In this document: piece after piece, positions 1 through 63,989 of the stretch | How the letters are laid out: every line of letters begins with the position of its first letter | Position numbering within the stretch: position 1 is the first letter of the stretch | Assembly: GCA_903918755.1 (NCBI GenBank) | Contig: CAIXFN010000096.1 | Span: 1-63,989 of the forward strand | DNA length: 63,989 nucleotides | Origin: an uncultured Pedosphaera sp. | Lineage (GTDB): Bacteria > Verrucomicrobiota > Verrucomicrobiia > Limisphaerales > Pedosphaeraceae | Direction: 5' to 3' | Notes under the pieces: model-generated | Databases searched by the model: none | Told to the model about the DNA's origin: nothing | Seen by the model: only the letters and a program-made list of their open reading frames with translations | Made by a program: the position numbers and the translations under genes

Positions 1-64
1 CGGACTGCCTTTGCCAGGTCCGGCGGCGGAGCTTACCCTCGAACAGGAGAAAGAACGCGCGGCT

Positions 65-1969
65 ATGCGAGAGCCAGCGTCCGTTAAAAAAGGAAACTCG
101 CACCTGAACCAGAAATCCAGACCACCATGCGGAATCGCTGGGGCCGGGGCGGTTTGCTGGACGGGGGGATTGCTTTTGGGGGCGTTGACGGGATGCACCA
201 CGTATGTGGAATCGCGGCCGCCAGCGCAAGTTTACTATCCGCCGGTGGTGGCGGCACCCGCGCCGGCAGTGGTCCTACCGCCGCCCCCCCCACCGCCGGT
301 GGCAGTTGCGGTCCCGGTTCCGGTCGCGGTTCCGCCGCCGCCCCCCCCACCGGGGCCAGGGGGGGATTGGGAGATTCATCAGGAGCGTGATTTTTATGAG
401 CCCCTCAGCCCGTACGGGCACTGGGTGGTGGTAGGGGATCTGGGGCGTTGCTGGGTGCCGGATCAGGTGGAGCGGGACTGGCGCCCCTACACCAACGGGC
501 ACTGGCGCCGGACGGAAGCGGGCTGGTATTGGGTGAGCGAAGAGCCCTGGGGCTGGGCCACGTATCATTACGGCCGATGGGATTGGCGGCCGGAAACGGG
601 GTGGTTTTGGCTACCGCAAACCCAGTGGGCGCCCGCGTGGGTGGAATTTCACGAAGGGGGCGGCTATACGGGCTGGGCGCCCTTGCCCCCCGCGGCCCGC
701 CTGCGGGGCGACCGGATGGAAGCGCCCGCGCGAACGGACCGGGAGCGGAACCGGGGATTGGTCCTGGTGGAGCAGCGCCGTTTCCTGGAGCCGGTGCGAC
801 CGACAACGGTGGTGGTAAACAACACCACCATCATCAACCAGACGGTCAACATTACGAGCGTCAAGATGGTTAATAATGCGGTGATCAACGAGGGGCCCCG
901 GGTGACTGTCATTGAGCAGGCGAGTGGACGGAAAGTGGAGGCCGCACCGGCGCGCGAATTGCGGCACCAAATGGAAGGGTCTGCCCGAGAGGCACAGGCG
1001 AGGCGAGCAACGCCGTCGGGCGGACGTCCGGTGGTCGCGAACCCAGGGGCGGCGACCCGATCCGAGACTCCGCCCGGCGAAGCGGAGCGCCGGGCCGCCG
1101 AGGGGCAAAAAGCAGCCCGGGAAAATGAGGCGCGGCAGGCCCGGGAGGAGGCGGCCAAGACGCAAGCCCAGGCCGAGGCGCTCCGCCAAAGCCGGGCAGC
1201 GGAGGCCCAAGCGGCCACCGTGGAGGCGCAGCGACGGGCGAACGCCATTGCCGCCCAGATGGAAGCCCAACGCCGAAGCGCGGTGACGAATGTCCCAACC
1301 CCAAGCCAGGCACAAACCGAGGCTCAGCGCCAGGCCCGCCAGGCGGAAGCGCGCGCAGCCCAAGCCGAAGCGCAGCGCCGAAGTAATGCGGTGAATGCGC
1401 CGGGGCCGGTCCCGCGTCGGCCGGCGATAACGAATGCCCCGGCGCCAATAGTCACGCCACCGGCGAATGCCAACCCTAACGCCAATGCCGCGCAGGCCGA
1501 AGCCCGAGCGGCCCAGGCCGAGGCGCAGCGCCGCAGCAATGCCGTGAATGCTCCGGGACCAGTCCCCCGGCGTCCGGCAGTGACCAATACCCCGGTGCCG
1601 GCGGCAACGCCGACGCGAACCAACAATGTCCGGAGCGTACCGCCGGAGGCGCCCGGGCACAGTCTGATTAGCAACGCTCCGCCGGTCCACCTCAGTCTCC
1701 CACCGCAAACCAATCAAGGACAGACGCCCCCGGCGATCGGAAATACGAGGCCGGTCCGCGATGAGCCCGTGGCCGCAGCCGTGGACCGGATCAAGGCGGC
1801 AATGGCAGCCGATCCCCAGCTAAAAAGAGTACAGGTTCTCCAAACGAACGGGATGATCCACCTGCAGGGCGTGGTTGCCTCCGGCGCTCAAAAGAACCGG
1901 GCCGAAGGCCTGGCCCGACAACTGGTGGGCGGCCACCCGGTGCAGAATGACCTGAAAGTGGGGCCGTGA
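65..1969 (+). CDS. DUF6600-type (YXWGXW) lipoprotein-like protein with C-terminal BON domain
   Basis: Probable envelope protein of unknown function. From the ATG at 65 (aggaga lies 13 bases upstream) there are 634 residues; the frame is open to a TTG at 11. A hydrophobic stretch ends in LTGC (Cys44), a lipobox, so it is probably lipid-anchored, although the basic leader before it is long. Then come two poly-proline runs, a Trp/Tyr/Gly-rich block (GHWVVV, WGWATYHYGRW, WFWLP) typical of YXWGXW proteins, a long Ala/Gln/Arg/Glu region likely to form coiled coil, and about 65 C-terminal residues (from AAAVDRIKAAM to LKVGP) that read as a BON domain, a module found in envelope-associated proteins. 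A 51-codon segment in the coiled region is duplicated. The lipobox and BON calls are good; the role is unknown. Confidence 0.75.
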   Translation: MREPASVKKGNSHLNQKSRPPCGIAGAGAVCWTGGLLLGALTGCTTYVESRPPAQVYYPPVVAAPAPAVVLPPPPPPPVAVAVPVPVAVPPPPPPPGPGGDWEIHQERDFYEPLSPYGHWVVVGDLGRCWVPDQVERDWRPYTNGHWRRTEAGWYWVSEEPWGWATYHYGRWDWRPETGWFWLPQTQWAPAWVEFHEGGGYTGWAPLPPAARLRGDRMEAPARTDRERNRGLVLVEQRRFLEPVRPTTVVVNNTTIINQTVNITSVKMVNNAVINEGPRVTVIEQASGRKVEAAPARELRHQMEGSAREAQARRATPSGGRPVVANPGAATRSETPPGEAERRAAEGQKAARENEARQAREEAAKTQAQAEALRQSRAAEAQAATVEAQRRANAIAAQMEAQRRSAVTNVPTPSQAQTEAQRQARQAEARAAQAEAQRRSNAVNAPGPVPRRPAITNAPAPIVTPPANANPNANAAQAEARAAQAEAQRRSNAVNAPGPVPRRPAVTNTPVPAATPTRTNNVRSVPPEAPGHSLISNAPPVHLSLPPQTNQGQTPPAIGNTRPVRDEPVAAAVDRIKAAMAADPQLKRVQVLQTNGMIHLQGVVASGAQKNRAEGLARQLVGGHPVQNDLKVGP

Positions 1970-1980
1970 AAGGGCGCTGA

Positions 1981-3126
1981 TTAGGTATGAGCGGATCGGG
2001 GCGTGAACTGGAGCGTCAAGGATTCGTAGCCCATGGTGCGCTGGTAACTCTGCTCGCGCTCGACCCGTTCCTCGGCGTGCAGGAGGGTGAGGCGGTCCAC
2101 GCGTTCGGTGCATTGCTGCAGCAAGGTGCGGAGAATGAGCCGGGCGTGGGCAGCGCCGAGGCAAAGGTGGGCGCCGAAGCCAAAGGCCAGGTGGGGATTG
2201 GGTTTGCGATCCAGGCGCACCTCCGTGGGAGCTTCGAAGACCGTTTCGTCCTGATTGGCCGAGGCCCAGCAGAGCGACACGCGGCCAGCCGGTTGGACCG
2301 GGATGCCGTGGACTTCCGTCGCGACCGGACAAACCCGGCCGATATGAGTGAGCGGGGAGATGGAGCGGAAAAACTCTTCGCCAGCATGCACGATGCGGGC
2401 GGGATCGGCGCGGAGATATTCCAACGCTTCGGGGTGATTTGCGAGGTAAGCCAGTGAACCGGAGATGGTGTGGATGATGGTATCCCGGCCGCCGGCGAAG
2501 GTCAGGTTGGCAAAACCCAGCATTTCGTCCCGAGTCAAGGGACGACCCCGGAAGCTGGCCCGGGTGAGGGCGCTGAAAAAGTCCTCGCCCGGATTGGCCA
2601 GGGCGCGATCGATTTGGGAAAGGATATAATTTTCCAGGGCCTGGCCTTTCTTCTCCCCGGCTTCGCCGTCATGGAAAACGTGGATGCCCCAACCAATCCA
2701 GATTTCGGCTTCGGCCAACGGCATGTTCAGGAGAAAAGTCAGGGCACGGGACTGAATGGGGAGGGCGAATTCGCGCACCACTTCAATACTCCCGCGGGCA
2801 ATGGCGGTGTCCAGCATGCCCGCGATGAGTTTCTCCATGGCGGCGACGACTTCGGGTTCCTTGGCGCGGCGGAAAAAGGGTTCGACAATGGCGCGGAAAT
2901 CCGTGTGGTCGGGTGGGTTCGTCTCGATGGGCAGTTGGCGGACGGAGCGCATGGCCTGCTCGGAAGGAATCGGCACGCGAAAGGGGGCGTCGGAACTGAA
3001 GGTACGCCAGTCTTTGGCCGCCTGGCGCACGTCTTCGTGGCGGAGAATCATGGGCACGCGCTCGCCCTGGAACACGGCGGGAAGAACCCCGTCCTTCTGG
3101 CGCGCGGGCAAAAAGGGATCGGACAT
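1981..3126 (-). CDS. cytochrome P450
   Basis: Bacterial soluble-type P450, 381 residues, a normal length for the family. Visible motifs: the I-helix oxygen-binding segment AGGRDT (residues 211-216), the K-helix ExxR as EFFR (251-254), and the heme-ligand loop FGFGAHLCLG with the proximal cysteine at Cys322. No signal peptide or membrane anchor, so cytoplasmic. It should hydroxylate or otherwise oxidise a small lipophilic substrate using electrons from a ferredoxin, but no ferredoxin or ferredoxin reductase gene lies nearby and the neighbours give no hint of substrate. Its stop lies 12 bases from that of the convergent upstream gene. Confidence 0.93.
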   Translation of the reverse strand: MSDPFLPARQKDGVLPAVFQGERVPMILRHEDVRQAAKDWRTFSSDAPFRVPIPSEQAMRSVRQLPIETNPPDHTDFRAIVEPFFRRAKEPEVVAAMEKLIAGMLDTAIARGSIEVVREFALPIQSRALTFLLNMPLAEAEIWIGWGIHVFHDGEAGEKKGQALENYILSQIDRALANPGEDFFSALTRASFRGRPLTRDEMLGFANLTFAGGRDTIIHTISGSLAYLANHPEALEYLRADPARIVHAGEEFFRSISPLTHIGRVCPVATEVHGIPVQPAGRVSLCWASANQDETVFEAPTEVRLDRKPNPHLAFGFGAHLCLGAAHARLILRTLLQQCTERVDRLTLLHAEERVEREQSYQRTMGYESLTLQFTPRSAHT

Positions 3127-3188
3127 AGTGGAAAAATTCTAACGCGACCGCGGAGCGGTGTCAGTTAAGAAAGGGTGTAAAGCGCGGG

Positions 3189-5369
3189 TCAAAAGCGGAT
3201 GGCGAGATCCCGACGGCGGGCTTCGTTGGGGGCGTGAATCCACAACAGTTTTTCCGCTTCAGAGTATTCGAACTCCGAGAGCGGCTGGCCGTCCAGGGTG
3301 ATGGTTTGTGGCCGGGTCGCCGCACGGAGCAAGAGCAATCCCGGAGTGTGGCCCACGCCTTCCCAGGCGAAGGAGAGGGAATGGGCGTCCCCCGCAACGG
3401 GCAGGACCTGGCCGGCGCAGGCGAGCAGCGCGGGTGAATTGGTGGCGGGGGTAGCCAGGTCGAGCAGGAAATGGCGGGAACCGGGGGAAAGGGTGAGGCG
3501 GTTTTGGACGCGCAGGGTGGGGTCGAAGAGATTGATAAAGCGGCCGGTCAACTCCCGGGGGGCGCCGGGGACAGATTCATCCAACCCGGCGGCGACGAGG
3601 TAGGGACCACGCCGCAGCAACAAATAATTGGTCTCGCGCCATTGCATACCCGCGCGTTCGGCGGCGGGGCGGGCGGCCCCGATCAGGAGCGCGTCCCCGC
3701 GGGGGCGGCCGGCCAGTTGCGCGGGATTTTCGCGGAGCCAGACGACCGCGCCGCGACCGACCGGGAAAGTTTCCCCGGTGGCGGCGGAATTGGTGGCACC
3801 CGGGTGGATGCCGAGTTGGGCGAAGAGATCTTCCCGTGGGGTGGTAAAATGCCGATCTCCGGTATTCCACCATTCGCGGACCTGATTGAAGGGGTCCGTG
3901 TCATCATCACAAACCAGGAGGACCCCGCCCCGGCGAACCCAATCCACGAGCGGAGGATGAACCTCCGGCGTCAGGGGCTTCTGACCGTGGTAACTGAGGG
4001 CGAGCAGGCGGAAATCGTCGAGGTAATGGGGGATGGTGAGATTTTCCAACTGCACCGGGTTGACGGGCATGCCCCGTTTCAGGAAGGGTAGGGCAAGGCC
4101 GTAAACATGGCCGAGGTGTGAATCGGAACCCCGGGGTTCGCCGCGCTGGAACATCAGCGAATCACTGACGAGGACGCCGATGCCAGTGGTGCCGCAATCC
4201 CATTCCACGCGGGGTTGCTGCAATTCATTCAAGGCGCGCATGACGACCTGCAATTCGGTGGCGTAGGGCGGAGGGATGGGGCGGGCGTCAGCGGACCGGG
4301 CCGGGTAACGACCGCCGAAGACGCGTTCCGGCCAGGGCGCGACCTCGAATTGCGAGACCGCCGGTTGGAAGAGGGAGGCCACGAGGGTGGATTCCCAATT
4401 GGCGCGGTAATCCTCCCAGGTGTGGCGGGGATTGTCCTCGATGGGATCGTTGAGATACCAGACGCGGCGGCCGGTGGCGCGGACCAGATTCTGCATGGCG
4501 CCATATTCCAGAAATGCGGTTTCAAACGTCCGCTCCCGCAATTGGCCTTGGTACACGTTGGGAGTGCGGGAGGTGCCGGTCCAGACCTGAGCGATGTAAC
4601 CATCGCAGCCGCGGAGGCGGGCGAGGCTGGATTCCGGGCTGACGATGCGCCAGTGGGCGTAATTGAGCAGGCTATGCGTGGGGACGTAGCAGCGCACCTG
4701 CCGGCCAGACCGCTGGTTGTAGTCCTGCACGTAATCAAACACCTGCTGCAAGGCGCGGCGGTAGAGGAAGTATTTGAGCTGGGAAGCACGCCATTGGGCA
4801 TCGGGGGAGGTGTGGGGAGCCTGCCAGGGCTCGTGGAAATAGTTTTGCCACTCGCGCTTGAAACCCTCCTCATAACCATCTTCCACCCAGAATTCGGGCT
4901 CTTCGAGGTGGATGGCCTCGGCCCCGGCGTCGAGGGCGCGCTGCACGCCCACGCAGAGGAACTTGCCGTAGTTGGTGCCGGGACACATGTAAAAGATGTC
5001 CGTGGAATCGCCGTGAGCATGCGGCCGGCCGGAGCGGTTCATTTGCGCCTCATCCGCGTGGCTGGTACCGTCAAAGCGGCCCGAGACATATTCCTGGTAT
5101 TGGCCCCAGGCGACGCCGGTCATGACGTGGATCCGGTAACCCCGGTCGCGCCAGGATTGGATGCGGGCGGGCAGGCCACGGTCGATGCCGTAACAAATGG
5201 CGACATCGGACCGGAGGTCACCGTTGGGGCTGAAGGACTGGCCCGTCTGGAAGCACGTGCGTTCGAGGGCCTGATGGGGATCGGCGGGGAAGGGCGGCGG
5301 GGGGTCCGCCGCCAGAAGTGCAAGAGTGAGCGAGGTGAAAAGCAGACCGCCACAAAGGAACCGGAGCAT
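3189..5369 (-). CDS. large secreted protein with glycoside-hydrolase-like (TIM-barrel) region, function unknown
   Basis: 726 residues starting with a clear signal peptide (MLRFLCGGLLFTSLTLALLA then AADPP), so exported. The N-terminal 400 residues have the pattern of a (beta/alpha)8 barrel: segments such as YRIHVMTGVAWGQYQ, AEAIHLEEPEFW (two adjacent acidic residues at a strand end, as in retaining glycosidases), VRCYVPTHSLLN and VWYLNDPIEDN. A middle region (around GVLLVCDDDTDPFN) resembles the class I glutamine-amidotransferase-like fold often found in beta-galactosidase-type proteins. The C-terminal part looks beta-rich. I do not recognise a named family. Role in polysaccharide breakdown is an inference from fold pattern and export. 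Transcribed apart from the neighbouring P450 and permease genes. Confidence 0.7.
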   Translation of the reverse strand: MLRFLCGGLLFTSLTLALLAADPPPPFPADPHQALERTCFQTGQSFSPNGDLRSDVAICYGIDRGLPARIQSWRDRGYRIHVMTGVAWGQYQEYVSGRFDGTSHADEAQMNRSGRPHAHGDSTDIFYMCPGTNYGKFLCVGVQRALDAGAEAIHLEEPEFWVEDGYEEGFKREWQNYFHEPWQAPHTSPDAQWRASQLKYFLYRRALQQVFDYVQDYNQRSGRQVRCYVPTHSLLNYAHWRIVSPESSLARLRGCDGYIAQVWTGTSRTPNVYQGQLRERTFETAFLEYGAMQNLVRATGRRVWYLNDPIEDNPRHTWEDYRANWESTLVASLFQPAVSQFEVAPWPERVFGGRYPARSADARPIPPPYATELQVVMRALNELQQPRVEWDCGTTGIGVLVSDSLMFQRGEPRGSDSHLGHVYGLALPFLKRGMPVNPVQLENLTIPHYLDDFRLLALSYHGQKPLTPEVHPPLVDWVRRGGVLLVCDDDTDPFNQVREWWNTGDRHFTTPREDLFAQLGIHPGATNSAATGETFPVGRGAVVWLRENPAQLAGRPRGDALLIGAARPAAERAGMQWRETNYLLLRRGPYLVAAGLDESVPGAPRELTGRFINLFDPTLRVQNRLTLSPGSRHFLLDLATPATNSPALLACAGQVLPVAGDAHSLSFAWEGVGHTPGLLLLRAATRPQTITLDGQPLSEFEYSEAEKLLWIHAPNEARRRDLAIRF

Positions 5370-5410
5370 GCAAATCTGTTACCCGAAGTGCCGCCGCCTG
5401 ACAAGCAGAG

Positions 5411-6901
5411 TCAATCGGGCGGAGGGGCTGCGGTGAGAAATTCCTCACGAATTTCCCGGGGGCCGAACGGCCAGCTTTTTTCCGCGCGCGCCCAAAAGAG
5501 AAAGGCGCTGACTCCCAAAGCGAGCCAGGCCAGCGCCACCAGAACCAGGTTGATCCGGACGGGCCCGAGGTCGAGGTGCTGATCGGCGGTGGCGGAGAAA
5601 ACGTAGAGCCAGCCGACCGCGGCCACGACGGCGGGCAGGGGATAGGCCCACATCCGGTAGGGCCGGCGGAGTCCGGGTTGACGGCGACGCAAGACGACCA
5701 GCGCGGCGATCTGGGCAAGACATTGCACCAGGACCATCACGGCAGTGAGCATGGCGATCACCTGATCCAGCGGAAAGAGCGAACCCACCAGTGTGATGGC
5801 GCAGAGCACAATCACGGCAACATGCGGGAAGTTTCGGGTGGGATGGAGGCGACCGAACACCGGAAGAAACATCCGGTCGCGGGCGGCGTTGAAGGGCACG
5901 CGGGAGCCGCCGAGCAATCCGGTGAAGATCGAAGCGAAAGCGGTTACGACGATCAGGCCGGTGAAGATTTGGGCGGCGAATTTGCCCCAGGTTTTTTCGA
6001 GGACCGCGGAACCGATGGAAGTGGAAGCGGCCACATCCCGCCACGGCAGGACCCCGAGCACGCCCGCCTGCAGCAACAGGTAAAGAATCATCATTCCGAG
6101 GATGGAAAAAATGATGGAGCGCGGCAGAGTGCGGCCGGGTTGCCGGAGTTCCGCGCCCATATAGGCCGAGGTGTTGTAGCCGTTGTAGTCGTAAATGGCG
6201 ATGATCAGTCCGGAGCCCAGGCCGGTGAAGAACGAGGGTTGGACCCCGGTGGCGGGCGGGTTGGAGCCCGGGATCACACCCAAGGGCCCGCCATGAAGGG
6301 AGAACGCCCACGGGGGCAGGGCCGTGGCGAGGTGGGGATCAAAATGCGTGAGGCAGGCGACGATGACCGCGCCCACGGTGAAGAGCATGACGAGCCAGAG
6401 CGCGGTCGTCAGGGCGCCCACCGCGGACGTATCCCGATAAAGCGCCAGGAGCACGAGGGCCATCACGAAGAGGCCGATGACGTGCGTGGTGCCATAGGTC
6501 ATGCCCGGCCAATAGTAGCCCAAATACTGCACCAGGCCGATGACCCCGGTGGCCATGGTGAGGGGGATGGTGAGCATGGCGGTCCAGATGAACAGGAAGG
6601 GCATGAGCCGGCCGGTGGTGTATTGAAAGGCTTCGCGGAGGTAAAGGTACGTGCCGCCGGCGCCGGGCATGGCCGCGCCCAATTCGGCCCAGACCAGCCC
6701 GTCCGCCATCACCAGCGCGGCGCCGAGCAGCCAGCCGAGCATGGCTTGGGGACCGCCCAGCGCGGCGACCATGAGGGGGATGGTGACGAAGGGACCGATC
6801 CCGCACATTTGGGTCATGTTTACGGCCACCGCGGGCAACAATCCGAGCGCGCGTTGAAAGTGCTCCGGCGGGGACGGCGGAGGCGTGGCGGGGGCAGTCA
6901 T
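5411..6901 (-). CDS. APC-family amino acid/polyamine permease
   Basis: Inner-membrane secondary transporter of 496 residues with about 12 hydrophobic segments. The N-terminal region NMTQMCGIGPFVTIPLM matches the first helix of APC permeases, whose broken helix (GIGPF) binds the substrate carboxylate and amine; AELGAAMPGAGGTYLYLREAF is the second conserved APC block. The ATG at 6901 is preferred over a TTG at 6946, because the family begins near this point and the extension has no helix. Substrate cannot be read from sequence; amino acids or polyamines are usual. Downstream the secreted protein gene follows on the same strand after 41 bases. Confidence 0.88.
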   Translation of the reverse strand: MTAPATPPPSPPEHFQRALGLLPAVAVNMTQMCGIGPFVTIPLMVAALGGPQAMLGWLLGAALVMADGLVWAELGAAMPGAGGTYLYLREAFQYTTGRLMPFLFIWTAMLTIPLTMATGVIGLVQYLGYYWPGMTYGTTHVIGLFVMALVLLALYRDTSAVGALTTALWLVMLFTVGAVIVACLTHFDPHLATALPPWAFSLHGGPLGVIPGSNPPATGVQPSFFTGLGSGLIIAIYDYNGYNTSAYMGAELRQPGRTLPRSIIFSILGMMILYLLLQAGVLGVLPWRDVAASTSIGSAVLEKTWGKFAAQIFTGLIVVTAFASIFTGLLGGSRVPFNAARDRMFLPVFGRLHPTRNFPHVAVIVLCAITLVGSLFPLDQVIAMLTAVMVLVQCLAQIAALVVLRRRQPGLRRPYRMWAYPLPAVVAAVGWLYVFSATADQHLDLGPVRINLVLVALAWLALGVSAFLFWARAEKSWPFGPREIREEFLTAAPPPD

Positions 6902-7386
6902 TGGCGGGAGAGAATATCCACGCCAGCCGGAAGGCGTCCAATGCAATGTCAGAGAAAGTTGGCCCGGGGGGGCGGTCCGTCAGCCCGGGAGGAGACGGTT
7001 GTACTGAGGCGGGGAGCGGCCCAAACTAATTTACTCCCCTCCTTGTGGAAATCAGAAAAACTACTATATTAAACCAAGTCAATTTCTTACCCGCAAAGCG
7101 GGACAGTCCAGGTGAAAATTATCCCCGGGTGGAAACCGGGTTGAATTAATCCAGGCACCGGTTTTTGGGCGGCGCGATTTTGACCCGAAAAGGGGATTGG
7201 GGAAGCCGGATTCGGGACCGGCGAGGACGGGGATCCACGGGAGTTGCAAAGCCGGAATTGGCATTGAGGAACTCAGCGGGAAGGCGCTGCTTAGCAAGAA
7301 GTTGGCCGATGTCACTCCGAGTCTGTGGGCAGCGTTGATAGGTTCTGCCCAACACAGGATTTAATGCGGACCGTCATTTATCAAAA
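6902..7386. other. intergenic region with putative long leader of the XRE-receiver gene
   Basis: 485 bases between two divergent genes. On the + strand TTGTGG (7043-7048) and TATATT (7065-7070), 16 bases apart, make a plausible sigma-70 promoter inside a local AT-rich patch; this would give the downstream gene a leader of about 310 bases. The leader contains short inverted repeats: CCCGC/GCGGG near 7090-7102 and GGGCAG/CTGCCC (7327-7332 with 7345-7350). I found no convincing coding frame and no known riboswitch signature in it. Confidence 0.4.
7043..7070 (+). promoter_or_regulatory. putative sigma-70 promoter for the signalling block
   Basis: TTGTGG at 7043-7048 and TATATT at 7065-7070 with 16 bases between, in an AT-rich island within GC-rich DNA, upstream of the first signalling gene. 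Only pattern evidence. Confidence 0.35.
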
Positions 7387-8103
7387 ATGAAAGAAATTGA
7401 TGCTCAAAAAGTTTTCGGGACTTCGGTCAAAGTCTCGCGAAAACTTCTGGGGATCTCACAGGAAACATTGGCAGAGCGCGCCGAGTTACACCGCACCTAC
7501 ATCTCGGATGTGGAACGGGGGGCGCGCAATCCGTCGCTGAAGACCATCATCCGGTTGGCGGACGCCTTGGAAGTGTCCATCGCGACGCTCTTTCCAGAAG
7601 CATTGAAGCATTGGAAGACCAGTGGCCCGCGCGGCGGGGAGAAGAGTGAGAGTTTTGTGGAAATTTTGTTGGTGGAGGACCAGCCGAGCGATGTGAAACT
7701 GACGCTGCACGCGTTCAAGAAGGGCAGAATTGCCAACCGGGTGCATGTGGTCACGGATGGTTGGGAGGCCCTGGACTACCTGTTTTGTCGGAAGAATTAT
7801 GCCACACGCACACCGGCGGAGCGACCGCTGGTGGTGCTGCTCGATTTAAGTTTGCCGGGCCTGAGCGGGCTGGAAGTCCTGCGGACCATCAAAGCGGACA
7901 AACGGACGGCGACTGTTCACGTCATCATTCTTTCGGGGTCCGGGGATGAGGCCAATATCGCCGAATGCCGGCGGGTGGGAGCGAGCGGTTATATCGTCAA
8001 GCCCGTAGATTGGCGGGGATTTGGCAGCGCGGTCAAAAAATTGGACCTGAACTGGGTCCTGTTAAAACCGCCGGCCGCCATCACGGAAGTGGTAGAAATT
8101 TGA
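7387..8103 (+). CDS. XRE-type HTH fused to response-regulator receiver domain
   Basis: 238 residues. Residues 8-65 form a Cro/CI (XRE) helix-turn-helix: GISQETLAERAELHRTYISD, then ERGARNPSLKTIIRLADAL. Residues 92-222 form a CheY-like receiver of the Rcp1 subclass: acidic pair Glu97-Asp98, phospho-acceptor Asp153 in LLDLSLPG, Ser183 and Lys205 in IVKPVD. The order is unusual: most response regulators carry the receiver first and a winged helix or LuxR-type output after it. It should bind DNA in a phosphorylation-dependent way. The gene opens a same-strand block of sensor kinases, and the PAS kinase starting 42-63 bases downstream is the natural partner. The coding call is strong; regulatory target unknown. 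Confidence 0.9.
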   Translation: MKEIDAQKVFGTSVKVSRKLLGISQETLAERAELHRTYISDVERGARNPSLKTIIRLADALEVSIATLFPEALKHWKTSGPRGGEKSESFVEILLVEDQPSDVKLTLHAFKKGRIANRVHVVTDGWEALDYLFCRKNYATRTPAERPLVVLLDLSLPGLSGLEVLRTIKADKRTATVHVIILSGSGDEANIAECRRVGASGYIVKPVDWRGFGSAVKKLDLNWVLLKPPAAITEVVEI

Positions 8104-8165
8104 AATCATGATGGGCCCAAAAAGATATACCTCCATCGGGTCGCATGGCGAAGGGGAGAAGGGCC

Positions 8166-10832
8166 ATGAGGACTAAGGAGAATGTCATCATCCTCCGCTA
8201 TGGATGCGCCTTGGTCAGTATCTCCCTGGCGATTGGCGGGCGGTTGCTGCTCGACCCCTGGCTGGGCAAGGGTTTTCCCTTCGCGCTCCCCTTTCTGGCG
8301 ATTTTGATCACGGCGTGGCTGGGCGGTGGGGGCCCGGCGATGGTGGCGATGGTGGTGGGAGGAGTGGCGACCGATTATTTCCTTTTAGATCCCCGAGGCA
8401 GTTTTGGGGTCACGGGCAGCAATGCCTGGGGATTGGCGCTGTATTGTTTCACCGGCCTGGGGATCGCACTGCTCGGCGGGGCCATGCATTCCGCCCGTGT
8501 GCGGGCGGAGCGAAATGCCGTAGCCGCGCGGGTGGCCAATGAAACCTTGGAAGCGCGCGTGCGGCAGCGCACGGATGATATTGCCCGCAGCGAAGCCCGG
8601 CTGGCGGGCATCGTGGAGACGGCCATGGATGGAATCATCAGTGTGGACGGGGAACAGAACGTTGTGATGTTCAACCGGGCGGCCGAGAAGTTGTTTGGTT
8701 GTCCCGCGGCGACGGCGATCGGTCAACCGCTCGCACGGTTCATTCCGGAGCGCCACCGGGAAGAGCACTGGAAAAAAGTGGCGGATTTTGGCCAGAGCGG
8801 GGTGTCGGAGCGGGCGGAAAAGCCGCTGCGTGGCATGCGCGGGCTGCGGGGGGACGGGAGCGAGTTCCCCATCGAAGCGTCCATTTCCCACCTCGAAGTG
8901 GACGGGGAGACGATCTCTACCGCGGTGGTGCGCGATATCACGCAGCGGAACCTGGCGGAAGCAGCGGCGGCCCGATTGGTGGCCATCGTCGAGTCCTCGT
9001 TCGACGCCATTGTGGGCAAGGATCTCAATGGGGTGGTGAACACCTGGAATGCGGGCGCGGAACGGATGTTTGGGTATGGGCCGGCGGAGATACTGGGCCA
9101 GCCGATCACGCGGCTCATTCCCCCCAACCGGCTGGAGGAGGAGGACGCGATTCTCGCCCGGATCCGTCGCGGAGAACCGGTGGAGCATTTTGAGACTGTG
9201 CGGGTGAAGAAGAGCGGCGACTTGATCCAAGTCTCCGTGACGGTCTCGCCGATCCGGGACACCCAGGGGAAAGTCATTGGGGCGTCGAAGGTGGCGCGGG
9301 ACATCACCGGGCGCAAGGAGGCGGATGCGGCCTTACGGGAGCGGGAGGAGCAATTACGCTTGTACGCGGAGCACAGTCCGGCAGCCATCGCCCTGTTTGA
9401 CCGGGAAATGAAATACCAGGTGGCGAGCCGGCGGTGGATGGAGGTTTATCAATTGGGAGAGCAGAATATCCTGGGGCGCAGCCATTACGATGTCTTTCCG
9501 GAGATGAGCGAGGCTTGGAAAGCGGTGCATCAGCGATGCCTGAACGGGGCGACGGAGAAATGCGAGGAAGACGCCTTCGTGCGGGCGGATGGAGTCACGC
9601 ATTGGATCCGGTGGGAAATCCGTCCCTGGCACCGGGCGGATGGAAACATTGGCGGCATCATTATTTTCTCGGAGGATATTTCAGCGCGCAAGCACGCGGA
9701 GACGGCAATGCGGGAGAGTGAGGAACGATTCCGGGTATTGGCCAACTCGATGTCACAACTGGCCTGGATTACCCGGGCGGATGGCTACATTCATTGGTAC
9801 AACCGGCGGTGGTATGAGTACACCGGGACCACGCCCGAACAGATGGAGGGCTGGGGGTGGCAACGGGTGCATGATCCCAAGCGCCTGCCGGAAGTGATGG
9901 AGAAATGGGCGGCGGCGCTGGCCGCGGGGCAGCCCTTTGAAATGGAATTCCCCCTCCGAGGGAAAGACGGGAAGTTCCGCACCTTCCTGACCCGGGGAGA
10001 ACCGCTGCGAGATGTCGGAGGGAAGGTGACGCAATGGTTTGGCACGAACACCGATGTGGAAGCGATGAAACAGGCGGAGAAGCAGATCCAGCAGCTCAAC
10101 GCCGAACTGGAAGAGCGGGTGCGCGAGCGCACGGCGCAACTCGAAGCCGCCAATAAGGAGTTGGAGGCGTTCAGTTATTCGGTGTCCCACGATTTGCGCG
10201 CGCCGTTGCGGGCGGTGAACGGGTTCGCAAAAATCGTGCTGGATGAGTATGGAGCCGAGATGGCGCCCGGGGCGAAGGATTACCTGGAATGGATCCGGGC
10301 CGGCGGGCGGCAAATGGGGCTGCTGATTGACGATTTACTGGCGTTTGCGCGCCTGGGACGGCAGGCGCTGAAAGTGGTGAGCGTGGACATGACGGCGCTG
10401 GTGGAGAAAGTGGTCCAGGAAGCCGGCCGGCAGGCCGAGGGTCGGCCCATCGATTTCCAGATCGGGGTGTTGCCAAGGGCCACCGGCGACCCCGTGTTGA
10501 TTCGGCAGGTCTGGGTCAACCTGATCGACAACGCCATCAAGTACACCCGCGGGCGTGCGCCAGCGATCATTACCGTCGGGGGGGAGAATCGGGAGGGGAA
10601 ATTCGTTTATGAGGTGCGGGACAACGGAACCGGTTTTGATATGAAGTATGCCGGGCGACTGTTCGGAGTGTTTCAACGGTTGCACCGGGCAGAGGAATTT
10701 GAAGGCACCGGGGTAGGGTTGGCGATTGTGCAGCGAATCATCCACCGGCATGGGGGCCAGGTTTGGGCGGAGGCGGAACCCGGGCGGGGCGCGGTGTTCC
10801 GGTTTACGCTTGGGGACGGAATGACACTATGA
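8166..10832 (+). CDS. membrane-bound multi-PAS sensor histidine kinase
   Basis: 888 residues from ATG 8166, which is preceded by a good ribosome site (aggggaga, 8152-8159); an in-frame ATG at 8145 lacks one. N-terminal 110 residues hold three or four hydrophobic segments resembling the KdpD-type DUF4118 sensor region. Four PAS domains follow (beginning near ETAMDGIISVD, ESSFDAIVGKD, EHSPAAIALFD and NSMSQLAWITR), then a coiled coil, a HisKA domain with the phospho-acceptor His in SVSHDLRAPLRAV (about residue 675) and an HATPase_c domain (NLIDNAIKY, DNGTGFD, GTGVGLAIV). No receiver domain is attached. The stop overlaps the start of the next frame as ATGA, implying translational coupling to what was a response-regulator gene. 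Confidence 0.93.
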   Translation: MRTKENVIILRYGCALVSISLAIGGRLLLDPWLGKGFPFALPFLAILITAWLGGGGPAMVAMVVGGVATDYFLLDPRGSFGVTGSNAWGLALYCFTGLGIALLGGAMHSARVRAERNAVAARVANETLEARVRQRTDDIARSEARLAGIVETAMDGIISVDGEQNVVMFNRAAEKLFGCPAATAIGQPLARFIPERHREEHWKKVADFGQSGVSERAEKPLRGMRGLRGDGSEFPIEASISHLEVDGETISTAVVRDITQRNLAEAAAARLVAIVESSFDAIVGKDLNGVVNTWNAGAERMFGYGPAEILGQPITRLIPPNRLEEEDAILARIRRGEPVEHFETVRVKKSGDLIQVSVTVSPIRDTQGKVIGASKVARDITGRKEADAALREREEQLRLYAEHSPAAIALFDREMKYQVASRRWMEVYQLGEQNILGRSHYDVFPEMSEAWKAVHQRCLNGATEKCEEDAFVRADGVTHWIRWEIRPWHRADGNIGGIIIFSEDISARKHAETAMRESEERFRVLANSMSQLAWITRADGYIHWYNRRWYEYTGTTPEQMEGWGWQRVHDPKRLPEVMEKWAAALAAGQPFEMEFPLRGKDGKFRTFLTRGEPLRDVGGKVTQWFGTNTDVEAMKQAEKQIQQLNAELEERVRERTAQLEAANKELEAFSYSVSHDLRAPLRAVNGFAKIVLDEYGAEMAPGAKDYLEWIRAGGRQMGLLIDDLLAFARLGRQALKVVSVDMTALVEKVVQEAGRQAEGRPIDFQIGVLPRATGDPVLIRQVWVNLIDNAIKYTRGRAPAIITVGGENREGKFVYEVRDNGTGFDMKYAGRLFGVFQRLHRAEEFEGTGVGLAIVQRIIHRHGGQVWAEAEPGRGAVFRFTLGDGMTL

Positions 10833-11020
10833 ATCCAAAAAATATCTTGTTGGTGGAAGACAATCCGGCGGACCTGAAAATGACCCTTTACGCGTTGAGT
10901 TGCGTAGAGATCGCGAACCATATCCAGATCGCCCGGGATGGCGTGGAGGCCTTGGAATATTTGAAGACTTCAAGCACGCAGTCCAGGATTTGGGATTGTA
11001 TTGGTTGTTGCAGAACCTGA
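10829..11020 (+). pseudogene. truncated Rcp1-type response-regulator receiver
   Basis: The frame starts at an ATG overlapping the kinase stop and encodes 63 residues. It begins like an intact Rcp1-type receiver (NILLVEDNPADLKMTLYAL, then QIARDGVEALEYL), with the acidic pair present, but the match ends right after the position-40s helix; about ten unrelated residues and a stop follow. Phospho-acceptor Asp, Thr/Ser and Lys are all missing. Related receivers run to about 140 residues, so roughly half is gone, and no remainder appears in the 19 bases before the next gene. Best read as a gene remnant left by a deletion. A functional short protein is possible but unlikely. Confidence 0.75.
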
Positions 11021-11039
11021 CCCCCGCCCGGGATAACCC

Positions 11040-11951
11040 ATGAAGCAGCCGTTGCGAGTATTGATCGTGGAGGACAACGATGCCGACGTGCAACTGCTGC
11101 TGGCGAATTTGCGCGCGGCCGGATTCCAACCGGAATGGAGCCGGGTGGAGACTGACCGGGAATTCCGGGCGGAGATCGCGAAACAGCCGGACCTGATCTT
11201 GTCGGATTACTCGATGCCGGAGTTCGACGGGCTGCGGGCGGCGCAGATTCTGCAGGCGAGCGGCCGGGACATTCCGTTCATCCTGATTTCGGGCACCCTG
11301 GGGGAGGAGATCGCGGTGACGGCGATGCGGCATGGCGTGACGGATTACCTGCTGAAGGATCGCACGGCCCGGCTGGGGGAAGCGGTGATCCAGGCGCTCG
11401 CGCAGCGGCGATTGCGCGGGGAGCAAAAGCAGGCGGAAGCGGCGTTGCAATTGTTCCGCACCCTGATTGACCAATCCAGCGATGGGATTGAAGTAATCGA
11501 TCCGGAAACGGGTCGATTCCTCGACGTGAACGAGACCAGTTGCCGAAGGTTGGGCTATAGCCGGGAGGAACTACTGAATCTGCGAGTAGCGGACGTTGAA
11601 GTCGAACCTCTGGATTCAGTGGCGTGGCGCAAAAATGTGGCCGAAATCCGCGTATTGGATTTCAAGGTCCTGCACCTCCGGCAGAAGCGCAAAGACGGAT
11701 CAACCTTTCCCGTGGAGATTTATGCGCGCTTCCTGAAATTGGACCGGGAATACCTGCTGGCGTCAGTGCGGGACATCACGGAGCGCCGGAAGGCGGAGCT
11801 GGAAAGCGAGAGCCAGTTGGAGGAGCTGAAACGGTGGCATGAAGTTTTGCTGGGACGCGAAGACCGCGTCCTGGAACTAAAACGGGAAGTCAATGAACTG
11901 CTGGCCCGGTTGCACGAGCCCGGGCGATATTCCATCATACCCACCGCGTGA
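11040..11951 (+). CDS. response regulator with receiver and PAS domains
   Basis: 303 residues, cytoplasmic. Residues 5-120 form a receiver (VLIVEDNDADVQLLL; phospho-acceptor Asp in LILSDYSMPEFDG; Thr in SGTLGEE; Lys in YLLKDR). Residues 140-255 form a PAS domain (RTLIDQSSDGIEVID, ending SVRDITERRKAE). A short coiled coil rich in Glu/Arg (LGREDRVLELKREVNELL) closes the protein, a tail often seen in PAS proteins that dock onto kinases. No DNA-binding or catalytic output is present, so it is probably a phosphorelay connector. The stop overlaps the GTG start of the hybrid kinase downstream (GTGA). Confidence 0.9.
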   Translation: MKQPLRVLIVEDNDADVQLLLANLRAAGFQPEWSRVETDREFRAEIAKQPDLILSDYSMPEFDGLRAAQILQASGRDIPFILISGTLGEEIAVTAMRHGVTDYLLKDRTARLGEAVIQALAQRRLRGEQKQAEAALQLFRTLIDQSSDGIEVIDPETGRFLDVNETSCRRLGYSREELLNLRVADVEVEPLDSVAWRKNVAEIRVLDFKVLHLRQKRKDGSTFPVEIYARFLKLDREYLLASVRDITERRKAELESESQLEELKRWHEVLLGREDRVLELKREVNELLARLHEPGRYSIIPTA

Positions 11952-14143
11952 AAATCCCCCTGCCTCCCAATGAAGAACAACGGCTTACGGCGCTGCGGCA
12001 GTATGGCGTGCTGGACTCGCCTTCCGAGCAGGCGTTTGACGACCTGACGCTCCTGGCCGCGCAAATTTGCCAAACGCCCATCTCCCTGGTTTCGCTGGTG
12101 GATGAGGCCCGCCAATGGTTCAAAGCGAAACTAGGCTTTGACCAGCCGGAAACCTCCCGGGAAACTTCCTTTTGCACCTACACCATCCTGACGGGAAGCG
12201 CCGGATTGGAAGTGCCAGACGCCCGGGAGGATCCGCGGTTCGCGGCCAATCCGCTGGTGACCGAAGGGGAGCAAATCCAGTTTTACGCCGGAATGCCCCT
12301 GATCAATCCCGAGGGGCATGCGCTGGGCGCACTTTGTGTCATGGATCGGAAGCCGCGAGTGCTGAGCCCGGACCAGTGGGCGGCCATGGCGGCGCTCGGC
12401 CGCCAGACGATGGCGCAGTTGGAAATCTGCAAGCAGGCCCTCCAATTGAGTAAAGAGGTGGCCAAGCGTGAGCTCGCCGAGGCGCGGCTCAGCGAGGAAT
12501 GCCGAAATCTTGCGCAACAACAGGCGGAAGCACAACGGTTGCTGGTGGTGGCTGCGAAGTCGCGACTCGCCTTGCTCAGTGTGCTGGAGGATGAGCGCCG
12601 CGCGGGGAAGCATCTGCGGGAGAGCGAAGAGCGCTTCCGCCAACTGGCCGAGCACATCGACGAGGTGTTCTGGATCACCGACCCCACCTTGCAGGAGCGG
12701 ATTTACGTGAGTCCCGCCTACGAGAAGATCTGGGGCCGCTCCTGCGTCGACCTGGTCCGGACCTCCCAAGAATGGCAGGAGGCCATTCATCCCGAGGATC
12801 GTGAGCAGGTCGAGCAAGCAGTGGCGAGCCTGAAAAGGTCCGGGGCGTTCGACGTTTGTTTTCGAATCCGCCGGACAGATGGGACGGAGCGGTGGATCCA
12901 TGATCGGGGCTTTGCCGTGCGCAATAACGATGGGGCGGTGTACCGGGTGGCGGGGCTGGCCGAGGATACCACCGACCAGCGTGTCCTAGAGGAACAAATC
13001 CGGAGCGCGCAAAAAATGGAGTCCCTGGGGCAATTGGCCGGAGGCATCGCCCATGATTTCAACAATATCCTGGGCGGACTGACCGGTTTTCTTTACCTGG
13101 CCAAGTTGGAGGCCGGGGAGCAGCCAGTGCTCATGGACTACCTGGAGAACATCGCGTCCTGCAGCCAGCGGGCGGTGGATCTGGTCAAACAAATCCTAGC
13201 TTTCAGCCGGCAGGACAAACCGGAGAAGGAGCCGGTGCGGTTGAACCTGGTATTGTTGGAAGCCCTGAAACTCCTGCGCGCCAGCGTGCCGGCCAATATC
13301 CGGATCCAAACGGAACTGACCGAAGTGCCCATGGTGCAGGCGAACGCCACCGCGGTGCACCAGGTGATCATGAATCTAGGTACGAACGCATGGCAAGCCA
13401 TGGCGGACCAGAACGGGTTGCTAAAATGCGAATTAACCGCCGGGAAAGCAGATGCGGAATTGTTGATCCGCCACCCCGAATTGCGGCCCGGGAATTATGT
13501 GCGGCTGTCCATCAGCGACACCGGTTGCGGCATGGATCGGGCAACGCTGGAAAGAATCTTCGAGCCCTTCTTCACCACGAAGGAAGTGGGGCAGGGCACC
13601 GGCCTGGGGTTGGCCGTGGTGCATGGCATCATGAAAACCCATGAGGGGGCCATTGCCGTGGAGAGCGAGCCCGGGGTGGGAACCACGTTTCACCTTTATT
13701 TCCCGGAACTCCCCAGCCAGCCCCTCCCGGCGCCGGTGCAGGCCGCGCCGATTGCCCGGGGACGCGGGCAGCATATCCTATTGGTGGATGATGAAGCGGC
13801 GATTGCGTGCGTCGGCAAGCTGATGTTGGAACGCCTGGGGTATTTGGTGACCAGCCAGACCAACCCGCTCGAAGCCCTCGCGACGGTGCAGCGGGATCCC
13901 ACAGCATTCGATCTCGTCATTACGGATTTGACGATGCCCGGCTTGAATGGGGAAAAGCTTGGCCGGGAGTTACTGCAATTGCGACCGGACCTGCCGATCC
14001 TCATCGCCACCGGGTTCAGCGTCGTAATGACGCCCCGGAGGGCGCTGGAAGCGGGGTTCCGGGGATTGCTGGCCAAGCCGACCAGCATGCAAACCCTGGC
14101 CGAAACGGTGCGGCTGGCGCTGGCGCCAGTGGGCGGCGAGTAG
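11948..14143 (+). CDS. soluble hybrid histidine kinase: GAF-PAS-HisKA-HATPase-receiver
   Basis: 731 residues starting at a GTG that overlaps the preceding stop. Residues 20-165 form a GAF domain of the type with the segment TPISLVSLVDEARQWFKAK. After a coiled coil comes a PAS/PAC domain (about 220-345), then HisKA with the acceptor His near residue 369 (GGIAHDFNNILGGL), HATPase_c (NLGTNAWQAM, DTGCGMD, GTGLGLAVVHG), and a C-terminal receiver with Asp660 in DLVITDLTMPG. No membrane segment. The HDFNN H-box places it in the NtrB-like/hybrid HPK4 class. No dedicated output regulator is attached; the receiver may serve as phosphate sink or relay. Last gene of the signalling block. Confidence 0.93.
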   Translation: MKIPLPPNEEQRLTALRQYGVLDSPSEQAFDDLTLLAAQICQTPISLVSLVDEARQWFKAKLGFDQPETSRETSFCTYTILTGSAGLEVPDAREDPRFAANPLVTEGEQIQFYAGMPLINPEGHALGALCVMDRKPRVLSPDQWAAMAALGRQTMAQLEICKQALQLSKEVAKRELAEARLSEECRNLAQQQAEAQRLLVVAAKSRLALLSVLEDERRAGKHLRESEERFRQLAEHIDEVFWITDPTLQERIYVSPAYEKIWGRSCVDLVRTSQEWQEAIHPEDREQVEQAVASLKRSGAFDVCFRIRRTDGTERWIHDRGFAVRNNDGAVYRVAGLAEDTTDQRVLEEQIRSAQKMESLGQLAGGIAHDFNNILGGLTGFLYLAKLEAGEQPVLMDYLENIASCSQRAVDLVKQILAFSRQDKPEKEPVRLNLVLLEALKLLRASVPANIRIQTELTEVPMVQANATAVHQVIMNLGTNAWQAMADQNGLLKCELTAGKADAELLIRHPELRPGNYVRLSISDTGCGMDRATLERIFEPFFTTKEVGQGTGLGLAVVHGIMKTHEGAIAVESEPGVGTTFHLYFPELPSQPLPAPVQAAPIARGRGQHILLVDDEAAIACVGKLMLERLGYLVTSQTNPLEALATVQRDPTAFDLVITDLTMPGLNGEKLGRELLQLRPDLPILIATGFSVVMTPRRALEAGFRGLLAKPTSMQTLAETVRLALAPVGGE

Positions 14144-14252
14144 CCAGGGCGGGGGACGGGCGCGCTCGGAGCCGAGGGGCGAATTCCGCGGTCGATTCGG
14201 CTGCAGTTTCTGCTTGGCAGAATGGGGCTTGCGCCCTACAGATGAGGGGCTC

Positions 14253-14425
14253 TTTGAAACCGGCGAACAAAAGTTCGCGTTGAATGCAGTCAAATGTCAG
14301 GGAACCCGGTGGGAATCCGGGACGGTTGCGCCACTGTAACGGCTACGAACTCCCAATGCCACTAAGCGAAAGCTTGGGAAGGCGGGAGTGAGGTCTGAAG
14401 CCGAAGTCAGGATACCGGTTTGATT
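14253..14425 (+). ncRNA. cobalamin (B12) riboswitch aptamer
   Basis: Conserved core elements of the cobalamin riboswitch appear in order: CAGGGAA (about 14298), GGTGGGAATCCGGGACGG, the B12 box GCGCCACTGTAAC (about 14326-14340), and the closing segment GAAGTCAGGATACC (about 14403-14416). Closing stem P1 is perfect: AAACCGG at 14257-14263 pairs with CCGGTTT at 14415-14421. The element lies on the same strand as, and 220 bases before, a secreted-protein gene. Such aptamers bind adenosyl- or other cobalamins and normally turn down corrinoid uptake or B12-replacing genes. Confidence 0.93.
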
Positions 14426-14435
14426 GTGCTCGTCG

Positions 14436-14477
14436 GACTTCGATTGATTTCGAAGTCACTTCTCCGTCAATGAGAAG
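14436..14477 (+). promoter_or_regulatory. hairpins of the riboswitch expression platform
   Basis: Two hairpins follow the aptamer: GACTTCGA (14436-14443) with TCGAAGTC (14450-14457), and CTTCTC (14459-14464) with GAGAAG (14472-14477). The first half of hairpin one, GACTTCG, is also complementary to CGAAGTC (14402-14408) inside the aptamer's conserved 3' segment, so the two pairings exclude each other. This is a plausible switch between bound and free states. No U-run follows, so control may be translational. Confidence 0.5.
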
Positions 14478-14580
14478 GATGAGGCCAGCCTGCCGGACCG
14501 TATTCCGGGAGGATTCGTGTGATGCCTTCATTCCCCGTTTTGCCGGAGTCTGGAGGCTTTTTGCTTTTGGGCTCCGCTCT

Positions 14581-14640
14581 GGTCTTTCCGCCACCCCAAC
14601 CGTTCCGTGATCCTTTTTCACGGAACATTCCGAAAGACCA
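14581..14640 (+). promoter_or_regulatory. nested inverted repeats just before the start codon
   Basis: Outer stem GGTCTTTC (14581-14588) with GAAAGACC (14632-14639); inner stem GTTCCGTGA (14602-14610) with TCACGGAAC (14618-14626), perfect over 9 bp with a 7-base loop. The structure ends 6 bases before ATG 14646, so it covers the ribosome entry site. No U-run, so a translational role is more likely than termination. Confidence 0.5.
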
Positions 14641-14645
14641 GATCC

Positions 14646-16262
14646 ATGAAAATTAGTTCGCTGGCGTTGGCCAGCCTGTTCCTCGTCTCCGTTCTGCCGC
14701 TCCAGGCGCAGTTTGCCACGGCGGTAGTCGATTACACTCCCGGCACGGGCTTCGCCCCCGGATACACCAATGCCGCCGCGGCTTTGGGTACCCCCACGGT
14801 TGGGGCTACCGTGACGCCGTTCGGTCCGGCTTACAACAAGAGCCAACTCGTGTCCCTGGGCACGAACGGATCGCTCACCCTGCGGTTTGATCCCCCCATC
14901 GTCAACAACCCGGCGAATCCATTCGGGCAGGATTTCCTGATTTTTGGCAACACGTTCTTCGCGATCACCAACGGCAATTATTCCGGGGGCGGCATCACCT
15001 CGGGGGTGATCGGCGGCAACAATCCCGGCGCGACGCGGGTGGAAGTCAGCGCGAATGGGACGGCCTGGTTTGTGCTCAATCCCGCGCTCGCCCCAACGGC
15101 CGACAACCTTTATCCGACTGATGGTTTGGGGGATCCGGGAGTGCCGGTTGACCCGGCGCTCGTGGCCGGCAATTTTGCGGGACTGGGTTTGGCGGGAATC
15201 CGGGGGCTTTACCAGGGATCGGCGGGAGGAACGGGCTATGACCTGGCGTGGGCGCAGGATAGTAATGGCCTTCCGGTGAACCTGCCGCTGGTCCGGTTCG
15301 TGCGCGTGACGGTGGAAAGCGGCAAATCGGAAATTGATGCGGTTGCCAGTGTGCGGGGCGTCACGCCAGCGTGGGCGGATGACTTTGTCACCGATCCGGC
15401 CCGGAACGGCTGGAAGACCTTTGGCGGCGCGGATTTGTTCCATTGGAATCCGACCAACGAATGCATTGAGGTGACCTGGGACACGGAACGGGAGAATAGC
15501 TATTTTTATCATCCCCTGGGCACGATTCTGACCCGCGACGATGCGTTTAGTCTGGCGTTTGACCTGCAATTGAACGATGTGGCGGTAACGAATGGCGGGG
15601 GCCAGGTGGCGGTGGGGCTGTTCAATTTTGCCGAAGCCACGAAACCGGAGTTCTCGCGGTCGGCGGCCAGCACGCCCGATCTGTTCGAACTGGATTACTA
15701 TCCGGACACGGGTTACGGCGATTCGATTTCCGCCACGCTGGCGGATCGGACGGTGAATGCCACGAATTACAGCGACTTTTATTTTACCTACGACAACCTG
15801 CCCATGCTCCCCGGCGTGACCTACCAGGTAAAGCTCACCCACGCTGCCGGCCTGCCGTCAATCAGCGGCGAGGTGTTTACGAATGGCGTGCTTTATACCG
15901 CGTTAGCCGATGTCTATGCGGGCCCGATTACGGATTTCCGGCTGGATACGGTCGCGATCAGCAGCTATGCGGGCGATGGATTTGGGGATGATCTGCTGGC
16001 CCATGGCACGGTGAAGAACTTCCTGGTTTCACTGCCGCCGTCCCCGGTGCAAAACTTTTCGGGGGCCCCGAGTTTGGGGGGCTGGCAGGCGCAATTCGGC
16101 AGCCGGAGCAACTGGGTTTATGCCCTGGAACGCACGACGGATTTGGTGTCTTGGTCCGGAGTGGGAATGGCAGCGGTGGGCACGGGAGCCAAGCTGACAT
16201 TGGTGGACCCGCAACCGCCGGCAGCGCGGGCATTTTACCGGGTGAACGCCACCCGACCGTAA
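14646..16262 (+). CDS. secreted protein under cobalamin riboswitch control
   Basis: 538 residues; ATG 14646 gives a signal peptide (MKISSLALASLFLVSVLPLQAQ). Residues 25-230 form an all-beta domain with blocks GQDFLIFGNTFF, RVEVSANGTAWFVLN and RFVRVTVESGKSEIDAV, a pattern I associate with cell-surface proteins seen near corrinoid-uptake genes in other phyla. Residues 235-455 resemble a jelly-roll/lectin-like domain (from WADDFVTDPARNGW). The last 70 residues carry ALERTTDLVSW and end AFYRVNATRP, a module also found at the end of the protein at 60441-63506. Riboswitch control suggests a role in capturing corrinoids outside the cell, but no TonB receptor or Btu gene is adjacent. Function inferred from regulation only. 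Confidence 0.8.
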   Translation: MKISSLALASLFLVSVLPLQAQFATAVVDYTPGTGFAPGYTNAAAALGTPTVGATVTPFGPAYNKSQLVSLGTNGSLTLRFDPPIVNNPANPFGQDFLIFGNTFFAITNGNYSGGGITSGVIGGNNPGATRVEVSANGTAWFVLNPALAPTADNLYPTDGLGDPGVPVDPALVAGNFAGLGLAGIRGLYQGSAGGTGYDLAWAQDSNGLPVNLPLVRFVRVTVESGKSEIDAVASVRGVTPAWADDFVTDPARNGWKTFGGADLFHWNPTNECIEVTWDTERENSYFYHPLGTILTRDDAFSLAFDLQLNDVAVTNGGGQVAVGLFNFAEATKPEFSRSAASTPDLFELDYYPDTGYGDSISATLADRTVNATNYSDFYFTYDNLPMLPGVTYQVKLTHAAGLPSISGEVFTNGVLYTALADVYAGPITDFRLDTVAISSYAGDGFGDDLLAHGTVKNFLVSLPPSPVQNFSGAPSLGGWQAQFGSRSNWVYALERTTDLVSWSGVGMAAVGTGAKLTLVDPQPPAARAFYRVNATRP

Positions 16263-16339
16263 GGTGGACGGGGAACCAACTGGAACCGGCCGGGCCCCCC
16301 AGCGTGGGGCCGGTTCGGAAGCCGCCGAGCAAATAAGAT

Positions 16340-16546
16340 GTGAGCGCATCCCCCTGCATTGAGGTGTGTCAGATGGCCGCGGACAATTCGGTCTGCGTTG
16401 GCTGTTTTCGGACTTTGGCGGAAATCGCCGATTGGCGCTGCCTGTCGGAGGCGGAAAAGATGCGGGTGATCGCAGCCGCCCGGGGCCGCCGGGCGGCGCG
16501 GCCGGGCGGCCAACTTCCGACGGCGGACGAGTCGCCCGGAAGTTGA
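16340..16546 (+). CDS. DUF1289 small cysteine-rich protein
   Basis: 68 residues from a GTG that overlaps an ATG-TGA. The sequence SPCIEVCQMAADNSVCVGCFRTLAEIADW carries the four-cysteine pattern of DUF1289 (SPCI-x-VC, C-x-GC-x-RT, EI-x-W), here quoted only in parts: SPCIEVC, VCVGCFRT, EIADW. The family is thought to bind an iron-sulfur cluster or metal; its role is not settled. Upstream, AACCGGCC/GGCCGGTT around 16283-16314 could form a hairpin after the preceding gene. Confidence 0.85.
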   Translation: MSASPCIEVCQMAADNSVCVGCFRTLAEIADWRCLSEAEKMRVIAAARGRRAARPGGQLPTADESPGS

Positions 16547-16624
16547 ACTGGGTGACCCAATTCGGCCGGTCGGGTGGGAGCGCGGAAGGATTGACTTGCG
16601 CGGTTGAAAATTTATGCTCGCGCC

Positions 16625-17980
16625 ATGAAGCATGCATTTCCCCGGATGGACGGACGCGTCGGCCAGCGAGATTGGCGTTGTCTCACGGTGCCACTGGTCG
16701 CCTGGTTGCTCGCCGCAGGAATTCCCGCGCGGGCGGACTGGCCCGAGTTCCGCGGCCCCCAGGGGGACGGCCACGTTTCCGGCCCGGGCGAGAGCAAGCC
16801 GGTTGGGCTCCCGTTGCATTGGGACGAAACTAAAAACATCAAATGGAAGACCCCCATTCCTTTTCACGGGCAATCCACGCCGGTAATCGCGGAGGGGAAG
16901 ATCTGGGTGACAACGGCGACGGAGGACGGGACCGACCTGTATGCGCTGTGCGTGGACGCGGGATCAGGGAAAGTGCTGGTTAACGAAAAGGTTTTTCACA
17001 CGGACCAGCCCGAACCACTGGGCAACGGCAAAGGGATGAATTGCTACGCGACGCCGACGCCGTTGTTGGAGCAAGGAAAAGTTTATGTCCATTTCGGCAG
17101 CCCGTTCACGGCCTGCCTGGATGCGGCCACCGGCAAAGCCCTCTGGCAACGCGAGGATCTGCATTGCCGGCACTACCGGGGGCCTTCGTCGTCGGTGGTA
17201 TCCTTTGAGAACCTAATCGTCCTGACCTTTGATGGGGCCGATCAGCAGTACCTGGTGGCGCTGGACAAAGCGACGGGGAAAACGGTCTGGCAAACCAAGC
17301 GGTCGGTGGCGTGGAATGATGAAAATGTCCCGGGCCAGATGGCGCGGGACGGTGATCAAAGGAAGGCCCACGGCACGCCGCTAGTGGTGAGTGTGAAAGG
17401 GAACCCATTGCTGCTCAGCGCGGGCGCGAAAGCGGCCTATGGATACAACCCGCGCACCGGGGAGGAAATCTGGCGGGTGCAATATCCGGATTTTTCGACG
17501 GCTCCCCGGCCGGTATTTAATGGCAATTTGGCGTATTTTGTGACCGGCATGACCAAGGGCGAAATGTTGGCGGTCAAGACCGACGGGACAGGGGACATCA
17601 CCGAGACCGGGATTGTGTGGCGGAACAAAAACCACATTGGGAAGTATGCGTCCCCCTTGCTGCTCGACGGGTTGATTTACACGGTGGCGGACGAGGCATT
17701 CATGACTTGTCTGGAGGCCGCGACCGGGACGGTGGTGTGGTCGGAGCGCGTGGGCGGCAAGTTCGCCGCATCGCCGATTTATGCGGACGGACGGATTTAT
17801 TTCTTTGATCGCGCGGGGCTGGCGACGGTGATCAAACCGGGGCGCGAATTGAAGGTGCTCGCGACGAACAAACTGGAGAGCGGGTTCATGGCCTCCCCGG
17901 CGACGTCCGGCAAAGCGCTGTATTTGCGGACGTTGACGCATTTGTACCGGGTGGAGGCAGCCGGGCCGGAGGCGGAGTGA
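16625..17980 (+). CDS. secreted PQQ-type beta-propeller repeat protein
   Basis: 451 residues from ATG 16625 (a TTG at 16604 extends the frame without benefit). N-terminal signal segment (CLTVPLVAWLLAAGIPARA) then DWPEFRGPQGDG, the hallmark opening of the planctomycete/verrucomicrobial outer-membrane-protein-assembly-like beta-propellers. At least six PQQ-like blades follow, each with a core such as AATGKALWQ, KATGKTVWQT, PRTGEEIWR and AATGTVVWS. No catalytic dehydrogenase residues for PQQ are evident, so it is probably a structural or ligand-binding propeller in the periplasm. Substrate unknown. Confidence 0.88.
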   Translation: MKHAFPRMDGRVGQRDWRCLTVPLVAWLLAAGIPARADWPEFRGPQGDGHVSGPGESKPVGLPLHWDETKNIKWKTPIPFHGQSTPVIAEGKIWVTTATEDGTDLYALCVDAGSGKVLVNEKVFHTDQPEPLGNGKGMNCYATPTPLLEQGKVYVHFGSPFTACLDAATGKALWQREDLHCRHYRGPSSSVVSFENLIVLTFDGADQQYLVALDKATGKTVWQTKRSVAWNDENVPGQMARDGDQRKAHGTPLVVSVKGNPLLLSAGAKAAYGYNPRTGEEIWRVQYPDFSTAPRPVFNGNLAYFVTGMTKGEMLAVKTDGTGDITETGIVWRNKNHIGKYASPLLLDGLIYTVADEAFMTCLEAATGTVVWSERVGGKFAASPIYADGRIYFFDRAGLATVIKPGRELKVLATNKLESGFMASPATSGKALYLRTLTHLYRVEAAGPEAE

Positions 17981-18045
17981 GGGGGGATGCGCGACGCATT
18001 AGGAATGGCAGCAGCGGCGGATCAATTCGATATACCTAAATACCC

Positions 18046-18747
18046 GTGAAAAACCGGTTGGTTGCCCGCAGCGTTTTTGGGATGGCAGTTTTAACAGGCC
18101 TGGTCAACTGGTTCGGAAATTTTCCGGCCCGGGGGGACGAGACTAAGCGGGAGGGGATTGAGTGGTGTGATGTGTGGATGACGCATGGCAACGAGCAGGC
18201 GCTGCCGCGGGTGTTGTTGATCGGCGATTCCGTGACCCGCGCCTATTATGGCCAGGTGGAAAAAAAGCTCGAAGGCAAGGCGTATGTCGGGCGCCTGGCG
18301 ACCTCGAAGTGCCTGGGTGATCCCGCGCTACTGGAGGAAATTACGACGGTGCTGAAGCAATATCACTTCGATGTCATCCATTTCAACAACGGCCTGCATG
18401 GCTGGGGATATTCCGAGGAGGAATATGCGAAGGCGTTTCCGGACCTGGTGGCCACGATTCAGCACGGTGCGCCCGAGGCCAAATTGATATGGGCGACCAC
18501 CACGCCGGTGCGGGAAGGCAAGGAATTGAAATTAGCCGCGCAGACGGAACGGGTCAGGGCGCGGAATAAAATTGCCTTGGCGAATTGTGCGGAGCGGAAG
18601 ATCCCGGTGGATGATTTGTTTGGGTTGGTGGTGGAGCATCCGGAGTATTCGAGTGCCGATGGGGTTCACGCCAGTGCGACAGGGATTACGGCCGAAGCCG
18701 CGCAAGTGGTGGAGGTGATTGAGCGGCGGTTGAAGGAGGCGAAGTGA
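18046..18747 (+). CDS. secreted SGNH/GDSL-family hydrolase
   Basis: 233 residues from a GTG start, with a signal peptide. The block I nucleophile motif is VLLIGDSVTRAYYG; block III appears as NNGLHGWG (Gly-x-Asn region) and block V as DGVHAS, giving the Asp and His of the triad. The family removes acyl groups from sugars, glycans or lipids; here acetyl-esterase activity on polysaccharide is plausible. It follows the beta-propeller gene on the same strand after 65 bases. Confidence 0.87.
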   Translation: MKNRLVARSVFGMAVLTGLVNWFGNFPARGDETKREGIEWCDVWMTHGNEQALPRVLLIGDSVTRAYYGQVEKKLEGKAYVGRLATSKCLGDPALLEEITTVLKQYHFDVIHFNNGLHGWGYSEEEYAKAFPDLVATIQHGAPEAKLIWATTTPVREGKELKLAAQTERVRARNKIALANCAERKIPVDDLFGLVVEHPEYSSADGVHASATGITAEAAQVVEVIERRLKEAK

Positions 18748-18775
18748 GGGGGGCGAAGTGAGGGGGGCGAAGCGC
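18736..18775 (+). repeat. short tandem repeat at the stop of the hydrolase gene
   Basis: Unit GGCGAAGTGAGGGG occurs about two and a half times, covering the last codons and stop of the hydrolase gene. Probably slippage. Confidence 0.6.
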
Positions 18776-18837
18776 GTCGGCGGAGGATCCCAAGTCGCGC
18801 CGCGTGGGCGGGGCGAATGGTTGGGTTGGCGTTCGTG

Positions 18838-19010
18838 GTTTTATGCCGCTCCTACGGAGCTTGATGGGTATAACGGTGGGCATTGCTATAAACATGGCGT
18901 TCCCACGGAACTGATGGACGGGAGGTTATTGAGGCACGCGCCGGGTCAATTTTCGCGGCGCCGGGATGAGCAGTGAAAGCGCCAGAGGCGCGCCTTATTT
19001 ATAGCCCGCG
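18838..19010. repeat. cluster of three small hairpin repeats (interspersed palindromic type)
   Basis: Three hairpins with 5-bp stems and 3-base loops: GCTCC-TAC-GGAGC (18848-18860), GTTCC-CAC-GGAAC (18899-18911) and GCGCC-AGA-GGCGC (18979-18991). The first two share flanks (ATGcCG before, tGATGG after) and differ by a compensating C/T and G/A change in the stem, which supports selection or copying for structure. GTATAA, GCTATAAACATG and TTATTTATAGCC motifs lie between them. The spacer between hydrolase and GH32 genes is otherwise empty of coding sense. Confidence 0.6.
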
Positions 19011-19157
19011 CGTTCTCCAACAATGCCAAGCCCCAGCGCGGCGGCACGTTCCGATTTGCCATCCTCACCAATTTCGACAGGGCCAAAGAGGGTGGTGCGT
19101 TGGTGATGCGTTTGCGGCTTGCGGGGGGCCGAAGCAAGCCAGTATGGTCGGGAGATC

Positions 19158-21344
19158 GTGAAAGCCAAATTTGAATCACTGTCGGCGCACCTTTTGCATC
19201 TAAAAATTTCCTTGGGATTGGTGGTTTTGGGAGCACTTTTGCCGGGGGTTTTGCAGGCGGGGCTACCGGACAAGGTGGTGGCGGATTTTGAGGGGCCGGA
19301 TTATGGGGAATGGAAGGTGACCGGGGACGCTTTCGGTGACGGACCGGCGGCGGGGGCGTTGCCGGGGCAGATGGCGGTGGAAGGGTTTTTGGGCAAGGGA
19401 TTGGTGAATTCGTTTCATGGCGGGGACCAGGGCACCGGGACGCTGACTTCCCCGGCGTTTAAGTTGGAGCGGAAGTTCATCCAATTTTTAATCGGGGGCG
19501 GGAAATTTGCCGGGCAGACGTGCATAAATTTGCTGGTGGATGGCAAAGTGGTGCGCACGGCCACCGGGCCGAATGATCAGCCGGGGGGATCCGAGCGGCT
19601 GGATTGGCAGTCATGGGAGGTGGAAGAATTCTTGGGCAAGCCGGCAGTGATCCAGATTGTGGATCGGGCGACGGGTGGCTGGGGGCACATCAATGTAGAC
19701 CAGATCACGCAGACGGACCGAAAGCGGTCGGAGGCGCAGGTGGATGCGCGGCGGGATTTCGTCATCGCGAAGCGTTATTTGCATTTGCCGATACGTAACG
19801 GGGCGACCAAGCGGCATGTCACGGTGTTCGTGAGCGGCAAGGAACTGGAAAAGGATGAAATGGAACTCGCGGACGGGGCCCCGGATTGGTGGGCGTTTCT
19901 GGATGTGTCTCGGTGGCAGGGGCAGACCGTGACTTTGCAGGTGGACCGCTTGCCGGGGGAATCCACGGCACTGAGTGCCATCGAGCAAAGTGATACGATT
20001 CCAGACGCAGCCGGGTTGTATCATGAGGCGTTGCGCGGGCAGTTTCATTTTTCGTCCCGGCGCGGCTGGAATAATGACCCAAACGGTTTGGTTTATTTCG
20101 GGGGCGAATATCATTTGTTTTATCAGCACAATCCCTTTGGCTGGGATTGGGGCAACATGCATTGGGGGCATGCGGTGAGCGGTGATATGGTGCACTGGCG
20201 GGAATTGGGCGATGTGCTGGCCCCGGACGCGCTGGGGCCGATGTTCAGTGGCAGCGCGGTGGTGGATCGCGGGAATACCAGCGGGCTGGCAACGGCGGGG
20301 AAAGATCCCTTGGTGTTGATCTATACGGCGGCGGGAAATCCTTCGGTGCAATGCCTGGCGGCCAGCACGGATGCGCGCGTGTTTACAAAATATGCGGGCA
20401 ATCCGGTATTGCCGCAGATCACCGGCGGCAACCGGGACCCGAAGGTGTTCTGGCATGCCCCGACCCACAAATGGGTGATGGTGCTGTATGTGGAATTGAA
20501 CAAGGTGCACACAATTCATTTCTTCAGCTCGATCAATCTGAAGGAGTGGAAGTATATGAGTCGCGTGGAGGGATTTTTTGAATGTCCGGACTTTTTTGAA
20601 CTGCCGGTGCGCGGCGGGGGTGAGGACGGGAAATCCCGGTGGGTGCTGACGGCGGCCAGCAGCGAATATGAAGTGGGGCAGTTTGACGGGAGGACCTTCA
20701 CGCCCGAAACCGGGAAATTGCCGGGGCACCGGGGAAAGGGTTTTTACGCGGCCCAGACGTTCAGCGATATTCCGCCAGCGGATGGCCGGCGGGTGCAGAT
20801 CGGCTGGCTGCAAACGGCGACACGGGGCATGAGTTTCAACCAGTCCATGACGATTCCCCTGGAACTGCAATTGGCGGGCAAGCCGGAAGGGCCGCGGTTG
20901 ACCTGGACGCCGGTGAAGGAATTGGCGGCGTTGAGGGCGAAGACCCACCGGCTCGAACCGCTGACCCTGGCGGTGGAGGGAACCAACCCGCTCCGGGGAG
21001 TGCGGGCGGAGTTGATGGAATTACGGGCGGAGTTTATGCCCGGCGAGGCGGAGACGGTTTTCAACGTGCGTGGGGCCACGATTGTTTATGACGGAAAGAA
21101 GCAGGAATTGAGTGTGAACGGACACCGAGTTCCGGCTGGATTGCGGGACGGGCGGCAGCGGTTGACGATCTATTGCGACCGGACGGCGTTGGAGGTGTTT
21201 GCGAACGATGGATTGACTTACGTGCCGATGCCGTACAATGCGCCAGTGGAGGAGCGGGAAGTGGGTGTAAAGGTGACCGGTGGCTCGGTGCAGTTTAGCG
21301 TTCTCGAGGTCCACGAGCTGAAATCGGCCTGGGGAAAAGAATAG
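19158..21344 (+). CDS. GH32 fructan hydrolase (levanase/fructanase) with N-terminal beta domain
   Basis: 728 residues from a GTG at 19158 (GGTCGGGAG close upstream), giving a signal peptide (ISLGLVVLGALLPGVLQAG); a TTG at 19119 extends the frame. Residues 35-280 are an all-beta, probably substrate-binding, region with DFEGPDYGEW and SFHGGDQGTGTL. The GH32 catalytic five-blade propeller follows with nucleophile Asp307 in GWNNDPNGLVYF, the RDP transition-state stabiliser Asp427, and acid/base Glu475 in FFECPDFFEL; the C-terminal beta-sandwich includes ALEVFANDGLTY. Hydrolyses beta-fructosides (levan, inulin or sucrose-type); exact linkage not readable. No transporter or fructokinase is adjacent. 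Confidence 0.92.
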   Translation: MKAKFESLSAHLLHLKISLGLVVLGALLPGVLQAGLPDKVVADFEGPDYGEWKVTGDAFGDGPAAGALPGQMAVEGFLGKGLVNSFHGGDQGTGTLTSPAFKLERKFIQFLIGGGKFAGQTCINLLVDGKVVRTATGPNDQPGGSERLDWQSWEVEEFLGKPAVIQIVDRATGGWGHINVDQITQTDRKRSEAQVDARRDFVIAKRYLHLPIRNGATKRHVTVFVSGKELEKDEMELADGAPDWWAFLDVSRWQGQTVTLQVDRLPGESTALSAIEQSDTIPDAAGLYHEALRGQFHFSSRRGWNNDPNGLVYFGGEYHLFYQHNPFGWDWGNMHWGHAVSGDMVHWRELGDVLAPDALGPMFSGSAVVDRGNTSGLATAGKDPLVLIYTAAGNPSVQCLAASTDARVFTKYAGNPVLPQITGGNRDPKVFWHAPTHKWVMVLYVELNKVHTIHFFSSINLKEWKYMSRVEGFFECPDFFELPVRGGGEDGKSRWVLTAASSEYEVGQFDGRTFTPETGKLPGHRGKGFYAAQTFSDIPPADGRRVQIGWLQTATRGMSFNQSMTIPLELQLAGKPEGPRLTWTPVKELAALRAKTHRLEPLTLAVEGTNPLRGVRAELMELRAEFMPGEAETVFNVRGATIVYDGKKQELSVNGHRVPAGLRDGRQRLTIYCDRTALEVFANDGLTYVPMPYNAPVEEREVGVKVTGGSVQFSVLEVHELKSAWGKE

Positions 21345-21351
21345 GTCGGAA

Positions 21352-22560
21352 TCAGAGGCTCAGAATTGCATCGGCGGCGCGGCGGCTGGCGCCGGGTCCG
21401 CCGAGGGAGGCGATGATTCCCGCAAGGCGTTTTTGGATGGCGGCGCGGCGGGCGGGGTCACGCAGGAGTTCCAAGGCGGCGGCGGCCAGCCGATCCGGGG
21501 TGGCATCCTGCTGGATGAACTCCGGAAAAATGACGTCATCCGCGAGCAGATTGGGCATGGCGAGGTATTTTACGGTGATGATCCGGCGGCCGATCTGGTA
21601 GGTGCTCCAGGACGTGCGGTAGAGGGCAATGGTCGGCACGCCGAACCAGGCGCACTCCATGGTAACGGTGCCGGTGGAGGCCAAGGCGATGGTGGCGGTG
21701 CGTAGCGTTTCGGCCAGTTGCCCGACCAGGATCGCCGGGGCGCCGGAGGATTGACCGTTCATCAGGTTGCGAGCCAGCGGCACCAAGGATTCGTTCGGCA
21801 GAACCATGGTGGCGGTGGCAGTGGGGAAAGCGGCGCGAATGAGTTTCCACGCGCCCAACAGGACGGGCAGGTGACGCGTCAATTCGCCACGACGGCTGCC
21901 CGGCAACAGGACAACGGAGGGGGGCGACGAAGTTTCCGGCGAGCGGGAAGCCGGGCGGGCTGATGGGAGCGCCCCAGCTGTGGAGCGGAAGTGGCGATCC
22001 ACGATGGGGTGGCCCACAAATTCGACGCGGAATCCGGGCAGTCGCGCGGCATACCAGGCCTTTTCGAACGGAAAGATCGTGAGCAGGAGATCGAGATCAG
22101 GCGCCATCTTCCGGGCGCGTCCGGGTCGCGATGCCCAGACTTGGGGGGAGACGTATTGGACGATTTTGGGCTGCCAGTTTTGGAAGGGGCCGCTGCGGCG
22201 GCGGACCATTTGCTTGATGGCATGGGCGAAGCGCCGGTTGAAGCCGCCGAAATCGACGCAGATGATCAGGTCGGGCTCGCGCTCACGGGCAAGTTGGAGC
22301 AACTGGTTGAAGAGACGGCGGAATTTGGCGTAGTTTTTCAGGACCTCAACCAACCCCACGACGGCGTGCTGAGTGAGGTCGAAAGCCAACTCCACGCCCG
22401 CGGCGGCCATGAGCGGTCCGCCAGCCCCGAAAAACCTGGGAGGGAAATCGGGCCCCGAAGGGGAGGGCGCGAGCTGCCGGCGGAGTTCCCGGACGACTTC
22501 CGCGGCCAGCATGTCGCCACTGGCTTCCCCGGCGATAACCATGATCCGTTGCGGGTGCAT
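21352..22560 (-). CDS. lpxB: lipid-A-disaccharide synthase
   Basis: 402 residues. Joins UDP-2,3-diacylglucosamine and lipid X to make the lipid A disaccharide at the inner-membrane face. The N-terminal motif IMVIAGEASGDMLAAEVVREL is the family signature, followed by FFGAGGPLMAAAGVEL and GLVEVLKNYAKFRRL; GT19-type C-terminal half contains LLPGSRRGELTRHLPVLL and STGTVTMECAWFGVPTIALYRTSW. Length is close to the E. coli protein. Third gene of a - strand group after the oxidoreductase and the small membrane protein (10 bases from the latter). Shows that the organism makes lipid A. Confidence 0.95.
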   Translation of the reverse strand: MHPQRIMVIAGEASGDMLAAEVVRELRRQLAPSPSGPDFPPRFFGAGGPLMAAAGVELAFDLTQHAVVGLVEVLKNYAKFRRLFNQLLQLAREREPDLIICVDFGGFNRRFAHAIKQMVRRRSGPFQNWQPKIVQYVSPQVWASRPGRARKMAPDLDLLLTIFPFEKAWYAARLPGFRVEFVGHPIVDRHFRSTAGALPSARPASRSPETSSPPSVVLLPGSRRGELTRHLPVLLGAWKLIRAAFPTATATMVLPNESLVPLARNLMNGQSSGAPAILVGQLAETLRTATIALASTGTVTMECAWFGVPTIALYRTSWSTYQIGRRIITVKYLAMPNLLADDVIFPEFIQQDATPDRLAAAALELLRDPARRAAIQKRLAGIIASLGGPGASRRAADAILSL

Positions 22561-22569
22561 GGTGGTCGG

Positions 22570-22965
22570 TCAAATCCGGGGACGACCCTTTTCATCGCGG
22601 CCCGTGTTTTCCTTGAAGAATGCCGCGAGCGCGATCGGGGCGAGGCAGAGGGCCACGCCGCTGAGCAAATCGGTGACTTGTCCGCAGATGCGGATGGGGG
22701 CCGGCAGGGCGGCTTCCAGCCATTGGCCGTTTTCCTGGAGGTCCGCCATCCCCACGGGAATGGGAAAGCCGTCAATGCGTTTTTTGGCCACATGATAATG
22801 CAGGAAGAACGCCAGCCCGACGCCCACAAGGACACCCACGCCAGCGAGGCCGGTGAAGGCCCGCCACCAGGAGGTGGGATAGCGGCCCTGCTTCAGCCAG
22901 CGGAAGATGGCGAAAATGGACCAACTGGCGAGCGCCGCGAAAGGGAGAATAACGATGAAGCCCAT
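22570..22965 (-). CDS. small membrane protein between oxidoreductase and lpxB
   Basis: 131 residues from the ATG at 22965, which lies 10 bases after the oxidoreductase stop; the longer frame overlaps that gene and lacks similarity to a helix. Three hydrophobic segments (GFIVILPFAALASWSIFAIF, AGVGVLVGVGLAFFLHYHVA, LSGVALCLAPIALAAFF) with a soluble segment between. Not recognised. Its position suggests a link with envelope lipid metabolism. Confidence 0.72.
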   Translation of the reverse strand: MGFIVILPFAALASWSIFAIFRWLKQGRYPTSWWRAFTGLAGVGVLVGVGLAFFLHYHVAKKRIDGFPIPVGMADLQENGQWLEAALPAPIRICGQVTDLLSGVALCLAPIALAAFFKENTGRDEKGRPRI

Positions 22966-22975
22966 GGGATTGGAA

Positions 22976-24001
22976 TCAGGGGCGAGCTGATTGCTGAATC
23001 TGGCGGGTGATTTCGAACGCCAGGTCGAGCGAGACCTTGGCGGAGGCCCCACTGACCACCGGGGTCTGGCGGGCGATGACACATTGCACGAAACTTTGTA
23101 ATTCGAGCTTCAACGGTTCGCCCTTTTCGATGGGGACCGGTTCGCGGACGATGCGTTTGCCGCCGAATTCGCTGACGATGGTAGAATCCTTCGCGGCGAG
23201 CAGCTTTTTGAGCAGCGAGGATTCCTCCTCGCCGTCCCGGGCGATGCGGTAAATGAAACCTTCCTGCGCGCGGTAATCCAAGGAGAGATAACTCGGGGAG
23301 GGACCGCCGCTGAACACCCGGATTTTGCGCATGCGCTCCGGGCTGATCCGGCTGGCGGTGAGGTTGGCCACGCAGCCATTGGCGAAGCGAAGGCGGACAT
23401 TCGCAATGTCCTCGGAGGCGCTCAGGACGGGGATGCCGACAGCATCCACGCTGGTGACGGGCGAATTCACAAAAGCGAGGACCACATCCAGATCGTGGAT
23501 CATCAGGTCCAGCACCACACCGATGTCCGTGCTGCGGGCGGGGTAGGGTGAGAGGCGGTGGGTCTCGATGAACCGGGGCTCGGTGGCGATGGTTTGGAGA
23601 TAAGCGAACACCGGGTTGAACCGTTCGACGTGGCCGACCTGGAGCACACAGTGGTGTTCGCGGGCCAATTCGACCAGTTCCGTGGCCTGCGCGGCCCGGT
23701 CGGTCATGGGCTTTTCGACCAGCAGGTGTTTGCCCTGGCGGAGCAGGGTTTTGGCCAGATCGTAGTGGGTGACGGTGGGCGTGACGATGCTGAGCGCGTC
23801 GCTGGCGGCGGCGGCTTCAGCCAGTGTCGTGAAGGCGCGGACGTCGTGCTTGGCAGCGATCCGGGTGGCGGTTTCGGCGGAGGCGTCATAGACGCCCGTC
23901 AACTCCACCAGCCCAGCCCGGGCCAGTTCGGCATAGATGCGCGCGTGTTCCTTGCCGAGGGAACCGGTTCCGATGACGGCGACTTTAATGAGCGAAGACA
24001 C
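22976..24001 (-). CDS. Gfo/Idh/MocA-family NAD(P)-dependent oxidoreductase
   Basis: 341 residues, normal for the family. Rossmann motif VAVIGTGSLGKEHARIY at the N-terminus, nucleotide-contact VTPTVTHYDL and catalytic-Lys motif LVEKPMT, then GHVERFNPVF. Substrates are usually sugars or nucleotide sugars. Adjacent to lpxB, so a candidate is UDP-GlcNAc 3-dehydrogenase (GnnA type, which with the aminotransferase GnnB supplies UDP-GlcNAc3N for lipid A with amide-linked chains); but no GnnB-like gene is seen here. Family call firm, substrate inferred. Confidence 0.9.
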   Translation of the reverse strand: MSSLIKVAVIGTGSLGKEHARIYAELARAGLVELTGVYDASAETATRIAAKHDVRAFTTLAEAAAASDALSIVTPTVTHYDLAKTLLRQGKHLLVEKPMTDRAAQATELVELAREHHCVLQVGHVERFNPVFAYLQTIATEPRFIETHRLSPYPARSTDIGVVLDLMIHDLDVVLAFVNSPVTSVDAVGIPVLSASEDIANVRLRFANGCVANLTASRISPERMRKIRVFSGGPSPSYLSLDYRAQEGFIYRIARDGEEESSLLKKLLAAKDSTIVSEFGGKRIVREPVPIEKGEPLKLELQSFVQCVIARQTPVVSGASAKVSLDLAFEITRQIQQSARP

Positions 24002-24126
24002 GCAGCATGTATAGGCGCGAGGGCGGTGGGTTCAAAGGGTAAAGTTCCGGGGGCGTCGAGGCGGGTTGGCGGGAGCGGTGGCGGGAAGGGGGATCCCGCC
24101 ACCGTTGGGACATTCCGAAGGGCGGC

Positions 24127-25479
24127 TCAGGTGAGGCGCAGGGGCGGAAATTGGCGGCCCAGAATGGGGGCGCTAGGCGTTTTGAGCCAGTCTTCCAGTA
24201 CGCCGGCGTAGAGGGAGCGAAAATCGACATGGAAGGCGAGGTCGCCGTTGATCAGGTCGGCGGGCGCCAGGCTGGGGGACTGGCCGTAGAAACCGGAGGG
24301 GACGCCACCGCCCAGGAGGAACAGGGGAGCCGCCGCCCCGTGGTCCGTGCCGCCGCTGGCGTTTTCGGCGACCCGGCGACCGAATTCGCTGAAGGTCATG
24401 ACGCGCACGCGAGGCAAATTGCCTTGGATTTTGAGGTCAGCCAGAAAGGCTTTGAGGGAGTCGCCCAATTCCCGCAACAGGCGGGGTTGAGCCCCGACTT
24501 GGTTGGTGTGGGTGTCGTAGCCGCCCTGGGAAACGTAATATACCCGGGTGGGCAGACCTCCGGCAATGAGCCGGGCGACCAATTTCAGGGAATTGGCGAG
24601 TTGGGAAGTGGGGTAGGTGCCGTTGTTTTTGGCCTTTTGACTGATTTGCGCGATTCGTTCCGAGCTGACCTGGGCATCCAAGGCGGTGCGTTCCAGGAAA
24701 TCGAGGGGCGAACCGGTGGAGGCGGTACGGCCATGGATGGCACCGATACTGCCGCCGGAGGAGGTTTCGGGTCCACCCGTCATAGCGCCGGCAGGTTCCT
24801 CCATTTCATTCATTTTCCGGTAAGACTCCTCAGTGCCGGCCATGCCTTCAGGATGGTTGCGATCGCCCGGCAGAAAACGGTAGGAACCGGGACTTTCCAA
24901 ACTGATGCCTTTGGGCGCACGAGCCGCGAAAGCCTGGGGCATTTGCCGGCCGATGCTGACGCCGACGGTGGGATCGGCTCCCGGGCAGGCGTTATCAAAA
25001 TAGCGGCCGAGCCAGCCGTATTTTTCGAATTTTTCCGCATCGCTGGCGGTTTGCCAAATCTCCGTGGAGCGGAAATGCGAGCGGTTCGGGTTGGGATAAC
25101 CGACGCCCTGGATGATCGCCAGTTGGCCGTCGTCATACAAATCCTTGAAACTGGTCAGCGCGGGATGCAAGCCGAACGAATCGTTCAGGCGCAGGACATC
25201 CGCAGCGGGTACACCCAGGGTCGGGCGGGCGCGGCGGTAATGATCGTCCGCAAACGGGACGAGGGTATTCAAACCATCGTTGCCGCCGGCCATCTGGAGG
25301 ATGACGAGAATACTGGCGTCGCGGCCGGTGGTGGGAGCCAGATCGGATTCCGCGGCGGCGGCATCGAGGGCGCCAAAAGTGTTGGCGAGAAAGGCGGGAA
25401 CAGTGGCGGCAAAGGCACCACCGAGCAGGCTGCGGCCGAGGAATTCGCGCCGGGTATGGAAGCGGGGTTGCTGATTCAT
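24127..25479 (-). CDS. DUF1501 protein with Tat signal
   Basis: 450 residues. A twin-arginine export signal opens it (TRREFLGRSLLGGAFAATVP). ILVILQMAGGNDGLNTLVPF and PNPNRSHFRSTEIWQTA are DUF1501 hallmarks, and MTFSEFGRRVAENASGGTDHG the conserved C-terminal block; the fold is related to alkaline phosphatase/sulfatase. Function unsettled. It follows the DUF1800 gene by 13 bases; the two are almost always paired in Planctomycetes and Verrucomicrobia. Confidence 0.93.
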   Translation of the reverse strand: MNQQPRFHTRREFLGRSLLGGAFAATVPAFLANTFGALDAAAAESDLAPTTGRDASILVILQMAGGNDGLNTLVPFADDHYRRARPTLGVPAADVLRLNDSFGLHPALTSFKDLYDDGQLAIIQGVGYPNPNRSHFRSTEIWQTASDAEKFEKYGWLGRYFDNACPGADPTVGVSIGRQMPQAFAARAPKGISLESPGSYRFLPGDRNHPEGMAGTEESYRKMNEMEEPAGAMTGGPETSSGGSIGAIHGRTASTGSPLDFLERTALDAQVSSERIAQISQKAKNNGTYPTSQLANSLKLVARLIAGGLPTRVYYVSQGGYDTHTNQVGAQPRLLRELGDSLKAFLADLKIQGNLPRVRVMTFSEFGRRVAENASGGTDHGAAAPLFLLGGGVPSGFYGQSPSLAPADLINGDLAFHVDFRSLYAGVLEDWLKTPSAPILGRQFPPLRLT

Positions 25480-25492
25480 GGGAAGGGAGCTT

Positions 25493-26977
25493 TCAGGTTA
25501 ATTGGTATTCGGGGGTGCTCATGATGAGCCGGATCGTGTTCAAAATCACATTTTTGTCCAGTTTGCGTTGGCCGTCCAGATACTCATGCAGAGTGGCTTG
25601 TTGTTGGCCGCGCAGGGGCGATTGCAGAAGGCGCTTTTCCAGAGCAGCGACGAGTTTGGTTTTATCCGCGCGTTCTTCCGGGGTGAGGATTTTCTCCGGC
25701 TCCACCGCGAATAGGCGGGGAGCATCAGGGCGATTGGTGGGACCCGGGGGCTGACCGGGAGCGGCAGCGGGTCCCCCCAGGTTGAGGTTGCGCAGGAGGG
25801 CGGGGTCGCCTTGGACGAGGACGGCAGCTTCCTTGTAACGGGCCAGGAGATTGTTGGTGGTGATCCAACTCAAGCCGCCATCCCAACCCTTCACGTTGGG
25901 AGGGGCAAAAAGATCCTGGCCCAGATTGCGGGTCAAGCCGAGGCAGATAAAGGGGCCGGGCAGGGGGCGTTCCAGCATGCGCACTGAGCTGACGAGCCAT
26001 TGGACGGGGCTTTTGATCTGGCCACGGATGATGGCCGGGGCATAAAACCCCGCGCAGCCAAGCAGGGTTTCGAGCAAGGGTTTGAATTCGTGGCCGGATT
26101 CGCGGAACACCCCGGCCAGGGCGGTAGTCAATTCCCCCGAAGGCTCCTGGCCGGCGAAGAAGTTCCAGAGTTTGGCAACGATGAAACGATCCGCCTGGGG
26201 TTGGGCGACGATTTGCGCGATGATGTCGGCGCCCTGGAGATGGCCGGTGCGGCCGAGGAAGGTCTTAATGCCGCCATCATGCTGGCGCGGGCGGTCCACA
26301 AACTCCTGAGTGCTGCGGTCGAAACTCCAACCGGTGAGGGCGCGGGCGGCTTCGGTCACGTCCTTTTCGGTATAATGGCCTTCGCCAAGGGTGAAGAGTT
26401 CCATCAATTCGCGGGCGAAATTTTCATTGGGATGTTCGCGACGACTTTGAGCCTGGTCGAGCCAAACCAGCATGGCGGGATCCTGGGCCACGGCGGTGAG
26501 GAAGGTGCGCCAATTTCCCAGGGCGTGTCGCCGGAATAGGTCATTCTGGCGCCACATGAGGTAGGCGTCGCGGACCTTCTCCATGCTGGTGGCGAAATGG
26601 CCATGCCAGAAGAGCGTCATTTTCTCCTGCAACGGACGAGGGCCGAGGGCCATGCGTTGCAGCCACCAGAATTTCAGGTCAATCAGGTGCTGGCGTTGGG
26701 TGCGTTGTTCTTCTTGTTGGATTTGGCGGCGGGTATCGGCGTCGGCTTGGCGCGCTTTTAGCAATCGTTCCGCCCGTTCGGGATCGGGTTTGGCCCAATC
26801 GGGATTGGGAGTGGGGTCGGGGATCTGGTCGAAATCCAGGAGGGAATTCAGGGCCGCCCGGGGTCCGAGTTCGACGAGACGATCGACATCGGCGGGGGAG
26901 CCACCAAAACCGGCACGGTTTAGAAGGTGTGCCGCGGTGGTATAGTTCCAGCTTTCTTTTAATATGGGCGATAACAT
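25493..26977 (-). CDS. DUF1800 protein
   Basis: 494 residues from ATG 26977 (a longer frame adds only basic, low-complexity residues). Family blocks: TTAAHLLNRAGFGGSPADVDRL near the start, KMTLFWHGHFATSMEKV, NENFARELMELFTLGEGHYTEKDV and FAPPNVKGWDGGLSWITT. No clear signal peptide. Function unknown; partner of the DUF1501 gene downstream, the pair being thought to act together at the cell envelope. Confidence 0.93.
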   Translation of the reverse strand: MLSPILKESWNYTTAAHLLNRAGFGGSPADVDRLVELGPRAALNSLLDFDQIPDPTPNPDWAKPDPERAERLLKARQADADTRRQIQQEEQRTQRQHLIDLKFWWLQRMALGPRPLQEKMTLFWHGHFATSMEKVRDAYLMWRQNDLFRRHALGNWRTFLTAVAQDPAMLVWLDQAQSRREHPNENFARELMELFTLGEGHYTEKDVTEAARALTGWSFDRSTQEFVDRPRQHDGGIKTFLGRTGHLQGADIIAQIVAQPQADRFIVAKLWNFFAGQEPSGELTTALAGVFRESGHEFKPLLETLLGCAGFYAPAIIRGQIKSPVQWLVSSVRMLERPLPGPFICLGLTRNLGQDLFAPPNVKGWDGGLSWITTNNLLARYKEAAVLVQGDPALLRNLNLGGPAAAPGQPPGPTNRPDAPRLFAVEPEKILTPEERADKTKLVAALEKRLLQSPLRGQQQATLHEYLDGQRKLDKNVILNTIRLIMSTPEYQLT

Positions 26978-27141
26978 ACAAATAATCAGACGTTTGCAGC
27001 GGGGGGAAAGTTTCAAGCGGGGCCGCCCGGTCGGGGATGGCGAGACAGGGTGCCGCGCGCCAAAAGGGGTGGCCGCAGGCAATGGGGACGGGGTGATAGG
27101 GGCGCAACTTTCGGCCAGTGGCGGGGTTGTATTATGAGGCT

Positions 27142-27231
27142 GGGAAGTGTTAAGCTTCCGGGCTGACCGTGGTCGGTGGCAGGCAATACGTGAACGTTTA
27201 TCGAAATTATATTAATAATCCGCCTGCCGCC
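27142..27231 (+). promoter_or_regulatory. inverted repeats upstream of pilin-like gene
   Basis: GGTGGCAGGC (27175-27184) pairs with GCCTGCCGCC (27222-27231) apart from one G-U pair, enclosing a 37-base AT-rich loop (CGAAATTATATTAATAAT). A smaller GGAAG/CTTCC hairpin lies near 27143-27159. The AT-rich loop may hold the promoter. The rest of the 289-base spacer shows no gene. Confidence 0.4.
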
Positions 27232-27266
27232 CGGTTCACGCCGCGGTGTTGGAAAATAACAATCGT

Positions 27267-27662
27267 ATGAAAACAGTGATCAACCGACGGGCGGGATTTA
27301 CGCTCATCGAAATCATGATCGTGGTGGCCATCATCGGGATGTTGGCGGCGATGGCGATCCCGAACTTCAACACGGCGCGCCGCAAGGCCCAGCGCAGTGC
27401 CTGTATCAACAACCTCAAGAACATCGACGGAGCCAAGAGCGCGTGGGCGCTGGAGAGCAAGGCCGGCAATGGTGCCACGCCGCAACTCAACAACATCCAA
27501 CCCTATCTGGGGCGTGGTAGCGCGGGGACGGCGCCGACCTGTCCGGCGGATCCGGCTTCGACGTTTGCCACCAGCTACAACATGGGCGACCTGAACACAA
27601 CCCCCACCTGCCTGATCTTCCCCGGGGCAGCCGGGGACGCGGAGGCACACCGGCTGGAATAA
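27267..27662 (+). CDS. type IV pilin/type II secretion pseudopilin-like protein
   Basis: 131 residues from ATG 27267. Prepilin peptidase site RRAGFTLIEIMIVVAIIGML (cleavage after Gly, N-methylated Phe, Glu5) followed by AAMAIPNF and the ARRKAQRSACINNLKNIDGAK helix. The C-terminal part has four cysteines and is short, as in verrucomicrobial major-pseudopilin-like proteins. No other secretion gene is adjacent. A strong terminator follows, so it is a single-gene unit with high expression likely. Confidence 0.92.
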   Translation: MKTVINRRAGFTLIEIMIVVAIIGMLAAMAIPNFNTARRKAQRSACINNLKNIDGAKSAWALESKAGNGATPQLNNIQPYLGRGSAGTAPTCPADPASTFATSYNMGDLNTTPTCLIFPGAAGDAEAHRLE

Positions 27663-27690
27663 ACCGGCGGAAAGCAGTCAAATCGACATT

Positions 27691-27718
27691 GGCCCGGGCT
27701 TTGGCCCGGGCCTTTTTT
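27691..27718 (+). terminator. intrinsic terminator after pilin-like gene
   Basis: GGCCCGGGC, loop TTTG, GCCCGGGCC and then TTTTTT: a 9-bp GC stem with a six-T run. Confidence 0.92.
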
Positions 27719-27784
27719 ATTGCTTTACCGCGGGCAAAGCTGCTACAGGACCAGCAAACATTTCATGAACGAAGCACATTTAGG

Positions 27785-28888
27785 ATGACCACCACGGCTC
27801 CCATTCCCATTCCCTGGCGTCAGCGTTGGCGGGACATCCGGCTCCGCTATCTTCCGGCCCTCATTTTTGTGGTCGTAGCGATCTTCTTCGGCGTTCTGTG
27901 GAAAAAGTATGCCGCGGCGCCCACGATTGTGGGGCAGGCCGAAGTGGTGCCGGGCAATATCAGTTCCTCGCGGCCCGGAATGCTGGCGCAATTGTCGGTC
28001 AGTCGATTTCAGGCGGTCAAAGCGGGGGAGGCCATCGGGCAGGTGCTGGTGACGGACCCGAAAATTCTGGCGGCTTCGCTGGCGGTGGTGCAGGCGGAAA
28101 TTGAGCAATTGCGGATCAGTTTGCTGCCGGTGGCCGATGAACAGCGGCTGGCCATGCAATACAACGAAGTGCGGCTGCACTGGATGGCCCAACGGGCGCA
28201 ATTGGGTGTGGCCAAGGCCGATCTCGGGGTGGCGATTTCGGAACTGCACCGGACCGAGGAATTGTACAAGGACAAAATCATTTCGGAGCGGGCGATCGAG
28301 CTGGCGCGAGCGAAGCAAGCCAGCTTGCAAAGCCAGGTGGAAGAACTGGCGCGTTCGGTCGAGGAGCAGGGGCGGAACATCGACAAGTTGCAGTTGACCA
28401 ACGGCGTCAGCATTTCCACAGTATCGGATGCGCCCCTGCGGGCGGCCATTGCGGTGGAGGAATCGAAGTTGAAATTGACGGAGGCCGAAATGAGCCCGGT
28501 GATTTTGCGGGCGGCGGTGGACGGGGTGGTGGATGCCATCCTGCACCGGCCGGGCGAGGCCGTGACGGCCGGGGAGCCGATCGTGACGATATCGCCGGCG
28601 AGCGCGGTGCGGATCATAGGTTATCTGCGGCCGCCGGTATTGGTGGAGCCCAAGGTGGGGAGCCGGGTGGAAGTGCGCACCCGGGGACCGGGGCGTCCGG
28701 GAGGGAGCGCGCAGATCGTGGAACTGGGGATCCAGTTTGAGCCGCTGCCGCTGGCGTTGCAGATTCCAGTGCGGCTGGCGAACACCGAACTGGGGCTGCC
28801 CGTGGCGATTACCGTGCCGCCGGGCTTGAAGATCCGCCCGGGCGAACTGGTCGATTTGACGCTGGCGCCAAGGGGGCCGGGGAACTGA
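27785..28888 (+). CDS. HlyD/MFP-type membrane fusion protein
   Basis: 367 residues from ATG 27785. One N-terminal membrane segment (LPALIFVVVAIFFGVLW) then a periplasmic part: a short biotinyl-lipoyl-like half (AEVVPGNISSSRPGML), a long alpha-hairpin from about residue 95 to 245 (rich in Ala/Gln/Glu/Leu), the second lipoyl half (ILRAAVDGVVDAILHRPGEAV) and a beta-barrel end. Adaptors of this type bridge an inner-membrane exporter and an outer-membrane channel, but no transporter gene is next to it, so its partner is encoded elsewhere. Confidence 0.87.
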   Translation: MTTTAPIPIPWRQRWRDIRLRYLPALIFVVVAIFFGVLWKKYAAAPTIVGQAEVVPGNISSSRPGMLAQLSVSRFQAVKAGEAIGQVLVTDPKILAASLAVVQAEIEQLRISLLPVADEQRLAMQYNEVRLHWMAQRAQLGVAKADLGVAISELHRTEELYKDKIISERAIELARAKQASLQSQVEELARSVEEQGRNIDKLQLTNGVSISTVSDAPLRAAIAVEESKLKLTEAEMSPVILRAAVDGVVDAILHRPGEAVTAGEPIVTISPASAVRIIGYLRPPVLVEPKVGSRVEVRTRGPGRPGGSAQIVELGIQFEPLPLALQIPVRLANTELGLPVAITVPPGLKIRPGELVDLTLAPRGPGN

Positions 28889-29072
28889 GATTCGGAGCGG
28901 GTAGGAGCTGGATAAGCGCAATGATTTGGGCGGGGTGGTGGGCGGAGTTCCTTGACTAAAATGACCACCAGCCGGAACTTGGGCTGGATGAAGTGGCCAA
29001 ACGGCCAACGACAACAACCGAACGGGGAAGCCATGAAGAATGGCGGGGTGAACGCAACAAAAGGCGGATTCC

Positions 29073-29714
29073 ATGAATGAATTGACATGTCCGAGCCTGG
29101 GTGAAACCTGGCTTAACCTGGTGCACCTGACCATTACCAACGGCCAGCCGTTGCAGGATGAGGCGGTTGAACTCCTGGAGGCCCGGGTGGGTTTTCCCGC
29201 CCAGACCGAGGGGGACGAATTGATCATGCGTTTTGGCGACCATCGGATGGTCGCCGCGATGGAGCGGGTGTTTTTTGCGGAAGGGGACGGGATGCTGGGT
29301 CATGAGTACGCGAGCCTGATGCGGGGGCCGGAGGGGAGGAAAGATCTGGCGGATGTGATATCCCTCCTGGGGAAGGAACCGTCCAGCAAACGGGCGGTGG
29401 TCACTTTGTGCGGCCAGGGGGGCGGCAAGGTGCCGTGTGTCAACGTAATGCAATTCCTGGTCCGGAGCGACGAGGTGCAGACGATTTACTTTGCGCGCGG
29501 CCAGGATGCCTATAAGAAATTTTACGCGGATGCACTGTGCATCGCCCGGTTGGCCCGCCGGGTCGCCGAGGGAGTGGGGCGGCGGGCGGGAAAAGTGACG
29601 GGATTCATCGGCTCGAGCCACGTTTACAACGCCGATCGTCCGGCGGTGGCGGAGTTTCTATCGCGGGGGCAGTGGTTCCTCCAACATCCCCGGTCGAAGG
29701 CGGTTACCGTATGA
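29073..29714 (+). CDS. thymidylate-synthase-fold enzyme, possible (d)CMP hydroxymethylase/methylase
   Basis: 213 residues, shorter than ThyA (264 in E. coli). ThyA landmarks align in order: Lys106-Arg107 in SSKRAVVTL (the second-subunit Arg pair), nucleophile Cys122 in KVPCVNVMQF, Arg142 and Asp145 in ARGQD (RSxD in ThyA), His183 and Tyr185 in SSHVYNAD. The residue matching E. coli Asn177, which reads the pyrimidine base, is Asp153 (KFYADALCI). That Asn-to-Asp change is what T4 dCMP hydroxymethylase and MilA-type CMP hydroxymethylases show. So a cytosine nucleotide substrate is predicted with methylene-tetrahydrofolate as carbon donor. The N-terminal third is short, so folate binding may be altered. 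First gene of an operon; stop overlaps the next ATG. Confidence 0.8.
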   Translation: MNELTCPSLGETWLNLVHLTITNGQPLQDEAVELLEARVGFPAQTEGDELIMRFGDHRMVAAMERVFFAEGDGMLGHEYASLMRGPEGRKDLADVISLLGKEPSSKRAVVTLCGQGGGKVPCVNVMQFLVRSDEVQTIYFARGQDAYKKFYADALCIARLARRVAEGVGRRAGKVTGFIGSSHVYNADRPAVAEFLSRGQWFLQHPRSKAVTV

Positions 29715-31117
29715 AGGTTTTGTTTGTCGCCCCCCGTTCCTTCAACCCGAAGCAAATGTACCGGGAATACCCGCTGGGAATCGGGTTCCTCGGCACGCTG
29801 TTAAAGCAAGCGGGACATGAGGTGCGGGTGTTTGACCAGAATGTGGAGGGGTTGACGGACGAGGGGCTTTGGGCCTTGGTGCGGGAATTTCAGCCCGATT
29901 TCGCCGGATTCTCGGTGATTACCCCGAATTATCCGGTAGCGCGCCGGCAGATGCACTGGCTCAGGGAGCAGCATCCTGAAGTGCGGATCCTCGCGGGCGG
30001 CATCCATGCCACGCTGTTTCCGGAGGATTTGATCGCGGACGGCGCGGAGGTGGTGGTGATGGGGGAGGGCGAGCCGGTGATCCGGGAATTGGTGAAGGGA
30101 ATGGCCGAAGGGACGGATTTGCGGGGGTTGCCGGGGTTGCTGATTCGGGAGCGGGACGGGGCATTGGTGCGGTCCGGGGGGCGCAGCCAGACGACTTCGT
30201 TGGATGACCTGCCGTTTGTGGACCGGAGCCTGTACAACCTGCCAAAATACACGCATCACTCGATGCTGGCCTCGCGGGGTTGCCCGCATCATTGCGCGTT
30301 TTGCTGCAATTATACCGGGGCCGTACGGAGTGACGGGGTGGGGGTGCGCTGGCACGAGAATGTGGTGGCGGAGATGGAATATTTGCGCGACACCTATGCC
30401 GCGCGGGAGATCTTTTTTGCCGATGACATTTTCCTGCTACGCAAGGCGGACATCCTGAAATTTTGCGAGACCTGCACCAGCCGGCGGGTGGGGGTGAAAT
30501 GGATCGGGCAGATGCGCGCCGACCGGGTGGACACAGCGGTGGCAGAAGCCATGCGGGGGGCGGATTGCCAGCGCATTTATTTTGGCGTGGAATCGGGTTC
30601 AGACCGGATTTTGCAAGCGGCGAAAAAAGGCATCACGACGGCGCAAATCCGCCGCGGGGTGCGGGCGGCGATGGACGCCGGATTGCGGGCGAAAACGGGC
30701 TGGATTTACGGATTGCCGGGGACGCTGGAGGAACAGTACGAGTCCATCCCCTTCATGCTCGACCTGCGACCCCATGAAATCTCCATCCACCAATTGATTC
30801 CGTTTCCGGGGACGATCTACTACACCGAGGCGGCGCGGTTTGGCATCCGGATTGCCAATCCCAAGGGGTTTGAGAGTTTCTGTTACGGCGGATTGGATGG
30901 CGACATCCGGTTTGACTATCTCAGTCACGCGCAACTGCGGGGATTATTTGAGGATACCGCGGTGGCCTTGGAGAAGGCGGGCTATGTCAACAGCGACCGG
31001 GCGCAGCCCGGGGATGAATATATTTACACGACCCCACTTTCCCGCAACTCCATGAACGTCTTTCGTCCACCGGCCGTCGCGGCCACCACAGTTGGGGTGC
31101 CGGAATTGGTCGCATGA
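29711..31117 (+). CDS. cobalamin-binding radical SAM enzyme
   Basis: 468 residues, start ATG overlapping the preceding stop (ATGA). Residues 1-140 form a Rossmann-like B12-binding domain (YPLGIGFLGTLLKQAGHEV, VRILAGGIHATLFPEDL, VVVMGEGE). Residues 180-400 form the radical SAM barrel with the [4Fe-4S] cysteines at 191, 195 and 198 (SRGCPHHCAFCC), and GVESGSDRIL and TGWIYGLPGTLEEQ further on. The C-terminal 60 residues are helical. Enzymes of this class methylate unreactive carbons or do cyclisation/rearrangement; the reaction here is unknown. In an operon of nucleotide enzymes, a nucleotide or nucleoside substrate is likely. Confidence 0.92.
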   Translation: MKVLFVAPRSFNPKQMYREYPLGIGFLGTLLKQAGHEVRVFDQNVEGLTDEGLWALVREFQPDFAGFSVITPNYPVARRQMHWLREQHPEVRILAGGIHATLFPEDLIADGAEVVVMGEGEPVIRELVKGMAEGTDLRGLPGLLIRERDGALVRSGGRSQTTSLDDLPFVDRSLYNLPKYTHHSMLASRGCPHHCAFCCNYTGAVRSDGVGVRWHENVVAEMEYLRDTYAAREIFFADDIFLLRKADILKFCETCTSRRVGVKWIGQMRADRVDTAVAEAMRGADCQRIYFGVESGSDRILQAAKKGITTAQIRRGVRAAMDAGLRAKTGWIYGLPGTLEEQYESIPFMLDLRPHEISIHQLIPFPGTIYYTEAARFGIRIANPKGFESFCYGGLDGDIRFDYLSHAQLRGLFEDTAVALEKAGYVNSDRAQPGDEYIYTTPLSRNSMNVFRPPAVAATTVGVPELVA

Positions 31118-31839
31118 AGGCCGAAGCCGCCGCGGAGCGATATTGCCGGGTATTACAGCCGCTCGATTTGCCGGATTTCGCGGTGCGCGATGTGGCCCGC
31201 CCTCTGGTGGTGGCATTGGAAGGACCGAACGGGGTCGGGAAATCCACCCTAGCGGCCCGGCTCGCACAGGAGTTAGGGTCGCCGCAATGTTTGGGAACAG
31301 ATCCGGCCTGGTTTAGCGAGGCTTTTAAAACGCGGATGATCCGGGATGCGGACTGGTTCGCTTCGGCAATGTTTTTTCTCAGCGGTTGCTGCGAACAAAT
31401 GCGCGTGCTCCGGGGGCGGAGCGAGCCTTTGATCATCATGGACCGTAGTCTGTGGTCCACCCTGGCGGTGCATGCCGCGGAACGACCGGAGCGGCTGGCG
31501 GCGGTGCTGGGGATGTTGACGCCGGTGGCCGGGGAGATCGCGGTGCCCGACCTGACCTTGGTGCTCGATGCCGAATTTGCGACCTGCCAAACCCGGATTG
31601 CCCGGAAGGCGGGCATGGCGCGGCAATTGGATGAGTTGACGGCCACCACCACGTTTCACGCGCGAGAACGAGGCTTCTACCAATGGCTGGCCGGGCGACG
31701 TCCGGAAATCCAGTTTTTGGACGTCAATGAGTTAAGTCCGGAATTGGTGGTAGCGGCAGCGGTGGCCCGGGTACGGAACGGGCGTGAGGCGGTGGCCGGG
31801 AGGGATTCGTCGCGTCCTGCGAAAGGCCTGGGATGTTGA
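31114..31839 (+). CDS. thymidylate-kinase-like P-loop nucleotide kinase
   Basis: 241 residues; ATG overlaps the preceding stop. After about 30 extra N-terminal residues comes VVALEGPNGVGKSTLAARL, a Walker A (GPNGVGKST, 37-45) of the thymidylate/deoxynucleoside kinase type, and IIMDRSLWSTLAVHA, the DR(S/Y) motif that holds the nucleotide phosphate in thymidylate kinases. LTLVLDAEFATCQTRIARK resembles the LID-proximal strand/helix. A C-terminal tail is disordered-looking. It should phosphorylate a nucleoside or nucleoside monophosphate; given gene 1, a modified pyrimidine is a fair guess. It is not a normal housekeeping Tmk, being divergent and embedded in this operon. Confidence 0.85.
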   Translation: MKAEAAAERYCRVLQPLDLPDFAVRDVARPLVVALEGPNGVGKSTLAARLAQELGSPQCLGTDPAWFSEAFKTRMIRDADWFASAMFFLSGCCEQMRVLRGRSEPLIIMDRSLWSTLAVHAAERPERLAAVLGMLTPVAGEIAVPDLTLVLDAEFATCQTRIARKAGMARQLDELTATTTFHARERGFYQWLAGRRPEIQFLDVNELSPELVVAAAVARVRNGREAVAGRDSSRPAKGLGC

Positions 31840-33080
31840 CGCTGGTTACTTCGAATCCCGCAAAATACGCACCCTTTCAAGGGACATTGGACCGGTATCA
31901 AGTGGTGCTGGAAGCGCCAGGGGAAGCGCTGCCGGAAGTTCAGAGTCTGGATTTTCGGGAAACGCTGACCGCAAAGGCACGGGCGGCGGCCGCCCGGTTT
32001 GGACGGCCGGTGTTGGTGGATGACACCGGACTCGTGCTGGGCGCATACCCGCAGTTTCCCGGACCGCTCACGGCGACCGTGTTGCGCAGCCTCGGGGTCG
32101 AGGGCTTGCGACGGCTCCTGAAAGGGACGAGCGATCGGGCGGTGATGGAGTGTCACCTAGGTTGCTGGGTGGACGGGGAGTTGCGCCATTGGCAGGGGAG
32201 AGTGCCGGGGCGATTGGATTTAGCACGGACACCCCGGAACCCACGGATGCTGCTCTCCGATCTTTTTCTGCCCGACGAGACGCCCGGGACGGTGGACCAG
32301 GCGGGCGAATTGGAGGGTGGGGCGCGCTTGCGCCACCGGGAGGAGGCTTTGGCAGCACTCGGAACGGACATATTCGGGTTACACCTGGCCTTGGCGCCCA
32401 AGGAGGGGATGGCATGCGGGGGCAACGGACTGCGCCAGAGCCATGATTGCCCCTTCTGCCATGAATTGGCGGAGGATGGGGGCAGCATTTTTGCCGGGAT
32501 GATGGCGGGGCGGCTGACCTCGCGGATTGTTTATGAGGATGAGCATTTTATCGTCATGCCGCCCTTGGGACAATTCATGGTGGGGGGACTGCTCGTGTTG
32601 ACCCGGCGCCATGTCCTTTCCCTGGCCCACCTGTCGCCGGAATTGTTGATCCACTTGGAACGACTGGTGGGAGCCATCCGCCGGGTATTGTGGGAGCGGT
32701 GGGGGGTATCGCCGCTCGTGTTTGAGCATGGGCCGGCGCCGGAATGGAGCAAGGGCGTTTGCTGCGTGGATCACGCGCATCTCAATATTTTTCCGGCGGC
32801 GGTGCCGGTACACCCCAGCCTGGCGGCCCGGATGCACCTGCCCATCCAGTCACTCACGGAGTTGGAGCGGCTTCGGTCGGCGGAGTTTGGCTACTTGTTC
32901 GTGCAGGAGAACGATGGCGCCCGCCGGATTTACGATGGCCGGGACGTGCCCACGCAATTAGTGCGCCGCGTAATTACCACGCAATTGGGGATGCCCGAGC
33001 GCTGGCATTGGCGGGACTACCCGGGGCGGGAGGAATTGCTGGCGACTTACGCCGCCTTGAAAGATCAGATTCGTTTATGA
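31833..33080 (+). CDS. fusion of HAM1/ITPA-type NTP pyrophosphatase and HIT-domain protein
   Basis: 415 residues, start overlapping the kinase gene by 7 bases. Residues 1-190 match the HAM1 (ITPA/RdgB) family: TLVTSNPAKY at the start, VDDTGLVLGAYPQFPGPLTA (60-81), and QGRVPGRL. This family hydrolyses non-standard NTPs to NMP and pyrophosphate. Residues 200-415 form a HIT-type domain with a CPFC pair (206-209), TRRHVLSLAHLSPE and DHAHLNIF; the HxHxH triad reads His314-x-His316-x-Asn318, so the nucleophile-position His is kept but the third His is Asn. HIT proteins are nucleotide hydrolases or transferases. The fusion suggests sequential handling of one nucleotide. Confidence 0.85.
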   Translation: MLTLVTSNPAKYAPFQGTLDRYQVVLEAPGEALPEVQSLDFRETLTAKARAAAARFGRPVLVDDTGLVLGAYPQFPGPLTATVLRSLGVEGLRRLLKGTSDRAVMECHLGCWVDGELRHWQGRVPGRLDLARTPRNPRMLLSDLFLPDETPGTVDQAGELEGGARLRHREEALAALGTDIFGLHLALAPKEGMACGGNGLRQSHDCPFCHELAEDGGSIFAGMMAGRLTSRIVYEDEHFIVMPPLGQFMVGGLLVLTRRHVLSLAHLSPELLIHLERLVGAIRRVLWERWGVSPLVFEHGPAPEWSKGVCCVDHAHLNIFPAAVPVHPSLAARMHLPIQSLTELERLRSAEFGYLFVQENDGARRIYDGRDVPTQLVRRVITTQLGMPERWHWRDYPGREELLATYAALKDQIRL

Positions 33081-33754
33081 GTGGGACGCGCCCTGCGGCC
33101 GCTCACGCGTCCACGGTGTATGAACGGCGCGAGTTGGCGGCCATTGCCGCGCGCTGGGATGCACGGGCGGATTCCTGGGAGGAAGCATTGCAGGATCCCG
33201 ACTGTCATTTGCAGGAGGGCGAGGCTTATCTAAAATTTGAGCGACTGCTCAAGCGCTGCGTCGCGGGTCGGCGGGAGTTTTGCGCCGGTAATGGGGTGAT
33301 CGATGCCGGCTGCGGGACGGGACTGGTCCTGGCGGGAGTGATTGAGCGCTTCGCGTGGGGCATGGGGGTGGATATCAGTCCCGGGATGATAGCGGTGGCT
33401 CGAAGGAAGCAGTTGCCCAAGGCGACCTGGGTGGTGGGGGATTGCTTTCAACTGAAAAGGCTGGAGAGGCCGGCGGGGGTGGTAGTCTCGCGCGGGGTGC
33501 TGCTATCGCACTATGGAGAGGAGGGTGGTTTGGAATTCCTGCGGGCCGCGCACGAGGTATTGGTTCCGACGGGGTTCCTGGTCACCGATTTTCTGAATGC
33601 CGAGGCGCGAACCACCGCCCGGCATGCTCCGGGAGACAAGCACTGGTTCACGAAACTTGAAATTCAGAGTCTGGCGCGAGCGGCGGGTTTTTCGCAAGTG
33701 GTCATTCGTGGTCGGGTGGCAGACCGGGTGCATCAGGTGATCGCAGAGGCCTGA
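33077..33754 (+). CDS. class I SAM-dependent methyltransferase
   Basis: 225 residues, ATGA overlap with the preceding gene. Motif I NGVIDAGCGTGLVLAGV, an acidic loop WGMGVDISPGMIAVARR, motif around WVVGDCF and VVSRGVLLSHYG place it among small-molecule methyltransferases (Methyltransf_11/25-like). Substrate cannot be read. As the last gene of the five-gene overlapping set it may finish or cap a modified nucleoside. Confidence 0.88.
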   Translation: MSGTRPAAAHASTVYERRELAAIAARWDARADSWEEALQDPDCHLQEGEAYLKFERLLKRCVAGRREFCAGNGVIDAGCGTGLVLAGVIERFAWGMGVDISPGMIAVARRKQLPKATWVVGDCFQLKRLERPAGVVVSRGVLLSHYGEEGGLEFLRAAHEVLVPTGFLVTDFLNAEARTTARHAPGDKHWFTKLEIQSLARAAGFSQVVIRGRVADRVHQVIAEA

Positions 33755-33847
33755 AATTCGACCATTTGGGTCGCAATTGCCTTGACGTGTGGTCACACAA
33801 TTGTCACATTTCTCCACCATAAGCATGCAAACCGGCTGGCAACTGAC
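33755..33847 (+). promoter_or_regulatory. possible promoter region of the pyruvate-kinase-like operon
   Basis: TTGACG at 33782-33787 and the weak CACATT at 33805-33810, 17 bases apart, plus the palindromic GTGTGGTCACAC (33787-33798 region) between them. This gap is the first real break after five overlapping genes, so a new transcription unit probably begins here. Confidence 0.3.
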
Positions 33848-34975
33848 ATGACATCATTCGTACCCGCGAGAGAACCCGCACTTTCGTCCTCCCCATTCGA
33901 AAAAACCGCCCCGCAATCGTGGAAAGTGCCGGAAATCATGGCCACTCTGGGGCCGACGCTCGAAAAACCTGAGGATTTGGCGCGGGCCATCGATGCCGGG
34001 GTGCGCTGGGTCCGTTTGCCTTGTGGTTACCGCCAACGACCACACCTGGATAATGCGCGGGTGGCCCGAGCGGCGGGCGCGGAGAGTGGCCGTCCCCTGC
34101 AATTGTTAATGGACCTGCCATCTTCCCGTCCCCGCACGGGAACCATGGAGGAGTTGAAGCTGAGCGTGGGGGACAAGGTGGTGTTTTGGGATCCGGAAGC
34201 CGACTTGGAAGGGCCGCACAAAAATGGGTCGATGCCGGTACCGTTGCCGGGGTTGCGAGAATTGCTGTCCAAGTTGGCACCGCAACACCGCATGTGGTTT
34301 TGCGATGGCAGGCTCAATTTCATGGTGGATGAATTGCAGGATGACGGCCTGGTTTCCGCGCATTTGCTGGAAGGCACGATTCCGCTCAAATCCTCGAATT
34401 CGCTCTTTCTGCCGGATTCCAGCAGTGGATTTTCCGCGATTACGCCGCCGGACCGGGAATTACTGGGTGCCTTTGCCGCGGCCGGAATTGTGCCGGACTG
34501 GGTGGCGTTATCCTTGATTGCGACACCCGAGGATGTGGTGGAAAGCCGGGCGGCAATCCGGGAGATTTTTGGAAAAGACGTCCGGATGATGGCCAAATTT
34601 GAAACGGTAGCCGCGTTTGAGCGTCGGGAGGCGATCATCGCGGTGGCTGACGGGACGATGGTGGCCCGGGGAGATCTCGGGCTTGCCGTGGGTTACGCGG
34701 AATTGCCGGGAGTGCAGGATGAACTGGTGGCGGCGACGCGGCGGGCCGGCAAACCAGTCGTGGTCGCCACCCAGATTTTGGAAACCTATGCCGCCACGGG
34801 GATTCCCCAAAGAGCGGAACTTTCCGACTTGTCCCTGATTGCCCGGCAGCGGGCCGATGTCATCATGCTCGGCAAGGAGACCGTGTTCAGTCCCCGGCCG
34901 TTGGACTGCATCCGGCTGGCGCGCGAGGTGCTAACGCGGGAGACGCGCCGGTTCGAGCAAGCCTATGGGACATAG
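33848..34975 (+). CDS. pyruvate-kinase-like protein lacking the C-terminal domain
   Basis: 375 residues from ATG 33848 (pyruvate kinases are about 470). The catalytic barrel is recognisable: AGVRWVRLPCGYR matches the substrate-binding loop that normally reads RxNFSHG, a B-domain-like part follows (CDGRLNFMVDEL, LKSSNSLFLPD), then Lys250-x-Glu252 (MAKFETV) and VARGDLGLAV with Asp276, VVVATQILETYA, and RAELSDLSLIA. So phosphate-transfer Lys and metal ligands remain, but Asn and Ser/His of the K+/substrate loop are replaced and the allosteric C-domain is missing. Either a divergent pyruvate kinase or an enzyme for another enol-phosphate. Overlaps the VTC gene, so co-translated with it. Confidence 0.82.
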   Translation: MTSFVPAREPALSSSPFEKTAPQSWKVPEIMATLGPTLEKPEDLARAIDAGVRWVRLPCGYRQRPHLDNARVARAAGAESGRPLQLLMDLPSSRPRTGTMEELKLSVGDKVVFWDPEADLEGPHKNGSMPVPLPGLRELLSKLAPQHRMWFCDGRLNFMVDELQDDGLVSAHLLEGTIPLKSSNSLFLPDSSSGFSAITPPDRELLGAFAAAGIVPDWVALSLIATPEDVVESRAAIREIFGKDVRMMAKFETVAAFERREAIIAVADGTMVARGDLGLAVGYAELPGVQDELVAATRRAGKPVVVATQILETYAATGIPQRAELSDLSLIARQRADVIMLGKETVFSPRPLDCIRLAREVLTRETRRFEQAYGT

Positions 34976-35774
34976 CGCCCGGTTTGAACTGAAATACGTG
35001 GTCGAGGCGGAACGGGCCGTGGCGGTGGCGGATTTCGTGTCCAGCTACCTGCGGCCTTCGGAGCATAACGGTAACGGTCCCATCCGGGGGCATCCGGTGA
35101 TCAGCCTGTATATGGACACGCCGGATTACTTTTTCTTCCGGCAGGCATACAACGGGCACAAAAACCGGATGAAACTGCGCATCCGGTTTTATGATGACGA
35201 GTGGAAACGTCCGGCGTTCCTGGAGGTGAAACGCCGGGTTAGTGAGGTCATTTGCAAAGACCGGGCGATGATTTCGCGGGAAGGGGTGAGGCAAATTTTA
35301 AGTCGCGGCTGGCCGGACCAACCTTTTTGGAGCGATGGCACACACCTGGCGCATGGCAAGCGGCGTCTGGATGTGAATGACGATTTTTGGGGGTTCGCCA
35401 ATGCGACGCGCGCCAACGGGGCGATCTACGTCTCCTATTACCGGGAGATTTACGAATCCGAGCACGACGAGGAGTTGCGGGTGACTTTCGACCGTTACAT
35501 CCACGGGAGCCGGTATGACGGGAGCGGACGGTTGGCGGTTCCGAAGCGCGGCTGGCGACCCTTTTTGCCGCCCTACCTGGCGCCCTTTCCCGAAGACGGA
35601 GTGATTTTGGAGCTGAAGTTCGACAACCAAGCCCCCCGGTGGATGTTTGATCTGGTGAAAATCTTCAACCTTCGGCAGACTCCGGTTTGCAAGTACGCGG
35701 CATGTATCTACGCGCAGAATCTCCAATGGCACCGCAAAGTGCTGCCGGAGCAGGATCTTGAGTTGGTGCTATGA
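34965..35774 (+). CDS. VTC-domain protein (polyphosphate polymerase family)
   Basis: 269 residues, start inside the end of the preceding gene. RFELKYVVEAERAVAVADFV at the N-terminus, SLYMDTPDYFFFRQA, RMKLRIRFYDDEW, FLEVKRRVSEVICKDRAMI, and ILELKFDNQAPRWMFDLV show the alternating basic and acidic strands of the VTC triphosphate-tunnel domain. Eukaryotic Vtc4 makes polyphosphate from ATP; bacterial members sit beside DUF4956 proteins, as here. No membrane helix of its own. Role in polyphosphate or other phosphoryl polymer is inferred. Confidence 0.88.
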   Translation: MGHSARFELKYVVEAERAVAVADFVSSYLRPSEHNGNGPIRGHPVISLYMDTPDYFFFRQAYNGHKNRMKLRIRFYDDEWKRPAFLEVKRRVSEVICKDRAMISREGVRQILSRGWPDQPFWSDGTHLAHGKRRLDVNDDFWGFANATRANGAIYVSYYREIYESEHDEELRVTFDRYIHGSRYDGSGRLAVPKRGWRPFLPPYLAPFPEDGVILELKFDNQAPRWMFDLVKIFNLRQTPVCKYAACIYAQNLQWHRKVLPEQDLELVL

Positions 35775-36478
35775 ACGACTTTATCAATTTAATTGAGCAT
35801 TCGGATTTAACCCGTTCCGTCTGGCCGGGGAACCCGGATCCGTTGATCGTGCTGCTGATCATCGTGCTGGCCTTTGCCGCGGGGATGTTCATCGGATTCG
35901 TGTACATGTGGACCCACGATGCGCTTTCCTATTCCCGCTCGTTTGTCAGTGCGCTGGCCATCATGCCGCTTATCATTGCGATGTTGATGTTGTCGATGGC
36001 GGGGAACGTGTTCGTGGCATTCGGTCTTCTGGGAGTGTTTGGGGTCGTCCGCTTCCGCAATGTATTGAAAGACACGCGGGATACCGTCTTCATCCTGTGG
36101 GCGGTGATGGAAGGGGTGTCCATCGGGACGACGCGCTTCTCCACCGGGGCGCTGGGGGCGCTGGGCATTTCCGCGGCACTGCTGTGCCTGCGGTTCATGG
36201 CGTTCGGGACCCGGCAACGTTACGATGCCGTTCTGAACCTGCGGCTGACCGGGGATGTGCCGGCCCGAGTGGCCACTTTGAAAGCAATTTTGCAACGGCA
36301 CGCCAAGCGGCTGGATCTGGCGAGCGAGCGGCGCTCCACCAATGAGGGGACGGACATGTCCTATCGCATCTTGTTGCGGGACACCGACCGCGCCAGCGAA
36401 CTGCAGGCGGAACTGGCCGGGGCGGAAGGATTCGCGAACGTAAATCTGTACATGCACGACGACGAGGCGGAAATCTGA
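35771..36478 (+). CDS. DUF4956 membrane protein
   Basis: 235 residues, ATGA overlap with the VTC gene. Four hydrophobic segments (PLIVLLIIVLAFAAGMFIGF, FVSALAIMPLIIAMLMLSMA, VFVAFGLLGVFGVVRFRNVL, GALGALGISAALLCLRFM) and a cytosolic C-terminal ACT-like part (MSYRILLRDTDRASELQAEL). FGVVRFRNVLKDTRDT is the family's conserved loop. Almost always next to a VTC-domain gene; probably its membrane anchor or the channel through which the polymer passes. A strong terminator follows. Confidence 0.88.
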   Translation: MNDFINLIEHSDLTRSVWPGNPDPLIVLLIIVLAFAAGMFIGFVYMWTHDALSYSRSFVSALAIMPLIIAMLMLSMAGNVFVAFGLLGVFGVVRFRNVLKDTRDTVFILWAVMEGVSIGTTRFSTGALGALGISAALLCLRFMAFGTRQRYDAVLNLRLTGDVPARVATLKAILQRHAKRLDLASERRSTNEGTDMSYRILLRDTDRASELQAELAGAEGFANVNLYMHDDEAEI

Positions 36479-36516
36479 CCCCCGACCTGCCGCTTCGTCG
36501 GATAGTTTGCGTTCGC

Positions 36517-36552
36517 GCCGCCGCCCTACGGGGCGGCGGCGTCGTCGTTTTT
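36517..36552 (+). terminator. intrinsic terminator after DUF4956 gene
   Basis: GCCGCCGCCC, loop TACG, GGGCGGCGGC: a perfect 10-bp stem with a UACG-like tetraloop, then GTCGTCGTTTTT. Confidence 0.92.
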
Positions 36553-36627
36553 GGTGGCATGCATCTGGCACGATGTCCCGGACGTAATTCCAATGGTCGG
36601 GCGAGACTGGCGCAAGCCAATGTTAGT

Positions 36628-36660
36628 CAATAATTGTACAAAAAGCGTACGAATTGTTGC
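36628..36660. promoter_or_regulatory. inverted-repeat operator candidate overlapping the -35 region
   Basis: CAATAATTGTAC (36629-36640 region), spacer of about 8, GTACGAATTGTTG: an imperfect palindrome with TGTAC/GTAC half-sites just upstream of and touching the -35 box of the lipid operon. The half-sites recall MerR-family light/B12 sensors (CarH/LitR), but this is from memory of such sites and not tested. Confidence 0.4.
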
Positions 36661-36684
36661 ACTGGCGGGTGGAAGTGGTATAGT
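36657..36684 (+). promoter_or_regulatory. sigma-70-type promoter of the lipid operon
   Basis: TTGCAC (36657-36662), 16 bases, TATAGT (36679-36684). About 90 bases before the first ATG at 36774. Both boxes are close to consensus, unusual in this GC-rich DNA. Confidence 0.65.
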
Positions 36685-36773
36685 CGGCCAAGACAGGTCG
36701 TTCAGCGGGTCTTTAAGAAAGTGCTTCCGATTTATTGTCCGGTCCTGACCAGGTTCAGGCAGGATGAACAGCG

Positions 36774-37796
36774 ATGGAATCGAAATTGAAAAAACGAAAC
36801 GAAAATCCGGAAACGTTGGCGGAGGCGGGGAAGCCGCCGCGCTCCCGGGGGGCGGGCATTATGGTTTCGCTGGCGCAATGGGTGGACGCGGATTACGGCA
36901 CGACCGATTTGGCGGCGATCCGGGCCAAGCCGGACCGGGTCGAGTGGGTGCGCACCCTGCCATTTCTTTTACTGCATGGCGGGTGCCTGGGGGTGATTTG
37001 GGTTGGGTGGAGTTGGCCCGCGGTGGCGGTGGCAGTGGGGATGTATCTTGTGCGCATGTTTGCCATCACTGGTTTTTACCACCGCTACTTTTCGCACCGC
37101 ACCTTTCAAACCTCGCGGGTGGCGCAGTTCGTTTTTGCGCTGATGGGGGCGTCCGCGGTGCAGCGTGGTCCCCTTTGGTGGGCCAGCCAGCACCGGCACC
37201 ATCACCAGCATGCGGACGAAGAGGCGGATGTCCACTCCCCCTGTCGGCGCGGCTTTTGGTGGTCGCATATCGGTTGGATTACCAGCGCGCGTAATTTTCC
37301 AACGGCATATGCGCGCGTGCGTGATCTGGCCAAATTTCCCGAGTTGGTTTTCATCAACCGATTCGATTCGCTGGTGCCGGTGGTGCTGGCGATCGTCTTG
37401 TTTTTAGGCGGGAATATTTTGCATTCCTTCCGGCCCGCTTGGGGCGTCACAGGGGGGCAGCTTTTGGTCTGGGGCTTTTTTATCAGCACGACCGCCCTTT
37501 TTCATGCGACCTCGAGCATCAACTCCATGGCGCATCTCTTCGGGAGTCGACGGTACGAAACGGCGGATAACAGCCGGAACAGCCTGCTGCTGGCGCTCAT
37601 CACCCTGGGGGAGGGATGGCACAACAATCATCACCGGCACATGAGTGCCGTCCGGCAGGGGTTTTTCTGGTGGGAAATCGACATTTCCTACTACGTCCTC
37701 AAGGGGTTGTCCTGGACGGGGGTGATTTGGGATTTACGACCAGTACCGCGGACGGCTTATGGCGAACCCGTCACCGCCGGAGCAGGTCCGGATTAA
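36774..37796 (+). CDS. acyl-CoA/acyl-lipid delta-9-type fatty acid desaturase
   Basis: 340 residues, inner membrane. The three histidine boxes of the di-iron desaturases are present: HRYFSHRTF (HxxxxH), HRHHHQHAD (HxxHH) and HNNHHRHMS (HxxHH), with hydrophobic segments between (LPFLLLHGGCLGVIWVGW, VAQFVFALMGASAVQ, SLVPVVLAIVLFLGGNIL). Introduces a double bond in fatty acyl chains using O2. First gene of an operon of lipid-modifying enzymes; its product, an unsaturated chain, is the substrate class of the cyclopropane synthases further on. Confidence 0.93.
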   Translation: MESKLKKRNENPETLAEAGKPPRSRGAGIMVSLAQWVDADYGTTDLAAIRAKPDRVEWVRTLPFLLLHGGCLGVIWVGWSWPAVAVAVGMYLVRMFAITGFYHRYFSHRTFQTSRVAQFVFALMGASAVQRGPLWWASQHRHHHQHADEEADVHSPCRRGFWWSHIGWITSARNFPTAYARVRDLAKFPELVFINRFDSLVPVVLAIVLFLGGNILHSFRPAWGVTGGQLLVWGFFISTTALFHATSSINSMAHLFGSRRYETADNSRNSLLLALITLGEGWHNNHHRHMSAVRQGFFWWEIDISYYVLKGLSWTGVIWDLRPVPRTAYGEPVTAGAGPD

Positions 37797-37815
37797 GCAG
37801 GCGCGGCCAATTTTC

Positions 37816-39081
37816 GTGTCAAAACTAGCCATCATCGGAACGGGAATCGCGGGATTGGGTTGCGCTTATTTGCTACGCTCCCGGTTCGACCTGACCCTGT
37901 ACGAGCGGAATGATTATTTGGGCGGCCATACCAATACGATTGGCTTGGCGGAAGGGCAGGAAAAGGTCGTTATGGACACCGGATTCATGGTGTACAATGA
38001 AGTGACTTATCCGAACCTGACCCGACTGTTCCGGGAATTGGGGGTGGTTACCAAACCCACCGCGATGTCGTTTAGCGTTCAGCACCGGGGGACGGGTTTG
38101 GAATTTTCGGGTTCCAGCCTGAATCATTTGTTTGCGCAACGGCGGAATTTGCTCCGGCCGCGGTTTTGGGGCATGATCCGGCAAATCAACCGGTTCAACA
38201 CGGAGGCGGTGGCGGCGTTGAATTTACCGCAGTATCAAACTATGAGCTTGGGCGAATACGTCCAGGAGCGGAATTATGGCGCGGATTTCTGGCATTTTTA
38301 CCTCGTCCCGATGAGCTCCGCGGTCTGGTCCACGCCGCCCGATTTGATGCGGGAATTTCCGGCGGTGACGCTGCTGCGGTTTTTCCACAACCATGGCTTC
38401 CTGGGGTTGCACACCCAGCATCCGTGGCGGACGGTCGACGGGGGGGCTAAGCGGTATGTGGAGAAACTGCAGGCAGGTATGCCGGGCCCCGTGCGGTTGC
38501 GCCCAGGGGTAAAGAGCGTGCGGCGGGAAGGTGGCCAGGTGCAGGTTACGGACGCCGGCGGGGAAAGTCAGGCGTTTGACCAGGTGATCCTGGCCTGTCA
38601 TGCGGACGAGGCGCTGCGGTTGCTCGGGGACGCGGATGCCGAGGAGCGCCGGGTTTTGGGCGAGTTCAAGTATCAGAGCAACCTGATCACGGTGCATACG
38701 GATGCTGCGGTGATGCCCCGGCACCGGCTTTGCTGGTCCTCCTGGAACTACCGCATGGAAAACGATGCGGCGGGACGGATAGTGCCATCAACGATTTACT
38801 GGATGAATTCGCTGCAAGGTGTTTCCGAACGGCAGAATTACTTTGTCTCCGTGAACGGGGAAAATTCGATGCATCCAGACAGTGTGCGGCGGCGTATCCA
38901 ATACGAACACCCGTTGTTCAGTCGGGGCGCAATCCGGGCCCAGGCCGAGTTGCCCGGGCTCAATGCGCGGCGGACAGGGGTCTATTTTTGCGGTAGTTAT
39001 TTCCGTTATGGATTTCATGAGGACGCGTTCACGTCGGCGTTGGATCTGGCGCGACTCCTGGGGAAGGCCGTGTGGAATTGA
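37816..39081 (+). CDS. FAD-dependent oxidoreductase (amine-oxidase-like)
   Basis: 421 residues from GTG 37816, so that the dinucleotide-binding motif LAIIGTGIAGLGCAYLL stands at the N-terminus; an ATG at 37759 would overlap the desaturase gene by 38 bases. YERNDYLGGHTNTI is the FAD ribose segment. VVMDTGFMVYNEVTYPNL and YFCGSYFRYGFHEDAFTSAL are conserved in the subfamily that travels with DUF1365 and cyclopropane-synthase genes. The likely substrate is a modified acyl chain; one member class desaturates methylated chains on the way to furan fatty acids, but that identity is not shown here. Confidence 0.88.
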   Translation: MSKLAIIGTGIAGLGCAYLLRSRFDLTLYERNDYLGGHTNTIGLAEGQEKVVMDTGFMVYNEVTYPNLTRLFRELGVVTKPTAMSFSVQHRGTGLEFSGSSLNHLFAQRRNLLRPRFWGMIRQINRFNTEAVAALNLPQYQTMSLGEYVQERNYGADFWHFYLVPMSSAVWSTPPDLMREFPAVTLLRFFHNHGFLGLHTQHPWRTVDGGAKRYVEKLQAGMPGPVRLRPGVKSVRREGGQVQVTDAGGESQAFDQVILACHADEALRLLGDADAEERRVLGEFKYQSNLITVHTDAAVMPRHRLCWSSWNYRMENDAAGRIVPSTIYWMNSLQGVSERQNYFVSVNGENSMHPDSVRRRIQYEHPLFSRGAIRAQAELPGLNARRTGVYFCGSYFRYGFHEDAFTSALDLARLLGKAVWN

Positions 39082-39881
39082 CCTCCTGTATTTATGAATG
39101 CACGGTGATGCATCACCGGTTGGCGCCGCGGGAGCATCATTTTGAACACGGGATATTCATGCTTTATCTCGATTTGGACGAGTTGGATGAGGTTGTCAGC
39201 GGGTTGCACCTTTTCAGCCGGAACCGGGCCAATGTTTACAGTTTTCGCGACCGCGACCACCTGCCCACCGGGGGGGGGGGCACATTGAAGGCCAACGTGG
39301 TGAATTACCTTAAGGAACACGGAATTGATTGGGATTCGCGGGGCCGGATCAAACTGCTCACGTTGCCGCGGGTGCTGGGATATCTCTTCAATCCTGTCTC
39401 GTTTTATTTTTGTTTTGATGCGGCGGGCCAGCCGGTCTGCGCCATCGCGGAGGTGGGGAACACCTTCGGAGAAATGAAGCTATACCTGCTGGAGCAACCC
39501 GTTCAGGCCGGCGGCGGGAGTTTTCGTAAGGTGATACCGAAGCACTTTTATGTCTCACCGTTTTCGAGCCTGGAATGGAATTTTGATTTTATATTATGTC
39601 CCCCCGGTGAAACGATGCGCCAGCAGGTGGATGACCGCGACGGCGAAGACCGGGTGTTGGTGACGACACTGACGGGAAAACGGGCGGAACTGACCAATCG
39701 CAATCTCTACTGGTTTACGTTGAAATATCCCATGGTGACCATGAAAGTCATTTTTTTGATTCATTGGCAAGCCCTGCGGCTTTATTGGAAGCGGGTGCCT
39801 TTTCACCGCAAGGCGGCTAATCCGAACTTGCAAACCGGTGTCTTGCACCCGCATGCCAGCCTGACGGGAGGGGGCAAGTGA
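39072..39881 (+). CDS. DUF1365 protein with an 11-G run
   Basis: 269 residues from GTG 39072, overlapping the preceding gene by 10 bases. YECTVMHHRLAPREHHFEHG, LGYLFNPVSFYFCFD and AIAEVGNTFGEMKLYLL are family hallmarks (NPVSFYFC, EVxNTxGE). Function unknown, always linked with FAD oxidoreductase and cyclopropane synthase. A run of eleven G (39270-39280) encodes GlyGlyGlyGly at about residue 67-70; slippage there would shift the frame and stop the protein early. Stop overlaps the next start. Confidence 0.9.
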   Translation: MELTSCIYECTVMHHRLAPREHHFEHGIFMLYLDLDELDEVVSGLHLFSRNRANVYSFRDRDHLPTGGGGTLKANVVNYLKEHGIDWDSRGRIKLLTLPRVLGYLFNPVSFYFCFDAAGQPVCAIAEVGNTFGEMKLYLLEQPVQAGGGSFRKVIPKHFYVSPFSSLEWNFDFILCPPGETMRQQVDDRDGEDRVLVTTLTGKRAELTNRNLYWFTLKYPMVTMKVIFLIHWQALRLYWKRVPFHRKAANPNLQTGVLHPHASLTGGGK

Positions 39882-41167
39882 ATCCGCCCGCCACCGCCGG
39901 ACTCAAGCGGACGATGAGCGAACCCATTCGCCGCACAAGCTCATTTTATGAGCGCGCCGTGCTGGACGCGTTGCAACAAATGACCCGGGGTTGCCTGCAA
40001 CTCGAGTTGCCGGATGGCTTCCGGTACGTGTTGGGGCAAACCGACGCTACCGAACGGGCAAGCGTGCGCATCGTGCGGCCGGATTTCTTCAAAAGGTGCG
40101 TTTTGTACGGCGACGTTGGTTTTGGCGAAGCATACGTGGAGGGCGACTGGGAGACGCCGGATATCACGGCGGTGATCGCCTGGTTCATTCTGAATGTGGA
40201 GAATTCACCGGGAATGTCCGGGTCGCGGAGTCGCCGGATCGCGCTCAATTTGCTGGGCTGGTATAATCGGATCCAACACCTCTTGCGTCCCAACAGCCTG
40301 GACACGAGCAAGCGCAACATTGCGGAGCACTATGATCTGGGGAATGACTTTTATCGTTTATTCCTCGACCCGACCATGACCTATTCCGCAGCGGATTTTG
40401 CCGCGCCCGGAATCACGCTGGAGCAGGCGCAGATTGCCAAATATGACCGGCTGTGTCGGCAACTGCGACTGCGGCCGGGCGAGCACGTGTTGGAAATCGG
40501 TAGCGGGTGGGGCGGCTTCAGCCGGCATGCGGCGACGCAATACGGTTGCGAAGTGACCACCATCACCATTTCCCAGGCGCAATTCGAGTATGCGCAGCAG
40601 TTGTTCCAGCGGGAGGGCCTCGCGGACCAGGTGCACCCTAAATTGATGGATTACCGTTTGTTGACGGGGCGGTATGACAAAATAGTTTCCATCGAGATGC
40701 TGGAAGCCGTGGGGGATGCCTATCTGGAGACCTATTTCGGCAAGTGTCAGCAACTGTTGAAACCGGAGGGATTGCTGGCTTTACAAATGATCACGTGTCC
40801 GGATGCGCGCTACAGCGTCATGCGCCGTGGGGTGGATTGGATTCAGAAGCACATTTTTCCTGGTTCGCTGCTCCTGTCGATCAACCGCGTGAACCAGGCC
40901 ATCAGTCGCACGGGCGACCTGATGCTGCATGATTTGCACGACTTGGGATTGGATTATGCGGAAACGCTCCGCCGTTGGCGGCAGGAGTTTAACCGCAATG
41001 GGGCGGAAGTGGCGGCTTTGGGATTCGATGAACGTTTCCGCCGGAAGTGGAATTATTACCTGTCCTATTGTGAAGCGGCCTTCGCGCGGCGCAACATCAG
41101 CGTGGTGCAGGCGATTTACACCCGGGCCAACAATCCAACCCTGATGGCTTCGAGGGGCGATTCATGA
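39878..41167 (+). CDS. cyclopropane-fatty-acid synthase family methyltransferase
   Basis: 429 residues from a GTG overlapping the previous stop (an ATG at 39914 is the alternative). The N-terminal 120 residues form the lipid-binding part (GDVGFGEAYVEGDWETPD); NIAEHYDLGNDFYRLFLDPTMTYS is the classical block, and HVLEIGSGWGGFSRHAATQYG is the SAM motif I. MISIEMLEAVG-like IVSIEMLEAVGDAYLE carries the catalytic-region Glu. Transfers a methyl(ene) group from SAM to an unsaturated acyl chain in the membrane, making a cyclopropane or methyl branch. Middle gene of the lipid operon. Confidence 0.93.
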   Translation: MNPPATAGLKRTMSEPIRRTSSFYERAVLDALQQMTRGCLQLELPDGFRYVLGQTDATERASVRIVRPDFFKRCVLYGDVGFGEAYVEGDWETPDITAVIAWFILNVENSPGMSGSRSRRIALNLLGWYNRIQHLLRPNSLDTSKRNIAEHYDLGNDFYRLFLDPTMTYSAADFAAPGITLEQAQIAKYDRLCRQLRLRPGEHVLEIGSGWGGFSRHAATQYGCEVTTITISQAQFEYAQQLFQREGLADQVHPKLMDYRLLTGRYDKIVSIEMLEAVGDAYLETYFGKCQQLLKPEGLLALQMITCPDARYSVMRRGVDWIQKHIFPGSLLLSINRVNQAISRTGDLMLHDLHDLGLDYAETLRRWRQEFNRNGAEVAALGFDERFRRKWNYYLSYCEAAFARRNISVVQAIYTRANNPTLMASRGDS

Positions 41168-41505
41168 TCTGGTTTTTGCGGGTTGCCTTCAGTGTGGTAG
41201 TCGCAACAATGCTGGCCGTTACGGGTTGGGCGAGTTTCCAGGTGCCGTTGTGGGAGACCCCAAGGGCGGTGGTGACGCATCCCTGGTTCATTGCCACGCT
41301 CTTTGATTGCTATTTCGGGTTCCTCACTTTTTATGTCTGGCTGGCCTACCGCGAAACCAAACTGTGGGTGCGGATTGCCTGGCTGGCGGCGATCCTTCTG
41401 TTGGGTAACATCGCCATGGCGGGTTATGTGCTCAGTGTGGTCTGGCGGGTGCCAGCCAATACTCCGATCGAAAACATCCTGCTCCGGCGGAGGAGCCGTG
41501 GGTGA
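41164..41505 (+). CDS. DUF1475 small membrane protein
   Basis: 113 residues, ATGA overlap with the synthase gene. Three hydrophobic segments: FLRVAFSVVVATMLAVTGWA, PWFIATLFDCYFGFLTFYVWLAY and IAWLAAILLLGNIAMAGYVL; PWFIATLFDCYFGF and the GNIA segment match DUF1475, a family also found in plants. Role unknown. Overlaps the next start by 8 bases. Confidence 0.8.
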   Translation: MIWFLRVAFSVVVATMLAVTGWASFQVPLWETPRAVVTHPWFIATLFDCYFGFLTFYVWLAYRETKLWVRIAWLAAILLLGNIAMAGYVLSVVWRVPANTPIENILLRRRSRG

Positions 41506-42031
41506 TTTTCGTCCGTCGCCGCGGCCGGTGCCCGAGCCCACCACACGCGTGCGACCCCTGCGCTGGCAACGCCATATCCGCGACCCCATCTTCGCGCAAT
41601 TACGGCAAGGGATAACGCCCGAGAAAATCGCCCTAACTCTGGCGGTGGGGCTGGCTTTGGCCGTATTTCCGCTCTTGGGAAGCACTACTTTGCTTTGCTT
41701 CCTGGCCGGGTGGTGGCTGCGGCTCAACCAACCCGTGATTCAACTGGTGAACTGGCTGGCGTATCCCCTCCAACTCTTGTGCCTCCCGGGTTTCGTGCGA
41801 TTCGGCGAATTCCTGGCGCAAGCGCGACGGGTGCCTTTCTCCGTGCCCCAATTGATGGCGGAATTTCGCGCGTCGCCGGGCAAGTTTTTGCAGGATTTCG
41901 GCCTGACCGGTTTGCATGGTATCGTGGGCTGGTTGGTGGTGGCGCCGGCCTTGGGAATCCTCCTCTATTTTGGCCTGTTGCCCGTACTGCGCCGAGCGCA
42001 GCGAATGACCACGCCGCTGCCCGCCGCATGA
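41498..42031 (+). CDS. DUF2062 membrane protein
   Basis: 177 residues from GTG 41498, with GGAGGA just upstream; the longer frame reads through the previous gene out of phase. GITPEKIALTLAVGLALAVFPLLGS and LNQPVIQLVNWLAYPLQLL are DUF2062 features; two or three hydrophobic segments. Function unknown. ATGA overlap with the next gene. Confidence 0.82.
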   Translation: MGDFRPSPRPVPEPTTRVRPLRWQRHIRDPIFAQLRQGITPEKIALTLAVGLALAVFPLLGSTTLLCFLAGWWLRLNQPVIQLVNWLAYPLQLLCLPGFVRFGEFLAQARRVPFSVPQLMAEFRASPGKFLQDFGLTGLHGIVGWLVVAPALGILLYFGLLPVLRRAQRMTTPLPAA

Positions 42032-42816
42032 ATGAACTACTGAAATGGTTGTTGGTGGGCTGGGGATTCGCCGCCGGCATGATGCTGTTTGTGTGGTTGC
42101 TCAGCCGCCGATTGAATAACGCCGGGATTGTGGATATTGCCTGGTCGGCGGGATTTGCGCCGGTCGCGGTGCTATATGGATTGGGAGCGGGCGGTTGGGG
42201 GCCGCGGCGATGGCTGATCGGTGGCATGGTCGTGCTGTGGAGCACCCGTTTGGGATGGTATCTTTATGTCCGGGTCATAGGCCATCACCCGGTGGAGGAC
42301 CGACGGTATGCCGCTTTGCGGGCGGAGTGGGGGCGGGAGGTTGACCGGAAGATGTTCGGTTTTTTCCAACTGCAAGGGGCTCTCTTGGTGGTCCTCTCGG
42401 TGCCGTTCCTGTTGGCCAGCCGGAATCCATCACCGGGCTTTAGCGCGTGGGAGTGGCTGGGCGGCGGAGTTTGGTTGGTGGCCTGGATTGGGGAGAGTCT
42501 GGCCGACCGGCAGCTCCAGAAATACAAGGCGAACCCAGCCAATCGCGGTGGAGTTTGCCAGGTGGGTTTGTGGCGCTATTCGCGGCATCCGAATTATTTT
42601 TTTGAGTGGCTGATCTGGGTGGCGTTTTTTCTTTTTGCGCTGGGCTCGAGCGGCGGCTGGATCACGGTTTACTGTCCGGCGTTGATGCTTTATTTCCTGG
42701 TGCGGGTCACCGGGATTCCCATGACAGAAGAACTGGCGGTGAAAACAAAAGGGGACCGGTATCGCGAATATCAGCGCACAACGAGCGGATTTGTGCCATG
42801 GTTTCCCCGGCCGTGA
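42028..42816 (+). CDS. DUF1295 (steroid 5-alpha-reductase-like) membrane protein
   Basis: 262 residues with about seven hydrophobic segments. VDIAWSAGFAPVAVLYGLG near the N-terminus and LWRYSRHPNYFFEWLIWVAFF plus KGDRYREYQRTTSGFVPWFP at the C-terminus match DUF1295, relatives of NADPH-dependent lipid reductases and isoprenylcysteine methyltransferases. Might reduce a double bond in a modified acyl chain. Seventh gene of the lipid operon. Confidence 0.9.
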   Translation: MNELLKWLLVGWGFAAGMMLFVWLLSRRLNNAGIVDIAWSAGFAPVAVLYGLGAGGWGPRRWLIGGMVVLWSTRLGWYLYVRVIGHHPVEDRRYAALRAEWGREVDRKMFGFFQLQGALLVVLSVPFLLASRNPSPGFSAWEWLGGGVWLVAWIGESLADRQLQKYKANPANRGGVCQVGLWRYSRHPNYFFEWLIWVAFFLFALGSSGGWITVYCPALMLYFLVRVTGIPMTEELAVKTKGDRYREYQRTTSGFVPWFPRP

Positions 42817-42828
42817 GGCCAAGCGACT

Positions 42829-43863
42829 ATGACGATCGACCAATTATTGAAGCGGAACCTGTTGCCGGATCGCCTGATCCGGGCGGGAATCCGGCGGCTG
42901 CTGGCCCAGCGATTGCGGGAGGAGAATCGGGGCGGGGTGGAGGCGCAGCAGGCGCAGCTGTTGGCGATGGTGGCGGAGTTGAAAAAAAGTCCGATCGCCA
43001 TCGAAACGAAAGCAGCGAACGAGCAACATTATGAGGTGCCGACGCGCTTCTTCCGGCTTTGCCTCGGCGCGCGGATGAAATACAGCAGCGGGTACTGGCC
43101 CGCCGGAGTCGCCACCCTGGACGCGGCGGAAGAAGCGATGCTGCATCTGACCTGCGAACGGGCGCGGATTGCCGACGGACAGAGCATTTTGGAGTTGGGT
43201 TGCGGGTGGGGATCGCTGACTCTCTGGCTGGCCGAGCATTACCCGGCGTGTCAGATCACCGGAGTCTCGAACTCCGCCACGCAGAAAATGTACATCGACG
43301 TCGAGGCCAAGAAGCGCGGGTTCACGAATGTCCGGATCATCACGTGCGACATGAACCGGTTTGAGATTGAGGGCAAGTTCGACCGGGTGATGTCGGTGGA
43401 GATGTTCGAGCACATGAAGAACTACGAACGGCTGCTGGGCAATATCAGCCGGTGGCTGAAGCCGGACGGGCTTTTGTTCGTGCATATCTTTACGCACAAA
43501 GAGTATGCCTACCATTTTGAGGCCAGGAATGACGCCGACTGGCTGGCGCGCTATTTTTTCACCGGCGGGACCATGCCGAGTGACGACCTGCTCCTTTATT
43601 TTCAACGCGATCTGCGGGTGGTGAATCACTGGCGGATCAACGGCGCGCATTATCAGAAAACCGCCGAAGCTTGGCTGGCCAATCTCGACCGTCATGAAGC
43701 GGATGCCCGCCCGATTCTCAAGCAGGTTTACGGGGGAACAAATGAGACGCGGTGGTGGGTGTATTGGCGGGTGTTTTACCTGGCCTGCGCCGAGCTGTGG
43801 GGGTATGCCAACGGCGAACAGTGGATCGTGTCGCACTACCTCTTCCAGAACAAGAATCGGTGA
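42829..43863 (+). CDS. second cyclopropane-synthase-like SAM methyltransferase
   Basis: 344 residues. [20 protein letters not shown] and [20 protein letters not shown] give the substrate block; [21 protein letters not shown] is SAM motif [20 protein letters not shown] follows. It lacks the N-terminal lipid-binding extension of the synthase at 39878 and resembles the shorter subfamily that methylates unsaturated acyl chains (UfaM-like) or alkaloid nitrogen in plants. With two methyltransferases of this fold, the operon could make a methyl-branched as well as a cyclopropane chain. Confidence 0.9.
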
Positions 43864-43943
43864 GGCGGGGAGGCGGCAGGTGCGGGGCAAGGAAAGCATT
43901 GCCAAAAATGCGGTGTATGGCAGGTTAAGGTGCCATTGCGCTT

Positions 43944-44282
43944 ATGAATAAACCGAAAATTGTTGCTTATTTGAAACCCTCCTGCGGCTGGAGCCAGGGA
44001 GTGCGTGCCATCATGCGGAAATACGACCTGCCGTTCGAAGACCGGGATATCATTAATGATCCCCGTCAGCGTCAGGAAATGATCGAAAAGAGCGGCCAGA
44101 TGTTGAGCCCCTGCGTGGAAGTCAACGGCCGGATGTTGCCCGACATCAGTGGCGACGAAGTCGAAGCCTATCTGTTGGCCAACGGGTTGGTGAGCCAGAA
44201 CGAACGTGCGGCGGACGCCCCTACGAATCAACCCTGCGCCCACGAAATGCCCGCGGCTTCCCCGCTGCAATTCCGGCGCTAA
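43944..44282 (+). CDS. monothiol glutaredoxin-like protein
   Basis: 112 residues. IVAYLKPSCGWSQGVRAIMRKYDLPF shows the thioredoxin-fold start with active site CGWS (single catalytic Cys in the CxxS form), MLSPCVEVNGRML with the cis-Pro region, and a C-terminal tail that includes another Cys. Family role is thiol-disulfide exchange or iron-sulfur cluster handling. 80 bases after the lipid operon and before a good terminator. Confidence 0.87.
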   Translation: MNKPKIVAYLKPSCGWSQGVRAIMRKYDLPFEDRDIINDPRQRQEMIEKSGQMLSPCVEVNGRMLPDISGDEVEAYLLANGLVSQNERAADAPTNQPCAHEMPAASPLQFRR

Positions 44283-44308
44283 GCCCGAAACAAATCGACG
44301 GTTCACGA

Positions 44309-44338
44309 CGCGAAGGCCGGCAGGCCGTCGCGTTTTTT
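44309..44338 (+). terminator. intrinsic terminator after glutaredoxin gene
   Basis: CGCGA-A-GGCC, loop GGCA, GGCC-G-TCGCG then TTTTTT: nine pairs around one A-G mismatch with a six-T run. Confidence 0.85.
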
Positions 44339-44348
44339 GCTTTGCGGC

Positions 44349-45719
44349 TCACTTGCCCAGGCAAAACTGACGAAAGATCGCGTCCAGCAAATCCTCGGTG
44401 CTGGTGTGGCCGACAATTTCACCCACCGCACCGACGGCCAGACGTAGATCCATGGCGGCCAGTTCCAACTGTCCGTTGGAACGGAGCACTTCAGCGGTCC
44501 GTTCGAGACCCGCACGGGCACGGAGCAGGGCGTCCTGATGTCGCGAATTGATCATGGCTTGAATCATGCCAGCGCCCACCTCACCTCGCCAAACCAGGGA
44601 TTTGATGGCATCCTTGAGTTCTGGAATCCCCTGACCCGTCACGCAACAAGTTGCCACCACCGGGGCGTCCAGGCCCGGCGGAAGGACCAGGCGCGCGGGC
44701 AAATCGTACTTATTGCGAACAAGGATGCGCCGCTTGGCGGCGAATTCGGCCAAGTGGTCTTCATCCTCGTCGACCAGCGGTTGGGAATTATCCAGGACGT
44801 GTAAAATCAATTCCGCCTGGGCGAGGGCGGCGCGGCTCCGCCGGATGCCCTCCGCTTCCAGAGTGTCGGCGGTTTCGCGCAAACCCGCGGTATCGACAAA
44901 AATCAACGGAATTCCCCGAATGTTCGCCGTTTCCTCGATGGTGTCGCGGGTGGTGCCGGGAACGGAGGAAACAATGGCGCGATCATGGCCCAGCAATTGG
45001 TTCAGCAGGCTGGATTTGCCGCCGTTGGGCCGGCCGATGATGGCGGCCCGGATGCCACGGCGGAGAATCTGCCCCTCCGGAGCGGTGCGCAACAATTCAT
45101 CCAACAAGTGGAGGCCCCGCTCCAACCGGTGGAGCAAGGCGGACCGGGTATCCGGGGCGATGTCTTCATCCGGGAAATCCAGGTGGGCTTCGACGTGGGC
45201 GAGGAGGTTCAGGAGATCGTCGCGCAACAAATTGATGCGGCGGGAAAGGTGGCCCGCGAGTTGTTCCGCGGCGGCGGCCAAGGCTAATTCAGTGCGGGAA
45301 TGAATGACGTCCGCGACGGCTTCGGCTTGGGCCAGATCGATCCGGCCGTTCAGAAAGGCACGCCGCGTGAATTCGCCGGGTTCGGCGAGTCGTGCTCCGG
45401 CGGCGAGCAGGGCATCCAGGCAGAGTCGCGCCGGCAGAACACCACCATGACAGGAGATTTCGGCCACATCCTCCCGGGTGAAAGTGCGGGGAGCGCGCAT
45501 CACCGCCAGCATCACCTCGTCGAGCCGCCGGCTGCCAGCAACCATATGACCGTAATGCAAAGTATGCGAGGGGGCCTGGGAGGGCTTTAGCGCCCTGCGC
45601 CCCGCGGGTTGGAAACAGCGGTCGGCGACCAGCAACGCGGTCGGGCCGGAAACCCGGATTACCGCCAGCCCACCTTCGCCGAGGGGCGTGGCGATGGCCG
45701 CGATCGTGTCATCAAACAT
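44349..45719 (-). CDS. mnmE: tRNA modification GTPase MnmE
   Basis: 456 residues from ATG 45719, the family's normal length. With MnmG it installs the aminomethyl group at U34 of certain tRNAs. TIAAIATPLGEGGLAVIRVSG is the N-terminal tetrahydrofolate-binding start; the G domain has GRPNGGKSSLLNQLLG (Walker A), GTTRDTIEE (switch I), DTAGLRET (G3); the C-terminus ends IFRQFCLGK with the catalytic-region Cys. Overlaps the small upstream gene by 8 bases. Confidence 0.96.
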   Translation of the reverse strand: MFDDTIAAIATPLGEGGLAVIRVSGPTALLVADRCFQPAGRRALKPSQAPSHTLHYGHMVAGSRRLDEVMLAVMRAPRTFTREDVAEISCHGGVLPARLCLDALLAAGARLAEPGEFTRRAFLNGRIDLAQAEAVADVIHSRTELALAAAAEQLAGHLSRRINLLRDDLLNLLAHVEAHLDFPDEDIAPDTRSALLHRLERGLHLLDELLRTAPEGQILRRGIRAAIIGRPNGGKSSLLNQLLGHDRAIVSSVPGTTRDTIEETANIRGIPLIFVDTAGLRETADTLEAEGIRRSRAALAQAELILHVLDNSQPLVDEDEDHLAEFAAKRRILVRNKYDLPARLVLPPGLDAPVVATCCVTGQGIPELKDAIKSLVWRGEVGAGMIQAMINSRHQDALLRARAGLERTAEVLRSNGQLELAAMDLRLAVGAVGEIVGHTSTEDLLDAIFRQFCLGK

Positions 45720-45969
45720 GGCGTCCGCAACTGCCCGTGATATTTTCGGCGTCTTGTCCGGTGAGAAACAGGCGGGCCTTTTGGTAACTTTTCTTCTGGA
45801 GATAATGCAACAGTTCCGGCGCGGAATTGGCCGGGAGTTGCCGAGCCAGTGCATCGAGGTGGTTGAACCGGGCCAGCAGGTCGGGTTTCGGATTGGCCGT
45901 GGGCAGGCTGGCCACGGCGGCTTCGAGATCAATCAGAGCCTGCAAAATTGCTTGTTCGGTCGCGGTCAT
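45712..45969 (-). CDS. small conserved-looking protein upstream of mnmE
   Basis: 85 residues from ATG 45969 (ATEQAILQALIDLEAAVASL, then LLHYLQKKSYQKARLFLTGQ). Soluble, largely helical, ending GSCGRHV. The last 8 bases overlap the mnmE start, so the two are translationally coupled. Not recognised. Confidence 0.7.
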   Translation of the reverse strand: MTATEQAILQALIDLEAAVASLPTANPKPDLLARFNHLDALARQLPANSAPELLHYLQKKSYQKARLFLTGQDAENITGSCGRHV

Positions 45970-46056
45970 TCCGGAAACGTAACCCGATCTTCCGCCGGGG
46001 ACCAAGCGATTTTAATGCTTTGAAAATCCTCGCGGGCTGGCAAATACTCCCGGCGC

Positions 46057-47907
46057 ATGACGAGTTTAAAGCTGTCTGACGGGCGGCATTTTCTGGGGAT
46101 TGAAGGAGGAGGAACGCGAACCGTGGCCCTGCTGGCGGATTCCGCCGGGCGGCTGTTGGATCGTTTTGAAACCGGACCTGCCAATTTACGGTTACTGAGT
46201 GATGTCCAATTGGTCGAGCGGTTGCAGGAAGTGAAGCAAGCCCTGTCCACGGCGGCGGCGGTAGGCATCGGCCTGGCGGGAGCCCGGACGGCGGAGGACC
46301 GGGCCCGAATTTTGCGCGCGGCCGCTGCCGTCTGGCCGGGCATACCGTGCCATGCCACCAATGATCTTGAGACCGCGCTTACGGCCGCCCGGGTGCCTGC
46401 CGGCCCCGCCGTGGCCGCCCGGGTCTTGATTCTCAGTGGCACCGGCAGTTGCTGTTATGGGCAGGATCAGCGGGGGCGGTCCGCGAAGGTGGGTGGGTGG
46501 GGCCAGATTCTCGGGGACAAAGGCAGCGGATTCGAGATTGGCCTGCGGGCTCTCAAAGCCGTGGTTTACGACTTCGACCGGGATGGGGTCTGGCCGAAAC
46601 TGGGGGGGCGGGTTTTGCACGCCTTGCAACTCAACGAGCCCGAGGAATTGGTGGGATGGGTGCAGGGAGCCGACAAGGCCAGTATCGCCCGGCTGGCGGT
46701 GGAGGTTTTTGCGGCCGCCAGCCAGGGGGACCGGATCGCCCGGGACATTCTGGCCGGGGCGGCCGCCACGCTGGCGGCCGATGGCGCCGCATGCGCCGCG
46801 CGGCTGGCTAGGCGCGGTGCCCGGATTCAGTTTGTATTGGCGGGCAGCGTCCTATTGCAGCAGCCGGGTTTTGCCCGCCGGGTGGCCACGGCATTGAAGC
46901 AGGCCTGGCCGGGGGCGGTGGTGGCGCCGTTGGAAAGACCCAGCGTCTGGGGAGCTGTCGAGTTGGCCCGTCGGGTGGTCGTCGCCGGCCGCACGGCGGT
47001 ACCGGTTGCGGTTGCCCGGACCGGCGGAAAGGCCCGGCCATCGGTGGCGTCGAGTTTGCCCGATTGGCCGGTGGCCGAAGCCGTGCGGCTTTCCCCGACG
47101 GAACAACGCAACCCGGCGTCCGCCCAGCTCGACAAAATGCCGCTCACGCAGGCAATCGAGTTGATGCTGGCGGAGGATGCGCGAATTCCGGAAGTTTTGC
47201 TGGCGGAGCGAAAGAAAATTGCGTGCGTCGTGACTTTGGTGGCCGAGGCTTTTAAGAATGGGGGCCGGTTGTTTTACGCCGGGGCCGGGACAAGCGGTCG
47301 CCTGGGAGTGTTGGACGCCAGTGAATGCCCCCCCACCTTTCGTTCAGATCCGCAAATGGTGCAGGGGATCATCGCGGGCGGGCAGGGGGCTTTGTGGCGA
47401 TCGGTGGAAGGGGCGGAGGACGATCCGGACGCCGGGGCGCGGGCCTTGGAATTTCGCGGCGTCACCCACCGGGATGTGGTGGTGGGGATCGCCGCCAGTG
47501 GCCGGACACCGTTTGTGTGGGGGGCGCTGGCGGCCGCGCGGCAGGCGGGGGCCCGGACCGTGTTGGTGGCTTTCAATCCCAGCCTGAAGATCCCGCGGCG
47601 GTTGCGACCGGATGTCACGATCACCCCCAATGTGGGACCGGAGATTCTTACCGGGTCCACCCGGCTGAAGGCGGGTACTGCCACCAAGCTATTGCTCAAT
47701 ATTTTCACGACCCTGGCGATGGTGCGCATCGGCAAGGTGGTGGGCAATCTCATGGTGGATCTTAATCCCTCCAACGTCAAATTGCAGGATCGGGCCGCGC
47801 GCATTGTCCAGGAACTGCAGGGCGTCGATTATGCCGCTGCGCGGGCGGCGCTGGAGGCCTCCGGTTGGGTGATTCAGCGGGCGCTGGTGCGGTTGCGGGC
47901 GCGCTAA
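46057..47907 (+). CDS. murQ: fusion of BadF/BcrA-type amino-sugar kinase and MurNAc-6-phosphate etherase
   Basis: 616 residues. Residues 1-305 form an ASKHA-fold kinase of the N-acetylglucosamine/MurK type: FLGIEGGGTRTVALL (phosphate 1), ILSGTGSCCYG, GGWGQILGDKGSGFEIG. Residues 335-616 form MurQ: SPTEQRNPASAQLDKM, GRLFYAGAGTSGRLGVLDAS, ECPPTF, GIAASGRTPFVWGAL and LMVDLNPSNVKLQDRA. MurQ removes lactate from MurNAc-6-P; the kinase would supply that substrate by phosphorylating MurNAc (and perhaps GlcNAc). Together they give two successive steps of cell-wall sugar recycling on one chain. The symbol applies to the C-terminal half. Confidence 0.92.
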   Translation: MTSLKLSDGRHFLGIEGGGTRTVALLADSAGRLLDRFETGPANLRLLSDVQLVERLQEVKQALSTAAAVGIGLAGARTAEDRARILRAAAAVWPGIPCHATNDLETALTAARVPAGPAVAARVLILSGTGSCCYGQDQRGRSAKVGGWGQILGDKGSGFEIGLRALKAVVYDFDRDGVWPKLGGRVLHALQLNEPEELVGWVQGADKASIARLAVEVFAAASQGDRIARDILAGAAATLAADGAACAARLARRGARIQFVLAGSVLLQQPGFARRVATALKQAWPGAVVAPLERPSVWGAVELARRVVVAGRTAVPVAVARTGGKARPSVASSLPDWPVAEAVRLSPTEQRNPASAQLDKMPLTQAIELMLAEDARIPEVLLAERKKIACVVTLVAEAFKNGGRLFYAGAGTSGRLGVLDASECPPTFRSDPQMVQGIIAGGQGALWRSVEGAEDDPDAGARALEFRGVTHRDVVVGIAASGRTPFVWGALAAARQAGARTVLVAFNPSLKIPRRLRPDVTITPNVGPEILTGSTRLKAGTATKLLLNIFTTLAMVRIGKVVGNLMVDLNPSNVKLQDRAARIVQELQGVDYAAARAALEASGWVIQRALVRLRAR

Positions 47908-47922
47908 GGCGGGGCGGATGGA

Positions 47923-48513
47923 TCAACGCAGGTATTTAATCTTGCCCCAAAGAATCAGCAGGCTAAGGAAGCGACTGAGACCCACCAAAACGCCCAGGGC
48001 GAGCGCGCTGCTCAAATAGAGCCCGAAAGCGTGGGGAGGATCGGGTTCCAGCACGCGGGGGATGCCCTGATACAAGACGCTCCAGGCGAGCACAATCCCG
48101 ATCCCCAGGCTGGCCCAGGGATTCATCCAAGGAAAGGCATCCAAAAGCCGGACGAGGAAAACCGGGCTCAAGCTGTGGGCCACGACGGAAAAGCACTGGT
48201 TAAAGGTGTGCCGGGAGTGGAAGGTTTCACCGAAGGACTTGAGCACGTAGGTGGCGAGGAGCAGTGTGGCGAGGCTCAGCACGAATTCGCCGGCCCCGTA
48301 GTAGCGGAGAAGGTTGCGGGCGACCGGGACCACGGTGCCCGAATAGTCGCTGGTATGGCCAAAGTGCAGCAAGCCCGCCAATTGGGCCGCCGTGCAAAGC
48401 GCCAGCATGGGCAGGACATACAGGACAAAAATAAACGCAGTTCCCCGATTTCTTTCGACCACCCCGTTCCAGCCCGATACCGGTTCAAAAATCAGCAACA
48501 AAGCCTTGATCAT
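47923..48513 (-). CDS. Yip1-type integral membrane protein
   Basis: 196 residues with five hydrophobic segments (TAFIFVLYVLPMLALCTAAQ, FVLSLATLLLATYVL, PVFLVRLLDAF, GIGIVLAWSVLYQGI, ALALGVLVGLSRFLSLLIL). The start ALLLIFEPVSGWNGVVERNR is typical of bacterial Yip1/DUF1282 proteins. Role unknown. Convergent with the MurQ fusion, 15 bases away. Confidence 0.8.
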   Translation of the reverse strand: MIKALLLIFEPVSGWNGVVERNRGTAFIFVLYVLPMLALCTAAQLAGLLHFGHTSDYSGTVVPVARNLLRYYGAGEFVLSLATLLLATYVLKSFGETFHSRHTFNQCFSVVAHSLSPVFLVRLLDAFPWMNPWASLGIGIVLAWSVLYQGIPRVLEPDPPHAFGLYLSSALALGVLVGLSRFLSLLILWGKIKYLR

Positions 48514-48611
48514 CAGGCCAAATACTTACCCCTAAACTTGGTTCAAAACAATCAAATACGATGGATTTTATGTTCTTTCCCTGGCGGCGGGGATAGGCTT
48601 AAATAGAATTC

Positions 48612-48944
48612 ATGAAAGTCGATCTGGGCATTTGGAACAAGCTGACCAAGTTGGTCATCTGCCTGCTTCTGGTGGCCGGAGCGATCGCGGTATGTGTCTG
48701 GTATTTGCCGGTTATCCAGCAAAACGAACACATGCGGACGGAACTGCAGCGGCTGGACGCCCAAATAAAACAGGAGCGGGATACGGGCAAACGCCTGACC
48801 GGCTCCATTGCCGCGCTCCATCACGATCCCAAGACGATTGAGCGGTTGGCCCGCGAGAAACTGGGCTACGCCCGGACCGGCGAAGTGGTGATCCATTTTG
48901 AGGAAGCTGCCAGCACCAATTCACCGGCCGGTTTCCCGCGTTAA
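48612..48944 (+). CDS. FtsB/DivIC-type septum formation initiator protein
   Basis: 110 residues. One membrane segment (LTKLVICLLLVAGAIAVCVW) followed by a coiled coil (QQNEHMRTELQRLDAQIKQE) and IERLAREKLGYARTGEVVIHF, the pattern of FtsB/DivIC. These link early and late divisome proteins in the periplasm. Alone in its strand, convergent with the DUF58 gene. Confidence 0.85.
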   Translation: MKVDLGIWNKLTKLVICLLLVAGAIAVCVWYLPVIQQNEHMRTELQRLDAQIKQERDTGKRLTGSIAALHHDPKTIERLAREKLGYARTGEVVIHFEEAASTNSPAGFPR

Positions 48945-48961
48945 TTCGCAGTGGAGCGGCA

Positions 48962-49897
48962 TTAGTGACGGCGCATCCGCGCGGCCAGGAACATCGCCAA
49001 CGCCGGCCAGGGATCCGCATCGGTGCGGGTGGTGCACCAGGGTATCTCCAACTCTTGAAACAAATCCCGGTAACCGTTCATGAATGTCTCGAACCGGGCG
49101 AGATATTGGGTGCGCGCGACGGTGGGGGAGACGGCGCGCCGGTGGCCGGTTTCCAAATCTTCGAATACCTGGGGCTCGGTGAAGGGAAATTCCACTTCGT
49201 CACGGTCCAGAATTTGGAAGACCATGCAGTCGTGGCCTTGAAAACGGAGTTGTTTGAAAGCGCGGGCGATTTCCGGGGTTGGTTCCAGGAGGTCGGAGAA
49301 AAAAAGAATGACACTCCGACGATGCATCAGGCGGATGGCGTGGTCGAGCAAGGTGGCCAGTGAGGCCCCGCCCGAAGCCTGGAGGGAGTTCAGTTGCTGC
49401 AGGACCACTCCCAGTTGACTCGAGCGCTGGGACGGGCGGATGAATTGGGGGTGATTTTCCGGCCCGCTGAGCGTGACCATGCCGGCGGCGTCATTTTGCC
49501 GCAGGAGAAACCAGCTCAAGCCCGCCGCGAGCACGCGGGCGCAATCCAGTTTGGAGCCCCAGGCCCGGTCACCGCGATATGCCATTGAAGCGCTGGTATC
49601 GCAGAGCACATAAAAACGGGTGTTGGTTTCCTGCATGAACCGTTTGATGCAGAGGCGGTCGCTGCGGGCGAACAGGCGCCAGTCGATGTGCTTCAAATCA
49701 TCCCCGGGTTGATAAATCCGGTAATCGCTGAACTCGACACTGAAGCCATGAAAGGGGCTGCCGTGCAGGCCGCTGAGAAACCCTTCCATGAGATAGCGGG
49801 CCTTGAGATCGAGCCCCTGCAAAGCAGCCAGCGTGCGCTGGTCGAAGCCCGGGCTGGGGACCCAGGCGGGCGGCGGGGAAGTCAGGGTGGAACTCAC
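48962..49897 (-). CDS. DUF58 (von Willebrand-like) protein
   Basis: 311 residues from GTG 49897. VEFSDYRIYQPGDDLKHIDW is the defining DUF58 block; FYVLCDTSASMAYRG provides the MIDAS-like DxSxS metal site. Usually partnered with MoxR ATPases, which act as chaperones for metal-site or complex assembly; the MoxR gene lies 6 bases upstream. Last gene of a four-gene - strand operon. Confidence 0.92.
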   Translation of the reverse strand: MSSTLTSPPPAWVPSPGFDQRTLAALQGLDLKARYLMEGFLSGLHGSPFHGFSVEFSDYRIYQPGDDLKHIDWRLFARSDRLCIKRFMQETNTRFYVLCDTSASMAYRGDRAWGSKLDCARVLAAGLSWFLLRQNDAAGMVTLSGPENHPQFIRPSQRSSQLGVVLQQLNSLQASGGASLATLLDHAIRLMHRRSVILFFSDLLEPTPEIARAFKQLRFQGHDCMVFQILDRDEVEFPFTEPQVFEDLETGHRRAVSPTVARTQYLARFETFMNGYRDLFQELEIPWCTTRTDADPWPALAMFLAARMRRH

Positions 49898-49903
49898 TCC
49901 GGG

Positions 49904-50950
<1,047 letters not shown>

Positions 50951-50984
50951 GGGTTTGGTTGAGTTGAGGGGGAAACGGGCCGGT

Positions 50985-53702
50985 TCATTTTCCGGGAGGG
51001 AGGTTAAATTCCAGGGCCGCGCCCAGGGCGGACAAGAGGGCGCGCCATTGGCCCTGCAGGGCGGGGGTGTCCGCCGCGGCGAGGTCGCCGCGGGCGATTT
51101 CGACGCGGAAGCGCACGGTGACCAGTCCGGCCGCGGAATTCTGCCACTCCACGCGCCAACTCAGCGGTTGAACGGCGCTTTCTCGGGGGGCGGGAAGCCG
51201 GATCTCGCGGGCGCCCTCGGGCAGGGTAATGGCATACTCCTGATCCAACCGCAAAGGATAGCCCTGATTGAGAAAAAAGGGCTGACGGCGCCGGTGGAGC
51301 AGGTGCTCCCATTCCCGCGGTACCCAGAAGGGCGTGCGCAGCAGGCCGTGTCCATCCTGGACGGTCAACAGGCCCGCGAAGCCCCCCCCGGCCTGCCAGA
51401 GGAAATCCGCGCCGAGATCGGAAACCGGCGAATGACTTTGGGAGGTGGCCCCGAAAGCCCCCGTCACAGGGAAAAAATGGGCGGCGAGGAGCGGCAGCGC
51501 GGCGGGATGATGAGATTGACCCTGGGCGGCAGTGCGCATTTGGTAGTCCGCAAATCCCACGGCGGTGACGACCATTTTTACCGGCGGCGCATCGGCGTCG
51601 GCGGCGAGATCCAGGGTGCCGCGCAATTCCAGCCGGTGCGCCCGGGGCTCGGGTGACGGAAGGGAGACCAGGCCGGGGGATTTTGCATCCACCACCAGGA
51701 CTTTGCGGCCGGGGTCGCCGGGCGGCAGCATGCCAAAACGGCAAATGTCGTCCGTGGTATCCAGCCACAGCACCTCCGTGCCGAGCCGGACTTGTGAAAT
51801 GGCATGATTGAACGCGAATCCGGGGAGGTTTTCATCGGCCTGGGAAAAGCGCGGCACCAGCACCAGATGGGCCTCCAGGTTGAGGGCGTGCAGCAGGGTG
51901 TTCAACAGGTTGGCCTTGTCTTTGCAATCCCCGAACTGATTGCCCAAAACGTTCGCGGCCGCATGGGGCCGGAATGAATTCACCCCGAGCGGCACGGCCA
52001 CATAGCGCAGGCCTGTCACATAATCAAACAGGGCGCGGATCCGTTCGCGATCCGTGGTCCGGCCCACGGTCAATTCCTGCGCCTTGGCCCGCAGCTCCGG
52101 CGTCAGTTCGTCCGTCAGCCGGGTGATCCGGCCAAACCAATCGGCGAAGGCGGCCCAATCTGGGAAAGTCGAGATCAGCAGCCCCGGAGCTCGGTGGGGC
52201 GGGGTGAGGGGTTCGGGTTCATCCGCCGGCAAACTGCTAAATGCCCAGGTATAAGTGGTGCCATAGGGGGACTGCTTGATCGAGGGATCCCGGGCAGGCA
52301 GCCCATCCAGCGCGAAATGAAACGGGTCATCGCGCGGCAGGCTGATCTGCACCGTCAAATCCCGGACGGGCGAATCGCCCAGCAGGGGGATGGCGAGGGA
52401 AACGTGGGGTAAGGGAAAGGATTTCCATTCATTCCGGTAGTGCACGTGGAGCACTGACCCCGGGGAGACGCCAGGGAGCGAAAAAATCTTGCGCCGCGCA
52501 GTATGGTAATCTCCCGGAGCGGATTCGGCGGCGTCGTGAACGGAATCGGGATCCAACGTGAGCAACCGGCCATCCGGTTGTAAAATTTCGCAATCGAGAA
52601 ACGTGATGGTCTCCTCTGGCGGGGAGTAAGCAAAGTCGAAATCCGCCGCCCGTTTGCCTTCCGCAGTCAGGATCTGGATGAACTCCTCCGCTTCACAGGC
52701 AACCGCGGGATTGCCGCCCAAAGTATAGCTGATGCGACGCCGGAGGACCACGGCGTCCGCTCCGAGATATTCCCGGGGATCAGTGCGGGAAAGATCCTGC
52801 CAGGCGGTGGAAAGGTTGGTGGTGGTGAGCGTCAACCGGGGCGGCGGGTTCGTGGCCGGGGCGGAATTCTCGGTTGCTTCCGTGACTTGTGTCGGTTCCG
52901 GCGGGGCCAGCAGTTGAGGGGGCAGGCCCCCGGTCCAAAGTGAAGGTTCTTCCGTGCGCGCGAGGTTGCGCTCCCGATACCAGGAACCGGTGGCGCGGCC
53001 CAATTCCGCCGCGACGGCCCGCCAGCCGAGTCCGGGTTGGCGCTTGAGGGATTGCAGCAGCAATTCCATGCCCACTGGATCACTGCCGAAGATGGTCTCC
53101 TTTTCCGAAGCCAGAATGGTCGTGGATGCCTGATTTAACGCCGCGGCGAAGCGGCCACTCCCACGATAGAGGAGCACCCAGAGCGAGCGGCGCGAATTGG
53201 CAGGATTGAGCCAGGCGGTGAAATCCGCCGGTGTGAGCCGCGGCCCGCGGACATGGAACACGGGGGTGTTTCCTTGCATTCCGCCATGGCCCCAGACGAT
53301 CACCACCAGGGGATTGGTGCCTTGCCGCAATTGCTGCCCGAGGGAGGAGAATTCCGGGCGGCTGGTGCGGAGGACGCGGGCGGAAAAACCGGCGGGAAGT
53401 TTGACGGATTCCGGGTTGTCCGAAAAAACAAAGGTTTCGCGAACAGCCGGCCGCGCGTTCGCCAGGATTTCGAGCCAACCAGCCAGCTGACCGGCATAGG
53501 TTCTCTCGCTTTCCACGTCTCCCGCCAATCCCGGGAGGAGCACGACGCTGGCCGCCGCCGGCAGAAAACTTTCCGCGGGGTTGGTTTCGCTGGCCCGGGC
53601 GGTCGGGGGACTTCCGACCAGAATCCAACCCAGAAGGAGGGCGAGGCACCACTTCGCGCTGGCCCATAGGAACAGCCGACCTGGCCGGCTTGGGTGGTTC
53701 AT
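50985..53702 (-). CDS. large secreted DUF3857/transglutaminase-like protein
   Basis: 905 residues with signal peptide (WCLALLLGWILVGSPPTARA). Residues 45-270 resemble a caspase-like/C13 region (VVIVWGHGGMQGNTPVFHV) whose catalytic His is seen as GHGG but whose Cys is doubtful (VLLYRGSGRFAAAL). Residues 310-480 are a DUF3857 domain (RISYTLGGNPAVACEAEEF), residues 530-680 a transglutaminase-like domain with Cys in QFGDCKDKANLLNTLL, His in FNHAISQVRL and Asp in LWLDTTDD. The rest is beta-rich. A periplasmic protein of unknown activity. Co-transcribed with MoxR and DUF58 genes, a pairing common for transglutaminase-core proteins. Confidence 0.88.
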   Translation of the reverse strand: MNHPSRPGRLFLWASAKWCLALLLGWILVGSPPTARASETNPAESFLPAAASVVLLPGLAGDVESERTYAGQLAGWLEILANARPAVRETFVFSDNPESVKLPAGFSARVLRTSRPEFSSLGQQLRQGTNPLVVIVWGHGGMQGNTPVFHVRGPRLTPADFTAWLNPANSRRSLWVLLYRGSGRFAAALNQASTTILASEKETIFGSDPVGMELLLQSLKRQPGLGWRAVAAELGRATGSWYRERNLARTEEPSLWTGGLPPQLLAPPEPTQVTEATENSAPATNPPPRLTLTTTNLSTAWQDLSRTDPREYLGADAVVLRRRISYTLGGNPAVACEAEEFIQILTAEGKRAADFDFAYSPPEETITFLDCEILQPDGRLLTLDPDSVHDAAESAPGDYHTARRKIFSLPGVSPGSVLHVHYRNEWKSFPLPHVSLAIPLLGDSPVRDLTVQISLPRDDPFHFALDGLPARDPSIKQSPYGTTYTWAFSSLPADEPEPLTPPHRAPGLLISTFPDWAAFADWFGRITRLTDELTPELRAKAQELTVGRTTDRERIRALFDYVTGLRYVAVPLGVNSFRPHAAANVLGNQFGDCKDKANLLNTLLHALNLEAHLVLVPRFSQADENLPGFAFNHAISQVRLGTEVLWLDTTDDICRFGMLPPGDPGRKVLVVDAKSPGLVSLPSPEPRAHRLELRGTLDLAADADAPPVKMVVTAVGFADYQMRTAAQGQSHHPAALPLLAAHFFPVTGAFGATSQSHSPVSDLGADFLWQAGGGFAGLLTVQDGHGLLRTPFWVPREWEHLLHRRRQPFFLNQGYPLRLDQEYAITLPEGAREIRLPAPRESAVQPLSWRVEWQNSAAGLVTVRFRVEIARGDLAAADTPALQGQWRALLSALGAALEFNLPPGK

Positions 53703-53707
53703 GTGGT

Positions 53708-54079
53708 TCAGAGGACGGGGAGGGAAAAGTGGGGGTTTTGGATGATGCCAAAAATGTTCCCGAACGGGTCCAACACGGTGGCCACCCGGATGCCTTCGCC
53801 GACTTCTTGTACATCCGTGCGACGGGCGGCCCCCAAATCAAGAAGACGTTGCCAAGCTGCGTCGGCATCGGCCACCCCCCAATAAACGACGGCTCCGGTA
53901 TTGCCGCCTGGAGTGCCGGTGGGATCAGGATCCAATCCCAGTTCAAAACCACCGACATTGAAGCCCACGTAAAAAGGTTGATCAAAATAAGGAGCGAAAC
54001 CCAGGACAGTGGCGTACCAATCCCGGGCGCGGGCCAGATCAGGGGCGTGATAAATTGCGGTGCGCAGTCCTTGGATCAT
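53708..54079 (-). CDS. VOC (glyoxalase/bleomycin resistance) family protein
   Basis: 123 residues from ATG 54079; a GTG at 54268 would add low-complexity residues. IYHAPDLARARDWYATVLGFAP and VATVLDPFGNIFGIIQNPHF are the two half-repeats of the VOC fold with the metal-ligand Glu/His positions partly changed. Substrate unknown. Its stop is 6 bases before the start of the transglutaminase-like gene. Confidence 0.87.
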   Translation of the reverse strand: MIQGLRTAIYHAPDLARARDWYATVLGFAPYFDQPFYVGFNVGGFELGLDPDPTGTPGGNTGAVVYWGVADADAAWQRLLDLGAARRTDVQEVGEGIRVATVLDPFGNIFGIIQNPHFSLPVL

Positions 54080-54289
54080 AGGGGGTAGTCTCCGGTCCCG
54101 GGGCGGATGATGGCGGAGGAGTCCAACCGGTGGTGCGGCGGCGGGAAAGCCGGGCCGGTGGGCAGCGTGCTGGGCGCTCCGATTCCTCTCATCCAGCGGA
54201 ATTTCGGCGGATTCAGCATTTTTGTCCAGCAGAATGCGATTTTGAGGGTTGGACAGTGTTTGTCCCACTACTTGGGCGAAGCTGCGGGC

Positions 54290-54481
54290 ATGAAAAAACG
54301 CTTTCTACCTCTGCTCACGTCCCAATCGGAAAACCTGATTGCCCGTTTCGGCCGGGCGCGCCTCATCCTTTTGCCGGATGGCGCCATCGAACTGCGCGGC
54401 GGGGAGGAAGGGGATCGCACGGCGGCCAAGGAATGGATTTCTTTGTTTATGCATGAAGCGGTTCCCCGGTGGGGGAAATGA
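54290..54481 (+). CDS. small protein, unknown
   Basis: 63 residues from ATG 54290 (KKRFLPLLTSQSENLIARFG, RARLILLPDGAIELRGG, EWISLFMHEAVPRW). Basic N-terminus, beta-hairpin-like middle, helical end. Codon pattern is coding-like. Not recognised. A longer frame begins at 54107 but its first 60 residues look non-coding. Confidence 0.5.
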   Translation: MKKRFLPLLTSQSENLIARFGRARLILLPDGAIELRGGEEGDRTAAKEWISLFMHEAVPRWGK

Positions 54482-54568
54482 GGTCGGGAGAATGGGCAAT
54501 TTTGCGGCGGGGAGGGAAGCGGGGCAGAACGGGATTGAGTTTGAGCGGAGTTCGGTTAAAGATTCGCC

Positions 54569-55027
54569 ATGCGCTGGTTGATATTAGCAATCTGGATGGG
54601 CCTGGCGGCGAGCCCGGTGGCGGGAGCGACGGAAGGACGGATCATCAAGGTGCTCCCCCAATTTCTCGACCTGAAGGGGCATGAAAGTGTTTCGCCGAGC
54701 CTGTATGATCGTGATGCCTACCAGTCCTACCTGCGCCGGAATCCCGACAAACGCGCCGGGTTGCAATTCAAGATCCGGTGGAAAGCCAAACCGGCGAGTT
54801 CACGGGATCTCCGGCTGCGACTGGAAGTGCGGGGGGTGAGCCGCGGGGAGGCCCCGAAAGCAGGAACGCTCGAAAAGACCGTCCAACAAGTCCATTGGTA
54901 CAGCCACTGGGCGAGCATCACGATGGATGAAAAGACTTATCGCGAATTTGGGGAAGTGACGGCGTGGCGGGTCACCCTCTGGGATGGAGAGACCTTGTTG
55001 GGGGAACAGAAATCGTTTCTCTGGTAA
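54569..55027 (+). CDS. small secreted protein, unknown
   Basis: 152 residues with a signal peptide (LILAIWMGLAASPVAGA). Mature part is beta-rich: GRIIKVLPQFLDLKGHESVS, DLRLRLEVRGVSRGEAPKAG, TAWRVTLWDGETLLGEQKSF. It reads like a small immunoglobulin-type periplasmic protein. Not recognised. It precedes rnpB, which is on the other strand. Confidence 0.8.
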   Translation: MRWLILAIWMGLAASPVAGATEGRIIKVLPQFLDLKGHESVSPSLYDRDAYQSYLRRNPDKRAGLQFKIRWKAKPASSRDLRLRLEVRGVSRGEAPKAGTLEKTVQQVHWYSHWASITMDEKTYREFGEVTAWRVTLWDGETLLGEQKSFLW

Positions 55028-55078
55028 GGGAATCGAGCCCGGGAGTCCGCCGGGAGGCGGAGGGACGAAGAAGTGATT

Positions 55079-55468
55079 TTGGAAGGGCTGTAAGCCGAAT
55101 TTTGTCTGCACCCTTGCGGGCGGAGAGGATCATTTGTCTAAGCAGCCAATACCCGAAACCTGCCCCGTTGAGCGGGGACGCGAAGCGGGCAACTCCTCGG
55201 TTTCCTATTTGGCCTTGCACCCGATGGGGTTTTCCGTGCCTCCGCGATTACTCTTGGAGCGGTGGGCTCTTACCCCACCTTTTCACCCTTACCACCGGCC
55301 GAAGCTGATGGCGGTCTAATTTTCTGTGGCACTGTCCGTCGAAAGGCCTTCCAGCCCTCCTCCCGCGTGTATCCCCCGCCATGAGCGGAAGTTACGCGGC
55401 ATCGCGCCCTGCGGAGTTCGGACTTTCCTCCCCCGGCTTGCGCCGGAAGCGATCCTCCACCCTTCCAA
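55079..55468 (-). ncRNA. rnpB: RNase P RNA, A-type
   Basis: Reading the - strand, conserved region I is GGAGGAAAGTCCGAACTCC (about 55410-55428), followed by GGGCGCGATGCCGCGTAACT. Near the 3' side come GGTAAGGGTGAAAAGGTGGGG, GAGCAAGGCCAAATAGG-type sequence and ACAAAATTCGGCTTACAGCC at the end. Stem P1 is closed by GGAAGGG (5', 55466-55460) with CCCTTCC (3', 55087-55081). Size about 390 bases fits an A-type RNA that processes tRNA 5' ends. Several apparent frames across it are false. Confidence 0.95.
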
Positions 55469-55530
55469 AATCGTCCGCAAACTAACCGCAGTCGGACCGG
55501 GTGGCAAGGCTGCTTCGCGGATATTTAAGT

Positions 55531-56259
55531 TTAGTCGGAAACGGCCAAATCCATGTCGCGGGTATAATACAGAATGCGGCCGCAATTGATGCAGGTGACC
55601 ACTTCCTGCTGGCCACGACAGAGGACCATGATCTGGGTGGGAAGTTTCATGTGGCAGCCGCCGCAGACGCCGTGCTCGACGCCAACGACGACGTTGGAAC
55701 CCTTAGTGCGTCGCAGACGTTCATATTTGGCGCGGACGCCCTCTTCCACTGCCTGGGCAAGCGCCTGCCGGTTCAGTTCGAGTTCCGCGAGCTCCTTTTC
55801 CAAATTCGTTTCCCGGGCGGCCAGGTTTCCGATCTGGCCTTCGACGACCTGGCGGGCCTGGGTGGCGGCAACATTAGCGGTGAGCACATCCTTTTGGGCC
55901 TGCTCGGCGCGCTCCATCAAAACGATTTGCTGGTCGTCGAGCTTGACGATATCCGCCTTGCAGGTCTCGATTTCGTGAGCCAGCGCCCGGTATTCCTCGT
56001 TCTTCTTGGTCTGGAATTGCTGGTTGGCGTATTTTTCGATTTGCTGCTTCTTGGCCTCGACGTCGAGTTCGAGCTTCTTCCGGTCGGATTCGATTTGTTT
56101 GCCGCGAGTCTTGGCCGCATCGAGGATGGCCTGGGTGCCAGCGGCCTTGGCCTGCAGGTTTTCCCGCTCGGGACCGATATGGGCCAATTCGGTTTGCACC
56201 CGCAGAATGTGGCGGTCACGGTCCTGCAAAATGAGCAGCTTTTCGATTACGTCGATCAT
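55531..56259 (-). CDS. coiled-coil protein with C-terminal C4 zinc ribbon
   Basis: 242 residues: a long coiled coil (EKLLILQDRDRHILRVQTEL to about residue 185) and a C-terminal zinc ribbon VCGGCHMKLP ... VTCINCGRILYY with four Cys. This is the CT398/HP0958 family, implicated in secretion/flagellar assembly or RNA handling in other bacteria. Ends 62 bases before rnpB on the same strand and may be transcribed with it. Confidence 0.88.
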   Translation of the reverse strand: MIDVIEKLLILQDRDRHILRVQTELAHIGPERENLQAKAAGTQAILDAAKTRGKQIESDRKKLELDVEAKKQQIEKYANQQFQTKKNEEYRALAHEIETCKADIVKLDDQQIVLMERAEQAQKDVLTANVAATQARQVVEGQIGNLAARETNLEKELAELELNRQALAQAVEEGVRAKYERLRRTKGSNVVVGVEHGVCGGCHMKLPTQIMVLCRGQQEVVTCINCGRILYYTRDMDLAVSD

Positions 56260-56452
56260 TTGTTTTTAAAGTGTTCCCCCGCCATGATAGCGACCGCGAA
56301 TTTTCAAGTCAATGCGTGCCGAGGGCTACGGACGTAAAGGATGGCCGAGGCGGCGGGCGGGAGCAAGCAATATGGCCCGGGAATTAGCGGAAGGGGCTCC
56401 GTCGCAATTTTTTCCTTCATGGGCGGACGGAGTTCGGCCATGCTGCCCAGCG

Positions 56453-57307
56453 ATGGCACCCCTAACCAACGAAGAAATCAGCCAGGCGGTCGCGGCCGCC
56501 TTGGCGGAGGATGTGGGCACCGGTGATGTGACGACGCTGGCGACTGTCCCGACGGCGGCGGTGGCCACGGCCAGCCTGGTGGCGCGGGAGGAGATGGTGG
56601 TTTGCGGATTGGCCTTTGCGGGGGAGACCTTTCGACAGAGTTCCGCTTTGATCCAGGTTCGGTCCCTGGTGACGGATGGGCAAAAGGTGCCCGCGGGCAC
56701 GGTGCTGCTCGAGATCAGCGGTTCTGCCCGGGGCATCCTCACGGGGGAGCGGGTGGCGCTTAATTTTGTCCAGCGGCTGGCGGGGGTGGCGACGCTGACT
56801 TCCATGTTCGTCGCCGCGGTGCGCGGGACCCGCGCGCGGATTCTGGACACGCGCAAGACGACCCCGGGCTGGCGCCGATTGGAGAAATACGCGGTGGCCT
56901 GCGGGGGCGGGACCAATCATCGCATTGGTCTGTTTGATCTGGTGCTGATCAAGGATAATCACCTGGCAGCATTACGGGGCGAGCAGCCGAATGCCATCGC
57001 GGCCGCCGTGCAACGCGCCCGGCAGGCCTATCCCGCCCTCCGGGTGGAGGTGGAGGCCGACACGCTGGAACAAGTCGGGCAGGCGGTGGCGGCAGGAGCG
57101 GATATCATTCTGCTGGACAACATGAATTTGGAGCAACTCCGGCAGGCCGTCGCGCTGGTGGCTGGCCGGGCGGTGACCGAGGCGAGCGGGGGAGTGAATC
57201 TGAAGTCCGTGCGCGGGATTGCGGAAACCGGCGTGGACTTCATTTCGGTGGGCGCGCTGACGCACTCGGCGCGGGCGGCGGATGTGGCGCTGGATTTTCG
57301 GGAATGA
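56453..57307 (+). CDS. nadC: nicotinate-nucleotide diphosphorylase (carboxylating)
   Basis: 284 residues from ATG 56453 (an upstream frame from 56312 is not typical). Makes nicotinate mononucleotide from quinolinate and PRPP in NAD synthesis. EDVGTGDVTTLATVP, LNFVQRLAGVATLT, ILDTRKTTPGWRRLEKYAV, GGGTNHRIGLFDLVLIKDNH and ASGGVNLKSVRGIAETGVDF are all family blocks, with the Arg/Lys/His contact residues for quinolinate present. First gene of a cofactor operon with birA and coaX. Confidence 0.96.
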   Translation: MAPLTNEEISQAVAAALAEDVGTGDVTTLATVPTAAVATASLVAREEMVVCGLAFAGETFRQSSALIQVRSLVTDGQKVPAGTVLLEISGSARGILTGERVALNFVQRLAGVATLTSMFVAAVRGTRARILDTRKTTPGWRRLEKYAVACGGGTNHRIGLFDLVLIKDNHLAALRGEQPNAIAAAVQRARQAYPALRVEVEADTLEQVGQAVAAGADIILLDNMNLEQLRQAVALVAGRAVTEASGGVNLKSVRGIAETGVDFISVGALTHSARAADVALDFRE

Positions 57308-57326
57308 ATTGGAAAAAGGCACACCC

Positions 57327-58307
57327 ATGACCGTCGATACGCAAATCCTCGCCGCGCTGCGGGAGAACGGCGCCGCGGGGATCGCGGGCACCGAACTGGC
57401 ACTCCGACTGGGGATCAGCCGGGCGGCGGTCTGGGCCCGGGTGTCGGAGTTGCGCGCGCTGGGTTATGACATCGAGGCCAGTCCGCATCTGGGTTACCGC
57501 CTGCTGGGGGTGCCGGATCTGCTGCACGCGGACGACCTGCTGTCGCGGTTGGGAACGACGCAAATCATCGGCCGGGACATTCGGGTGTTCGAAGAAACCA
57601 CCTCCACCAATGACGTGGTGGAGAAGTTGGCGCGCGACGGGGTGAAGGAAGGGGCCGTGGTCTTTGCCGAGTCGCAGACCAAAGGCCGAGGACGATTGGG
57701 ACGGAAATGGCTTTCGCCCGCCCGCAAAGGACTCTGGTTTTCGGTGCTGTTGCGGCCGCCGTTGCACCCGCTGGCGGCCACACAACTGACGGTGGCGGGC
57801 GCCATCGCCCTTTTTCGGGCCATCCGGCTCCAGACCGGTTTGGTGCCGGGAATCAAATGGCCGAACGACATTCTCCTGCGCGGAAAAAAGACCGCGGGGA
57901 TCCTGACCGAAATGAGCGCGGAGCCGGACAAGGTGAAGCACATTGTGCTGGGGATGGGCGTGGATGTAAACCTCACCGCTGCGGAGTTTCCGGTGGAATT
58001 GCGAAAAATCGCCACCTCCCTGCGGGTGGAAACCGGCCAGCGACTGGATCGGGCCGAGCTGGCGGTGCGGATATTGCAGGAACTGGACCGGGTTTACGCG
58101 TTGATTTGCTCGGGCAAATTCGAAACCGTGGCGGATGAGTGGGAGGAACACTGCCTGACGATCGGGGAACGCGTCACGGTGCGGTTCGGGGAGCGGATGA
58201 TCCAGGGCCGGGCGGAGTCGTTGGATCCCGACGGCGCCCTCCTGCTGCGAACGCAGCATGGGCATCTGGAACGGATCATCGGCGGGGATGTCACGGTGGA
58301 GAAATAG
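57327..58307 (+). CDS. birA: bifunctional biotin ligase / biotin operon repressor
   Basis: 326 residues. N-terminal winged helix (LALRLGISRAAVWARVSEL) binds DNA; then the ligase domain with VFEETTSTNDVVEKLA, the biotinyl-AMP motif QTKGRGRLGRKWLSP and GIKWPNDILLRGKKTAGIL, and a C-terminal SH3-like part (GERVTVRFGERM). Attaches biotin to carboxylases and may repress biotin genes. 19 bases after nadC. Confidence 0.95.
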   Translation: MTVDTQILAALRENGAAGIAGTELALRLGISRAAVWARVSELRALGYDIEASPHLGYRLLGVPDLLHADDLLSRLGTTQIIGRDIRVFEETTSTNDVVEKLARDGVKEGAVVFAESQTKGRGRLGRKWLSPARKGLWFSVLLRPPLHPLAATQLTVAGAIALFRAIRLQTGLVPGIKWPNDILLRGKKTAGILTEMSAEPDKVKHIVLGMGVDVNLTAAEFPVELRKIATSLRVETGQRLDRAELAVRILQELDRVYALICSGKFETVADEWEEHCLTIGERVTVRFGERMIQGRAESLDPDGALLLRTQHGHLERIIGGDVTVEK

Positions 58308-58324
58308 GCGGGAAAAAAGTCACC

Positions 58325-59110
58325 ATGATTCTGCTGCTCGATATTGGCAACACGCACACCCATCTGGGACTGGCGGATGAGCAAAAAGTCCGTAAACAGA
58401 AGAATATTCCGACCCGGACCTGGTTCGACGGAGGGGCCGAGGCGGCCATTGCCCGCTTCCTCGGGCGGCGACCGATCTCGGGGGCGGCCATATGCAGTGT
58501 CGTGCCAAGGGCCACCGCGCCGGCGGCCCGGTTGGCTGGGCGGATCGCCGGTGAGGCGTGCCTGGAACTCACGCCCCGCACGGTGCGGGGCGTGGGGATC
58601 GATTATCCCAAGCCGAACACGATTGGACCAGACCGGTTGGCAAATGCCATGGCGGCAGCACACCATTTTGGCAGTCCCGTGGTGGTGGTGGATTTTGGCA
58701 CCGCCGTGACCTTTGATGTGGTGGATGAGGCGGGCAATTATGTGGGGGGGATCATAGCGCCGGGTTTGGCCGCGCTGACCGACTATTTGCACGAGAAGAC
58801 GGCGCTATTGCCAAAAATCAAGATCCGCGAGGTCAAGGCGGTGGTGGGTAAGAACACGCGGCAGGCGATGCTCGTGGGGGCGGTACATGGTTACCGGGGA
58901 CTGGTGCGCGAATTGATTGCGGAATTGAAGTCGGAACTGGCGGCCAAACGCCTGCCCGTGGTGGCCACCGGCGGCTACGCCCGCCTGCTGGCTGCGAAAT
59001 TACCGGAAATCACGGCGGTAGAGCCGTTACTGACGCTGGAGGGATTGCGGTTGGCCTGGGTGGGGCGGAAGGATCCCCGTGGATCCGGGCGGTCCGGGAA
59101 GGGGGGATAA
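58325..59110 (+). CDS. coaX: type III pantothenate kinase
   Basis: 261 residues from ATG 58325. First step of coenzyme A synthesis. ILLLDIGNTHTHLGLAD (phosphate-binding), GVGIDYPKPNTIGPDRLAN (pantothenate/dimer region), VVVVDFGTAVTFDVVDEAG, GGIIAPGLAAL, and VVATGGYARLL match the acetate-kinase-fold CoaX proteins. Third gene of the nadC-birA-coaX operon, 17 bases after birA. Confidence 0.95.
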   Translation: MILLLDIGNTHTHLGLADEQKVRKQKNIPTRTWFDGGAEAAIARFLGRRPISGAAICSVVPRATAPAARLAGRIAGEACLELTPRTVRGVGIDYPKPNTIGPDRLANAMAAAHHFGSPVVVVDFGTAVTFDVVDEAGNYVGGIIAPGLAALTDYLHEKTALLPKIKIREVKAVVGKNTRQAMLVGAVHGYRGLVRELIAELKSELAAKRLPVVATGGYARLLAAKLPEITAVEPLLTLEGLRLAWVGRKDPRGSGRSGKGG

Positions 59111-59144
59111 CAAAACCGGCCGGCACGCCAAGCGCGCCGGCCGG
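59110..59144 (-). terminator. intrinsic terminator for the aldolase gene
   Basis: On the - strand CCGGCCGGC-G-CGC, loop TTG, GCG-T-GCCGGCCGG, then TTTTGTTA. A 12-pair stem with one mismatch. The + strand side lacks a T run, so it chiefly serves the aldolase gene and may block read-through from coaX. Confidence 0.8.
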
Positions 59145-59167
59145 AGAAGGGAAGGCCAATGAGTGGC

Positions 59168-60232
59168 TTAGGCGACCGTGACGGACTTGTCGATGTAAAC
59201 GTCCTGGATCGCGTGCAAGAGGGCGGCGCCCTCGGCGAGCGGACGTTGGAAGGCCTTGCGGCCGGAGATGAGTCCCATGCCGCCAGCGCGTTTATTGATC
59301 ACGGCGGTGGCCACGGCGTTCGGGAGATCGGCGGCACCCTTGGATTCGCCACCGCTGTTGATCAGGCCGGCGCGGCCCATGTAGCAGTTCGCCACCTGGT
59401 AGCGGCAGAGGTCGATGGGATGATCGCTGGTCAGGTCCGTATAGATGCGTTCATCGAGTTTGCCGTAGCTGGAACCACCGGTGTTGAGCGCCTTGAAACC
59501 GCCGTTGTTCTCCGCCAGCTTTTGCTTGATGATGTCGGCCTGGATGGTCACGCCGAGATGGTTCGCCTGGCCGGTGAGGTCGGCGGAGACGTGATAATCC
59601 TTGTCTTTCTTGAAGGCATTGTTGCGGATGTAGCACCAGAGCACGGTGGCCATGCCGAGTTCGTGGGCCATGGCGAAAGCCTGGGCCACTTCGACGATCT
59701 GGCGGGCGCTTTGGTCCGAGCCGAAATAGATGGTGGCGCCGACCGCGGCGGCACCCATGTCCGCCGCTTCCTTGAGCGTGCCAAACATGATCTGGTCGAA
59801 CTTGTTCGGGAAAGTGAGCAGCTCGTTGTGATTGATTTTGACGAGGAAAGGAATCTTGTGGGCGTATTTGCGCGCCACAAATCCCAAGGCTCCATAGGTG
59901 GAGGCCACGGCATTGCAACCGCCTTCGATGGCCAGTTTGACGATGTTTTCCGGATCGAAATAATCAGGGTTTTTCGCGAAACTCGCGCCGGCGGAATGTT
60001 CGATGCCCTGGTCCACCGGGAGGATGGAGAGGTAACCGGTGCCAGCCAGGCGACCGCTGCCGAACAGGCGTTGGAGGTTTACCAGGACACGGTTATTCCG
60101 GTCGGAGCCGCTGAAGAGCCGGTCCACGACGTCGGGACCGGGCAGATGGAGGCGGTCCTTGGAGATTTTGGGGCTGTTGAATCCCAGCAGAGACTCGGCC
60201 TTGTCACCGAGCAGTTGTTCGATTGTAGTCAT
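59168..60232 (-). CDS. fbaB: class I fructose-bisphosphate aldolase (DhnA/FbaB type)
   Basis: 354 residues. [90 protein letters not shown] and [20 protein letters not shown] are blocks of the archaeal/bacterial class I aldolases, which use a Schiff-base Lys instead of zinc. Cleaves fructose-1,6-bisphosphate in glycolysis. Single gene with its own terminator. Confidence 0.95.
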
Positions 60233-60440
60233 AAAATTTCATTTATAGCGGACGCATCCGGCAGAATCCAATCATTATCTTCGCAATTTTGCACGCGCTT
60301 TTTGCGGGCAAGTTGACACCACCCGCGCCAGTCAACTGAGCATCCGCCAGATGGGGAACACTTTCCGGGGACAAGAGCCTTGGCGGCTAGACCTGGTTTG
60401 GTTTTAAACGGGCCAATTTTGGCATGGCCAAACTACCGGC
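60233..60440. other. spacer upstream of the aldolase gene
   Basis: 208 bases between two - strand genes, relatively AT-rich near 60233-60300. It should hold the aldolase promoter, but I could not pick a convincing pair of boxes. No gene seen. Confidence 0.4.
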
Positions 60441-63400
60441 TTAATTGGACATCACCCGGTAGAAGCGGCGGGCCGCGGCGGGCGCCAAATCATAGGCCGT
60501 GCCGCGATTTCCCACGATGGTCATATTCCCATTTAAGTTTTGCCACGGAGCGGCCGGCAAGTCGTCCCGGTATTGGGCGGTATACGCATGGCCGGGGAGG
60601 GCGGGCCATACGAGCGTGGGCGGAGTAGTCGAGGTGAGTTGGAGGGGGAATGAAACGGCCGCACCCGGCGCGGTCAGAGTGAGCGCAAAAATATCCCCCT
60701 GCTGGTTGAAATCGCCCGGGACCAGGTCGGAAGCCCAACTGGCGAAGACCAGCGACTGGCTGTCCGCGCTGAAGGACGCATTCAGGGACCAATGGTTGCC
60801 GGTGGCGCCGCCCGCGGGATTCGCCGTGACCGCAGAGGTGCTCCCCGTGAGACGATCAAAAAGAAGCAAATCCCCGACGTTATTCCCATCGCCCGGGACC
60901 AGGTTCGTGGCCCGGCTCCGATAGGCGATGAAGCGGCCGTCCGGGCTGAGGTCCGGAGAATCCGAGGGGCCATTGCCGGGCGCAGCGGAGGCGAAGCTGT
61001 GGCTGATCAATTGGTTGGTGTGCAATGGAAAATCGTAGCAATAGACATCATTGAGGCCATTGGTATCGCCCGCCGTTTGGGCGCCGATGGTCGCATAAGC
61101 AAGGAAACGGCCGTCGGCGCTGAAGCGCAAGCCCGGGCGGTTGGTGGCATTCACGGGGCCGGTCCAGGAGGAAATGACCCAGTTGCTGCCGGTGGCCACA
61201 TCGGAACCGCGGATTTGCAGGCCATAAGAATACGCCAGGTGCTGGCCATCCGGACTGATGGCCATTCCGGTCAGCGGGGTTGTGGAAAATCCGAGGTAGG
61301 AAAAGTTGGTGGCCCGGGCGGCCGAAAGCGTGTTCCAAAGGTAAACATAAGAGCCGGCGCCATATGCCACATAATGGGCGTCCGGAGTGGCGGCAACGGC
61401 CGTTACGGCGGAGTTGGTGGTGAGCGCGTAGGTGATCCCGACGGAAAGATTGCGGGCGAAGAGGTTTTCCGTGGTTCCCGACACCGCCGGGTGCAAGTTC
61501 CCCGCCTGGCTACGAAACACCACCCAATTGCCATCGGCACTCAGCAAAGGGGCCCGGGAAAGTTTGTTGCCGGGACCCGTGCCGAACCGGTTGACACTTA
61601 CGAGTGTCGTGGTTCCCGTCTGCAAATCGCGGACATAGACATTGCCGAGGTCGTTCGTGACGCCCGTAACCAGATTGGTGGCGAAGCTGGTGAAAGCCAC
61701 GTAGCGACCGTCCGCGCTCAGGGTTGGTTCGAAAGACTGCGCGTTGGCACTGGTAACGCCGTCCGCCGCGATGCTGGCGAGCAAATTGGATCCGGTCAGC
61801 TGATCATGCACGAAGACGTCGCGGCAATGGTTGGTATCGCCGGGTACCAAATTGTCCGCCTCGCTGACGAAGGCCACAAAACGGGCGCTGGTGCTCAGGC
61901 AGGATAACGTGAGCAGGGAGGCCCCGTTTCCGGTGGCCGTCGGCGTTCCCGGATCATGGGCTGAGATCAGGGAGGTCGTTTGATTGGCGAAGTCACGAAG
62001 GAAGACATCGGTGGCGCGATTATTGTCTCCCGGGACCAGGGCGCCATCCGGGGCTTCAAAAGCAATGGACTGGCCATCGGCGCTCGCGGATACGACCGCC
62101 GCCGGACTGAGTCCCGCCGAACCGGTTCCGTTCAGGTCCGTATCCACCAGTTGATTGGTTCCGGACAATCCGTCCCAACGAAAAAGGTGAAAATCCGGGG
62201 TGGTGTAGGGAACGACCAGGTTGGTGGAATTGCTGAGGAACCAGACAAAGCGTCCGCTGGCATCCAATCCGGGCGCATTGCAGCGGGTGTTGGCGGACAC
62301 GGTCTGGTCACGATTGCTGCTCACGAGAATGGTGCCGCCCGAGGTCGCGTCCCACAAGTAAACGCCAGTGGTTAGCCCGGCCGGGTTATTGGTATTGGCG
62401 ATGAAGGCGATCCGGGCGCCATCGGCAGAGATGGCCAGACTGCCAATTTCGCCGCCATCCGCCGTCACCCCCGACGCGTTGGTACTGATGATGTCAGTGG
62501 CCCCGCTGAGGATGCCGTAGCGCAGGAGGAGGGCCGGGGACAAAGCGTTGGTGGACAGGGGACAAGCCAGGTATGCCAGGAACCGGCCATCGGCGCTGAA
62601 CCGGTGGCTGTAGCAATTGATATTGGTCGTTCCAAAATATCCCTGCGCCGCCACCCGGGCGGCGGGGCTGACGCACGTGGTGGTTTTCGCCGCCACATCG
62701 TAAAGATACAAATCCCCAGTGGTTTGTCCACCGGACACGAGGTTGGTCGCCTGGCTGGAGTAAGCGACGTAACGCCCATCCGGGCTGATTTGGGGAAAAC
62801 CCGATCCGGCGGCGGGAGTTGGCGAATTGGTGGAAAGCGCGCCCGGACTGGCCAGGGTGGTGGTGCCGGCCAGGCAATCGCGCACAAATACGTCCGCGAT
62901 GCCATTGGTATCGCCAGGGACCAAATCACTGGCGGCGCTGACGAAGGCCACGAAGCGGCCATCCGCGGAAAGGACCGCATTGCCGGAGACGCCATTGCCC
63001 GGCACGCCATTGGTGTTGACACTAATCAAGCGATTCGTTGAGAGCGCCAAATCGGCGAGGAAAACATCGGAAACCCCATTTGTGTCGCCGGCCACGAGGT
63101 CGCTGGCCCAACTTTCAAATAAGGCGAATCGCCCGTCGGCCGACCAGCCGGCCGGAAAGGAATCCCCATTCCCTCCCGTGATGCCGGTGAGGTTGCCGCT
63201 CACCAGCCGGGTGACCCCATTGGTGCGATTGCGCTCGTAAACTTGCAGGGGGAGAGACAATACGGCCGGCGAAAGGCCCGGAACGGTGCCGGGGGCAGTC
63301 AGGTTTCCCGCCGTGCTGGCAAAAAGTACGAGGTTGCCATCCCCGTTTAGAATAGGGGAGAAGGAATCGCCACCACCTCCGGCCGGGGCCCGAACCGACG

Positions 63401-63506
63401 GAACCACGGAAACCGGGAGGAGCGACTGTGAGCGGGCTGGGTGCACCAGGGAGCAGGAGATGACCACGCCCAGAAGATACAATGAAGTCAGGCAAGGAGC
63501 TTTCAT
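60441..63506 (-). CDS. giant secreted PD40/TolB-type beta-propeller repeat protein
   Basis: 1021 residues with signal peptide (TSLYLLGVVISCSLVHPARS). About 18 repeats follow, each with a core like LSADGRFVAFVSAASDLVPGD, then TNGxxDVFVRD; they are PD40-type blades (S.DG.yvAF.S) that together would form two or three propellers. The final 70 residues (PGHAYTAQYRDDLPAAPWQNL to FYRVMSN) form the same terminal module as in the riboswitch-controlled protein at 14646. Binding rather than catalysis is likely; role unknown. Confidence 0.9.
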   Translation of the reverse strand: MKAPCLTSLYLLGVVISCSLVHPARSQSLLPVSVVPSVRAPAGGGGDSFSPILNGDGNLVLFASTAGNLTAPGTVPGLSPAVLSLPLQVYERNRTNGVTRLVSGNLTGITGGNGDSFPAGWSADGRFALFESWASDLVAGDTNGVSDVFLADLALSTNRLISVNTNGVPGNGVSGNAVLSADGRFVAFVSAASDLVPGDTNGIADVFVRDCLAGTTTLASPGALSTNSPTPAAGSGFPQISPDGRYVAYSSQATNLVSGGQTTGDLYLYDVAAKTTTCVSPAARVAAQGYFGTTNINCYSHRFSADGRFLAYLACPLSTNALSPALLLRYGILSGATDIISTNASGVTADGGEIGSLAISADGARIAFIANTNNPAGLTTGVYLWDATSGGTILVSSNRDQTVSANTRCNAPGLDASGRFVWFLSNSTNLVVPYTTPDFHLFRWDGLSGTNQLVDTDLNGTGSAGLSPAAVVSASADGQSIAFEAPDGALVPGDNNRATDVFLRDFANQTTSLISAHDPGTPTATGNGASLLTLSCLSTSARFVAFVSEADNLVPGDTNHCRDVFVHDQLTGSNLLASIAADGVTSANAQSFEPTLSADGRYVAFTSFATNLVTGVTNDLGNVYVRDLQTGTTTLVSVNRFGTGPGNKLSRAPLLSADGNWVVFRSQAGNLHPAVSGTTENLFARNLSVGITYALTTNSAVTAVAATPDAHYVAYGAGSYVYLWNTLSAARATNFSYLGFSTTPLTGMAISPDGQHLAYSYGLQIRGSDVATGSNWVISSWTGPVNATNRPGLRFSADGRFLAYATIGAQTAGDTNGLNDVYCYDFPLHTNQLISHSFASAAPGNGPSDSPDLSPDGRFIAYRSRATNLVPGDGNNVGDLLLFDRLTGSTSAVTANPAGGATGNHWSLNASFSADSQSLVFASWASDLVPGDFNQQGDIFALTLTAPGAAVSFPLQLTSTTPPTLVWPALPGHAYTAQYRDDLPAAPWQNLNGNMTIVGNRGTAYDLAPAAARRFYRVMSN

Positions 63507-63518
63507 GAGGTTCGCCTG

Positions 63519-63989
63519 TCAATAGATCAAAGCGGACTCATGCCGTTGAAACCAGCCGATATCATTAGTGGTTCCGGTTATGTTCGCGTGCGGCGTTGGT
63601 GGGGGAAACTTGGTGCTGTTTTCCACCCACTGATGGACCTCTGAATGACCATCCGCAAAGCCGAAAGTGCCGGCATAGTTATGGAAAGTGGCGGGGAAAT
63701 CCACCCATTGCAGCGCATCCATGGTTTGGGCAAACACCACGTCGTTGATGCTACCGGGGTCTTCTTCGCAGAAAATGAAGAGCCCGGCGGGGTTGGGTGC
63801 GACCATCTGCGCCATCCGACCATAGGTGCGCCACCGACCGCTTAGCCACAATGCCGTTAAGGAATTCAGGCAGAGATTTCTTTTACTAAGTAATCGATCG
63901 CCCCTTTTCGCGAGGTGTTTTTGCGCAAGCGCGGCCAACTGCTCACCGGCTGTCGTAACGCTCGCGGACAGGATCGCTGCCGCCGTTTC
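63519..63989 (-). CDS. prepilin-type H-X9-DG domain protein, partial
   Basis: The frame is open to the right edge of the window, so the N-terminal pilin signal is outside. The visible 156 residues contain RWRTYGRMAQMVAPNPAGLF, CEEDPGSINDVVFAQTMDAL and FHNYAGTFGFADGHSEVHQW, in which His-x9-Asp-Gly is the marker of the prepilin-associated H-X9-DG domain common in Verrucomicrobia and Planctomycetes. Probably an exported pseudopilin-like protein. It lies 12 bases before the giant PD40 protein gene on the same strand. Confidence 0.8.
   Translation of the reverse strand, partial: ETAAAILSASVTTAGEQLAALAQKHLAKRGDRLLSKRNLCLNSLTALWLSGRWRTYGRMAQMVAPNPAGLFIFCEEDPGSINDVVFAQTMDALQWVDFPATFHNYAGTFGFADGHSEVHQWVENSTKFPPPTPHANITGTTNDIGWFQRHESALIY

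Follow-up and report, generated by a model that had tools for sequence, protein, structure and literature searches.

A Verrucomicrobia-group bacterium carries a rare, conserved gene set that probably produces a chemically altered RNA-type building block. It is accompanied by a kinase-like recharging gene of its own and a specialised membrane module of polyphosphate type. The set lies in a stretch of 63,989 nucleotides (the window), to which all coordinates refer and on whose forward strand all features described here lie. Its core is formed by five overlapping open reading frames at 29073-33754, all found at the positions given in the initial annotation, and the nucleotide theme ascribed to them was borne out. 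The set was interpreted as a pathway devoted to making a modified pyrimidine ribonucleotide and coupled to an envelope module of polyphosphate type. This interpretation is given about an even chance of being correct. The analysis establishes the operon, the families, the diagnostic residues and the co-occurrence; every reaction, together with the order, the product and its use, we infer from the enzyme families.

Gene layout and distribution

All five core genes start with ATG and follow one another at spacings of -4, -4, -7 and -4 bases. Four other genomes of the order carry all five genes in identical sequence, and the genes were linked in 5 of 5 genomes found to have them. The architecture for joint expression proposed from the overlaps (4, 4, 7 and 4 bases) is supported. 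Because the order recurs in four other genomes and dN is well below dS (window versus G001, dS near saturation), the set was taken to be more than a chance arrangement.

The genes and linkage of the initially proposed five-gene unit are real, but its boundary at 33754 is too narrow, because genes for a pyruvate-kinase-like (PK-like) barrel protein (33848..34975), a VTC-domain protein (34965..35774) and a DUF4956 membrane protein (35771..36478) come next and co-occur with the five. The PK-like frame opens at 33782 (TTG) and its first ATG before the conserved part is at 33848, giving a gap of 93 bases after the methyltransferase gene (27 when counted from the TTG). The PK-like gene overlaps the VTC gene by 11 bases. 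In G085 the PK-VTC-DUF4956 block and the five genes are both present, on different contigs. Given this and the gap, the two blocks could be separate units.

Terminator-like hairpins were located by pattern only, upstream of a gene for an HlyD-family membrane-fusion protein (27691..27712, 9 G-C pairs, T tail) and 3' of the DUF4956 gene (36515..36542, 12 pairs, 11 of them G-C, T tail); the scan yielded 15 sites against 10.4 (sd 3.9) expected. The promoter scan yielded 3 sites against 2.4 in shuffles, and no Rfam family reached its gathering score within 27-37 kb. The region from 27.7 to 36.5 kb may be one transcription unit.

Full-length TS-like (thymidylate synthase-like) and PK-like proteins share one set of 5 genomes among 320 of the order, the PK-like ones being counted at E up to 1e-60. 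The TS search had matches passing 1e-8 in 7 of 320 genomes; G009 and G644 (6-8e-9) are not counted among the 5, since their score and partial coverage were judged to be those of ordinary TS. In another search 8 of 97 genomes passed, and G038, G009, G080 and G048 were likewise set aside. The five operon genomes are few and related by descent: two belong to one genus and two to one family. The VTC clade is present in these five and in one more of the 320 genomes, G647, where TS and PK-like proteins were absent at the thresholds used. There, VTC (28-246) and DUF4956 (60-235) form a shortened in-frame fusion within a single open frame of 406 amino acids; if this fusion works, the VTC clade is independent of the other genes. 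A HAM1-HIT profile at 1e-20 matched only the window among 387 sampled genomes of the phylum. Scanning of genome_contigs with two peptide motifs gave 39 stretches, 3 of them relatives, all under Verrucomicrobia-type titles.

The suggested link to phage hypermodification was not borne out. Motif scans of viral_contigs found no relative of the TS-like, HAM1-HIT or kinase proteins, and tblastn of phage records (1e-3) found none of the TS-like protein or the kinase, searches that distant relatives may escape. A phage origin was rejected on the same searches. No kinase relative was found on plasmids.

Protein families and diagnostic residues

Gene 1 (29073..29714) encodes a TS-fold, CMP 5-hydroxymethylase-like protein of 213 amino acids. 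Its sole Pfam match at E up to 1 is Thymidylat_synt (PF00303, 1.4e-8), ending at profile position 226 of 266. MilA is the best solved relative of the TS profile (9e-13), and the first TS follows at 1e-6. All of the 50 listed among 816 Foldseek matches of the gene 1 model are thymidylate synthases or DHFR-TS. Structural comparison (VIA) gave Z 8.5 over 164 residues and an rmsd of 4.8 for this model, whose pLDDT is only 61. Pfam, solved relatives and the listed Foldseek matches thus agree, and no better match to a non-TS family was found.

Five of six mapped positions are identical to MilA (K106, C122, D153, H183 and Y185, corresponding to MilA K133, C155, D186, H216 and Y218); at the sixth, MilA A176 is replaced by G143, also small. 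The TS catalytic Cys and substrate residues are invariant across the aligned copies, and D153, an Asp in place of the TS Asn, is invariant in alignments A1 and A6. In MilA, Lys133 and Ala176 are reported to set the ribose preference and the Asp to mark cytosine use; gene 1 keeps the Lys of this pair and has Gly in place of the Ala. The counterpart of the catalytic Glu68 of MilA was not placed, and the alignment leaves the first 66 residues of gene 1 uncovered. The proposed analogy to MilA (mildiomycin) and BcmA (bacimethrin) held for the TS fold, the catalytic Cys, the ribose-binding His and Tyr, the Lys and the cytosine-marking Asp, although gene 1 is shorter and carries the Gly. A modified dNTP had also been offered as the product; judged from the MilA-type residues, a ribonucleotide looks likelier.

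Gene 1 was rejected as a thymidylate synthase proper, because it scores far short of the NCBIfam cut-offs for thymidylate synthase and a separate canonical thyA is present elsewhere in 4 of the 5 operon genomes. In the fifth, G015, the search for ThyA found only the operon copy.

The cobalamin-binding radical SAM enzyme (29711..31117, 468 aa) matches the Pfam families B12-binding (2.8e-21) and Radical_SAM (6.4e-18) and has the cysteines C191, C195 and C198. It is followed by a thymidylate-kinase-like P-loop kinase (31114..31839, 241 aa; Pfam Thymidylate_kin, 1.3e-8). The last core gene encodes a class I SAM methyltransferase (33077..33754, 225 aa; Pfam Methyltransf_25, 4.3e-14).

The gene between kinase and methyltransferase (31833..33080) encodes a HAM1-HIT fusion with a C-terminal extension (Pfam Ham1p_like, 4.7e-17). 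The HAM1 (NTP pyrophosphatase-like) domain spans residues 2-176 and the HIT domain residues about 205-320; the structure model is poor (pLDDT 51). In alignments read by eye, the HAM1 F-G-W/Y-D base motif is aligned with M-L-L-S. The HIT half is under the Pfam cut-off (DcpS_C, E 0.048) and matches solved HIT proteins (1y23, 6e-5). It aligns with plasmid HIT proteins of three bacterial groups, with H-x-H and C-terminal Q, R and W positions in common. HIT-type matches were present in six plasmid records, four of which were examined; genes adjoining these relatives encode ThyX, DHFR and PRA-PH (L026), dCTP-deaminase-like and NTP-pyrophosphohydrolase proteins (L025), and TMPK and PRPP-synthase-like proteins (L028).

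In the PK-like protein (PF00224, 5.7e-39) only the barrel domain was detected by Pfam. K226, E228, D252, T284 and R32 are kept (alignment A9 numbering), and in the R-L-N-F-S-H-G segment the usual Asn and Ser are replaced by Pro and Gly. We take the PEP/Mg Lys-Glu-Asp-Thr set and the R-L-N-F-S-H segment to be the marks of pyruvate kinase. Filing of the gene as a true pyruvate kinase was rejected and the name PK-like used, because this Asn and Ser are lost and only the barrel was found.

The VTC protein (polyphosphate polymerase family; PF09359, 1.2e-29) scores 103.9 bits against a Pfam cut-off of 23. Residues K10, K66, K70, R72, R74, K89, K98, R100, R160, E216 and K243 are invariant in 10 aligned rows; such basic residues and Glu presumably have a role in catalysis. 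Operon-linked copies form a divergent clade, 79-91% identical to that of the window, which is 33-35% identical to five generic copies and up to 41% in another comparison. A single-sequence search of solved structures gave no match. The DUF4956 protein (PF16316, 3.3e-8) has counterparts of 68-86% identity in each of the four other operon genomes.

VTC, DUF4956 and HlyD genes are consecutive in 5 of 5 regions elsewhere in the order (L070-L074). Compared with this common envelope module, the families and the VTC basic residues are alike; the system here has an additional PK-like gene, and its HlyD gene stands apart from the VTC-DUF4956 pair. The HlyD gene (27785..28888; Pfam HlyD_3, 9.5e-9) adjoins the TS-like gene in the window and G001, is on the same contig in G648, and is on other contigs in G015 and G085. 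As an operon-specific part it was rejected, a homologue being present in 101 of 320 genomes of the order at 1e-50. An outer-membrane gene beside DUF4956 in G648 was rejected as a member of the system, having no match in the window or the five other stretches searched (L011, L012, L054-L056).

Proposed pathway and its alternatives

The TS-like enzyme would add a one-carbon group at C5 of CMP, yielding hmCMP or a close relative. Tailoring of this nucleotide by the B12-radical SAM enzyme and the methyltransferase would follow: a C-methylation or an alteration of the ring or sugar, together with methylation at O or N. Phosphorylation would proceed to the diphosphate by the TMPK-like kinase and on to the triphosphate by the PK-like protein, with PEP as donor. 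The divergent VTC protein and the DUF4956(-HlyD) envelope module would either consume the triphosphate or take part in its use. HAM1-HIT would remove pyrophosphate and split nucleotide adducts, and the product would therefore be recycled or kept from harming the cell. That such enzyme families are often recruited to other chemistry was counted against the pathway.

A more specific use, which we consider quite improbable, is an orthogonal energy currency, in which the divergent VTC polymerase draws its phosphoryl groups from the modified pyrimidine NTP as a private donor. The PK-like protein would recharge the NDP from PEP and HAM1-HIT would destroy stray copies. Such a role would account for the PK-VTC block accompanying the five genes in every genome that has them, even unlinked. 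The G647 fusion would be a remnant under this reading, and a counter-example if functional.

No such gene set came up in searches of the open-licence literature. The likeness to mildiomycin and bacimethrin pathways does not extend to their kind of glycosidase, which is absent from the nine genes scanned with Pfam. PF05014, which we take to be the family of MilB (the N-glycosidase releasing the base), was found genome-wide in none of G000, G001, G085 and G648, and once in G015, on another contig. The S. albus bacimethrin cluster and putative Microcystis clusters resemble the operon in a TS gene adjoining a nucleotide kinase gene, and the former also has a radical SAM gene (PMC12345177); HisIE in Microcystis is a further likeness. 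They differ in ABC transporters and an oxidoreductase or reductase, with ThiD2 in Microcystis, and the figure legend there names no HAM1-HIT, PK-like or VTC gene.

The main rival, to which we assign a real if minor probability, holds that the product made and set free through the five genes is a toxic nucleoside, that HAM1 confers self-resistance and that PK-VTC-DUF4956 is a mere neighbour. A working precedent is thmA-C of Photorhabdus, a three-gene radical SAM/kinase/NTPase cluster for 4'-thiothymidine in which the NTPase alone is reported to give resistance (PMC12691670). Compared by family, its adjacent genes are like those here; the three-gene cluster is without TS-like, methyltransferase, HIT, PK-like and VTC genes. 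Self-protection by HAM1, as initially suggested, is possible. The patchy distribution (5 of 320 genomes), the VTC clade without the five genes in G647, and the joint match of the radical SAM enzyme (1.1e-9) and kinase (6.2e-14) to PDC-M51A/B, a candidate defence pair in PADLOC, also fit a toxic product. However, there is no exporter or phosphatase specific to the five genes, and a mere neighbour need not be confined, as the PK-like gene is, to just the five-gene genomes, even unlinked in G085.

The PADLOC match also bears on an anti-phage or stress system, for which viperin and Kongming are models and in which a modified nucleotide made on demand would halt viral polymerases or act as a signal. 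The solved HAM1 relatives include KomB (3.2e-10); Kongming pairs such a HAM1-like protein with deaminase and SIR2 partners, but no such partner, nor another effector such as a nuclease, was found among the nine genes scanned with Pfam. The M51A match covers only the radical SAM core (residues 168-381), the TS-like, HAM1-HIT and methyltransferase proteins matched no PDC-M51 model, and no paper was found under that name. We regard such a system as having little likelihood. Somewhat less improbable, but still unlikely, is that gene 1 is an AfhB-type flavin-dependent (d)CMP hydroxylase, so that the first step would be 5-hydroxylation and the rest as in the pathway above. The AfhB-type structures 9iqc and 9iqu resemble gene 1 in their short length (238 and 234 aa), turn up among its sequence matches (9.5e-5 and 9.6e-5) and tie with TS structurally (Z 8.4 and 8.3), whereas MilA is much nearer in sequence and shares all but one of the mapped positions. 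It is very improbable that the substrate is a lipid, sugar or cofactor linked to a nucleotide, or that the enzymes serve RNA modification, with the TS-like protein as a repurposed binder: relatives of the radical SAM enzyme do include BchE, HpnJ and RiPP enzymes, and matches of the methyltransferase sugar N-methyltransferases, but the catalytic Cys and substrate residues of gene 1 are invariant, and the kinase and HAM1-HIT are also nucleotide families.

Implications for nucleotide and envelope biology

If the ribonucleotide pathway is correct, its product would be a new C5-modified ribonucleotide, from a pathway that starts like a nucleoside-antibiotic one. The modified nucleotide would have a new use, linked with a protein for PEP-type recharging and with a polymerase of polyphosphate type; were it an energy currency, envelope polyphosphate synthesis would be uncoupled from the ATP pool. 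The co-occurrence of TS-like and PK-like proteins (5 of 320 genomes) offers a way into the function of bacterial VTC-DUF4956 modules, a frequent feature of the order: one clade of these goes with a specific nucleotide pathway.

Gene content and linkage of the operon

Sequence re-reading confirmed the five overlapping ORFs of the initial annotation at 29073-33754 (forward strand), with overlaps of 4, 4, 7 and 4 bases. Pfam matches were Thymidylat_synt for the thymidylate-synthase-like (TS-like) protein, B12-binding and Radical_SAM for the radical SAM enzyme, AAA_33/Thymidylate_kin for the kinase, Ham1p_like for the HAM1-HIT protein (HIT half below the Pfam cut-off) and Methyltransf_25 for the methyltransferase. 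Searches for the TS-like protein covered 97 relatives and, with a profile, 320 Limisphaerales genomes (the order of the window), yielding full-length copies in five: the window's genome (G000), G001 (same genus), G085, G015 and G648. The proposed linkage of the genes held, since tblastn with all five window proteins placed them on one strand and in the window's order in each of the other four genomes. Identities with the window proteins ranged from 49% (methyltransferase, G648) to 86% (radical SAM, G001). Among 387 genomes sampled from the phylum, a HAM1-HIT profile at 1e-20 had the window as its sole match.

The unit did not end at the fifth gene, as had been supposed; it is larger, continuing 3' with a pyruvate-kinase-like (PK-like) barrel gene, a VTC gene (polyphosphate polymerase family) and a DUF4956 membrane protein gene, assigned by Pfam. 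The PK-like protein (E up to 1e-60) was found in 5/320 genomes of the order, exactly those with the full-length TS-like protein, and the VTC clade in six, these five and G647. Across the eight genes, window and G001 differed by dN 0.06-0.48 and dS 1.3-2.4, the latter near saturation. In G085 the PK-VTC-DUF4956 block and the five genes lie on separate contigs, and co-occurrence therefore rests on more than adjacency. DUF4956 of G648 is adjoined by an outer-membrane efflux gene, unmatched in the other operon stretches searched. The two strongest plus-strand terminator-like hairpins flank the stretch from the upstream HlyD gene to DUF4956 (pattern only; 15 sites in total, 10.4 expected).

VTC-DUF4956-HlyD is an ordinary module elsewhere in the order. 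A VTC search at 1e-20 gave matches in 40 of 58 genomes, and all five regions inspected (L070-L074) carried the three genes; two further regions (L075, G015; L076, G085) had HlyD without VTC. Operon-linked VTC proteins were 79-91% identical inside their own clade, against 33-35% to the five generic copies. The G647 copy is one 406-aa open frame joining VTC residues 28-246 to DUF4956 residues 60-235 (1782-2960 of a 5.4-kb contig, L058, G647:C278). No PK-like or five-gene matches were found on this contig, nor in the genome (87% complete) at the thresholds of the order searches for TS-like and PK-like proteins. The frame could represent a remnant, an error of assembly or a functional fusion; a functional one would count against coupling of the VTC clade with the other genes. 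G647 also has a generic module (L074).

Two other features of the window were recorded. Directly downstream of DUF4956, at 36774-43863, lies a six-gene lipid-modification cluster (fatty acid desaturase, amine-oxidase-like FAD enzyme, DUF1365, cyclopropane-fatty-acid-synthase-like, DUF1295 and a second CMAS-like gene). A large ORF of 1021 aa occupies 60441-63506 on the reverse strand.

The TS-like enzyme

Top solved matches of the TS-like profile (4 members) were chains of MilA, the CMP 5-hydroxymethylase of mildiomycin (9e-13 and 1e-12). Matches to thymidylate synthases started at 1.1e-6, with AfhB-type 9iqc at 9.5e-5 and T4 dCMP hydroxymethylase at about 3e-4. According to the MilA study (PMC5175136), the preference for ribose lies with Lys133 and Ala176, cytosine substrates are indicated by Asp186, and the conserved Cys155, Glu68, His216 and Tyr218 serve catalysis or ribose binding. 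The TS-like protein has K106, G143, D153, C122, H183 and Y185 at the sites of Lys133, Ala176, Asp186, Cys155, His216 and Tyr218 (5jnh numbering); the Glu68 position falls outside the aligned stretch. The AlphaFold model (pLDDT 61) resembled thymidylate synthases (Foldseek best 9e-5; VIA Z 8.5, 164 residues, rmsd 4.8). AfhB-type structures, those of flavin-dependent (d)CMP hydroxylases, were level with these (Z 8.4 and 8.3), and because of this tie the enzyme may instead carry out 5-hydroxylation.

A canonical ThyA was present besides the operon copy in G000, G001, G085 and G648; in G015 the operon copy was the sole one in the ThyA search. G085 also gave a second, partial thymidylate synthase match (G085:C172:43503-43661), limited to profile positions 213-265 and lying 1.3 kb beyond the full thyA.

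Partner enzymes and HIT relatives on plasmids

The radical SAM enzyme scored below cut-off in all 25 listed of 35 NCBIfam families, the best listed being BchE (151 bits, cut-off 481); its nearest solved sequences were AprD4, 9ccb, CysS and OxsB. Thymidylate kinases were the nearest solved relatives of the kinase (about 1e-7). PF00224 scores in the operon genomes were 225-390 bits for ordinary pyruvate kinases and 130-150 for the PK-like protein. In alignment, the latter keeps the PEP/Mg residues but has lost the usual Asn and Ser of its first loop, so phosphorylation of NDPs by this protein is a guess. In the HAM1 domain, N-P-x-K, D-D-x-G and H-R positions were invariant, and M-L-L-S of the window aligned by eye with F-G-W/Y-D of ITPA and PH1917; we infer a changed base pocket.

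The HIT half was backed by matches to solved HIT proteins, and aligned with plasmid HIT proteins of three bacterial groups at common H-x-H and C-terminal Q, R and W positions. Four of six plasmid matches were inspected. On a Parabacteroides distasonis plasmid (L026, 4361-9647), a 539-aa ThyX-family protein, AAA ATPase, HIT protein, PRA-PH and DHFR stand in a row, a second pyrimidine/HIT set of different make-up. Two Streptomyces plasmids (L025 and L027, 4.4-10.7 kb) share one row in which the HIT gene stands between a 181-aa gene (dCTP-deaminase-like in L025) and an unknown gene, the latter adjoining a cysteine desulfurase; genes for an NTP pyrophosphohydrolase, a methyltransferase and a LysR protein lie close by. 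Rhizobium leguminosarum pRL1 (L028, 1599-11341) carries an unannotated cluster of TMPK, PRPP-synthase-like, SDR, PfkB, cysteine desulfurase, HIT, Glycos_transf_3 (pyrimidine-phosphorylase/TrpD-like), methyltransferase and PhyH-type ORFs, part of these names being assigned by reading ORFs; it looks like a separate nucleoside-type biosynthetic cluster.

Proposed pathway

Judged from the families at every chemical step, the TS-like enzyme would convert CMP to a C5-modified CMP, to be tailored by the radical SAM enzyme and the methyltransferase. The TMPK-like and PK-like enzymes would raise the modified NMP to NDP and NTP, the NTP would be used with the VTC-DUF4956(-HlyD) module, and HAM1-HIT would turn over the modified nucleotide. 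In its core logic the proposed pathway has its nearest precedent in thmA-C (4'-thiothymidine), a cluster in which resistance comes from the NTPase (PMC12691670). Searches of open-licence PMC papers listed no description of the gene set, and we place it with the nucleoside-analogue pathways. One possibility is that the modified NTP acts as a private donor for VTC, a role that, if true, would be categorically new.
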